Shown here: piece after piece, positions 1 through 34,389 of the stretch
Layout of the letters: each line of letters opens with the position of its first letter
How positions within the stretch are numbered: position 1 is the stretch's first letter
DNA from: Clostridiales bacterium
GTDB lineage: Bacteria > Bacillota_E > Sulfobacillia > Sulfobacillales > JAIMBI01
Direction of reading: 5' to 3'
Length of the DNA: 34,389 nt
NCBI GenBank assembly: GCA_027318915.1
Contig: DAHVOH010000033.1
Coordinates: 1-34,389, forward strand
Notes under the pieces: generated by a model
What the model saw: the letters and a program-made list of their open reading frames with translations, nothing else
Told to the model about the DNA's origin: nothing
Databases searched by the model: none
Translations under genes and position numbers: made by a program

Positions 1-84
1 AGATACTGAATACTATCGGCGGTGGCGACCCTAACGTAAGCGGCGTCCGCGGGCCCGCCGGACAGAAATATTTTCGAAAACGCC

Positions 85-112
85 TTGACTTCGTTCGGAC
101 TCCCGGTACAAT
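85..112 (+). promoter_or_regulatory. sigma-A promoter for the ilvE T-box transcript
   Basis: TTGACT (85-90) and TACAAT (107-112) are separated by 16 bp. This is a near-consensus housekeeping promoter placed just upstream of the T-box leader. A 10-bp palindrome, TTTTCGAAAA, lies at 71-80, immediately before the -35 box, and could act as an AT-rich upstream element. The first 60 bases show no gene; a GC-rich imperfect hairpin at about 46-64 has no T-run. Confidence 0.75.
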
Positions 113-119
113 GACCAGA

Positions 120-394
120 AAAGCTGCTGGGGACCCCATTCAGCAGTGCGATGACGGGATATCGCCGTTCCCTATCTCCGGGCGACAGAGAGTCGGTCCT
201 GGCTGAAAGCCGACGCCGCGGACGGGAAGCGTCTCCTCCCCGAGCAGTTCCGGCGAACGGCCCCTGGGCCCAATAGTCGGAACCGGCCGCGTCACGGCGG
301 GACCGTTATCCTAGGCGAGGCGTCCTCTGACCGGGGACGTGAACGAGGGTGGTACCGCGGGTTGTTCCCGCCCCTTTGAGGGGCGGATTTTTTT
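120..394 (+). promoter_or_regulatory. T-box riboswitch 1, predicted leucine specificity, upstream of ilvE
   Basis: The T-box sequence AGGGTGGTACCGCG is at 346-359, with the UGGN bulge that pairs with the tRNA 3' end. It is followed by a terminator stem (CCGCCCC 368-374 with GGGGCGG 380-386) and a T-run to 394. Stem I is visible: a k-turn-like ATGA at 151-154, helix 155-158/239-242, helix 163-172/224-231, and an AGAGAG bulge at 186-191. The specifier loop (about 232-238) contains CTC at 233-235. The same CTC aligns in the other two T-boxes of the window, so leucine is the best reading; GTC at 231-233 is the alternative. Uncharged tRNA would stabilise the antiterminator and allow ilvE transcription. 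The fold was drawn by eye. Confidence 0.88.
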
Positions 395-420
395 GTGCCA
401 ACGTCGGGCGGAGGTGGGCT

Positions 421-1401
421 ATGAGCCAAGGCGAGAACGCGGTGGAGCGGGCGGGAGCGAGCGGGCCGTCGGCCCTGACCGAGATCGACGAGGGGATGGC
501 GTTCTTCGGGGGGCGCCTGGTGCCGTTGGGAGAGGCGACGGTCAGCATTGCGACGCATGCTCTGCACTATGGGACGGGGTGCTTCGAAGGCATCCGGGCG
601 TATTGGAGCGCACCGCAGCAGGAGCTGTTCCTGCTCCGGGCGGCCGATCACTTTCGCCGTTTTGAGGCCTCCTGCCGCATGATCCGCATCGCGTGTCCCT
701 ACAGCGTGGACGAGTTTCTGCAGCACACGCGCGACCTCCTCCGGGCGGGAGACTTTCACCGGGATGTCTACATCAGGCCCTTGGCCTTCAAGGCCTCGCG
801 GGTGATCAAGGTGGGGCTGGGAGACCTTCGCGACGAGGTGGCCATCTTGGCGGTGCCGATGGGCAACTACGTCGATGTGAGCGGGCTCAAAGTGATGGTC
901 TCGGCCTGGGAGCGTGTCAGCGACAACGCCATGCCGGCCCGTTCCAAGCTGACCGGGTCGTATGTGAACATTGCCCTGGCCGTGGACGACGCCCGGCGCA
1001 AGGGGTACGACGAGGCCCTGCTCATGGGCTCCGACGGCCATCTGTCCGAGGGCAGCGGGGCCAATGTGTTTGTGGTGCGCGGCGGGCGCCTGCTGACCCC
1101 GTCGGTGACCGACGACATCCTGGAAGGCATCACCCGGGAGATGGTCATGCAGCTGGCCGACGACGCCGGTCTGACGGTCGTGGAACGGTCGATTGACCGC
1201 TCGGAATTGTACGTGGCCGACGAAGTGTTTCTCACCGGAACCGGCGCCCAAATCGCTCCGGTGGTGGACGTGGACGGCTACCGGATTGGCTCGGGGCGGA
1301 TGGGACCCATCACCGCGCGCCTGCAGGCCGCGTTCTTCCGGGCGGTGCGCGGTGAGGATCGGCGCTATGCGGACTGGCTCACCCCGGTTTGGGGGCGATA
1401 G
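421..1401 (+). CDS. ilvE: branched-chain-amino-acid aminotransferase
   Basis: A 326-residue, PLP-dependent class IV aminotransferase, cytosolic, catalysing the last step of Leu, Ile and Val synthesis (2-oxo acid + glutamate). The family signature GTGCFEGIRAY lies near the N-terminus. The PLP-binding lysine is K176 in RSKLTGSYVN, followed by the conserved ARRKGYDEALL and LSEGSGANVFVV blocks. A longer frame opens upstream inside the T-box, but ATG 421 has a good GGAGG (410-414) and lies beyond the leader terminator, so it is chosen. The gene has its own promoter and T-box and is followed by the T-box of the ilv-leu operon, so it forms a separate transcription unit. Length is normal for the family (about 300-340). 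Activity on all three branched-chain oxo acids is inferred from the operon context. Confidence 0.93.
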   Translation: MSQGENAVERAGASGPSALTEIDEGMAFFGGRLVPLGEATVSIATHALHYGTGCFEGIRAYWSAPQQELFLLRAADHFRRFEASCRMIRIACPYSVDEFLQHTRDLLRAGDFHRDVYIRPLAFKASRVIKVGLGDLRDEVAILAVPMGNYVDVSGLKVMVSAWERVSDNAMPARSKLTGSYVNIALAVDDARRKGYDEALLMGSDGHLSEGSGANVFVVRGGRLLTPSVTDDILEGITREMVMQLADDAGLTVVERSIDRSELYVADEVFLTGTGAQIAPVVDVDGYRIGSGRMGPITARLQAAFFRAVRGEDRRYADWLTPVWGR

Positions 1402-1454
1402 GGCGCTATCGGGGCGGATCGCGACGACGGGATGCGGTGGAGGAGCGACCATAG

Positions 1455-1676
1455 TTCACAGACGATGACGGGACGCCGCTTGGGTGTGTTCGGTACAGAG
1501 AGCCGGTGGGGGTGAGAGCCGGCGCGAATGCTGCAAGTGTACTCTTCCCCGAGTCGCGGCGCTGAATCCAGTAGGCGCCGCCGGGCAGTACTGGAGCCCG
1601 TTATGCCAATGAGGGCGCGCGCCGCGCGCCGAAACAGGGTGGTACCGCGAAAGTCGCCCCTGACCGGGGCGACTTT
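1455..1676 (+). promoter_or_regulatory. T-box riboswitch 2, predicted leucine specificity, upstream of the ilv-leu operon
   Basis: The T-box AGGGTGGTACCGCG lies at about 1636-1649. It is followed by a perfect terminator stem, AAGTCGCCCC (1651-1660) with GGGGCGACTT (1666-1675). Stem I starts with ATGA at 1464-1467; AGAGAG is at about 1496-1501. The specifier loop reads ACTCTTCCCCG, with CTC at 1542-1544, aligning with the CTC-NT-CCCCG of T-box 1. No strong promoter is seen between the ilvE stop and this leader, so transcription may partly come from the ilvE promoter, or a weak local promoter exists. Confidence 0.88.
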
Positions 1677-1714
1677 TGTGCACGATGCGGCGGATGACGG
1701 GAACGGAGGACGCG

Positions 1715-2275
1715 ATGGAATTTCAGTTGACGGCGTGGGTGGGCGATGAGCCGGGCGTGCTGGAGAGGGCCCTGGCCGCGCTGAGCCGGCAGCGGATTCG
1801 ACCGCGCCGACTGGCGGCGGAATGGGACGGCGGGCGCCGGGCGCTCTCCGTGACGGTCCAGTTCGAAGCGGAATCCGAGCAGGCGGCCGAGCGGTTGGCG
1901 CACCAGGTGGCCCGCGGTGTCCGGGTCCATCAGACGGCCGTGGAGGGACTGGCCGACAGCGTCACCCGGGAGGTGGCGCTGGTACGGCTCCGCTGTGCGG
2001 AGGCGCGTCGGGGCGCGGTGTTGGCGGAGGCGAGCCGCGTGGGCGCCGTCGTCGCCGCGGCGGGCCGCGACGTGGTGCTGTTGGCCGTCTTCGGCGATCC
2101 GGAGGGCGTGGCGGCATCGGTGCATGGCCTGCGCGCGTTCGGCATCGACCGGGTGGAGCGCGCGGTCGCGCGCCTGGCTCTGCGCCCGGCTCCGGTCCAT
2201 GCCTCGACGCTGCCGCCGCTGCCGCGGCATCCCGACTATCAGGACAACCGAGAGCACAGGGAGGTTGGAACATGA
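1715..2275 (+). CDS. ilvN: acetolactate synthase regulatory (small) subunit
   Basis: 186 residues. It binds IlvB and confers feedback control by valine or leucine. The N-terminal ACT domain (about 1-75) begins [20 protein letters not shown], matching the usual pattern of a short strand followed by D/N-x-PGVL. The second half (about 80-160) shows the small-subunit C-terminal pattern [10 protein letters not shown]...[18 protein letters not shown] 1715 follows GGAGG at 1705-1709; upstream in-frame starts lie in the leader terminator and are rejected. The stop overlaps the ilvC ATG (ATGA). The N-terminus is divergent from typical IlvN (which reads HxIxVxVEN), so the ligand specificity may be altered. 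It is the first gene of the operon, whereas its partner ilvB is the seventh. Confidence 0.82.
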
Positions 2276-3324
2276 CCACGGCCACCGTTTATTACGATCG
2301 CGACGCCGAGCCGGAGCTGCTGCACCGGCGCACCGTGGCGGTTTTGGGGTATGGGAGCCAGGGCCACGCGCAGGCCCAGAATTTGCGGGACAGCGGCGTC
2401 CGGGTCGTGGTGGGGGTGCGCCCCGGCCCATCGCGGGAGCGTGCCCAGGCCGACGGATTTGAGACCCTGGACGTGGACCAGGCGGTGCGGCGGGCCGACA
2501 TCGTCCACGTCCTGGTGCCCGACGAGCGGCAGGGACGGCTGTTTTCCGAAGAGATCGCGCCGGGTCTCAGACCGGGGGCGGCGTTGTCGTTCTCGCACGG
2601 CTTCAACGTGCATTACGGGCAAATCACGGCGCCGCCCGAGGTGGACGTCTTCATGGTGGCGCCCAAGGCGCCCGGCCATGCGTTTCGTCGCCTCTACCGG
2701 GAAGGCCAGGGAGTGCCCGGCTTGCTGGCCGTGCACCAAGACGCGACCGGCGCCGCGCGGGCGCTGGCCCTGGCCCTGGCCTGGGGCATCGGGTGCACGC
2801 GCGCCGGTGTCATCGCCACCACCTTTGCCGAGGAGACGGAATCGGACCTGTTCGGCGAGCAGGCCGTGCTGTGCGGCGGGATGACCCGCTTGGTCCAGCT
2901 GGGCTTCGAAACCCTGGTGGGGGCGGGCTACCAGCCGGAGGTCGCGTACTTCGAGTGTTTGCACGAGATGAAGTTGATTGTCGATCTGATGTACCAGGAC
3001 GGCCCGTCGTACATGCGCTATTCGATTTCCGACACGGCCGAATACGGCGATTTGACGCGCGGTCCGACGGTGGTGGACGAGCATGTGCGGGCCAATATGC
3101 AGCGCGTGCTGGACGACATTCAGCAGGGCCGCTTCGCCCGGGACTGGATCCTGGAGAATGCGGCCGGTCGGCCGGTGTATCGCCGACTGCGGGCGCGCGC
3201 CGCCGCGCACCCGATTGAGGAGGTGGGCAGGCGGCTTCGGTCCATGATGTCGTGGCTCCAACCCGCCGGCGCCGCGGCCGATCCCTCGACGCCGGTCCCG
3301 GCGGCGGAGGAGGTCCGGCCATGA
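2272..3324 (+). CDS. ilvC: ketol-acid reductoisomerase
   Basis: 350 residues, class I KARI. It isomerises and reduces 2-acetolactate or 2-aceto-2-hydroxybutyrate with NAD(P)H and Mg2+. The Rossmann motif is [13 protein letters not shown] near residues 27-39. The loop after strand 2 ([11 protein letters not shown]) carries Arg and Ser, as in NADPH users. The knotted C-terminal domain retains the metal ligands in [14 protein letters not shown] and [14 protein letters not shown], and the substrate block [14 protein letters not shown] 2272 overlaps the ilvN stop by 4 bp and has GGGAGG upstream; the stop overlaps leuA by 4 bp. The last ~20 residues form a Pro/Ala-rich tail. Confidence 0.97.
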
Positions 3325-4859
3325 GACGCATCACCATCCTGGACACCACGCTGCGAGACGGCGAACAGTCCCCCGGCGTCAACCTGCTGCCCCGAGAGAA
3401 GCGGGAAATCGCGGCCCATCTGGAGGCGCTGGGCGTGGACGTCATCGAGGCCGGGTTTCCCCACACCTCGGACGGGGATTTCGAGGCGGTGCGGGCCATC
3501 GCCCAAGCGGTGAGCGGCAGCGCGGTGGCGGCCCTGGCGCGGACCCGGGAGGAGGACATCGTGCGGGCGGCGTCCGCGCTGGAGGGAGCTCGACGACCCC
3601 GCATCCACGTCTTCACCTCGTCCTCGGCGGTTCATCTCCGGCACATGCTGAGGAAGAGCGAAGACGAGGTGGTGGAGCAGAGCATCGCCGCCGTTCGCCT
3701 GGCCCGGCGCTACGTGGACGACGTGGAGTTCTCCGGCCAGGACGCCATGCGGTCCGACTTTCGCTTTGTGTGCCGGTTGCTGCGCGCCGCCATTGAGGCC
3801 GGCGCCACGGTCGTCAACATCCCCGACACCGTCGGCTACGCGACCCCGGCCGAGTTCGGGGACCTCATCGCCCGCATCCGCCGCGAGGTGCCCGGCATTG
3901 ACGGGGTGGCGGTGTCGGTGCATTGCCACGACGATTTGGGGCTGGCCACCGCCAACACACTGGCCGGCCTGATGGCCGGCGCGAGCCAGGCCGAGGTGGC
4001 CGTCAACGGGATCGGCGAGCGGGCCGGCAACACCGCCCTGGAAGAGGTGGCCATGGTGCTGGCCACGCGGGGCGACGCCATCGGATTGAGCACGGGCATC
4101 AGGACGGCCGGCATCGGGCCGCTGTCCCGGCTGGTGAGCCGGCTGACGGGCATGCCCGTGCAGCCCAACAAGGCCATCGTGGGCTCCCATGCGTTTGCCC
4201 ACGAGTCGGGCATTCATCAGGACGGCGTGCTCAAGGAGCGCAGCACGTACGAGATCATGCGGCCGGAGGACGTCGGCGTGACGGCCAACACCCTGGTGCT
4301 GGGCAAGCACTCGGGACGCCACGCTTTTCGGGTGCGCCTGCAAGCCCTGGGCTTCCAGCTGGGCGACCGGGAGACCGATGACCTGTTTCGCCGCTTCAAG
4401 GATCTGACCGATCGCAAGAAAGAGGTGACGGACGACGATGTGCGGATTCTGGCCGAGGATCGCGTGACCGGCGGGGAGGAGGCCTTCGCGCTGGAGGACT
4501 TCCACGTGTCCAGCGACGGGGGGCGTCTGGCCACCGCGACCGTGAGCGTGCGGCCCGCCGGGGGAGCGCCCGTGCGCGAGGCGGCCGTGGGCGACGGTCC
4601 GGTGGATGCGCTGTGCCGGGCCCTGGGGCGGGCCACGGGCATCCCGGGCGAGATGGTCCACTATGCGCTGCACTCGGTGAGCGAGGGCAGCGATGCCCAA
4701 GGCGACGCCTACTGCCGGGTGCGGGTGGACGGGCGGGTGGTGGCGGGGCGCGGGGTGTCGACCGATGTGCTGGAGGCCAGCGCACGCGCCTATTTGAACG
4801 CGCTCAATCGGGCGCGGCGCGGATCTCTGGCGGTGGCCGCGACGGGGGAGGGGCACTGA
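3321..4859 (+). CDS. leuA: 2-isopropylmalate synthase
   Basis: 512 residues, the usual length for the bacterial type. It condenses acetyl-CoA with 2-oxoisovalerate, the committing step to leucine. The HMGL-like TIM barrel begins [16 protein letters not shown] at the N-terminus. The metal-binding [16 protein letters not shown] and the [13 protein letters not shown] block follow, then the linker with [16 protein letters not shown]. The C-terminal part (about 380-510) is the LeuA dimer domain that binds leucine for feedback inhibition. ATG 3321 overlaps the ilvC stop (ATGA) and is preceded by GGAGGAGG. The gene is followed one base later by leuC, so translational coupling is likely. Confidence 0.97.
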
Positions 4860-4860
4860 G

Positions 4861-6135
4861 ATGGGAATGACGTTGGCGGAAGCGCTGCTGGCGCAGGCGG
4901 CGGGACGGCCGGTGACGGCGGGTGAACTGGTGGAGGTCCCGGTCGATCTGGTCATGGGCAACGACATCACGGCTCCGGTCGCCATCCGCGAGTTTGCGGC
5001 GGCCGGGGCGACGCGGGTGTTCGACGCCGAGCGCGTTGCGCTGGTGGCGAGCCATTTCGTGCCGGCGCGGGACATCAGTTCCGCGGATCAGACGGCGGTT
5101 ATGCGCCGGTTTGCCCGCGAACAGCATATCCGGCACTACTACCCGGAAGGCACCGGCGGCATCGAACACACGCTGCTGCCGGAGCGGGGGATCGTCGTGC
5201 CCGGCGACATCGTCGTCGGGGCCGACTCCCACACCTGCACCTACGGGGCGCTGGGCGCCTTTGCGACCGGCGTCGGCAGCACCGACCTGGCTTACGCCAT
5301 GGCCACGGGACGCACGTGGTTCAAAGTGCCGGAGACGCTGCGCTTCGAATATCACGGACGCCCGCGGGCCTGGGTCACGGGCAAGGACTTCATCCTCCAC
5401 ACCATCCGCCTCATCGGGGATGACGGGGCCCTGTACATGGCCATGGAGTTTGGCGGCGAGGCCATCGCCGGGCTGGCCATGGAGGATCGTCTGACCATGT
5501 CCAACATGACCATCGAAGCCGGCGGCAAGGTCGGCCTCATCGCTCCCGACGCCGTGACGGCGGCGTACGAGCAGGACCGGGCGCTGCGCGCTCCGCGCTG
5601 GCTGCAACCGGATGCCGACGCCCGCTACCGCGCCGTCATCGACGTCGACGTGAGCCGCCTCGAGCCGCAGGTCGCCTTTCCCTGGCTGCCGTCCAAGACC
5701 CGCCCCATCAGTGAAGTGGGCGACGTCAGCCTGGATCAGGTGTTCATCGGCTCCTGCACCAACGGGCGCCTGCAGGATCTGCGGATCGCGGCCCGCATTC
5801 TGGCCGGCCGGCGGGCGGCGCCGGACTGCCGCCTCATTGTCATTCCCGCCACCCAGGACGTGTATCTGGCCGCCGTGCGGGAGGGGCTCATCGCGGTGTT
5901 TCTGGAGGCCGGTGCGTTTGTGAGCGCCGCCACGTGCGGACCCTGCCTAGGCGGCCACACCGGTGTGCTGGGAGCGGGCGAGCGCTGCCTGTCCACGTCC
6001 AACCGCAACTATGTCGGGCGGATGGGACATCCGGCGGCGGAAGTGTATCTGGCCAGCCCGGCGGTGGCAGCCGCCTCGGCCATCACGGGGCGCATTACCC
6101 ACCCGGCCGAGGTCATGGGCGAGGAGGTGGCCTGA
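4861..6135 (+). CDS. leuC: 3-isopropylmalate dehydratase large subunit
   Basis: 424 residues. An aconitase-family enzyme that, with LeuD, isomerises 2- to 3-isopropylmalate. The three 4Fe-4S cysteine ligands are C299 (GSCTNGR) and C359 and C362 (TCGPCLGG). The active-site block GADSHTCTYGALGAFATGVG is present. At about 420 residues it belongs to the shorter LeuC type common in archaea, thermophiles and clostridia rather than the ~466-residue enterobacterial type. ATG 4861 follows GGGGAGGGG, one base after the leuA stop, and the TGA stop shares one base with the leuD ATG. Confidence 0.96.
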   Translation: MGMTLAEALLAQAAGRPVTAGELVEVPVDLVMGNDITAPVAIREFAAAGATRVFDAERVALVASHFVPARDISSADQTAVMRRFAREQHIRHYYPEGTGGIEHTLLPERGIVVPGDIVVGADSHTCTYGALGAFATGVGSTDLAYAMATGRTWFKVPETLRFEYHGRPRAWVTGKDFILHTIRLIGDDGALYMAMEFGGEAIAGLAMEDRLTMSNMTIEAGGKVGLIAPDAVTAAYEQDRALRAPRWLQPDADARYRAVIDVDVSRLEPQVAFPWLPSKTRPISEVGDVSLDQVFIGSCTNGRLQDLRIAARILAGRRAAPDCRLIVIPATQDVYLAAVREGLIAVFLEAGAFVSAATCGPCLGGHTGVLGAGERCLSTSNRNYVGRMGHPAAEVYLASPAVAAASAITGRITHPAEVMGEEVA

Positions 6136-6650
6136 TGGCGGCCCGGGCGTGGAAATACGGCGACAACGTGGACACCGACGTGATCATCCCGGCCCGCTAC
6201 CTGGTGACCGGCAATCCCGAGATCCTGGGCGCGCACTGTCTCGAAAATCTGGACGCCGCCTTCGCGGCGGAGCACCGGCCGGGCGACATCATCGTCGGGG
6301 GGCGGAACTTTGGCTGCGGAAGCTCGCGGGAGCATGCGCCCCTGGCCATCCGCGGGGCCGGCGTGCCTTGTGTCATCGCGGCGTCCTTCGCGCGCATCTT
6401 CTTTCGCAACGCCATCAACATCGGGCTGCCGGTCTACGAGTCGCCCGAGGCGGCAGCCGGCATTCAGATGGGTGACGCCATCCGCGTCGACCTTACGGCG
6501 GGCGTCATCGTCAACGAAACCCGCGGGGAGCGGTACCCGGTGCATCCGCTGCCTCCCTTCATGCAGGAGATTCTCGATGCGGGAGGGCTGATGGCGCGGC
6601 TCCGACGGGAGCTTGGCGTCGCGGCCCCCACAGAAAGGAGTTCATCATGA
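6135..6650 (+). CDS. leuD: 3-isopropylmalate dehydratase small subunit
   Basis: 171 residues, the swivel subunit of the isopropylmalate isomerase. It begins with KYGDNVDTDVIIPARYL and contains the hallmark NFGCGSSREHAPLAI followed by FARIFFRNAINIGLPV. The length fits the short LeuD type that pairs with ~420-residue LeuC. ATG 6135 shares its first base with the last base of the leuC stop. The TGA stop overlaps the leuB ATG by 4 bp, and AAGGAG within the end of leuD is the leuB ribosome-binding site. Confidence 0.96.
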   Translation: MAARAWKYGDNVDTDVIIPARYLVTGNPEILGAHCLENLDAAFAAEHRPGDIIVGGRNFGCGSSREHAPLAIRGAGVPCVIAASFARIFFRNAINIGLPVYESPEAAAGIQMGDAIRVDLTAGVIVNETRGERYPVHPLPPFMQEILDAGGLMARLRRELGVAAPTERSSS

Positions 6651-7744
6651 GCATGGCGCAGGCACGCCGGCCGTGGCGCATTCTGCTGCTGCCCGGCGAC
6701 GGCATCGGTCCCGAGGTGATGGCGGCCGCGCGTCCGGTTATGGAGGTTTCCTCCTGGGAGCTGCAGAGCCGTTCCGGACGCCCGTTGGAGGTGGTGACCA
6801 GCGTCATCGGCGGTGCGGCCCTGGACACGCTGGGCACGCCTTTGCCGGCGGAGACCGTGCGCCGGGCGCAGGCGGCGGATGCCGTGCTTCTGGGCGCCGT
6901 CGGCGGCCCGGCCTGGGATGGGCGGCCGCCCGACGAGCGCCCCGAAGCCGGTCTCCTGGCGCTCCGTCGGGCCCTCCGGGTCTATGCGAATCTGCGCCCG
7001 GCGTGGACACTGCCTCGGGCCCCGGCCTTCGCCGAGCAGCCGCCCGGGGCGGAGACGTTTGACGTGCTGCTGGTGCGGGAGCTGACCGGCGGCCTCTACT
7101 ACGGGCGCCCGCGGGAACGCCGGCAGACGCCCGACGGGAGACGCTCGGCCGTGGACACGATGGCATACAGCGAAGAGGAAATCCGGCGGGTCGCCCACGT
7201 GGCCTTTCGCGCCGCCCGGGAGCGGCGCCGGCGGGTGACGTCGGTGGACAAGGCCAATGTGTTGGCCTGCTCGCGCCTGTGGCGGGAAGTGGTGGACGAG
7301 GTCGGGCGCGAATACCCGGACGTGCGGCTGGACCACCAGCTGGTGGACAGCGCGGCCATGGGCCTGGTCACGCGCCCTGGCGCCTATGACGTCATTCTCA
7401 CCGAAAATCTGTTCGGCGACATCCTGAGCGACATGGTGGGGGGCCTGGCCGGCCAGTTCGGCGCGCTGGCCTCGGCCAGCTTGGGCGACGGCGGCCCGGG
7501 ACTCTTCGAGCCGGTGCACGGGTCGGCCCCGGATCTGGCGGGACGCGACACGGCCACCCCCGCCGGCGCCATCTTGTCCTTCGCGCTGCTGTGTCGCTAC
7601 GCGCTGGGCGCGGCGACTCTGGCCACCGCCATCCGGGAGGCCGTGGAACAGGTCATGCGCGAGCAGCCCCACCTGGGCACGATGGCGTTTGGCGAAGCGG
7701 CCGCTCGACAGCTTCGCGCCCGCTGTCAGATGGCGTTGACATGA
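6647..7744 (+). CDS. leuB: 3-isopropylmalate dehydrogenase
   Basis: 365 residues. An NAD+ and Mg2+/Mn2+ dependent beta-decarboxylating dehydrogenase giving 4-methyl-2-oxopentanoate. Landmarks are LLLPGDGIGPEV at the N-terminus, GAVGGPAWD, the substrate loop LRVYANLRPA, RELTGGLYYG, the catalytic VTSVDKANVL and the metal/NAD block ENLFGDILSDMVGGLAG, then EPVHGSAPDLAGRDTATPAGAI. The usual leucine-poor stretch after ILSD is somewhat divergent, but all catalytic residues recognisable by eye are present. ATG 6647 overlaps leuD. A 49-bp gap separates it from ilvB, the first real gap in the operon. Confidence 0.95.
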   Translation: MSMAQARRPWRILLLPGDGIGPEVMAAARPVMEVSSWELQSRSGRPLEVVTSVIGGAALDTLGTPLPAETVRRAQAADAVLLGAVGGPAWDGRPPDERPEAGLLALRRALRVYANLRPAWTLPRAPAFAEQPPGAETFDVLLVRELTGGLYYGRPRERRQTPDGRRSAVDTMAYSEEEIRRVAHVAFRAARERRRRVTSVDKANVLACSRLWREVVDEVGREYPDVRLDHQLVDSAAMGLVTRPGAYDVILTENLFGDILSDMVGGLAGQFGALASASLGDGGPGLFEPVHGSAPDLAGRDTATPAGAILSFALLCRYALGAATLATAIREAVEQVMREQPHLGTMAFGEAAARQLRARCQMALT

Positions 7745-7793
7745 CCGGCGGCCGGGCGCCGGCGCTCACGCGGAGAGGGGAGGGGAAATCGGG

Positions 7794-9518
7794 GTGAGAG
7801 GAGCTCAGGCGCTGCTGGAGGGTCTTCGCCAAGAGGGCGTGGATGTGCTGTTCGGGTATCCGGGAGGGGCGGTGCTGCCTCTGTACGACGCGCTGTACGA
7901 CGCGGATATTCGCCATGTGCTGGTGCGGCATGAACAGGGGGCCGTTCACGCGGCGGACGGCTATGCGCGGGCGTCCGGTCGGGTGGGGGTGTGCGTCGCC
8001 ACATCGGGGCCGGGTGCGACCAATCTGGTGACGGGTTTGGCGACGGCGCACATGGACTCCGTGCCGGTGGTGGCCGTGACCGGTCAGGTGCCGCGAGGAC
8101 TGTTGGGCACGGATGCCTTTCAAGAGACCGACGTCCTGGCGGTGACGCGGGCGGTCACCAAGCATGGGCTCTTGGTCGAGCGTCCGGACGAGATGTCCGC
8201 CGCCGTCCACGAGGCATTTGCCATTGCCCGGCACGGGCGTCCGGGGCCGGTGGTGATTGATGTGCCCAAAGATGTGCTGGTGGGCGAGACCGCGGTGCGG
8301 TCCCGACCGGATCCGGGCTTGCGGGAGCTGCCCCGCGCATCCGACTACGCCATCACCGCCGCCGTGGCCGCGCTGGCCCGGGCCCACCGCCCGCTCCTCT
8401 TGGTGGGCGGCGGCGTCATTCAGGCCGGAGCCGCGGGGGCGTTCGCGGAGTTGGTGGCTCTGACCCAATTGCCGGTGGCGTCGACCCTGATGGGGTTGGG
8501 CGCCGTACCCGGCGACCATCCCGCCCATGTGGGCATGGTGGGCATGCACGGCACCTACGCCGCCAACCGCACCACCGCCCATGCCGATTTGGTGATTGGC
8601 CTCGGGCTCCGCTTTGATGACCGCGTGACCGGCCCCCACCATCGGTTTGCGCCGCGCGGGCGCATTGTTCACTTTGACATTGATCCCGCCGAGGTGGGCA
8701 AGTGCGTCCGGGTCGACGTGCCTGTGGTCGGTGATCTGCGAGACACCCTGCCGCGGTTTGTGCGCGCGGTCGAGGCGCGGGGATCCGACCGCCGCGGCGA
8801 GAGGAGTCCGTATGCGGACTGGTGGGCCGAGATCCGCGGCTGGCAGGCCCGTCAAGGCTGGACCGTCATGACGCCCATGGCGTTGGACGGCGAGAGCGGC
8901 CGGCCGCTGCGCCCCCAAGGCGTCATTCAAGCCGTGGGCCGCCGAGCCGGCCCCGGGGCCGTCCTGGTGACCGATGTCGGCCAGCACCAGATGTGGGCGG
9001 CGTTGTTGTGCCCGATCCCCGGGCCGCGGCAGTGGCTCACCTCCGGGGGTCTCGGCACCATGGGCTACGGCCTGCCGGCGGCACTGGGAGCCCTCGTGGC
9101 GCGGCCGGATCGGCCGGTGTGGCTCATCACCGGCGACGGGAGCTTTCAGATGAACGTGCAGGAGATGGCGACGGCCGTCAATTACGGGCTGCCGGTGCGG
9201 GTCGTGATTGTGAACAACAACAGTCTGGGCATGGTGCGGCAGTGGCAGGAGCTGTTTTGCCAGGCGCGCTATTCCGCCGTCGACATGGGCCAGGTGCCCG
9301 ACTGGGCGCGTCTGGCGGCCGCGTACGGCTGGCGCGGATGGCATGTCGACACCCGGGACGAGCTGGACGACGGGCTGGCCGTCTTGGCCGCCGCGCCGGG
9401 ACCGGCCCTGCTGGACGTGCGCGTCGCCACCCAGGAGAACGTGTTTCCGATGGTGCCGGCGGGGAAGGCCCTGGATGAAATGATGCTGGGCAGCCCGTCG
9501 CCGTCCGGCGGGAGTTGA
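7794..9518 (+). CDS. ilvB: acetolactate synthase catalytic (large) subunit
   Basis: 574 residues. A ThDP- and FAD-dependent enzyme condensing pyruvate with pyruvate or 2-oxobutyrate. The N-terminal [14 protein letters not shown] and the catalytic glutamate E47 (HEQGA) are present. The C-terminal ThDP domain shows [16 protein letters not shown] at 447-449 with [14 protein letters not shown], and the typical [14 protein letters not shown] near the end. The start is GTG 7794 with the purine run GAGGGGAGGGG about 8 bases upstream; no ATG gives a sensible N-terminus. It is separated by six genes from its regulatory subunit ilvN but is on the same transcript. Confidence 0.95.
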
Positions 9519-9546
9519 CCAGAACCAAGTCGGGAGGAAGACAGCC

Positions 9547-11208
9547 ATGCGGTCCGATGCGATCAAGGCGGGCGTGGATCGCGCCCCCCACCGCGCGCTG
9601 CTGCGCGCGGCGGGCGTGCGCGAAGAGGACTTCGACAAACCGTTCATCGCCATCTGCAATTCCTACGTCGACATCATTCCCGGACACCGGCACCTGATGC
9701 GGTTCGGCGAAGTGGTGCGGCGCGCCGTGGAGGCGGCCGGAGGCGTGCCCTTCATGTTCAACACCATCGGCGTCGACGACGGCATCGCCATGGGCCATGG
9801 GGGCATGCGCTATTCGCTGCCGAGCCGCGAGCTCATCGCCGACGCCGTGGAGACCATGGTGATGGCCCACGCGTTCGACGGGCTGCTGTGCATTCCCAAC
9901 TGCGACAAGATCACGCCCGGCATGTTGATGGGAGCGCTGCGGGTGAACGTGCCCACCGTATTTGTCAGCGGCGGGCCGATGCCGGCCGGGCGACTTCCCG
10001 ACGGCCGCGCGATTGACCTGATTTCCGTCTTCGAGGGGGTGGGCGGGTACCGCGCGGGCCGTCTTGAGGCGGCGGAGCTGCTGGAGTTGGAGCGGCTGGC
10101 GTGTCCCAGCTGCGGGTCGTGCTCGGGCATGTTCACCGCCAACTCGATGAATTGCCTCACCGAAGCCCTGGGTCTGGCCCTGCCCGGAAACGGCACCATT
10201 CTCGCCGACACCCCCGAGCGGGCCGCGCTCGCGGAGCGGTCGGCCCGAGCCCTGCTGCGCCTGGTGGCCGACGACGTCAAACCGCGGGACCTGGTGACAC
10301 AGGACTCGTTCGACAACGCGTTCATCCTGGACTTGGCCATGGGGGGCTCCACCAACACCATTCTCCACGGCTTGGCCATGGCGCAGGAGGCGGGGGTGCC
10401 CTACACGCTGGACCGCATCGACGCCTGGTCACGCCGCACGCCCAATATCTGTCGGGTCGCGCCGGCCTCCTCGTGGCACATGGAAGACGTGCACCGGGCC
10501 GGCGGGGTGTCGGCCATTTTGGCGGAATTGGCTCGGGTGCCCGATTTGCTGCGGACCGGGGCCCGGACCGTCGCCGGCGGCAGCCTCGCCGACACTGTGG
10601 CCGGGGCGCGGGTCACGGATCGGGAGGTCATTCGCCCGGTGGACCGCCCCTACAGCGCCACGGGAGGCATCGCCATTCTGACCGGCAATTTGGCGCCGCG
10701 GGGGGCGGTCGTGAAAACCGCCGCGCTGGGCGACCAGGACCGCCACAGCGGCCCGGCGGTGGTGTTTGAATCGGAGGCGGATGCCGCCGCCGGGATTCGC
10801 GGCGGTCGGGTGGCGGCCGGCGATGTGGTGGTGATCCGCTACGAGGGGCCGCGCGGGGGTCCAGGCATGCCGGAAATGCTGGCGCCGACGGCGGCGATCC
10901 AGGGCATGGGGCTGGGACGCGACGTGGCCCTGATCACGGACGGCCGCTTCTCGGGGGGCACGCGCGGCATTTCGGTCGGCCACATCGCGCCCGAGGCGGC
11001 GCTGGGCGGACCCTTGGCCCTGGTCGAGGACGGGGACCGCATCACCATCGACATTGCCGCCCGGACACTCTCGCTGGACGTGCCGCCGGGGGTCCTCGAC
11101 CGGCGGGCCGCCGCCTGGACGTCTCCGCCGTCCCGCATCGCCCAGGGGTATCTTAAGCGGTATGCCGCCCAGGTCGGACCGGCCGACCTCGGCGCCATCC
11201 TGATGTGA
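9547..11208 (+). CDS. ilvD: dihydroxy-acid dehydratase
   Basis: 553 residues, Fe-S dehydratase of the IlvD/Edd family. It converts dihydroxy acids to 2-oxo acids in Val and Ile synthesis. Conserved [15 protein letters not shown] carries C37; [10 protein letters not shown] carries C119, D120 and K121; [18 protein letters not shown] carries C186, C189 and C192. The C-terminal half contains the family blocks [26 protein letters not shown] and [24 protein letters not shown] 9547 follows GGGAGGAAG. It is the last gene of the operon; the next 195 bp hold no gene. Confidence 0.97.
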
Positions 11209-11404
11209 GCGGCCGCGCCGGCCGGTGGGGGTCTTCGCGCCCCATGCGGGGGGATGGGGAGGGTCCGGCGCGGCGAGAACCCGTCCGGGCGGGGCGGCCG
11301 GACGGATGCGGCGCGGGGTCGAACGCGCGGTCCCTGCCCGGACCGGAGGCCGGGCGGACGGCGTCGGCGCGGGCCCGATGGCCTACCCGGCGGCGGGCGC
11401 GGCG
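11209..11404. other. GC-rich intergenic region
   Basis: About 195 bases between ilvD and the leuS promoter. It is very GC-rich, with short inverted GC repeats (for example around 11209-11225 and 11330-11355) but no T-run terminator. No convincing gene is seen. Confidence 0.5.
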
Positions 11405-11433
11405 TTGACGACGCCCAGGGGCGCCGCTATACT
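11405..11433 (+). promoter_or_regulatory. sigma-A promoter for the leuS T-box transcript
   Basis: TTGACG (11405-11410) and TATACT (11428-11433) are spaced by 17 bp, directly upstream of the third T-box leader. Confidence 0.8.
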
Positions 11434-11459
11434 GAACAGCAATTGAGCGGACAGGGCAC

Positions 11460-11660
11460 AGCAGTCGATGATCCCGAGCTTAGGGGACGGGCGGGCGCTG
11501 AAGAGAGCCGGCGGAAGGTGCGAGCCGGCGGCCGCCGCCCCCGACTCGCGGGGGAGAAAAACCGGGAGCCGCCCGTTAGCGCGGCGACGAGGGCCTCGGC
11601 CGAATCAGGGTGGTACCGCGGAGCAGATCCGCCCCTGGGCGCCGGGGATTTTTGTTTTTT
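11460..11660 (+). promoter_or_regulatory. T-box riboswitch 3, leucine specifier, upstream of leuS
   Basis: The T-box CAGGGTGGTACCGCG lies at about 11606-11620. A terminator hairpin (ATCC...CCC paired with GGGGAT, about 11626-11650) is followed by a T-rich tail to 11660. Stem I has ATGA at about 11468-11471, AGAGAG at about 11502-11507, and a specifier loop GACTCGCGGGG with CTC at 11545-11547. A leucine codon upstream of leucyl-tRNA synthetase is expected and anchors the reading of the two ilv leaders. Confidence 0.9.
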
Positions 11661-11676
11661 CGAGGAGGCAACGGCG

Positions 11677-14115
11677 ATGGCGACGGGGACGGAAACCGAA
11701 GGCCGCTACGGGGTAGCCGACGTCGAACGGCGCTGGCGGAAGGCATGGGCCGAACATCCGCCGCACGAGGCACGGGACGGGGTGGCGCCCAAGTTTTACT
11801 GTCTCGAGCAGTTCCCGTATCCGTCGGGCCATCTGCACATGGGTCACGTGCGCGTCTACACCATCGGCGACGTGCTGGCCCGGTACTTTCGCATGCGGGG
11901 CTGGAACGTGCTGCATCCGATGGGGTGGGACGCGTTCGGGATGCCGGCCGAGAACGCGGCCATCAAAGCGGGCGGGCATCCGGAGACTTACACGCGCGCC
12001 AACATCGCCCACATGAAGGGCCAGATGGAGGAACTGGGGCTGGCGCTGGATTGGCCCCGCGAGGTGGCCACCTGCGATCCGGAATACTATCGCTTCACCC
12101 AGGAGCTGTTTTTGCTGCTGTACGAGCGCGGTCTGGCGTACCAGCGCTCGGGCGCCGTCAATTGGTGCCCCAGCTGCGAGACCGTGCTGGCCAACGAACA
12201 GGTCGAGGAAGGCCGCTGCTGGCGCTGCGACACGGTGGTGGTGAAGAAGGATCTGGTGCAGTGGTACTTTCGCATCACCGCCTACGCCGATCGGCTGTTG
12301 GAGGGATTGACCGGTCTCGACTGGCCCGGCTTCATCAAGAGCCAGCAGCAGCATTGGATTGGACGCAGCGAAGGCGCGGAGGTGGTCTTCCCCGTCGAGG
12401 GCCGGGAGCCGATCCGCGTGTTCACGACGCGGCCCGACACGCTGTTCGGAGCCACCTACGTCGTGCTGGCGCCCGAACATCCGCTGGTGGCCGCCCTGGT
12501 GGAAGGGCGGCCCCAGGAGGCGGCGGTGCGGGCGTTCGTCACGGAGCAGCGCAACCGGCCGGAGATTCAACGGGTCGCCGAAGGAACGGAAAAACTGGGC
12601 CTCTTTACGGGGACCTATGCGCGCCATCCCCTGACGGGGGCGCCGGTGCCCATCTGGGTGGGCAACTACGTCCTGAGCGAATACGGGACCGGTGCGGTGA
12701 TGGGCGTGCCGGCCCACGACGCGCGCGACTACGAATTTGCCCGGCGCTACGGTCTTCCCATCGTCACAGTGGTGGTGCCCCCGTCGGGCCAGCCGCCTGC
12801 CGACGCGGCGTACACGGCGCCCGGACGTCTCGTGGCGTCGGGCGAATTTGACGGTCTGGCCAGCCCGGAGGCGCAGGGCGCCATTGCCGCGGCGCTTGCC
12901 GCCCGCGGTCTGGGCGGTCCGCACATCACGTATCGGATGCGGGATTGGCTTATTTCGCGCCAGCGCTACTGGGGCGCGCCCATTCCCATCATCCACTGCC
13001 CCCGCTGCGGGGCGGTCCCGGTGCCGAAGGAGGATCTACCCGTCCGGCTGCCCCAGGACGTCACCTTCACGGGCGAGGGCGCGAGTCCTCTGGCCGCGGC
13101 CCAGAGCTGGCTTCGGGTGTCCTGCCCGCGCTGCGGGGGGCAAGCCCGGCGCGAAACCGACACCATGGACACCTTCGTGGACTCGAGCTGGTACTATCTC
13201 CGCTACACCTCGCCCCACGACGCCGAGGCGCCCTTCGATCGAGAGTTGGCCCGCTTCTGGATGCCGGTCGACCTGTACGTGGGCGGCAAGGAGCACGCCA
13301 TCCTGCATCAGCTCTACAGCCGCTTCATCACCAAGGCGCTGTTCGACGCCGGCTGGGTGGCGGTGGAAGAGCCCTTTCACCGGCTGGTGGTGCAGGGGAT
13401 GGTGGTGAACCAGGGCGCCAAGATGTCCAAGTCGAAGGGCAACACCGTCAGTCCGGAGGACATGGTCCGCTTGTACGGCGCGGATGCGGTGCGGCTGTTC
13501 ATGCTGTTCCAGGCGCCGTACGATAAGGACATGGAGTGGAGCGAGGCGGGCGTCGAGGGCACCCAGCGCTTTCTCCAGCGCGTCTGGCGCATCGTGGCGG
13601 GCCGGGGCTCGGGTGGCGGCGGCGACGCGGACGAGCGGGTCCTGCGGGAAGTGGCCCGGGTCACCCGCAAGGTGACGCAGGACATCGGCGAGCGCCAGGC
13701 GTTCAACACGGCGGTGGCCGCCCTGATGGAGCTGACCAACGTGCTGTCGGCCGAGCAGGCGGCCGTCTCGGAGGCGGCTTTCCGCACGGGACAGCGCGCA
13801 CTGACGCAGATGTTGGCGCCCTTCGCGCCGTTTGTGGCCGAAGAACTGTGGCACCGGCTCGGCGAGCGGGGATCGGTGCACCAAAGCCGTTGGCCGGATT
13901 ATGACGCCGAGCGGCTGGCGGACCAGGAGGTGGAGATCGCGATTCAAATCAACGGGCGGGTGCGGGCGCGGATGACGGTGGCGGCCGGTCTGGACGAAGA
14001 GGCTCTGGCTCGGACGGCTCTCAACCATCCCTCGGTGGCGGGGCTGGTGGGAGACCGGACGGTGGCGCGGGTGATAGCGGTGCCGGGAAGATTGGTGAAC
14101 GTGGTCGTGGCATGA
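11677..14115 (+). CDS. leuS: leucyl-tRNA synthetase
   Basis: 812 residues, class I aminoacyl-tRNA synthetase charging tRNA-Leu. The HIGH-type motif HMGH is at residues 54-57 (in PSGHLHMGHVRVY) and KMSKS at 582-586. Between them lie the zinc-ribbon cysteines (WCPSCET, CWRCD), the CP1 editing domain with TTRPDTLFGATYVVLAPEHP, and RDWLISRQRYWGAPIP. The C-terminal anticodon-binding domain follows. The long upstream extension of the frame runs through the T-box and is rejected; ATG 11677 has GAGGAGG at about 11662-11668. The stop overlaps the next small gene by 4 bp. Confidence 0.97.
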   Translation: MATGTETEGRYGVADVERRWRKAWAEHPPHEARDGVAPKFYCLEQFPYPSGHLHMGHVRVYTIGDVLARYFRMRGWNVLHPMGWDAFGMPAENAAIKAGGHPETYTRANIAHMKGQMEELGLALDWPREVATCDPEYYRFTQELFLLLYERGLAYQRSGAVNWCPSCETVLANEQVEEGRCWRCDTVVVKKDLVQWYFRITAYADRLLEGLTGLDWPGFIKSQQQHWIGRSEGAEVVFPVEGREPIRVFTTRPDTLFGATYVVLAPEHPLVAALVEGRPQEAAVRAFVTEQRNRPEIQRVAEGTEKLGLFTGTYARHPLTGAPVPIWVGNYVLSEYGTGAVMGVPAHDARDYEFARRYGLPIVTVVVPPSGQPPADAAYTAPGRLVASGEFDGLASPEAQGAIAAALAARGLGGPHITYRMRDWLISRQRYWGAPIPIIHCPRCGAVPVPKEDLPVRLPQDVTFTGEGASPLAAAQSWLRVSCPRCGGQARRETDTMDTFVDSSWYYLRYTSPHDAEAPFDRELARFWMPVDLYVGGKEHAILHQLYSRFITKALFDAGWVAVEEPFHRLVVQGMVVNQGAKMSKSKGNTVSPEDMVRLYGADAVRLFMLFQAPYDKDMEWSEAGVEGTQRFLQRVWRIVAGRGSGGGGDADERVLREVARVTRKVTQDIGERQAFNTAVAALMELTNVLSAEQAAVSEAAFRTGQRALTQMLAPFAPFVAEELWHRLGERGSVHQSRWPDYDAERLADQEVEIAIQINGRVRARMTVAAGLDEEALARTALNHPSVAGLVGDRTVARVIAVPGRLVNVVVA

Positions 14116-14369
14116 CGGCCGTCTTGGCCGTGGTTATCGCGATGGCGTCGGCGGTGCTGGGGGCGTTGGCCATCGGGACCACCGGTCGGCGTCCCGTTCG
14201 CTGGCGGATCCTGCTGCCCGCCGTCGCCATCGGCGCGCTGGTGGCCGAAGGCGCGAGCGTGCTCTGGATTGGGCCGCCCGGCTCCCCTCTGGAGCCGGGA
14301 TTCGACGGATTGCTCATGGGACTGGTCCTGGGGTGGGTGGCGGGCCGGCGGCCCAAAAATCGGAAGTAG
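14112..14369 (+). CDS. small membrane protein of unknown function, coupled to leuS
   Basis: 85 residues, not recognised. It starts with a hydrophobic segment (about 1-20, MTAVLAVVIAMASAVLGALA), has a second one (about 32-53) and a shorter third (about 66-78), and ends with a basic tail RRPKNRK. This predicts two or three membrane helices. Its ATG overlaps the leuS stop (ATGA), so translational coupling is likely, and codon use resembles the neighbours. No function can be assigned. The 200 bases after it (14370-14570) contain no gene I can support. Confidence 0.6.
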   Translation: MTAVLAVVIAMASAVLGALAIGTTGRRPVRWRILLPAVAIGALVAEGASVLWIGPPGSPLEPGFDGLLMGLVLGWVAGRRPKNRK

Positions 14370-14570
14370 GGACCGCCTCCGATGCGGCTCGCCGCGATGC
14401 CGGCCACCCGCCCCGCGGTATCTTCGGACACGCGAGGGACACCAAGCCGGGGCGGCCTCGCCGGCTCAGGCAAGAGCCACCGGCAAGCGGCCCCGAGGCC
14501 GGGGGGCGCGTGCGGTGGCCAGGGAGGGGCGTCGTGGCCCGAAGCCAGGGGCGGGTCGGGAGCAATCGCG

Positions 14571-15014
14571 CTAGCTGCTGAGCGACGGCCGGTTCTCGGG
14601 CGCGGCGCTCTGGATGCTGATGGGCAGGCGCCGGCGCAGACCGGCGGCTTTGGGCATCTCGACGCGCAGCAGCCCGTGATGGAACTGAGCCTCCGTGTTG
14701 TCGGGGTCGATCTCCGCGGGCAGGTTGACGGACAGCGTGAACGGGCCCTGGCGGCGGACCGTCTCCAGCCCCTCCGGCGCGGCCGGCCATTCGCCGCGGA
14801 CGCTCACGCTTTCGTCGTCCACCTCCAGATCCACCTGGTCGGGGTTGGCGCCGGGCAGCTCCACCTCCAACACCAGACGGTCCCCCACATCCACGAGATA
14901 ATGGTCGGGCTCACTGTCGAAACCGCGCCCGAAATCCTGCGTCATGCGATTCCAGGCCCGCATCATCTCGTCCCGCCAACGGTCCATGTCCGAATCCCAG
15001 CGAAACAGGGGCAT
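14571..15014 (-). CDS. Hsp20/alpha-crystallin family small heat-shock protein
   Basis: 147 residues. An ATP-independent holdase chaperone in the cytosol that binds unfolding proteins. The alpha-crystallin domain spans about 38-125, with VEVELPGANPDQVDLEVDD and the conserved late block HHGLLRVEMPKA. The C-terminal I-x-I anchor is present as ISI at 132-134. A longer frame extends upstream into the ABC gene. ATG 15014 is chosen because GGAGGTG sits 8 bases before it. It lies 40 bp after the ABC ATPase on the same strand and may be read from that transcript or from its own promoter. Confidence 0.92.
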   Translation of the reverse strand: MPLFRWDSDMDRWRDEMMRAWNRMTQDFGRGFDSEPDHYLVDVGDRLVLEVELPGANPDQVDLEVDDESVSVRGEWPAAPEGLETVRRQGPFTLSVNLPAEIDPDNTEAQFHHGLLRVEMPKAAGLRRRLPISIQSAAPENRPSLSS

Positions 15015-15031
15015 GCCAACACCTCCACCCG

Positions 15032-15038
15032 TAGTATG
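15032..15038 (-). promoter_or_regulatory. possible -10 element for hsp20
   Basis: The - strand reads CATACTA just upstream of the hsp20 ribosome-binding site. This matches the forespore sigma-G/F type -10 (CATACTA/CATAATA) and is also close to a sigma-A -10. No good -35 is visible at 17-18 bp, so this is a weak call. A transcript starting here would have a very short leader. Confidence 0.25.
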
Positions 15039-15054
15039 AGTCGGGCGGCCCGGC

Positions 15055-16392
15055 TTAACGCGCCGCGTCCGCCGATGGCTCCGCGGTCTCGGGAAGATAC
15101 AGCGTTTCGGTGTCGGGGTCATAGTGAAACAGGTCGGTGTAGCGGCCCCAATAGATGGCGATGCGCAACTGCGCCTCCGCGTCTTCCACCGAGAAGTGCT
15201 CCTCCAGGATGTCGTTGAAAAACTCCTTGACCATGCTGCCGTTGGCCTTGGAGCGCAGCACGCGGTCAATCAGGCGAAAGAGGGGGATCTGCGCCAGTTC
15301 CGACCGAATCAACGCCTGCTTCTCGGCGGGTTCCGCCCGGCAGAAGCGTTCGCCCGCCTCCGTCAGAATGAGGTCGCCCTCCTGAACGGTGGCCAGGTGG
15401 AACAACTCCGCCGTGTCGGTCACCGGCAGCAGATCGTCCACTTCCAGCAGCAGTTCCGACCCCAGATGGTACAGGTCGTCGCGCCCGCCCCGGTCCGCCA
15501 CCAGCTCCAGCAATCCGGTCAACATGGACAAATGCGCGTCGGGCAGCGGCCGCAGACGCGACGCGTCATCGAGTGTCGGATTGGGCGCCTCCGCCGGCGC
15601 CTCCGCCTCGTCCCATCCGGTCACCACCTTGTAGACCTGGTCCACCAAGGCGATGTACTCCGGGGACTTGCGGTTGCGGGGATGGGGGAGGGTGACGGGC
15701 AGGTCCGCGACGATACGGGCGGGATTCTTCGAAAGGATGACAATGCGGTCCGCCATAAAGACGGCTTCTTCAATGCCGTGCGTCACCATCAAGATGGCCT
15801 GGGTCGGAATCTGGCGATCGAGCCACCAGTCCAGGAGTTCCGAACGCAGGTTTTCGGCGGTGAGGAAGTCCAGGGCCGAAAACGGCTCATCCATGCACAA
15901 GAGCTCGGGGTCGACGGCCAGGGCGCGGGCGAAGCCCACGCGCTGGCGCATGCCGCCCGACAATTCCTTGGGGAAGGCGTCCTCATACCCGTTCAGGCCA
16001 ATGAGGTCGATCAGCCGGTGGGCGCGCTCATGGCGCGCGGCGGGCGGCACCCCTTTGGCCGTCAGCCCCATCTCCACGTTCTGCTGCACGGTGAGCCAGG
16101 GATACAGGGCGAAGGACTGGAACACCATGGCGGCATGGGGATTGGGACCGACGACGGGCCGTCCCCGGTAGAGAACCGTGCCGTACGAGGGCCGGACCAG
16201 CCCGGTGATGATGCGCAGCAAAGTGGACTTGCCGGACCCCGACGGGCCCAGCAGGGCCACAAATTCGCCGGGATGGATCTCCAGCGTAATGTCGTCGAGG
16301 ACGGGGATGTCGTAGCCGTCAGGCTGGGTATAGCTCTTGCTGATGCCGAGGAGTCGGATCAACGGCTCGGCCCGCTCCCGCCGCAGCGCCAT
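15055..16392 (-). CDS. ABC transporter ATPase with C-terminal AAA-associated domain
   Basis: 445 residues. The N-terminal ~250 residues are a nitrate/sulfonate/taurine-type ABC ATPase. Walker A is GPSGSGKST at 49-57, the Q-loop Q92, the signature LSGGM at 144-148, Walker B LLCMDEP at 164-170 and the switch H205. Residues about 290-445 form an extra helical domain, ending in LRIAIYWGRYTDLFHYD and an acidic/proline tail, of the AAA-associated C-terminal kind found fused to such ATPases. It would energise the double permease encoded 35 bp upstream. No substrate-binding protein is encoded nearby, so the substrate is unknown. ATG 16392 has GGAGG upstream. Confidence 0.85.
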   Translation of the reverse strand: MALRRERAEPLIRLLGISKSYTQPDGYDIPVLDDITLEIHPGEFVALLGPSGSGKSTLLRIITGLVRPSYGTVLYRGRPVVGPNPHAAMVFQSFALYPWLTVQQNVEMGLTAKGVPPAARHERAHRLIDLIGLNGYEDAFPKELSGGMRQRVGFARALAVDPELLCMDEPFSALDFLTAENLRSELLDWWLDRQIPTQAILMVTHGIEEAVFMADRIVILSKNPARIVADLPVTLPHPRNRKSPEYIALVDQVYKVVTGWDEAEAPAEAPNPTLDDASRLRPLPDAHLSMLTGLLELVADRGGRDDLYHLGSELLLEVDDLLPVTDTAELFHLATVQEGDLILTEAGERFCRAEPAEKQALIRSELAQIPLFRLIDRVLRSKANGSMVKEFFNDILEEHFSVEDAEAQLRIAIYWGRYTDLFHYDPDTETLYLPETAEPSADAAR

Positions 16393-16427
16393 GCTGGCCT
16401 CCCCTCCGAGCCGGACGTCCGCCCCGC

Positions 16428-18128
16428 TCACTGCAAAGCATAGCGTTCGGCGGCCCGTCGATAAAGAGGACGCCAGATCAACCGATTCACCAGCACCACG
16501 GTGGCGGCCAAGGTCAGCGTCGACAGCAGCAGCAGCGCAAAGTGGCCGGTCAGGGCACTCTCGGCAATCAGATAGCCGACGCCGAAGACGTGGTGGGTGT
16601 GACCCTGGAAGGACACGTATTCGGCGACGATGCTGGCGTTCCAGGCGCCGCCGCTGGCGGTGATGATGCCGGTGATGAGATAGGGAAAGATGGCCGGCAG
16701 GATGAGCGTCCGCCACGCGGTGAGGCCCTCCAGCCGGAAGAGGCGGGCCGCTTCTTTGAGATCCTCCGGGATGGCCGAAGCCCCGGCGATGACGTTGAAC
16801 AAGACATACCATTGGGTGCCCAGCACCATCAGAAGAATCGCGGCGATGTTCAAGCCTCCGTGCAGATTGAACAGGATGGCCACCACCCCCGGAAACAGCG
16901 CCGTGGCCGGCACCGACGCGAAGATTTGGATGATGGGCGTGAGCGTGGAGGACAGACGGCGGTTGAGACCGATGGCCACGCCCAGCGGAATCGTCCAGGC
17001 GAGCGAGATGGCAATGCTGATCAGGACGCGCAGCAGCGTGGCACCGGTCGCTGCCAGCACCATGGGCGCCTGGTGGCGGCTCGCGCCCAGCAGGACGATG
17101 CCATGGCGGATGGCGACGAAGGCCAGATAAATGCCCGCCGCCATCGCCAGCGCGCGCAGGAGACTCGCGGTGGCGGCCAGGGTGGGACGGCGCCGGCTGC
17201 TCCGGGCGCGGAAGGTGCGGTCCGACCATTCGGTGAGCGGCGCCCACACCCGCTGCCCGAACTGCTCCACCAGAACCGACCGGCGGACCAGCATGAGGAC
17301 GGCCGAGTGAGGCGGCTCCCCCTCCACCATCTCCATCTTGAACTTCTCCGCCCAAGCCAGCACCGGCCGAAACACCAGCTGATCCATGACCACGATGACG
17401 GCGATCAGCGTGGCCAGCCCAATGATCTCCAGTGTCCAGCGCCCCTGATTGGCGGCGGTCTGCAGATAGGAGCCGAGCCCCTGCAGCTGGTAGTTCTTGT
17501 TGCCCAGCGAAAACTCTTCGGCCGCCATCAGAAAGAACCAGCCGCCGGCCCAGGACATCATGGAGTTCCAGACCAAGCCGCCCATGGCATAGGGCAGTTC
17601 CAGCATGCGGAAGCGCTGCCACGCGGACAGCCGCAGCGATTGAGCCAGCTCCCTCAGCTCGGTCGGGATGGTGATGAAGCCGCTGTAGAGGGCAAAGACC
17701 ATGTTCCAAACCTGGCTGGTGAAGATGAGGACGATGGACGCGAGATTGGGGCCGAGCGACGAATGCGGGAAGAGGGCGATGAAACCCAGCAGCACCACGG
17801 GCAGGAAGGACAGGATGGGGATGGACTGCAAAATGTCCAGCACGGGAATCAGGTAGCGTTCGGCGCGCCGATTGAAGGCCGCCAGGTACGCGTACACCAC
17901 GGCAAACCCGAGGGACAGGACATAGGCCGCCGCCATGCGCAGCCAGGATGCCAGCGCGTAGAGGGGAAGACGGGCGAGGCTCAAGCTGATGGCGCCGGTT
18001 TCCGGCCGAAATCCGTGGCCGTGCGTGGCCCATGCCACCACGGCCGCGATGGCGGCCAGCGTGCCGGCGCCCACCACGGCATCGGCCCACGTGAGACCCG
18101 GGCGACCGGCGTCGGGCATGACGGCCAT
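16428..18128 (-). CDS. double-length ABC transporter permease
   Basis: 566 residues, an inner-membrane protein with two tandem BPD_transp_1 permease units (about 60-250 and 330-560) in place of the usual homodimer. Each half ends with a typical EAA-type coupling region; the second reads IPEDLKEAARLFRLEGLTAWRTLILPAIFP, partly, near residue 470. The sequence resembles the nitrate/sulfonate/bicarbonate permease class (SsuC/TauC-like). ATG 18128 has GGAAAGGAGG upstream, decisive over the longer frame. The gene precedes its ATPase by 35 bp on the same strand. Substrate and direction of transport cannot be read from the sequence. Confidence 0.82.
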   Translation of the reverse strand: MAVMPDAGRPGLTWADAVVGAGTLAAIAAVVAWATHGHGFRPETGAISLSLARLPLYALASWLRMAAAYVLSLGFAVVYAYLAAFNRRAERYLIPVLDILQSIPILSFLPVVLLGFIALFPHSSLGPNLASIVLIFTSQVWNMVFALYSGFITIPTELRELAQSLRLSAWQRFRMLELPYAMGGLVWNSMMSWAGGWFFLMAAEEFSLGNKNYQLQGLGSYLQTAANQGRWTLEIIGLATLIAVIVVMDQLVFRPVLAWAEKFKMEMVEGEPPHSAVLMLVRRSVLVEQFGQRVWAPLTEWSDRTFRARSSRRRPTLAATASLLRALAMAAGIYLAFVAIRHGIVLLGASRHQAPMVLAATGATLLRVLISIAISLAWTIPLGVAIGLNRRLSSTLTPIIQIFASVPATALFPGVVAILFNLHGGLNIAAILLMVLGTQWYVLFNVIAGASAIPEDLKEAARLFRLEGLTAWRTLILPAIFPYLITGIITASGGAWNASIVAEYVSFQGHTHHVFGVGYLIAESALTGHFALLLLSTLTLAATVVLVNRLIWRPLYRRAAERYALQ

Positions 18129-18210
18129 CACGTCCTCCTTTCCGGAAGTCCAGGCGTGCGAGCCACCGGGAGGAGACGCCCTCTCCGTTCCACCATAGGG
18201 GAAGGCGGCG

Positions 18211-18231
18211 CCGGCGGCAACTGGCCGCCGG
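18211..18231 (-). terminator. GC-rich hairpin after gerB
   Basis: CCGGCGGC (18211-18218) and GCCGCCGG (18224-18231) form an 8-bp perfect stem with a 5-base loop, 7 bases past the gerB stop. There is no T-run, so termination would be weak or factor-assisted. Confidence 0.4.
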
Positions 18232-18237
18232 TCGGCG

Positions 18238-19365
18238 TCAAGCCGGTTTGAGCCAGCCCCGTCCGGCCAGGACTCCGCGGATGGCGGCGGCCAGGAGGAG
18301 AAGCGGCGGCAGTCCAAAGTTGTAGCCAATCATGGCCGGAACCATCCAGCGCTCGCTGAAGGTGACCACCGCCACCACGCTCGAGAATCCAAAGCTGAGC
18401 CCAAACACGACCGCACCCGTCCCCAGCAGCAGCAGGCGATAACGGGCCACCCCGCTGAGCCCGAACGGGGGCATCACGTCATGGGCCACGCACCACAAAC
18501 GAATGCCGCTGAAGGCGAGGACGAACAGTCCCCAGAAGACGACGACCAGCAGACCCAGCTTGTTGATGATGAAGCCGCTCACGTCGATGAGGCGCATGGC
18601 GGAGACAGCCGGCCAGGGCGTGAGCGCCACCATGGCCGGGCCGTCCACGCCCACGGTCAGGGTGTAGCCAAAGAGCAGAAACAGAAATGTGCCGGCCATG
18701 CTGCAGAGAGCCAACCGCTCCGCTCGCCGCCTATCGGCCGAGCGCACAAAAGGATAGAGGGTGACCGTCACCTCGTAGCCCCAAAAAATGTAGGAGCCGC
18801 GGTACGCGGCGACCAGCAGCGGTCTCCAGGCCGGGTGCAGGGTGGGCAGCAGCGCATAGGCGTAACTCATCCGATCCAATAGCAGAATGCCCATGACAAT
18901 GGAGGCCAGCATGGCGGGCAGCACCACCGTCTGCAGCGTGCGCCCCAGCACCGGCGTGTCGAACCACGCCATGTACAGCGCCACCAGCAGCACGGCGGTC
19001 CGAATGGCCCACGCCGGCGTATCGGGCAGAAAGAACGTCACCATCACCCATCCGAAATTGGCCAGGGCCAATACCGCCAAGACGATGTGCAGCACGACCG
19101 TGAAGGCCAACAGCGGGTAGGCGAGCCAGGGACCCACATACCGTCGGCTGAAGCCCGACACCTGCTGGTCGGGCTGCAGACGATTGACGCGGAACCAGAG
19201 CCAGAGGCCGCCGTAGGCCCCGAGACACTCCAGGGCGAAGGCATAAACGGCATCCAAGCCCCCGCTCGCCACCAGCTGACGGGGAAACTGGAAGATGCCG
19301 GCCCCCAAGTAGGCGGCCACAATCAGGGTGGCGAATTGACCGGGCGAAATGGTGCGTGTGGGCAA
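18238..19365 (-). CDS. gerB: spore germination permease, GerB/GerAB type
   Basis: 375 residues, the integral inner-membrane B subunit of a germinant receptor. It has the amino-acid-permease-like fold with about ten membrane helices. It opens with ISPGQFATLIVAAYLGAGIFQFPR, in pieces matching the usual hydrophobic start of GerAB proteins, followed by evenly spaced hydrophobic segments. The start is TTG 19365, the only codon correctly placed after AAAGGAGG. It is the last gene of the gerA-gerC-gerB order, 57 bp after gerC. It would act in the spore inner membrane with GerA and GerC, sensing a nutrient such as an amino acid. The ligand is unknown. The symbol denotes the family. Confidence 0.85.
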   Translation of the reverse strand: MPTRTISPGQFATLIVAAYLGAGIFQFPRQLVASGGLDAVYAFALECLGAYGGLWLWFRVNRLQPDQQVSGFSRRYVGPWLAYPLLAFTVVLHIVLAVLALANFGWVMVTFFLPDTPAWAIRTAVLLVALYMAWFDTPVLGRTLQTVVLPAMLASIVMGILLLDRMSYAYALLPTLHPAWRPLLVAAYRGSYIFWGYEVTVTLYPFVRSADRRRAERLALCSMAGTFLFLLFGYTLTVGVDGPAMVALTPWPAVSAMRLIDVSGFIINKLGLLVVVFWGLFVLAFSGIRLWCVAHDVMPPFGLSGVARYRLLLLGTGAVVFGLSFGFSSVVAVVTFSERWMVPAMIGYNFGLPPLLLLAAAIRGVLAGRGWLKPA

Positions 19366-19422
19366 GCGGACCTCCTTTGCGGCGGATCTGGCGGCCGGTG
19401 CCGGGTGTCCGCGCCGGTTGCC

Positions 19423-20532
19423 TCAGGTGACGTCGCCGATGTTGTGGATGGCGGTGGTCACCTGAACGTGGATGACGGCGTGCCGATACAGGGAGGGCCA
19501 TTGCGGACGAAGTTCCGGATGCCGATAGAGAAACGCCCGCCCAAACCCCACCGGGTCGACGCCCAGCGCCTGCAATTGCCTCAGCAGGGCGAGGGTCCCG
19601 CCGGCAATCCGCGCCGACACCTCCGATTCCAAGCGGGTCAGAACGCTGGATGTCGCCAGCCCTTCTCCCAGCACGTCGAGGACCCCCTGGGCTTGGATGG
19701 CCAGCGTGATGTGCAGCCGCCCGTGCGTCCACTGGACGGTGTAGCGGGTCGTGGCGCTGATGGCGCGGACCGAGACGGGGACGCCCTGGATGGGTGGCAG
19801 GTCCAAAGCGGCCTTGGACGTGTGCTGGGTGGCCAAACCGAAGAGGAGAGTGGCCGCCGGAGACAGCACGCGGACCAGCCGATCGCTACGGTAAAGGGCC
19901 GCCTGCCGGATGACGTAGCCGGTTTTCTGCGGAGTGATCAGGGGAAACCACAGGCTGGCGCCCGGGGTGATGCGGGCTTCCTCGGCCTGCCAGACGGTGC
20001 GGGCCAGGTTGACGGGCAGGCAGTGGGAGCAGGCAAACGCGGTCAGAAAATACAGGGCCGGCAGCTTGGATTCCTCGGGCGTGAAGCTCATGAATTGGGG
20101 TAGCGGCACGTTGGTCACGCCCATGTAGGCCGTCTTGCTGAAGGGGCCGAGCCGCGCCAGCGTCAGCAGGGTCATGTTGAGCTCCATCGGGGTGAGCTTC
20201 GTGGACAAAATCACCATGCCGGTCTGCCCGAGGTAGATGTCCCGGTCCGATGTGGTCTCGGCGTTGGAGAGCGCCGTCAGGACGGTGCCGCCGGTCCCGG
20301 TCAGGACATAGAACGACGGACCGGAGCCGCCGCCGCCCGCCGCATTGGTCAAGGACATCAGTCCGCTCGGACTGGGCGTCTCCAGGAAAACGGACACGCG
20401 CCCATGGGGCGCGGGCCCGACCCCCAGCATCAGGACGGGCGCTCGGGCGTCGATGGGTCGATTGTCCCAGCAGCCGCTGAGGACGGACGCCAGCAACAGC
20501 AGGCCGCACAGCAGACCCGCCCGACCCGTCAT
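19423..20532 (-). CDS. gerC: germinant receptor lipoprotein, Ger(x)C family
   Basis: 369 residues. The N-terminal lipoprotein signal peptide ends in the lipobox LLLLASVLSGC, and the mature protein begins CWDNRPID, the classic Ger(x)C start (CWDxxEI/ID). The rest shows the alternating pattern of the family, including LYRSDRLVR and a C-terminal block in which LQALGVDPVGFGRAFLYRHP matches the usual 'K.DifGfG..' region. It is anchored on the outer leaflet of the spore inner membrane. ATG 20532 overlaps the gerA stop (ATGA), so its translation is likely coupled to gerA. That coupling matters because gerA is split here. Confidence 0.9.
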   Translation of the reverse strand: MTGRAGLLCGLLLLASVLSGCWDNRPIDARAPVLMLGVGPAPHGRVSVFLETPSPSGLMSLTNAAGGGGSGPSFYVLTGTGGTVLTALSNAETTSDRDIYLGQTGMVILSTKLTPMELNMTLLTLARLGPFSKTAYMGVTNVPLPQFMSFTPEESKLPALYFLTAFACSHCLPVNLARTVWQAEEARITPGASLWFPLITPQKTGYVIRQAALYRSDRLVRVLSPAATLLFGLATQHTSKAALDLPPIQGVPVSVRAISATTRYTVQWTHGRLHITLAIQAQGVLDVLGEGLATSSVLTRLESEVSARIAGGTLALLRQLQALGVDPVGFGRAFLYRHPELRPQWPSLYRHAVIHVQVTTAIHNIGDVT

Positions 20533-20936
20533 CGCCGCACCTCGGCCTGCGCGTCGGCCAGGTGCGGGTCGCCGGTTTTCGGTGGCGGCGATGCCCGCTG
20601 CACGTCGACCGGTCGTGCGGTGCGCGGCCGCCGCAGGAACCGGAAGGGCGGCAGCTGGATCCAGGTGTCGCCGAGCTCCGATGGGTTGAGAGGGCCGATG
20701 GGGTACAGATAGGGAACGCCGAAACTTTCCAACGAGCAGAGGTAGGTCAACATCACCACCGTGACCAGCACCATGCCGAAGATGCCGAAGATGTAGGCGC
20801 CGACGATGAGCGCCCAAAACAGCCATCGCCATGCGGCGGTCAGCTCGAACGCCGGCGTGGTGAAGAGACCCAGCGCCGTGAGCGTGACCAGCACAATCAT
20901 CAGGTCGTCCACCACACCGGCTTTGACGACAGCCGT
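20529..20936 (-). CDS. gerA: gerA, 3' part (last 134 codons), separated from its start by the inserted element
   Basis: C-terminal part of a GerA-family germinant receptor A subunit, from the shared ACG (Thr) codon to the stop. It carries the last membrane helices and the hallmark LCSLESFGVPYLYPIGP, then a cytosolic tail of about 50 residues. The frame continues into element DNA up to an ATG at 20981 that has no evident ribosome-binding site. The first 459 codons lie at 31724-33099. Joining at the shared core gives VVVGT|AVVKAGVVDD, which agrees with the uninterrupted family pattern. The stop overlaps gerC by 4 bp. In the unexcised state this fragment has no start of its own that I can support. 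Confidence 0.9.
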   Translation of the reverse strand, partial: TAVVKAGVVDDLMIVLVTLTALGLFTTPAFELTAAWRWLFWALIVGAYIFGIFGMVLVTVVMLTYLCSLESFGVPYLYPIGPLNPSELGDTWIQLPPFRFLRRPRTARPVDVQRASPPPKTGDPHLADAQAEVRR

Positions 20937-20960
20937 GCCGGTTGCATCACTAACCACGCC
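20911..20960. other. left attachment junction of the gerA-intervening element
   Basis: A gerA-side half-site (20911-20934) and an element-side half-site (20937-20960) flank the GT at 20935-20936 (AC on the gerA coding strand). The element half ends in the arm CTAACCACGCC at 20950-20960, which is the inverted partner of GGCGTGTTTAG at the other end of the element. Each half-site is 25 bp counted from the centre, the size expected for a large serine recombinase. Confidence 0.8.
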
Positions 20961-21008
20961 GACAAAACCGCCGACAACCATGCTGCGGCCGGGACCGTGG
21001 ACGAACGG

Positions 21009-22721
21009 TTAGGAAGTGGCGCCGCCAGCCCAGCGGTCTATGGTGCTCCAGCGCACGGACGGACCACCGGCCTCGCCCAGGGCGTCGGGGGTGACCCGGT
21101 AGTACAGGGTAAAGCCTTCGCGGCGCAATTCCACGCGCTCCAGGATGTGCCGCAGCAGCTGGCGTTGTTGGCGCGGTTCGGCGGCCAAGAACCGGTCCCA
21201 CCATCGGGGAGCGGCGGCCAGGAAGGCATCGAGACGAGCGCGTTGAGCCTCCAGATTCTGCCGGGCGGCGTCGATCTGGGCCAACTCCGCTTCGGCCGCC
21301 GCCATGCGCGCCTGCGCGTCCCGGAGTTGGGCGGCCACAAAGTCTTCGGTGTAGGGGCTTTGGTCCGGGTGGAGCAGGAGGGCGTTGAGCCGTTGTGCCC
21401 ACGCGTCCTGCAGTTGGCGGGCCTCCTGCAGTTGGCGGCGCCAACGGTCGGCGCGAGCCGTCTGCTGCCACACCGTTTGTTCCGCATAACGCCGTGCTTC
21501 GGCTATGACGGCGGTGGTGTCCAGCGCGGTCAGTGTCCGCCGCACGGCGGCCAAAACCGCCGGCTCGACCTTGCGGCGCGAATACTGATGCTGACCCGGG
21601 CAGGCATGGGACCCCTTGGCGGCGGCGGTCTGACACTGGTAGTACAGGTGGCGATAGATCACCATCCCCTCCTTGCGACGGCGTCGTTCGTGATGTTGGT
21701 GGGTTTGGAATCCATTTCCGCATCCACCGCAACGGGCGAGCCCGGTGAGCAGGAGGGGTCCGCGATCCGCGCGGGCGGAGACGACGGGCGGCGCGGCGTC
21801 ACGCCGGTTGTAACTGGCCAAGCGGGCCATGGCCTGCTCCCATCGGTCTTGAGGAATGATGATGAGTGAGGGGACAACCGGGGACAGGATGACGCCGGAC
21901 AGGTCGTGCAGGCGCTTGACCATGGAGTGGTTGCGCTGGCGGGAGGTGTTCCCGTAACGCAGCCGACCGGTCAGAACAGGATTGCACATGATCCGGTACA
22001 TGGTCAGGATATGCCACTGGGCGCCGTGACGGGTGCGGGAGCCTTGAGCGCTTAGACGACGGATGATGCTGGGTCCGCCCAGGCCTTCATCCAGGTACCA
22101 CGCAAAGATTTGCCGGACGGTGGCCGCTTCGGCGTCGTCGACGACCAGCGGTACCGGGCTCGCGGTCTTGTCGAATCGGTATCCGTAGGGGGGACGGCCC
22201 CCGGACCACCACGGTCCCTGTTGCGCCAACTGCCGCATGCGCTCGGTCACTCGAATGGATGTGTTCACGGACTCGGTCTCGGCTTGCCACCCTTCGAGGA
22301 AGCGCAGCAATTTATCGTACTGGCCGTCGGTCTTGAGATCTTTGCCCCCGGGCTCGTCGGCCACGCTGACGACCTGGACGCCGGTTTTCTGCAACGCGGA
22401 GAGAATGAACGGGTACTCAAAGGCTTGACGGCTGAGACGGTCCGCCTTGAACACCAGGAGCATATCAAACTGACCCAAGCGCGCTTGGCGCAGGACGTCC
22501 TGGAGGATGTCGCGATCGGCGGTGGCGGTGCGGAATGCGGAGATCCCCTCTTCGGCAAACTCGGCCACCAGGGTCCAGCCGGGATGATCCGTCACGAAGG
22601 CGCGGATGGCGTTGCGTTGGAGGGGAAGGGACTCGTCGTCCGCGTCCCGGGTCACCGCCTGCCGCGCTGTGCTGACCCGGTACAGCGCGGCGCACCGGGC
22701 GGCGGGGGGAAGATTAGGCAC
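21009..22721 (-). CDS. large serine recombinase (candidate excisionase/integrase of the element)
   Basis: 570 residues. The N-terminal resolvase domain (about 8-150) has the catalytic serine S17 in ALYRVSTARQ and the conserved FKADRLSR with R95. The recombinase domain (about 170-300) follows, with GRPPYGYRFD and WHILTMYRIMCNPVLTG. A zinc ribbon is formed by C331, C334, C363 and C374, followed by a coiled-coil region (about 405-500). This is the layout of SpoIVCA, SprA and phage large serine integrases. The start is GTG 22721 after AAAGGAGGACC; the longer frame overlaps the upstream small ORF. The stop lies 72 bp from the crossover point. No terminator separates it from the gerA 3' part and gerC-gerB, so its transcript could continue into them. 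Confidence 0.95.
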   Translation of the reverse strand: MPNLPPAARCAALYRVSTARQAVTRDADDESLPLQRNAIRAFVTDHPGWTLVAEFAEEGISAFRTATADRDILQDVLRQARLGQFDMLLVFKADRLSRQAFEYPFILSALQKTGVQVVSVADEPGGKDLKTDGQYDKLLRFLEGWQAETESVNTSIRVTERMRQLAQQGPWWSGGRPPYGYRFDKTASPVPLVVDDAEAATVRQIFAWYLDEGLGGPSIIRRLSAQGSRTRHGAQWHILTMYRIMCNPVLTGRLRYGNTSRQRNHSMVKRLHDLSGVILSPVVPSLIIIPQDRWEQAMARLASYNRRDAAPPVVSARADRGPLLLTGLARCGGCGNGFQTHQHHERRRRKEGMVIYRHLYYQCQTAAAKGSHACPGQHQYSRRKVEPAVLAAVRRTLTALDTTAVIAEARRYAEQTVWQQTARADRWRRQLQEARQLQDAWAQRLNALLLHPDQSPYTEDFVAAQLRDAQARMAAAEAELAQIDAARQNLEAQRARLDAFLAAAPRWWDRFLAAEPRQQRQLLRHILERVELRREGFTLYYRVTPDALGEAGGPSVRWSTIDRWAGGATS

Positions 22722-22881
22722 GCGCCTGGTCCTCCTTTGCGAATTCCTCCACCAGCCATTTCGCAAGGGCTTGGACGAATTCCTGCGTCCGAAGGTGATG
22801 CTCGGGTCCGGTGACCGCTGGGAATACATGGGTGACCCGCGGATCCTCCGGATCCGGCACGATGAGTTCCGACGGGGACAC
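22714..22881 (-). CDS. 55-residue ORF overlapping the recombinase start
   Basis: It starts at GTG 22881 after AAAGAGGTGAG and ends TAA 22714, overlapping the recombinase GTG by 8 bp, so coupling is likely. The product begins MSPSELIVPDPEDP and ends in an amphipathic helix (TQEFVQALAKWLVEEF) with a charged tail. I do not recognise the family. Its size and position next to a serine recombinase make it a candidate recombination directionality factor or accessory protein; the SPbeta factor SprB is also a protein of under 60 residues. This is inference, with no sequence match claimed. Confidence 0.5.
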   Translation of the reverse strand: MSPSELIVPDPEDPRVTHVFPAVTGPEHHLRTQEFVQALAKWLVEEFAKEDQARA

Positions 22882-22934
22882 GATGCTCACCTCTTTGCGG
22901 GACGAAGAACCGTGGACGTCTCCGGGGGTGTAGC

Positions 22935-23760
22935 GTGTGTGAAAGCCGGGCGGGGTATACGTTTGGACGCCGACGGGCCACCAAACGGGCCCCGACGAGG
23001 AGCGCGGCGGACGCGGCAGCGGCCACGCCGGTGCCGGGAGCCGCAGTGAACGGCCGGGGCCGGTTCGCGGCGGCCCCGGCCGAGAAAGCCACGCAAGCGG
23101 AGGCGGCCGGGAAATCGGTCCCGCTCCCGCCGGCGGAGCCCGCGACCCCGGAAGCCCAGGCCCAGACGCACGTCGCCGACCCGGACCCGCGGATCATGCG
23201 TCACAGCGGCAAGGCCTTGATCCCAGGGGACAACGCGCAGGTCGCGGTGTATGCAGACTCCCCGATCATGGTCGCGGCGACGATGACGCAGCCGGCGGCT
23301 GACAGCCCTCACCTGTTGGGCGTGCTGGATCAAGTCCGGGCGAACAACGGGCGGACCCCGCGCGGCGTGTTAGCGGATGCGGGGTATGGGAGGGAGAAGA
23401 ATCGGGACGGGTCGGCGCGCGGCACATTCCCGCGGCGATCCCGCCGGAGAAGCTGACGCACCGGGTGTGGCGGACGGTCACGGCGCCACGGGGGCGGATT
23501 CCCAAGACCCAGCTGCGGAAGGACCGGATGCGGCGGGATCTGGGGACGAAACTCGGTGGAGCCGGCCATCGGGTATCTCAAGGCGGTCCAAGGTGGGCGC
23601 CCGTTCCTGTGGGGGAGTCTCGCGAAGGTCGAGCCGGAATGGCGGTTCCCCTGGGCCGTCGCGAACGTGGCGCGGATCCGGCCGCGGTGCTACAAAACCC
23701 TCACGGGGACTTCCTTGGTTGGGTGCGCGGGGCCACGCGTGAGCGCTGCTGCCCCAGTGA
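22935..23760 (+). pseudogene. decayed IS1182-type transposase
   Basis: Fragments of a DDE transposase are spread over several frames. The first, about 23040-23400, contains DPDPRIMRHSGK...GDNAQVAVYAD and ...VLADAGYG, matching the central part of IS1182-family transposases. A second frame, about 23420-23550, contains APRGRIPKTQLRKDRMRRDL. A third, about 23556-23690, contains VEPAIGYLKAVQGG followed by LAKVEPEW, corresponding to the family's EPVFGQIK...RGL.KV..EW. The N-terminal part is missing and at least two frameshifts or deletions break the gene, so it is inactive. No terminal inverted repeats were identified. Confidence 0.75.
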
Positions 23761-23871
23761 AAGATTGCTGACAAAGCGTCACGCTAAACAAGATAGTCAT
23801 CATGTTGACTCATCCATGGCCCGTGACGCGGTTGGGCAGGATACCGCTCGAGGAATCGAGCAGGATGAGGC

Positions 23872-24125
23872 CGCCGTCACCAGGAGCGTCTGGGAACGAG
23901 GATACGGGAGCAACGGGGTAGACATGCGGGATACATGAACCCCTTGTCCTGAGCCGATTCTAGCGACATCAGCAGCGGGGTAGACCCCTTGCCCGAGATC
24001 TTAAAAGTCTCGTGTCGGCGGTTCGATTCCACCCTGCGGGCCAACGTTTTTCAAGCCCTGCGTGGGTTGCAGGGTTTTTCGTTATGCGCGTTGGGTGGCC
24101 GCTTAGGACCGGCGTCACCACGAGG
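23872..24125 (+). repeat. repeat R1 with tRNA-like segment and terminator
   Basis: About 250 bp, similar by eye to R2 at 26367-26628. It starts and ends with the motif CGTCACCA(G/C)GAG. Inside is GGGTAGACCCCTTGCCCGAGATC, in part, then an anticodon-arm-like hairpin (GAGAT, loop CTTAAAA, GTCTC, about 23994-24010) and a T-arm with GGTTCGATTCCACC ending in GGGCCA. A terminator hairpin CCCTGC...GCAGGG with a T-run follows at about 24055-24079. The D-arm and acceptor do not pair properly, so this is a tRNA remnant, not a working tRNA gene. Confidence 0.65.
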
Positions 24126-24513
24126 GGGAAATCCGTATCGGAGCGTGGCGGTGAGAAGACGCGAAAGCCTTGCGGAGACTCAGTGTCAGGACCCTCGGAA
24201 GAGCTGGGGGGCGTCACCACGGCGTCACCAGGAGGAAGAGCCGAGGATATGACCAAGGCCGGCGGCTCCCGCTCCTGACGGTGTCATGCCGGTTAGCCCG
24301 TCTCCTGCAGTGGCTTAGCGCGGAAAGCGCCGTTCGGACAGGCAAAAGGCCCTCCGGGTGCGGGATATCGAAGTTGGAAAGACGCCCAAAACACCACGAA
24401 AGAGGGCGCTTCGTAGATGCATCGTACCACACTGTTTCCCCGCCACCGAATCCAGACCTTTTGTGGACAAGCTTGTGCCGTGACCGCTATTTCACCTTAG
24501 AGCACGGCACCGC
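24126..24513. other. gene-poor stretch
   Basis: No convincing gene. It holds two tandem copies of the CGTCACCA motif at about 24216-24238 and a loose inverted repeat (AAGACGCCC and GGGCGCTT) at about 24380-24412. Lower-GC sequence follows, up to the toxin-antitoxin promoter. Confidence 0.4.
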
Positions 24514-24559
24514 GTGACAGTTAGCCTGGTGCGCCATATAATTTAGGAAATCATGATTT
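24514..24559 (+). promoter_or_regulatory. promoter and operator of the first toxin-antitoxin pair
   Basis: GTGACA (24514-24519) and TATAAT (24537-24542) are 17 bp apart. A perfect 12-bp palindrome, AAATCATGATTT (24548-24559), lies over the expected transcription start. This is the usual position for antitoxin autorepression, probably by the AbrB-type antitoxin encoded next. Confidence 0.65.
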
Positions 24560-24590
24560 AAGACGCACAAGAGGCCAAGGAGGGGTGCGT

Positions 24591-24896
24591 GTGCTGACCA
24601 AGTTGACCCGGCACGGCCAAATCACCTTACCCAAAGCCGTGCGGGAGCGCCTGCACCTGGTGGAGGGTGATTACATCGACGTGGAGATCAGCGAGGACGA
24701 CCGCGGGATTGTGCTGCGGCCTCGTAAGATGGTGGCGATAGACCCCGACCAGGAGTGGTTTTGGACGCCCGCATGGCAACAGGCCGAACGGGCGGCCGAG
24801 GAGGACCTTTCCGCGGGGCGCGTGGTGCGTAGTCGGCCGGGGGAGCGGGCGTCTGAAACGCTACGACGGGCAGCGGAAACGGATGCCGATGAATGA
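24591..24896 (+). CDS. AbrB/SpoVT-type antitoxin
   Basis: 101 residues. The N-terminal swapped-hairpin DNA-binding domain (about 1-47) reads LTRHGQITLPKAVRERL then GDYIDVEI. The C-terminal half should bind and neutralise the toxin; it contains DQEWFWTPAWQQAE at 53-66, closely matched in the antitoxin at 25737. GTG 24591 is chosen over GTG 24585 because AAGGAGG (24577-24583) is then 7 bases away. The stop overlaps the toxin ATG by 4 bp. It is likely to repress its own promoter through the palindrome upstream. Confidence 0.85.
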   Translation: MLTKLTRHGQITLPKAVRERLHLVEGDYIDVEISEDDRGIVLRPRKMVAIDPDQEWFWTPAWQQAERAAEEDLSAGRVVRSRPGERASETLRRAAETDADE

Positions 24897-25153
24897 CGGT
24901 CGCGTTTACCCGGCGTTTTATTCGTGCCTATGAGCAGCTTCGACCCGAAGAGCAAGAGGCCATCTTGGAGGCGGTCGACCGGGTCCAGTCGGACCGCGAT
25001 CATCCCAGTCTACGGACCAAGAAGATTCAAGGACGACTAGACATCTGGGAAGTGCGGGCGTCGCGCGACTTGCGGCTGACCTGTCAGTTTGCCCCAGACC
25101 ACATTGTGTTTCGCGTGTGTGGGCACCACGATGAGGTCCTGCGACGACCGTGA
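24893..25153 (+). CDS. RelE/ParE-superfamily toxin
   Basis: 86 residues. It opens with VAFTRRFIRAYEQLRPEEQEA, in pieces typical of this fold: strand, then a helix pair with regular charged residues. It ends with DIWEVRASRDLRLTCQF and FRVCGHHDEVLRRP, the usual C-terminal beta-sheet with conserved basic residues and a final histidine-rich 'GHHDEVL' block. The predicted action is mRNA cleavage at the ribosome, or gyrase inhibition for ParE-like members; the sequence alone does not decide. The ATG overlaps the antitoxin stop (ATGA). Confidence 0.85.
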   Translation: MTVAFTRRFIRAYEQLRPEEQEAILEAVDRVQSDRDHPSLRTKKIQGRLDIWEVRASRDLRLTCQFAPDHIVFRVCGHHDEVLRRP

Positions 25154-25292
25154 CGGACTCAGCCCCGACAGGCTGAGGTTGGTCTCGTGGCGTCCGTAAA
25201 GGCGATGGGGTGGTCAGCGGCAATGTGGCGGGTTGGAGGCTGGCGTCCCCACGGCGCCACCAGGAGCGGCGTGTATCATGCCCTCCCCGTAG

Positions 25293-25315
25293 TATAATGA
25301 GTAAGAATTCCTTAC
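25293..25315 (+). promoter_or_regulatory. -10 box and operator of the orphan AbrB gene
   Basis: TATAAT at 25293-25298, with no good -35. It is followed by the inverted repeat GTAAG-AATTC-CTTAC (25301-25315) over the expected start site, and then GGGAGGGTGG and the ATG at 25329. Confidence 0.55.
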
Positions 25316-25328
25316 CGGGAGGGTGGGT

Positions 25329-25607
25329 ATGGATACGGCCCGAGTGACCACGAAAGGGCAAATCACGATCCCCCAGCGAGTCCGGGATCAGATGGGCATC
25401 CAAACCGGAGACGTGCTCGCCTTTGTTAGGCAGGAGGATGGGACGGTGGTTGTCCAAAAACTTCGTCTGCCGGATGCGGGTGACGTTCAGGCGCGTTTCG
25501 CACCCACGACCACAGCCGAAACTATCACGGAAGAAGATGTGGCGGGGTGGGCCAAGGAAGTGCGGGCTCCACAGTTCACGGAACGGGATCCCGGCCGGTT
25601 GAAGTGA
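25329..25607 (+). CDS. AbrB-family antitoxin-like protein without an adjacent toxin
   Basis: 92 residues. The N-terminal SpoVT/AbrB domain reads ARVTTKGQITIPQRVRDQMG then GDVLAFV. The C-terminal part, including ETITEEDVAGWAKEVRAPQF, resembles the toxin-binding tail of VapB/MazE-like antitoxins. ATG 25329 follows GGGAGGGTGG. No toxin gene follows: 25608-25736 contains no usable frame. It is thus an orphan antitoxin or stand-alone regulator. An operator-like palindrome upstream suggests autoregulation. Confidence 0.8.
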   Translation: MDTARVTTKGQITIPQRVRDQMGIQTGDVLAFVRQEDGTVVVQKLRLPDAGDVQARFAPTTTAETITEEDVAGWAKEVRAPQFTERDPGRLK

Positions 25608-25736
25608 TCGCGTGAAGAATGAATGCTGTGGGGTGCGCCGACCTAGTGACTGAGATGCGGGTGTTAAGTCAACGCGCTCAGGATCAAGCGAGGGTGGGGA
25701 TGCCACGACGTCAGTGTCGTAAACGGGGGTGATGAT

Positions 25737-25991
25737 ATGGCCGTCAACAAAGATACGCTCCACCGGCTCATTGACCGTCTCGACGAGCCTACAGATATTG
25801 AGACCGTGTATGCCGTGGTGAAATCGCTGGTCGAGCACGACGATCAAGCCTGGTATTGGACCGAACCCTGGCAACAGGGTGAACAAGAGGCCGATGCGGA
25901 CAAAATCGCCGGGCGCATTAGCCGACGTTACACCTCGGCAACGGAGTTCATGAAGGATCTCACGCAGGAACCCCCGGACGAACCCCGGTGA
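25737..25991 (+). CDS. antitoxin of the second RelE/ParE-type pair
   Basis: 84 residues with no AbrB domain. The N-terminal third (LHRLIDRLDEPTDIETVYAVVKSLV, in part) is predicted helical. The C-terminal half carries DQAWYWTEPWQQGE at 36-49, nearly the same as in the first antitoxin, followed by EADADKIAGRISRRYTSATEF. The shared half probably binds related toxins. ATG 25737 has GGGGGTGAT upstream. The TGA overlaps the toxin GTG by 4 bp (GTGA). Confidence 0.8.
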   Translation: MAVNKDTLHRLIDRLDEPTDIETVYAVVKSLVEHDDQAWYWTEPWQQGEQEADADKIAGRISRRYTSATEFMKDLTQEPPDEPR

Positions 25992-26263
25992 AGCTCCAGC
26001 GGACTGCTCGTTTCACCAAACAGTTTCAACGCTTGTCCAAGGACGATCCTCGCCTCCTTAGACAGGTGGAGAAGACGATCCAGTACCTTTTGCGATTTCC
26101 ACCCGCGCATCCTGCCTTACGGATGAAGCGGATTCAAGGGACGCCAGGCATCTATGAATGCTCGGTGAATATGGACATTCGGGTGACCTTCGAGTTTCTG
26201 GATCCCGAGACAATTTTGTTACGCAACATCGATCACCACGACCGGGCGCTCCAGCGTTCTTAA
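25988..26263 (+). CDS. RelE/ParE-superfamily toxin, second copy
   Basis: 91 residues, GTG start overlapping the antitoxin stop. It opens LQRTARFTKQFQRLSKDDPRL and ends with the pattern GIYECSVNMDIRVTFEF then LLRNIDHHDRALQ, parallel to DIWEVRASRDLRLTCQF and CGHHDEVLRRP of the toxin at 24893. The two toxins are clearly related but diverged. The predicted role is an mRNA interferase or related growth inhibitor held inactive by the upstream antitoxin. Confidence 0.85.
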   Translation: MKLQRTARFTKQFQRLSKDDPRLLRQVEKTIQYLLRFPPAHPALRMKRIQGTPGIYECSVNMDIRVTFEFLDPETILLRNIDHHDRALQRS

Positions 26264-26366
26264 TAGATTGGGCCGGGGGTGCGATTGTGGTACCCGGGAC
26301 CTGAGGCGGGTGGCCGATTATTGGGTGCTTGGACGGGTATCTCCACGACGTGATGGATGTTCGCCG

Positions 26367-26628
26367 TCACCTTGGCGTCACCAGGAGCGTGTCGATATGG
26401 GGAGATGGGAGCAACGTCGTAGGCACTCGGGATTCAGGAAACTCTCGTCCCAAGCGGATTCCAGCGACAGCAGCATCAGGGTAGACCCCTTGCCCGAGAT
26501 CTGAAAATCCTCGTGTCTGCGGTTCGATTCCGCCCTGCGGCACCACTATTTTTGAGGCCCCGCTTAGGTTGCAGGGTTTTTTCATAATGTGCGTCTGGTG
26601 GCTGTTTAGGGTCGGCGTCACCAGGAGC
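26367..26628 (+). repeat. repeat R2 with tRNA-Phe-like segment and terminator
   Basis: Second copy of the ~250-bp repeat (R1 at 23872-24125), again bounded by GGCGTCACCAGGAGC on both sides. The tRNA-like part has an anticodon-loop CTGAAAA (GAA, Phe) at about 26501-26507, then GTGTCTGCGGTTCGATTCCG, in part, a T-arm, and GCGGCACCA at 26537-26545. An imperfect terminator hairpin (CCCCGC...GCAGGG) with six T follows at about 26558-26582. The 5' acceptor candidate GCGACAG matches the 3' strand at only 5 of 7 positions and the D-arm does not close, so it is degenerate. Confidence 0.65.
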
Positions 26629-26819
26629 CAGAATTCAATAGGGAACCGGCGCCAAGCGGTCAAATCTACACCGGCATTGGTAGATCACATGGCGGGTGTT
26701 TGGCCCTCCGAACGGAATGCTGTGCGCTCAGCGGAGGCGGGGCCCCGCATTCCGGGCGGGCAGGGCGGGAGGCGGCAGGTGGTGCCACCGTTTCCGGGGG
26801 CGGACGAGGAGCGGGCGGT
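26629..26819. other. intergenic stretch without a gene
   Basis: About 190 bases between R2 and the RHH-VapC promoter. Nothing convincing is seen. Confidence 0.4.
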
Positions 26820-26848
26820 TTGACAACGGGATATCTCCCGGATATAAT
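26820..26848 (+). promoter_or_regulatory. consensus promoter with embedded operator for the RHH-VapC pair
   Basis: A perfect TTGACA (26820-26825) and a perfect TATAAT (26843-26848) are spaced 17 bp. Between them lies the inverted repeat CGGGA-TATC-TCCCG (26827-26840), a natural target for the RHH antitoxin. The first gene's ATG is at 26856, about where transcription should begin, so the mRNA is probably leaderless. Confidence 0.85.
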
Positions 26849-26855
26849 TCACGTC

Positions 26856-27110
26856 ATGACAAAGGTGCTGGTGTCAATCCCCCAAGACCTGCTGGACCGC
26901 GTGGACCGGGAGGCCCAGCGGCGAGGTCTCACGCGTAGCGCCCTGTTGCAGCTGGCCGCACGTCGTGAGCTTGGCTGGCCCGACACGGCGGCGATTGACG
27001 CCGCGCTCGATCGTGCCCGGACGGCACTGGCGGGTGCCGGGAGCTTCGAGTCGGTCGATCTAATCCGCAAGGGGCGGGAGGCACGGGATGTCCGTGATCG
27101 ACGTCGTTAG
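26856..27110 (+). CDS. ribbon-helix-helix antitoxin (VapB-like)
   Basis: 84 residues. The N-terminal RHH fold is MTKVLVSIPQDLLDRVD (strand, then helix) followed by AQRRGLTRSALLQLAAR (second helix). The C-terminal half should wrap the toxin. The ATG lies about 8 bp after the -10 box with no ribosome-binding site, consistent with leaderless translation. The 3' end overlaps the toxin gene by 23 bp. The protein probably represses its promoter through the inverted repeat between -35 and -10. Confidence 0.85.
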   Translation: MTKVLVSIPQDLLDRVDREAQRRGLTRSALLQLAARRELGWPDTAAIDAALDRARTALAGAGSFESVDLIRKGREARDVRDRRR

Positions 27111-27531
27111 CGACGCGAATATTGCGCTGAAGTGGTTTCACGAGGAGGGCGAGCAGGACGTCGAGCCCGCCCGTCAGTTGTTGGAGCACCACCGCGCCGG
27201 GCGGGTCGTGTTGCACGTGCTGGACCTGACCTTCTACGAGGTGGGAAATGCGCTGATGCGGGGGCGTGCTCAGGCAACCGCCGAGCAGACCGCCATCGTG
27301 CTGGGCGCGTTGCGAGAGATCTGTCTCACGATGCATGCTGACGATGAAATTCTCCGGGACGCGGCCGACTTGGTCGCCGAGCACGGCCTGACATTCTGTG
27401 ACGCTGCTTACGCCGCCGTGGCTCGCCGTCTCGATGCGCCGCTGGCGACCCTTGACAAGCTGCTGCTCGGCACCGGGCTCGGTATTCGTCCCGACAAGCT
27501 GCTTGCCCAGCTCAACGAGGCAGACGTCTGA
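27088..27531 (+). CDS. vapC: PIN-domain toxin (VapC family)
   Basis: 147 residues, a Mg2+-dependent ribonuclease of the PIN fold. The four acidic active-site residues are visible: D9 (VVSDANIALKWF), E51 (TFYEVGNAL), D105 (LTFCDAAYAAVA) and D123 (LATLDKLL). The length is usual for VapC. ATG 27088 lies inside the end of the antitoxin gene, and translation is probably coupled. Family members typically cleave tRNA or rRNA; the target is unknown here. Confidence 0.9.
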   Translation: MSVIDVVSDANIALKWFHEEGEQDVEPARQLLEHHRAGRVVLHVLDLTFYEVGNALMRGRAQATAEQTAIVLGALREICLTMHADDEILRDAADLVAEHGLTFCDAAYAAVARRLDAPLATLDKLLLGTGLGIRPDKLLAQLNEADV

Positions 27532-27879
27532 CGAACCCCATCGCGCCGGGGCCGAAGGGGGTCAGCTAAGGGCAGATGTAAAAGCTGAGAGGTCCGAGCG
27601 ACGAGGGATTCACTCCGCACGCCAGCGAGGAGGCTCAGCCTCCTGGAGGAACAAGATCCCACCCTCCCAGCGGATTCAGCAGCCGATCGAGCCGCTGTGA
27701 CTCCAGGGCCGCGAGACCCCGAGCCCTTTCAGTCGGCCTCTGGCGACTTCTCGCCGCTCCCGCCCCCCGGGACGTGCTCCCCGCGTCCGGTCACGGAGAG
27801 GGATGCCTGCGGGCTCCCCACCCGGGGCCTCGACGACGCCTCCACCGACGCGACCAGCACCCGGGCGCTGATCCCGTCG
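27532..27879. other. gene-poor stretch after vapC
   Basis: No supported gene. A near-perfect palindrome, AGGAGGCT-C-AGCCTCCT, lies at 27628-27644, with no T-run. The sequence leads into a decayed transposase and may be insertion-sequence debris. Confidence 0.4.
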
Positions 27880-28140
27880 CAGGCCAGCCAACTGCCGGAG
27901 ACGCGGGGGACCACTTTTGAGGCGGTTCTGGCACGGGATCTCAGCGGGTTCGGGGGAAAGCACTGGCGTCTCGACGCGGTGGTTGAGCCGATGCGGCGCA
28001 CCGGCCGGATCCGGGACGGGGTGCTCGCCGCCTGGGGCATCGGGCGGGACGGCCAACGGGTATGGCGCCCTCTCGCCTTGGGCAACACGGAGAGCGCCTG
28101 CTCGGAAAAGGCGGCCATGGTGGCCGGACGCCCGGCCTGA
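27880..28140 (+). pseudogene. fragment of an IS256/mutator-type transposase
   Basis: The frame contains RLDAVVEPMRRTGRIRDGVL, in part, followed by AAWGIGRDGQRVWRPLALGN and ES. These match the central block of mutator-family transposases (D...EPMRR.G...VL.AWGI..DG...L.LALGNKES). The frame stops after about 85 residues of similarity, and no N-terminal DNA-binding part or C-terminal catalytic glutamate region is present. It is a remnant. Confidence 0.6.
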
Positions 28141-28327
28141 ACGCGTATCATGAGTCTGGTAAACTTTTCCCCGCACCATGGGAGTCTCGACACCGCCCGC
28201 GTACCGTCAGGGAGGGTGTTTCCCCGTCTTTGAGGGTCGACTCAAATCTCATCAAACCCAAGCGGGGCAATGGTGTGCGCGATCTGCCGAAGGGGGACCG
28301 TCGAGTGACCCCGATGAGGTCCCGTCG

Positions 28328-29281
28328 ATGTTGTGGGGGTCGTGTGTGGCAGGGGGGGTAGGGGTGTTATCCTGGAGCGGGATTCAAACGGCCGAGGTCC
28401 TGGCCCGGAGCCGGGCGCCGCGGTTTCGTCCGGAGTGGCGAAGCACCCTCATCGGATACTTCGGATTGACCCCCGGGATGCGCGTGCTGGAGGTGGGCTG
28501 TGGTCCCGGAACCCTGGCGCCCTATCTGGCCGACGGGATTCAGCCTGGAGGTCAGGTGGTGGGTGTCGACCTCGATGAGGATTTTGTGCGCCGGGCCCGG
28601 GAGGCGGCGGAGATGAGCGGCGGGCGTAGCCGCGTCGCGTATCAGGTGGGGGACGCGTATGCGCTGCCGTTTGCCGGCGGGGCTTTCGACGCGGCCGTAA
28701 GTTACACGGGGATCGGGGTCCTCACCGATCCGGAGCGCGCCGTGCGGGAGATGCGGCGGGTGGTGCGACCAGGGGGCGTCGTGGCTGTGGCCGAAGCGGT
28801 TTCGGGTCCGTGGGGTTTTCGTTTCGATGGATCCGACAGCCTGCCGGATGCCTCACCTTATCCGGACGCGACGCGGTACTGGGCGCTCTGCCGGCGCCTG
28901 CTCGCCGGAGTGGCGGCCGGGCGCCCTGCGGGCATCGGGAGCAGCCGGTGGCCGCCCGCGGCCATGCCGGCCCTGCTGGCGGCCATCGGCCTCCGAGAGA
29001 TCGTCATCAACGCCTGGGGGTACGTCACGACCGCCGACGACGGCCGTGAGGACGGCATGGGGATTGAAGGACGGATCGCTGGGGAGAGTGACCTGGAGAC
29101 CCTGGCCGCGGACATCAAGGCGGATCCGGCCCGTCGCCATCTCTTGTCGGAGGAGGAGTGGACCGAGTGGGAGCGGGTGTCGGCTGCCCGCCGCCGGTGG
29201 CGGGAGAGCCATCTCACATACTCCTACGAAGCGGGGCTATCAGTGGTGGTGCGCGGGATTAGCGGAAACGGGCTGCCATGA
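28328..29281 (+). CDS. class I SAM-dependent methyltransferase
   Basis: 317 residues from ATG 28328 (GAGGT 7 bases upstream); a GTG at 28364 after a G-rich run is a possible alternative. The Rossmann core begins with motif I VLEVGCGPGT at 53-62, then GGQVVGVDLD with the adenosyl-binding acidic residue D81, then VGDAYALPFAGGAFDAAVS and a post-motif MRRVVRPGGVVAVAE. The C-terminal ~120 residues are variable and probably hold the substrate site. It looks intact and may be cargo of the element. Small-molecule methylation of the UbiE/Methyltransf_11 type is the best guess; the substrate is unknown. Confidence 0.85.
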   Translation: MLWGSCVAGGVGVLSWSGIQTAEVLARSRAPRFRPEWRSTLIGYFGLTPGMRVLEVGCGPGTLAPYLADGIQPGGQVVGVDLDEDFVRRAREAAEMSGGRSRVAYQVGDAYALPFAGGAFDAAVSYTGIGVLTDPERAVREMRRVVRPGGVVAVAEAVSGPWGFRFDGSDSLPDASPYPDATRYWALCRRLLAGVAAGRPAGIGSSRWPPAAMPALLAAIGLREIVINAWGYVTTADDGREDGMGIEGRIAGESDLETLAADIKADPARRHLLSEEEWTEWERVSAARRRWRESHLTYSYEAGLSVVVRGISGNGLP

Positions 29282-29464
29282 GTCCCAGATCTGCGGAAAG
29301 CAGGGCGACCGTCGCCCGGATGTGGGCGGTGAGGGAGGCGAGCTGATCTGAAATCGGGCCGGGTCCGCGTCCCTGGGAAGATGTGCACGGGAGCTTGGGG
29401 CCTTGCCTCGGTCCTGCGGGTTCGGATGCCGTCCGGAGGTCGGGACGACGTCTTGGCGGCGCTT
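29282..29464. other. intergenic stretch
   Basis: Nothing recognisable between the methyltransferase and the convergent winged-helix remnant. Confidence 0.3.
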
Positions 29465-29968
29465 CTACACCGGTATCCGCCGCCCCGCGCGCGACGCCCA
29501 ATAGGGAGCGCTCCGGCAAAGCGAGCGGACCGGTCGTTGGGTGTGGCCTGCCGCATGAGAGAAAACCGAGACGGGCGGAGGCATACGCGGCCTCATCGGC
29601 CTCCCGGGCGCGGTGTCAGGCTTGCGACGACGGCACTGGCCCCCTTCGTCGGGCACCGCGTGGGTTCTAGGACCACGGGGTTCACCCCCCAGACGTTCGC
29701 GGTGATCCCGCTCGACTCTTTCGATCAGATAACCGCACGCCTGCAGGTTCTGCAGAGCCATGTCGACGGCATCTCGACCATGTGGCCCCCGATGCCCGAG
29801 AGCGCGCCGCGCAATAACCGGGCCGTCCGGCAGGCTCAGCACAGACGCGAGCAGATTCCGGACTGTCCCGGTGAGACGGCCGTCGGTGGCGGCGTCGCGC
29901 CGGATCATGCGGTACGGGCTGCCGAGATTGTGGGCGCTGCGACGGATGCGAGCGGTGGACAGGCGCAT
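29465..29968 (-). pseudogene. degraded winged-helix, replication-type protein
   Basis: The frame from ATG 29968 (AAAGGACG upstream) encodes about 95 residues that look real. SPYRMIRRDAATDGRLTG, TVRNLLASVLSLPDG and GRDAVDMALQNLQACGYLI match the winged-helix pattern 'dgrLs..arglLayLLSLPd...GrdaV..aL..L...GYL' seen in plasmid and phage replication proteins. Beyond residue ~95 the sequence becomes low-complexity Arg/Pro, as expected after a frameshift, so the true C-terminus is probably lost. If functional it would bind DNA. It hints that the element descends from a replicating plasmid or phage. Confidence 0.4.
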
Positions 29969-29995
29969 GGGCCGCTCGTCCTTTCTGATCGGGAC

Positions 29996-30034
29996 AAAAA
30001 AACGCCGAGGTCGGGGGTGAGACTCCGGCTCGGC
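29996..30034 (-). terminator. rho-independent terminator upstream of the winged-helix gene
   Basis: On the - strand GCCGAG (30034-30029) pairs with CTCGGC (30009-30004), with further pairing possible inside. It is followed by seven T (30002-29996), only about 28 bases before the winged-helix ATG. It either ends a transcript coming from the right or acts as an attenuator for the gene. Confidence 0.65.
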
Positions 30035-30476
30035 GGAAACAATCTTGGCGGACCCACGAAACCTCTGTCTCAGAGAGGCGTGACGGATCCGCCATCGGAG
30101 GGTCATCTCCGACGCGAACACCGTGGTGACTCGACGGCCCCCCATATCCCGTGGGGCATCGGGTCCTGACGCACCCCGGGAGCTCTTGGCGCCCGGACGG
30201 CCGGGGCGGCCGCGCCGAGAATGGCTCCGGCCCGGTGCGGACAGCTGGCGCTGACGGAGCGCGGGCTTTGGAACCCGCAGCGATCTCGGGCCACACACCT
30301 TGTGCTCGCCCTCATCGACCCCCGGTCGACTCCCGGGGCCCATTGCGGAAAGATTTGGGCCGGCCGGTCGCCGGTGGACGGTCACGGTGGTCGGCCCCCA
30401 CGTTCCTGGGGGCGGCCGGCCGCTCCGTGATATCCTAACGGCGGAGTGCCGCCGGACGCCGACAGGGGGGAGAAGC
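30035..30476. other. gene-poor stretch
   Basis: About 440 bases without a supported gene, between the terminator and the PPOX gene. No promoter with both boxes was found for the latter. Confidence 0.35.
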
Positions 30477-31100
30477 ATGGAGGCGCAACGACCCGGCAGC
30501 GCGGGGGAACACGCGCTGCAGTCACGGTACGGGACAACAGCCCGAGCGTTGGCGTTTTATGATAATCAGATGCTGGATCACCTCAACCGGGCCATGCAGA
30601 CCTTTATTGGCCGGATGGAGATGATGTGGATCGGCACGGCGGACGCCCGGGGGGAGTGCGACGTGTCCTTTCGGGCCGGTCCCCGGGGTTTTGTGCGGGT
30701 GTTGGACGCGGGTACGCTGCTATGGCCGGAGTATCGCGGCAACGGGGTGTTGGCCAGTGCCGGCAACCTTGTGGAGAATCCCCATGTGGGCTTGATGTTC
30801 CTCGATTTCTTCGACAGCACCGTGGGGCTGCACGTCAATGGACGGGCGCGTCTCGTGGACAACGGCGAGCTTCAGGCGAATCCCGAGACCGCTCGGTGGG
30901 TGGCCGACGCGCTGGCCGGGCGGAGCGGGCGGCAGCCGGAACGCTGGGTGTGGGTCACGGTGGAGGAGGCGTACATCCATTGTGCCAAGCATGTGCCGCG
31001 ACTTGTCAAACGCCCCAAGATCCGAGCCTGGGGCAGCGACGACGAGCACGCGAAGGGCGGAGACTACTTCCGTGTACGCGCCCATCGCCGCTCGGAGTAA
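30477..31100 (+). CDS. PPOX-fold flavin-binding protein
   Basis: 207 residues. The split-barrel pyridoxamine-phosphate-oxidase-like fold is suggested by AMQTFIGRMEMMWIGTADARGE followed in pieces by CDVSFRAGPRGFVRVLDAGTL, NGVLASAGNLVENPHVGLMFLDF and GLHVNGRARLVD. The C-terminal block EAYIHCAKHVPRLVK matches the family's 'C..AyfhCpK..pr' region. Such proteins bind FMN or F420 and act as small-molecule oxidoreductases. ATG 30477 has AGGGGGGAG upstream. It is intact and probably cargo. The specific reaction is unknown. Confidence 0.85.
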   Translation: MEAQRPGSAGEHALQSRYGTTARALAFYDNQMLDHLNRAMQTFIGRMEMMWIGTADARGECDVSFRAGPRGFVRVLDAGTLLWPEYRGNGVLASAGNLVENPHVGLMFLDFFDSTVGLHVNGRARLVDNGELQANPETARWVADALAGRSGRQPERWVWVTVEEAYIHCAKHVPRLVKRPKIRAWGSDDEHAKGGDYFRVRAHRRSE

Positions 31101-31699
31101 GTGGCATTCCGGGAGGCGGGAATGGGGGACGTCAAACCCCCATAGTTGATGGCCGGTGCCTGTGTCGGCGGAGATCGCATGGCGGCGAATCGAGACCACG
31201 GTGTGGACTTCGGCTTTCATACCGCTGGGGCGAGGCTTCGCGGGGATTTGCCCGCACGCGGCCCGTGGTCCGTTACCGAGGACGCCGTCTTGCACAAGCC
31301 GCCGTGGCCGCCACCGAGACAACTTGTTCGGGTGGCCGGGCGTGCGGCTTCGCGGGCCGTGCGCTCAGCCATGAAAATAAAGCCTGGGGGCCAAACGCGC
31401 ATGCGGGGGTTCGCCGCGACAGGGACTGCAAGCGACCAAGACGGCCGCTGACCTGCTCGTGTTCGTGAAGTCGCGGACCGGCCCGCTCTGATCCGCCGAC
31501 GGCGAGACGGGCTCTGTCGGGCCACGTCGCCCGATCGGGCCAGGCGCCCGATACCGGCGTTCCTCTTGCGCGGCGACAGAAGCTGACAGGGGCGTCTCGT
31601 CCTTTCTCAAGAGGATAAGAGGTCCATCCGGGGGATCCGTGGACCGGGGCAGGGACTCGCGCTTGTGTGGCGAGTGGGCGAGGCGGTCTCTCAATGATC
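31101..31699. other. right end of the element, no supported gene
   Basis: About 600 bases. On the - strand the unexcised gerA 5' frame stays open through here to a stop at 31273 because of high GC, but this part shows no protein-like pattern. A short CTCGTCCTTTCT stretch recurs here (about 31593-31604) and at 29975-29986. Nothing else is recognised. Confidence 0.4.
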
Positions 31700-31749
31700 G
31701 GCGTGTTTAGCATAACGATGGGCGTACCCACCACGACGGCGCCGACGGT
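31700..31749. other. right attachment junction of the gerA-intervening element
   Basis: The element-side half (31700-31723) begins with the arm GGCGTGTTTAG (31700-31710). The gerA side follows the GT at 31724-31725. Joined to the left end, the two element halves give a 50-bp site with arms of 11 bp (10 of 11 complementary), 25 bp on each side of the central dinucleotide. Confidence 0.8.
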
Positions 31750-33099
31750 GCCCAAGGTGGTGGCCAGTTCTTTGGGCAACCGGTTGGCCGCCTCCCGCAG
31801 GATTTCGATGATGATCCACATGATGATGACCTCCATCACGGGGGGAAACGGAATGCCTTCCCGCGAGCCGGCGATGGTGAGAATGAGCTTCGTGGGAGCC
31901 AGGTCCGGGTCCACCGAGGTGAGCGCGATGTAGGCGGGAAGCAGGTAAAGCCCGAGCACCAGCCCGATCAAACGGATCATCCTCACCAGCGTGGCCTCCC
32001 AGAACGAGAAGGCGTAGTCCTGGGTGGTTTGATAGAATTCCATGAGTGTCGCGGGGACCAGGGAGACGAACGGGTCGTTGTCCACCAGAATGGCCACCTT
32101 GCCCCGCAGCAAGTCGCGGCACACCCAATCCACCCGCTCGGTCAGACGCGCCAGGGGAAACAGGCTCAAGCGGCGGTCCACGATACGCTCGACAATTTGA
32201 TTGGTCTCCTGCACTTCGTCCACCCGCACTTGGCTCACCCGCTGCTTGACGGTCGCCACCAGCGCCGGATTGGTGAGTCCTTCGATATGGGCGACCAGTA
32301 CGGTGGTCTTGGTGTAGCCACCGACGGTCAGGGTGTCGAACTTGAGCCAGCTGGTGCGGATGTGCCGGCGGATTTGGTTCATGTGCGTCAGCAGGATGTC
32401 GTTGAAAGCTTCCTGGGGTCCCTTGATGGAAGGTTCCGAGTCGGCGCGCGCGATAGCCCGGGCGGCAAACTTGACGGTATCCAGCACCAGCACGGTGGCG
32501 CTGCCATCCACGAACAGCAGCGTGGAGCCATAGGTTAGCTGGTCCAACAGCTTGGACCAGTGCTGGGTCGTGGTGACGTGGCCGATGGCGATGACCGCTT
32601 CCTGTACGTGGCGGTGGATGGCGGCCGGGTCGGTTGTTTGGGATGCCGCGAAGTCGTAGAGTTCGCTGACGCGCACCGTGTCTTGGTCCACCATAATGTT
32701 GTCCACCATGCCGTCGGCAAAGGCCAGCAGGGCGGGCCACGCCAGGGTGCGCCCGATCGTGAAGCGGCGCAGGATGATGTCCGGCGACTGGCCCACCGTG
32801 TGCTTCAGCCGGGTGTAGGCGGCCTCGACGCGACCGCCGAAACGGTCCAAGTGGCCGCCCGTGTCCTGGCTGTCGGCGATCATGGCGTCGAGCCGATGCT
32901 TCAATGATGACGCTTCCTGCACCAACGCCCGGACCGCCTCGGGATCCCCGCTCTGAACGCGGCGCAGCACAGACTGGGATTGGGTGATGGGCGCGACCGC
33001 GACGGCGGACGGGCTGGGCGGAGACGGCCGGCGGTCATCCAGGTGATTGGGGACGGAGGGACGGCGTGGGTGCGAGCGTCGGTCAAATGGCCACACCAT
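31724..33099 (-). CDS. gerA: gerA, 5' part (first 459 codons), interrupted by the element
   Basis: N-terminal part of the germinant receptor A subunit: a charged, proline-rich cytosolic start, then the GerA N-terminal domain (about 60-370), then membrane helices from about residue 375. Family patterns include GQSPDIILRRFTIG, ILVDNDPFVSLVPATLMEFYQ, EGIPFPPVMEVIIMWIIIE and the break at RLPKELATTLGTVGAVVVGT, in part. ATG 33099 is preceded by GGGGGTG; TTG 33129 is a weaker alternative. In the unexcised state the frame runs on to 31273, giving a 608-residue chimera without the C-terminal helices. A clear forespore promoter was not found; a weak GCATG/CACATTG pair lies upstream. Joined to 20529-20936 the protein is 593 residues. 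Confidence 0.92.
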
Positions 33100-33230
33100 A
33101 TCACCCCCGGGCAAGGCTCCTCTGCTCAATGTGACCGAGGAAGGCCGGTTTCATGCTCGGGTCCGGGCGCGGTTCAGCCGCGTCCGCCGGTCGGGATGGG
33201 GCGACGGAGGCGCGCGCGTCCGGCCGGGAT

Positions 33231-33239
33231 TGATAGAAT
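33231..33239 (+). promoter_or_regulatory. extended -10 promoter for holA
   Basis: TGATAGAAT fits the extended -10 pattern TGnTAnaaT, without a recognisable -35. Its start site would fall near 33246, which favours ATG 33259 over ATG 33238 as the holA start. Confidence 0.5.
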
Positions 33240-33258
33240 GGAGCGGGGGCGGTGCGCA

Positions 33259-34215
33259 ATGGATTGGGATGCCGCAATGGCGCAGGTGGCCGACCCCGGG
33301 CGTCCTCTGCCCTCCTGCTGGTGGTTGACGGGTCCGGACACTTACCGAGCCGAACTTTGGCATCGAGCGCTTCAGAGCCGGCTGGGCGCCGACGTGGAGG
33401 AATATCGTGCGGAGGGAACCGCGGATCTCTCGGCCCTCACGCTTTGGCTCAGCACACGGGGATTTTTGGATCAAGAGGCGCCCAGGCTCCTCTGGTGGCA
33501 GTCGCCGGACGGCCGTCAGTTGAAGGGCGCCCCGCTGGAGGGACTGGTGAAGGCGGCCGATGCACGGCATCTGGTCGTGGCGTGGAGCGAAAAGCACGCG
33601 GCCCCGGCGGGTTTTCAACCCATCGACGTGGGAGTGCTGCGGCCACCGGCGTGGGCCGGCTTCGTGCGGCGCTTGGCCCGCCAGCGGGGCGTGGTTCTGG
33701 CGCCCGCCGCCCTGGAACTTTTGGCCCGGGCCACGCATCCCTCCGGGCACCAGTTGGAGCAGGCGCTCGCGGTTCTGCGTCTGGCGACGGGGGGGCAGAG
33801 TCCGATACCGGCCGCGCTGGTGCGCCAGGTGGTGGCGCCGTTGGAGCCCGAAGCGGCCTGGGCTGTGACCGATGCGCTGCTGAACCGGCAGACGCTTCAG
33901 GCCTACCAAGAACTGCGCCGTCAGTTGGAGCAGGGCGTGGAGCCGGTGCAACTGCTGGCGATGATGGTGCGGAGCATGGCCCAGCTGGCGGCGTGGCTGG
34001 AAGCCCAGCGTGACGGCAAAACCTCGGAGCAGTTCATGGTCGAGACCGGGCTCAAGTCCTGGCAATGGCGTCCGTTGCAGCGCGCCGCCGATCACTGGCG
34101 GTTGGCCGCCGTACGCGCCTGGTTTGCGCGGGCGGCCACCGTCGACCAGCACATGAAAAGCTCGGGGCTGGATCCGGCCGTGTGGCTCACGGGTCTGGTG
34201 CTGGCGGCGGCCTAG
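33259..34215 (+). CDS. holA: DNA polymerase III subunit delta
   Basis: 318 residues, the clamp-loader delta subunit that opens the beta sliding clamp. The N-terminal AAA-like fold starts with WWLTGPDTYRAELWHRALQ. The central block is PPAWAGFVRRLARQRGVVLAP, in part, then LLARATHPSGHQLEQALAVL. The C-terminal collar domain has LLAMMVRSMAQLAAWLEAQ and VDQHMKSSGLDP. All follow the divergent Firmicutes HolA/YqeN pattern. GGGGGCGG precedes ATG 33259. The neighbouring rpsT on the opposite strand is the usual holA partner in Firmicutes and supports the call. It diverges from the gerA 5' part. Confidence 0.9.
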   Translation: MDWDAAMAQVADPGRPLPSCWWLTGPDTYRAELWHRALQSRLGADVEEYRAEGTADLSALTLWLSTRGFLDQEAPRLLWWQSPDGRQLKGAPLEGLVKAADARHLVVAWSEKHAAPAGFQPIDVGVLRPPAWAGFVRRLARQRGVVLAPAALELLARATHPSGHQLEQALAVLRLATGGQSPIPAALVRQVVAPLEPEAAWAVTDALLNRQTLQAYQELRRQLEQGVEPVQLLAMMVRSMAQLAAWLEAQRDGKTSEQFMVETGLKSWQWRPLQRAADHWRLAAVRAWFARAATVDQHMKSSGLDPAVWLTGLVLAAA

Positions 34216-34253
34216 CCGCGGGGCGCCTGCCCGGTCCGGGCCGCGAGGGCACC

Positions 34254-34280
34254 AAAAAACTTGCCCCGGGGCAAGTTTTT
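34254..34280. terminator. bidirectional terminator between holA and rpsT
   Basis: AAAAACTTGCCCC and GGGGCAAGTTTTT form a perfect palindromic hairpin with an A-run on one side and a T-run on the other. It can stop both holA (+) and rpsT (-). Confidence 0.92.
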
Positions 34281-34294
34281 GTGGCGGGCTCGAT

Positions 34295-34389
34295 TTAGGA
34301 CGCGCTACGCGTGCGTGCCACTGCGTTGAATCGGCGGGTCAGCCGTCCGGACCGGCGCGATGCGACGTTGCGGTGGATGGCGCCCTTTT
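34295..34389 (-). CDS. rpsT: ribosomal protein S20, C-terminal end (cut by window edge)
   Basis: The last 30 codons and TAA stop. The visible peptide begins KGAIHRNVASRRSGRLTRRF and ends NAVARTRSAS, matching the conserved C-terminal pattern of S20 (KG.IHKN.AaRkKSRL.k..N). S20 is a basic 16S rRNA-binding protein of the small subunit. The start lies beyond the window. Confidence 0.93.
   Translation of the reverse strand, partial: KGAIHRNVASRRSGRLTRRFNAVARTRSAS

What the first reader, a model, noticed from the sequence alone, without database searches (positions are those of the whole stretch)
20529..33099. A germinant-receptor gene (gerA) is split by a 10.8-kb skin-like element and would be restored in frame by excision
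The two gerA parts are on the same strand, in the right order, and complementary: 459 codons at 31724-33099 and 134 codons at 20529-20936. Both breakpoints fall in a shared Thr codon ACG (ggtACG on the 5' side, ggcACG on the 3' side). Counting from each end shows both halves are in phase there. The joined peptide VVVGT|AVVKAGVVDD follows the normal GerA family pattern, with nothing missing. Sporulation genes interrupted by serine-recombinase elements are known (sigK by skin, spsM by SPbeta, and others such as spoVFB and gerE), but I do not recall a gerA-type receptor gene as target. If excision is regulated, the ability of the spore to germinate is gated by DNA rearrangement.
Basis: partly seen in the sequence, partly recalled or inferred. 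Interest (0 to 1): 0.96.

Follow-up and report, generated by a model that had tools for sequence, protein, structure and literature searches.

The report
Mobile element splits spore-germination gene gerA
In an unnamed spore-forming bacterium a germination-sensor gene (gerA) is cut in two by a 10.8-kb mobile element that carries its own recombinase gene; that recombinase is likely made inside the developing spore, where precise removal of the element would make the gene whole again, unlike the best-studied elements of this kind, which act in the mother cell.

Summary
gerA is split by a 10,789-bp element. In 33 of 33 uninterrupted loci the halves abut with no gap or duplication, and the orthologous gerB-gerC-gerA/holA locus of a relative lacks the element. 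The circle junction is a symmetrical serine-integrase-type site (16 of 25 arm positions match, P=0.0002). A 570-aa recombinase, preceded by a small overlapping ORF, lies beside the 3' half.

Beyond the finding: recombinases of the same clade split tepA (7 genomes), lonB (2, possibly 3) and yetF/DUF421 (2). Characterised homologues of all four targets are forespore genes. Forespore (sigma-G/F) promoter-like sites precede gerA and the recombinase operon here, and are enriched before the clade's recombinases (5 of 14 relatives against 0.55 in shuffles; 1 of 23 outside the clade). In one genome pair both tepA halves are under strong purifying selection although split (dN/dS about 0.01).

So the likely mechanism is excision in the forespore, not the mother cell as in skin. 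Excision itself is untested, relatives often carry several gerA genes, and some clade members sit in other genes. Verdict: new variant of a known kind.

The parts
31723..33099 (-). gerA 5' half, 459 codons up to the shared Thr codon
   Evidence: Pfam GerA 2-364, E 1.8e-104; junction coordinates
20529..20936 (-). gerA 3' half, from the shared Thr codon to the stop
   Evidence: Pfam GerA 360-465, E 5.6e-27
20937..31725 (.). the intervening element, 10,789 bp (one copy of the core counted)
   Evidence: absent from the orthologous locus L062
31694..31725 (.). element end inside the gerA 5' junction: core AC and 30-nt arm
   Evidence: inverted match to the other end, 16 of 25
20935..20966 (.). element end inside the gerA 3' junction: 30-nt arm and core AC
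21009..22721 (-). large serine recombinase, 570 aa
   Evidence: Resolvase, Recombinase and zinc-ribbon domains (on the longer frame); phrog_95 integrase; start by comparison with P0001
22714..22881 (-). 55-aa ORF overlapping the recombinase start; candidate directionality factor (inferred)
   Evidence: translation; similar small ORFs before related recombinases, weak alignment with a nearly invariant F-P; no Pfam or PHROG match
22931..22960 (-). forespore (sigma-G/F) promoter-like site before the small ORF and recombinase, one mismatch
33127..33156 (-). forespore promoter-like site before gerA, conserved in relatives, two mismatches to the strict motif
19423..20532 (-). gerC, overlapping the gerA stop
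   Evidence: both GerAC Pfam domains (on the longer frame); start
18238..19365 (-). gerB (spore permease)
   Evidence: PF03845, E 1.6e-28
24585..25153 (+). cargo: MazE-like antitoxin and Gp49/RelE-like toxin pair
25323..25607 (+). cargo: MazE-like antitoxin
25737..26263 (+). cargo: unknown 84-aa ORF and ParE-like toxin
26700..27531 (+). cargo: ribbon-helix-helix and PIN-domain (VapBC-like) pair
28178..29281 (+). cargo: methyltransferase-domain ORF
30300..31100 (+). cargo: PNPOx-like ORF
   Evidence: PF01243, E 1.5e-17

Best explanation
gerA is interrupted by a 10.8-kb element that carries its own large serine recombinase gene, and the element is predicted to excise in the developing spore, driven by a likely forespore promoter in front of the recombinase operon, which would rebuild gerA and rejoin the gerA-gerC-gerB operon to its promoter. 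Steps: (1) during growth the element sits in gerA, which is presumably not needed then (inferred). (2) In the forespore, sigma-G or sigma-F would transcribe the small ORF and the recombinase (predicted from the promoter-like site). (3) The small ORF product would act as directionality factor, so that the two end sites recombine at the shared AC (inferred). (4) The circle would leave and the restored operon, behind its own sigma-G-like promoter, would make a whole receptor (predicted). (5) Because the forespore genome is inherited, the element would have to reintegrate after germination, or excise in only some forespores, to persist (inferred). Shown here: the split, the symmetrical att-like structure, an open recombinase gene, open gerA halves, gerC and gerB, uninterrupted orthologues, a recombinase clade that repeatedly lies in genes of forespore type, and purifying selection on split tepA halves in one genome pair.
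For: Halves abut in 33 of 33 uninterrupted loci; element-free orthologous operon in L062; attP-like symmetry, P=0.0002; second gerA 5' half ending at the same site, P0096, not sister to the window in the tree. Same clade in tepA, 7 genomes, both halves found in 5; lonB in G021 and G007; DUF421 in G010, both halves, and G032, 5' half only. Forespore promoter-like sites: the relaxed motif occurs twice in the window, before gerA and before the recombinase operon, 0.3 expected; conserved in 14 of 32 gerA upstream regions, shuffle mean 0.09; perfect before the L034 and L035 recombinases; 5 of 14 clade relatives against 0.55 expected and 1 of 23 non-clade. Split tepA of G529/G311: dN/dS 0.011 (3' half) and about 0.014 (5' half), with recombinase dS 0.69 near tepA dS 0.77. 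Homologues are forespore genes in PMC3789822, PMC10126465 and, by a cited title, PMC5506225.
Against: No excised form was seen: no rejoined gerA of this species among 121 protein hits (only the best-sharing candidates were scored and 120 were listed). Of 18 clade places, six are not in an identified forespore gene, and nearly identical recombinases (98.7%, L038/L039) lie in different genes. Motif and interval were partly chosen after seeing sequences; 9 of 14 clade relatives have two or more mismatches, and the two later-found relatives with one mismatch are not significant singly (P 0.115 and 0.2). The gerA site has two mismatches to the strict motif. In G184/G261 the element is younger than the tepA divergence. 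Forespore excision would endanger the element's inheritance. Relatives often carry several GerA genes.
Confidence: 0.6

Rival explanations
1. Passive insertion: an ordinary serine-integrase island used gerA as a harmless landing site; the gene is inactive and dispensable, other receptors do the work, and excision is rare and unregulated.
For: Many relatives have several GerA matches; the cargo is toxin-antitoxin-like genes and no sporulation gene was recognised; some clade members sit in a subtilase and other genes.
Against: Neither gerA half has decayed; forespore promoter-like site on the recombinase operon; repeated use of forespore-type genes by the clade; purifying selection on both split tepA halves in one genome pair.
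Confidence: 0.28
2. True skin-like behaviour: excision confined to the mother cell during sporulation.
For: Best-studied elements behave so (PMC4191935, PMC5025042, passages).
Against: Germinant receptors are made in the forespore (PMC3789822, passage); the promoter-like sites before gerA and the recombinase are of forespore type.
Confidence: 0.05
3. The two gerA halves are permanently separate and assemble as two polypeptides; no excision is needed.
For: The 3' half has an in-frame ATG at 20981; both halves are open.
Against: In 33 of 33 uninterrupted loci fetched gerA is contiguous; the 3' half and gerC-gerB are cut off from the gerA promoter by 10.8 kb; the recombinase gene is intact.
Confidence: 0.04
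4. Assembly artefact joining an unrelated contig into gerA.
For: No whole genome is held for the window.
Against: The same truncated halves and recombinase recur in other database entries (P0209, P0089, P0001); the two ends fit each other as recombination sites.
Confidence: 0.02

Closest known systems
skin element in sigK (B. subtilis, C. difficile)
   Same: Element with a serine recombinase splits a sporulation gene; the recombinase gene lies in the element; excision rebuilds the gene (PMC10747680 and PMC5025042, passages)
   Different: Prophage-like, sigK is a mother-cell gene and excision is mother-cell specific; here the target is a forespore-type gene, the promoter-like site is of forespore type, and excision is untested
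SPbeta prophage in spsM
   Same: Nearest solved structure of a relative of this recombinase is SPbeta YokA (E 1.8e-8); precise excision rebuilds spsM (PMC4191935, passages)
   Different: SPbeta is a large active prophage, excised in the mother cell and kept in the spore; here none of the ten element proteins searched has a phage structural match
gin element in gerE (B. cereus ATCC10987)
   Same: Non-prophage element with serine recombinases in a sporulation gene; needs a small extra factor, GirX (PMC5595907, abstract and passages)
   Different: Three recombinases, 28.6 kb, gerE is a mother-cell regulator
vfbin in spoVFB and yin in yabG
   Same: Elements inside sporulation genes (PMC10747680, passages)
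   Different: yabG is SigK-regulated; neither is a germinant receptor
fdxN element of cyanobacteria (XisF)
   Same: XisF is among the nearest NCBIfam models (E 8.2e-18, far below its cut-off; CcrB and CcrC score better but are also far below theirs); excision during cell differentiation (recalled)
   Different: Other host, target and terminally differentiated cell (recalled)

Membership tests
Sporulation gene-intervening elements (skin, SPbeta, gin, vfbin, yin) | Located inside a sporulation or spore gene, splitting it | tested here: met
   gerA halves
Sporulation gene-intervening elements (skin, SPbeta, gin, vfbin, yin) | Carries a serine recombinase gene | tested here: met
Sporulation gene-intervening elements (skin, SPbeta, gin, vfbin, yin) | End sites with a short shared core and inverted arms; removal restores the frame | tested here: met
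   junction matches the family
Sporulation gene-intervening elements (skin, SPbeta, gin, vfbin, yin) | Circularises by excision during sporulation | not testable with these tools
   needs reads or cultures
Sporulation gene-intervening elements (skin, SPbeta, gin, vfbin, yin) | Has a recombination directionality factor | tested here: inconclusive
   55-aa ORF with weakly similar ORFs in relatives; function inferred
skin proper | Mother-cell expression of the excision genes | tested here: inconclusive
   promoter-like site is of forespore type; no expression data
Prophage | Phage structural, packaging or lysis genes | tested here: not met
   10 element proteins against PHROGs: integrase and toxin-antitoxin or regulator-type matches only; the remaining small ORFs were not searched there
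Large serine recombinases | Resolvase, recombinase and zinc-ribbon domains | tested here: met
GerA germinant receptor A subunit | GerA domain complete when the halves are joined, with gerB and gerC beside it | tested here: met
   Pfam 2-364 plus 360-465; gerC, gerB

The most novel reading that the evidence does not exclude
A clade of serine-recombinase elements has specialised on genes of the developing spore itself (gerA, tepA, lonB, yetF). Its recombinase is switched on by a forespore sigma factor, so the element leaves the very chromosome that will be inherited, arms the spore for germination and outgrowth, and must jump back in afterwards: a reversible DNA switch in the inherited line that gates germination, the mirror image of skin.
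Probability: 0.42. Interest if true: 0.94.

Novelty: new variant of a known kind. Interest (0 to 1): 0.85.

Why it matters
SPbeta, and skin in the studies seen, rebuild their genes in the mother cell, a cell that dies, which explains how such an element can leave without being lost. Elements in forespore genes break that rule. If they excise in the forespore, spores would carry chromosomes different from those of the growing cells, and reintegration would be part of the life cycle. It would also mean that a germination receptor, which decides when a spore wakes, can be put under the control of a mobile element. The database names seen for close recombinase relatives (Sulfobacillus acidophilus, Thermanaeromonas, Neomoorella) suggest that the DUF421 and tepA cases include cultured species, so the idea could be tested directly.

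Tried and rejected
Rejected: assembly artefact (other database entries hold the same truncated halves); prophage (no structural match among the ten proteins searched); the argument that in-frame halves alone prove function (precise excision always restores the frame). Suspiciously short GerA frames in G029, G030, G035, G038 and G008 were fetched: the sequence runs on across the site in every one, with a contig end or broken frame elsewhere, so none is a split. P0210 and P0211, short 3' halves, may simply start at contig ends and are not counted. P0174 and P0177 end about three codons beyond the site and were not followed. G003 has a lonB 3' half at the same site, but another contig of that assembly carries lonB running across the site, so it is not counted firmly. 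Broken recombinase fragments L042 (G008) and L053 (G022) were left out of the 18 clade places; one search counted them among its 20 controls, one search dropped them. L040 (36%, 32.7%) is also outside the 18; its neighbour gives RNase_H_2 just below cut-off. tRNA and Rfam searches of the window found nothing. The viral-contig scan with the recombinase found nothing. The strict sigma-G motif fits the gerA site with two mismatches only; its support is conservation. lonB upstream regions: none perfect, 6 of 28 with at most one mismatch, 0.93 expected. DUF421 upstream regions: 3 of 7 perfect, 0.01 expected; two of the seven loci (L071, L095) are one place. Structure prediction was not used. Ten literature searches listed, as far as titles and abstract beginnings show, no paper on gerA, lonB, tepA or yetF split by such an element; most subscription papers are outside that library. 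Passages (not whole texts) were read of PMC5595907, PMC10747680, PMC4191935, PMC5025042, PMC10126465, PMC5506225, PMC5061766 and PMC3789822.
Full report
WHAT IS THERE. The window (mostly 65-72% G+C, down to 57% inside the element) comes from an unnamed Bacillota: the single genome-contig hit for the gerA 5' half is a Bacillota metagenome bin (L001, 85% over residues 380-458), and protein relatives include Sulfobacillus species. On the minus strand run gerA, gerC and gerB, divergent from holA. gerA is cut after GTVGAVVVGT by a 10,789-bp element. In 33 of 33 uninterrupted loci (L001-L033, L001 and L003 being one place) the two halves abut exactly. In G007 (L062) the orthologous locus has the same order, gerB-gerC-gerA with holA divergent, and no element.

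THE ELEMENT. Its ends share only GG[T/C]ACG. Joined as a circle they give two arms around AC that match at 16 of 25 positions; 0.0185% of 200,000 random pairs do as well. This is what a large-serine-integrase attP looks like (established knowledge). About 70 bases inside the 3' junction ends a 570-aa serine recombinase (21009-22721), preceded by an overlapping 55-aa ORF (22714-22881). Cargo: toxin-antitoxin-like pairs, a methyltransferase-domain ORF, a PNPOx-like ORF and a transposase remnant. None of ten element proteins searched has a phage structural match.

NOT A ONE-OFF. P0096 (480 aa) is a gerA 5' half, 61% identical, that reads VVVGTPIVILTTP where the window reads VVVGTPIVMLNTP. In a tree of the 5' half it is not sister to the window, so gerA was probably hit at this site at least twice. 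Its DNA could not be fetched.

THE CLADE AND ITS TARGETS. I read the genes beside related recombinases. Of 18 places at about 35% identity or more (window, L034-L039, L041, L083, L084, L139-L145, L152), twelve lie in four genes: gerA (window), DUF421/yetF (L034, L035), lonB (L037, L039), tepA (L139-L145). The other six: a subtilase (L084, PF00082), a CpaF-like and an epimerase-like gene named by eye without a Pfam hit (L036, L038), and three unidentified (L041, L083, L152). TepA was recognised by eye; its forms share one site and are not independent. Counted by distinct target gene it is four of forespore type against three other named ones. The locus lists were capped, and one search drew 398 genomes from a larger group. 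G010 carries the DUF421 halves about 140 kb apart, in frame, with symmetrical arms; in G032 only the 5' half was found. G335 carries the tepA halves 26 kb apart with the recombinase beside the 3' half on the gene's strand, the architecture of the window. Both tepA halves were found in 5 of the 7 genomes; G010 has an uninterrupted tepA. G021 has both lonB halves 13.4 kb apart; the 5' half matches NCBIfam spore_lonB 2-143, and the G007 3' half matches 131-529. Among 46 genomes, 3 (G003, G007, G021) have a lonB 3' half alone at this site, G003 ambiguously.

FORESPORE LINK IN PRINT (passages). [quoted passage not shown] subtilis, and tepA is listed among sigma-F genes of C. difficile (PMC3789822). 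yetF, ydfS and homologues are forespore genes (PMC10126465). tepA is repressed by SpoVT (PMC5061766). [quoted passage not shown] The motif GHATR-N17..19-CATDHTA used below is recalled; PMC3789822 says that sigma-F and sigma-G motifs resemble each other and those of B. subtilis.

PROMOTER TESTS. The two window sites were first noticed by eye. A relaxed motif run on the whole window, both strands, then matched only these two: 33156 before gerA and 22960 before the small ORF; 0.3 expected. Two other relaxed motifs tried in the same call missed them. The gerA site recurs in 14 of 32 gerA upstream regions, the window included; shuffle mean 0.09, maximum 2. With the strict motif the recombinase site has one mismatch and is one of three such sites in the window. 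L034 and L035 fit perfectly, L037 with one mismatch; in all, 4 of 9 clade members against 1 of 20 controls have at most one. In 566 kb of relatives' DNA (both strands) there are 7 perfect sites, one listed twice; four of the six distinct ones stand before the recombinase operon and before DUF421 in G010 and G032. In a fixed interval, 5 of 14 clade relatives have at most one mismatch (shuffle mean 0.55, maximum 3 in 300), against 1 of 23 recombinases below 35% identity (0.67 expected); the interval was chosen. Of the seven relatives found after the motif was fixed (L139-L144, L152), two reach one mismatch, neither significant alone (P 0.115 and 0.2).

SELECTION. For tepA in G529 and G311, dN/dS is 0.011 for the 3' half and about 0.014 for the 5' half (dN 0.017, dS 1.19). 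Their recombinases have dS 0.69, close to 0.77 for the tepA 3' half, as expected if the gene was inherited in the split state and is still selected. In G184 and G261 the recombinase (dS 0.20) is much closer than tepA (0.89) and the neighbouring uppP (1.02), so that element spread more recently. No such test was possible for gerA. Its halves are open and of ordinary divergence: 3'/5' identity ratio 0.917 for the window, 0.898 to 1.100 for the 23 others.

MECHANISM. Shown: split, att-like structure, open recombinase, recurrence, promoter-like sites, selection on tepA. Inferred: forespore expression, role of the small ORF, excision, reintegration. A receptor of the spore must be made in the forespore, so rebuilding gerA in the mother cell would not help. 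SPbeta avoids loss by excising only in the mother cell (PMC4191935). A forespore element needs another way to persist: reintegration or incomplete excision.

CERTAINTY. I put 0.6 on functional forespore excision and 0.28 on a passive insertion. The window's genome is not held, so its other receptors could not be counted, and no excised form was found.

Noticed in passing
window 23875-24133 and 26376-26636: A pair of direct repeats of about 250 bp, 76-79% identical, flanks the toxin-antitoxin-like genes of the element; ARAGORN and Rfam find no RNA there.
   Followed up: no
window 22935-23456: Weak DDE transposase match (E 1e-4, below cut-off) overlapping the region upstream of the recombinase operon, probably a remnant.
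   Followed up: no
P0174 and P0177 (proteins, 452 aa each): Two other GerA proteins stop about three codons beyond the window's split site with unrelated tails; possibly gerA split by a different element.
   Followed up: no
L038 (G005) and L039 (G007): Recombinases 98.7% identical lie in different genes, an epimerase-like one and lonB: recent movement between targets, or a chimeric contig.
   Followed up: partly
G010:C1 559023-699378 (L054, L079, L093, L101): The halves of DUF421 lie about 140 kb apart in a single-contig genome; gene content of this large element was not examined.
   Followed up: partly
G008:C1 2167524-2169688 (L042, L097): A broken recombinase of this clade lies about 1 kb from an uninterrupted DUF421 gene: perhaps the relic of an element that decayed beside its target.
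   Followed up: no
G529:C1 (L152, L165, L171, L178): tepA halves lie 407 kb apart on the same strand of a single contig, with a second clade recombinase between them.
   Followed up: no
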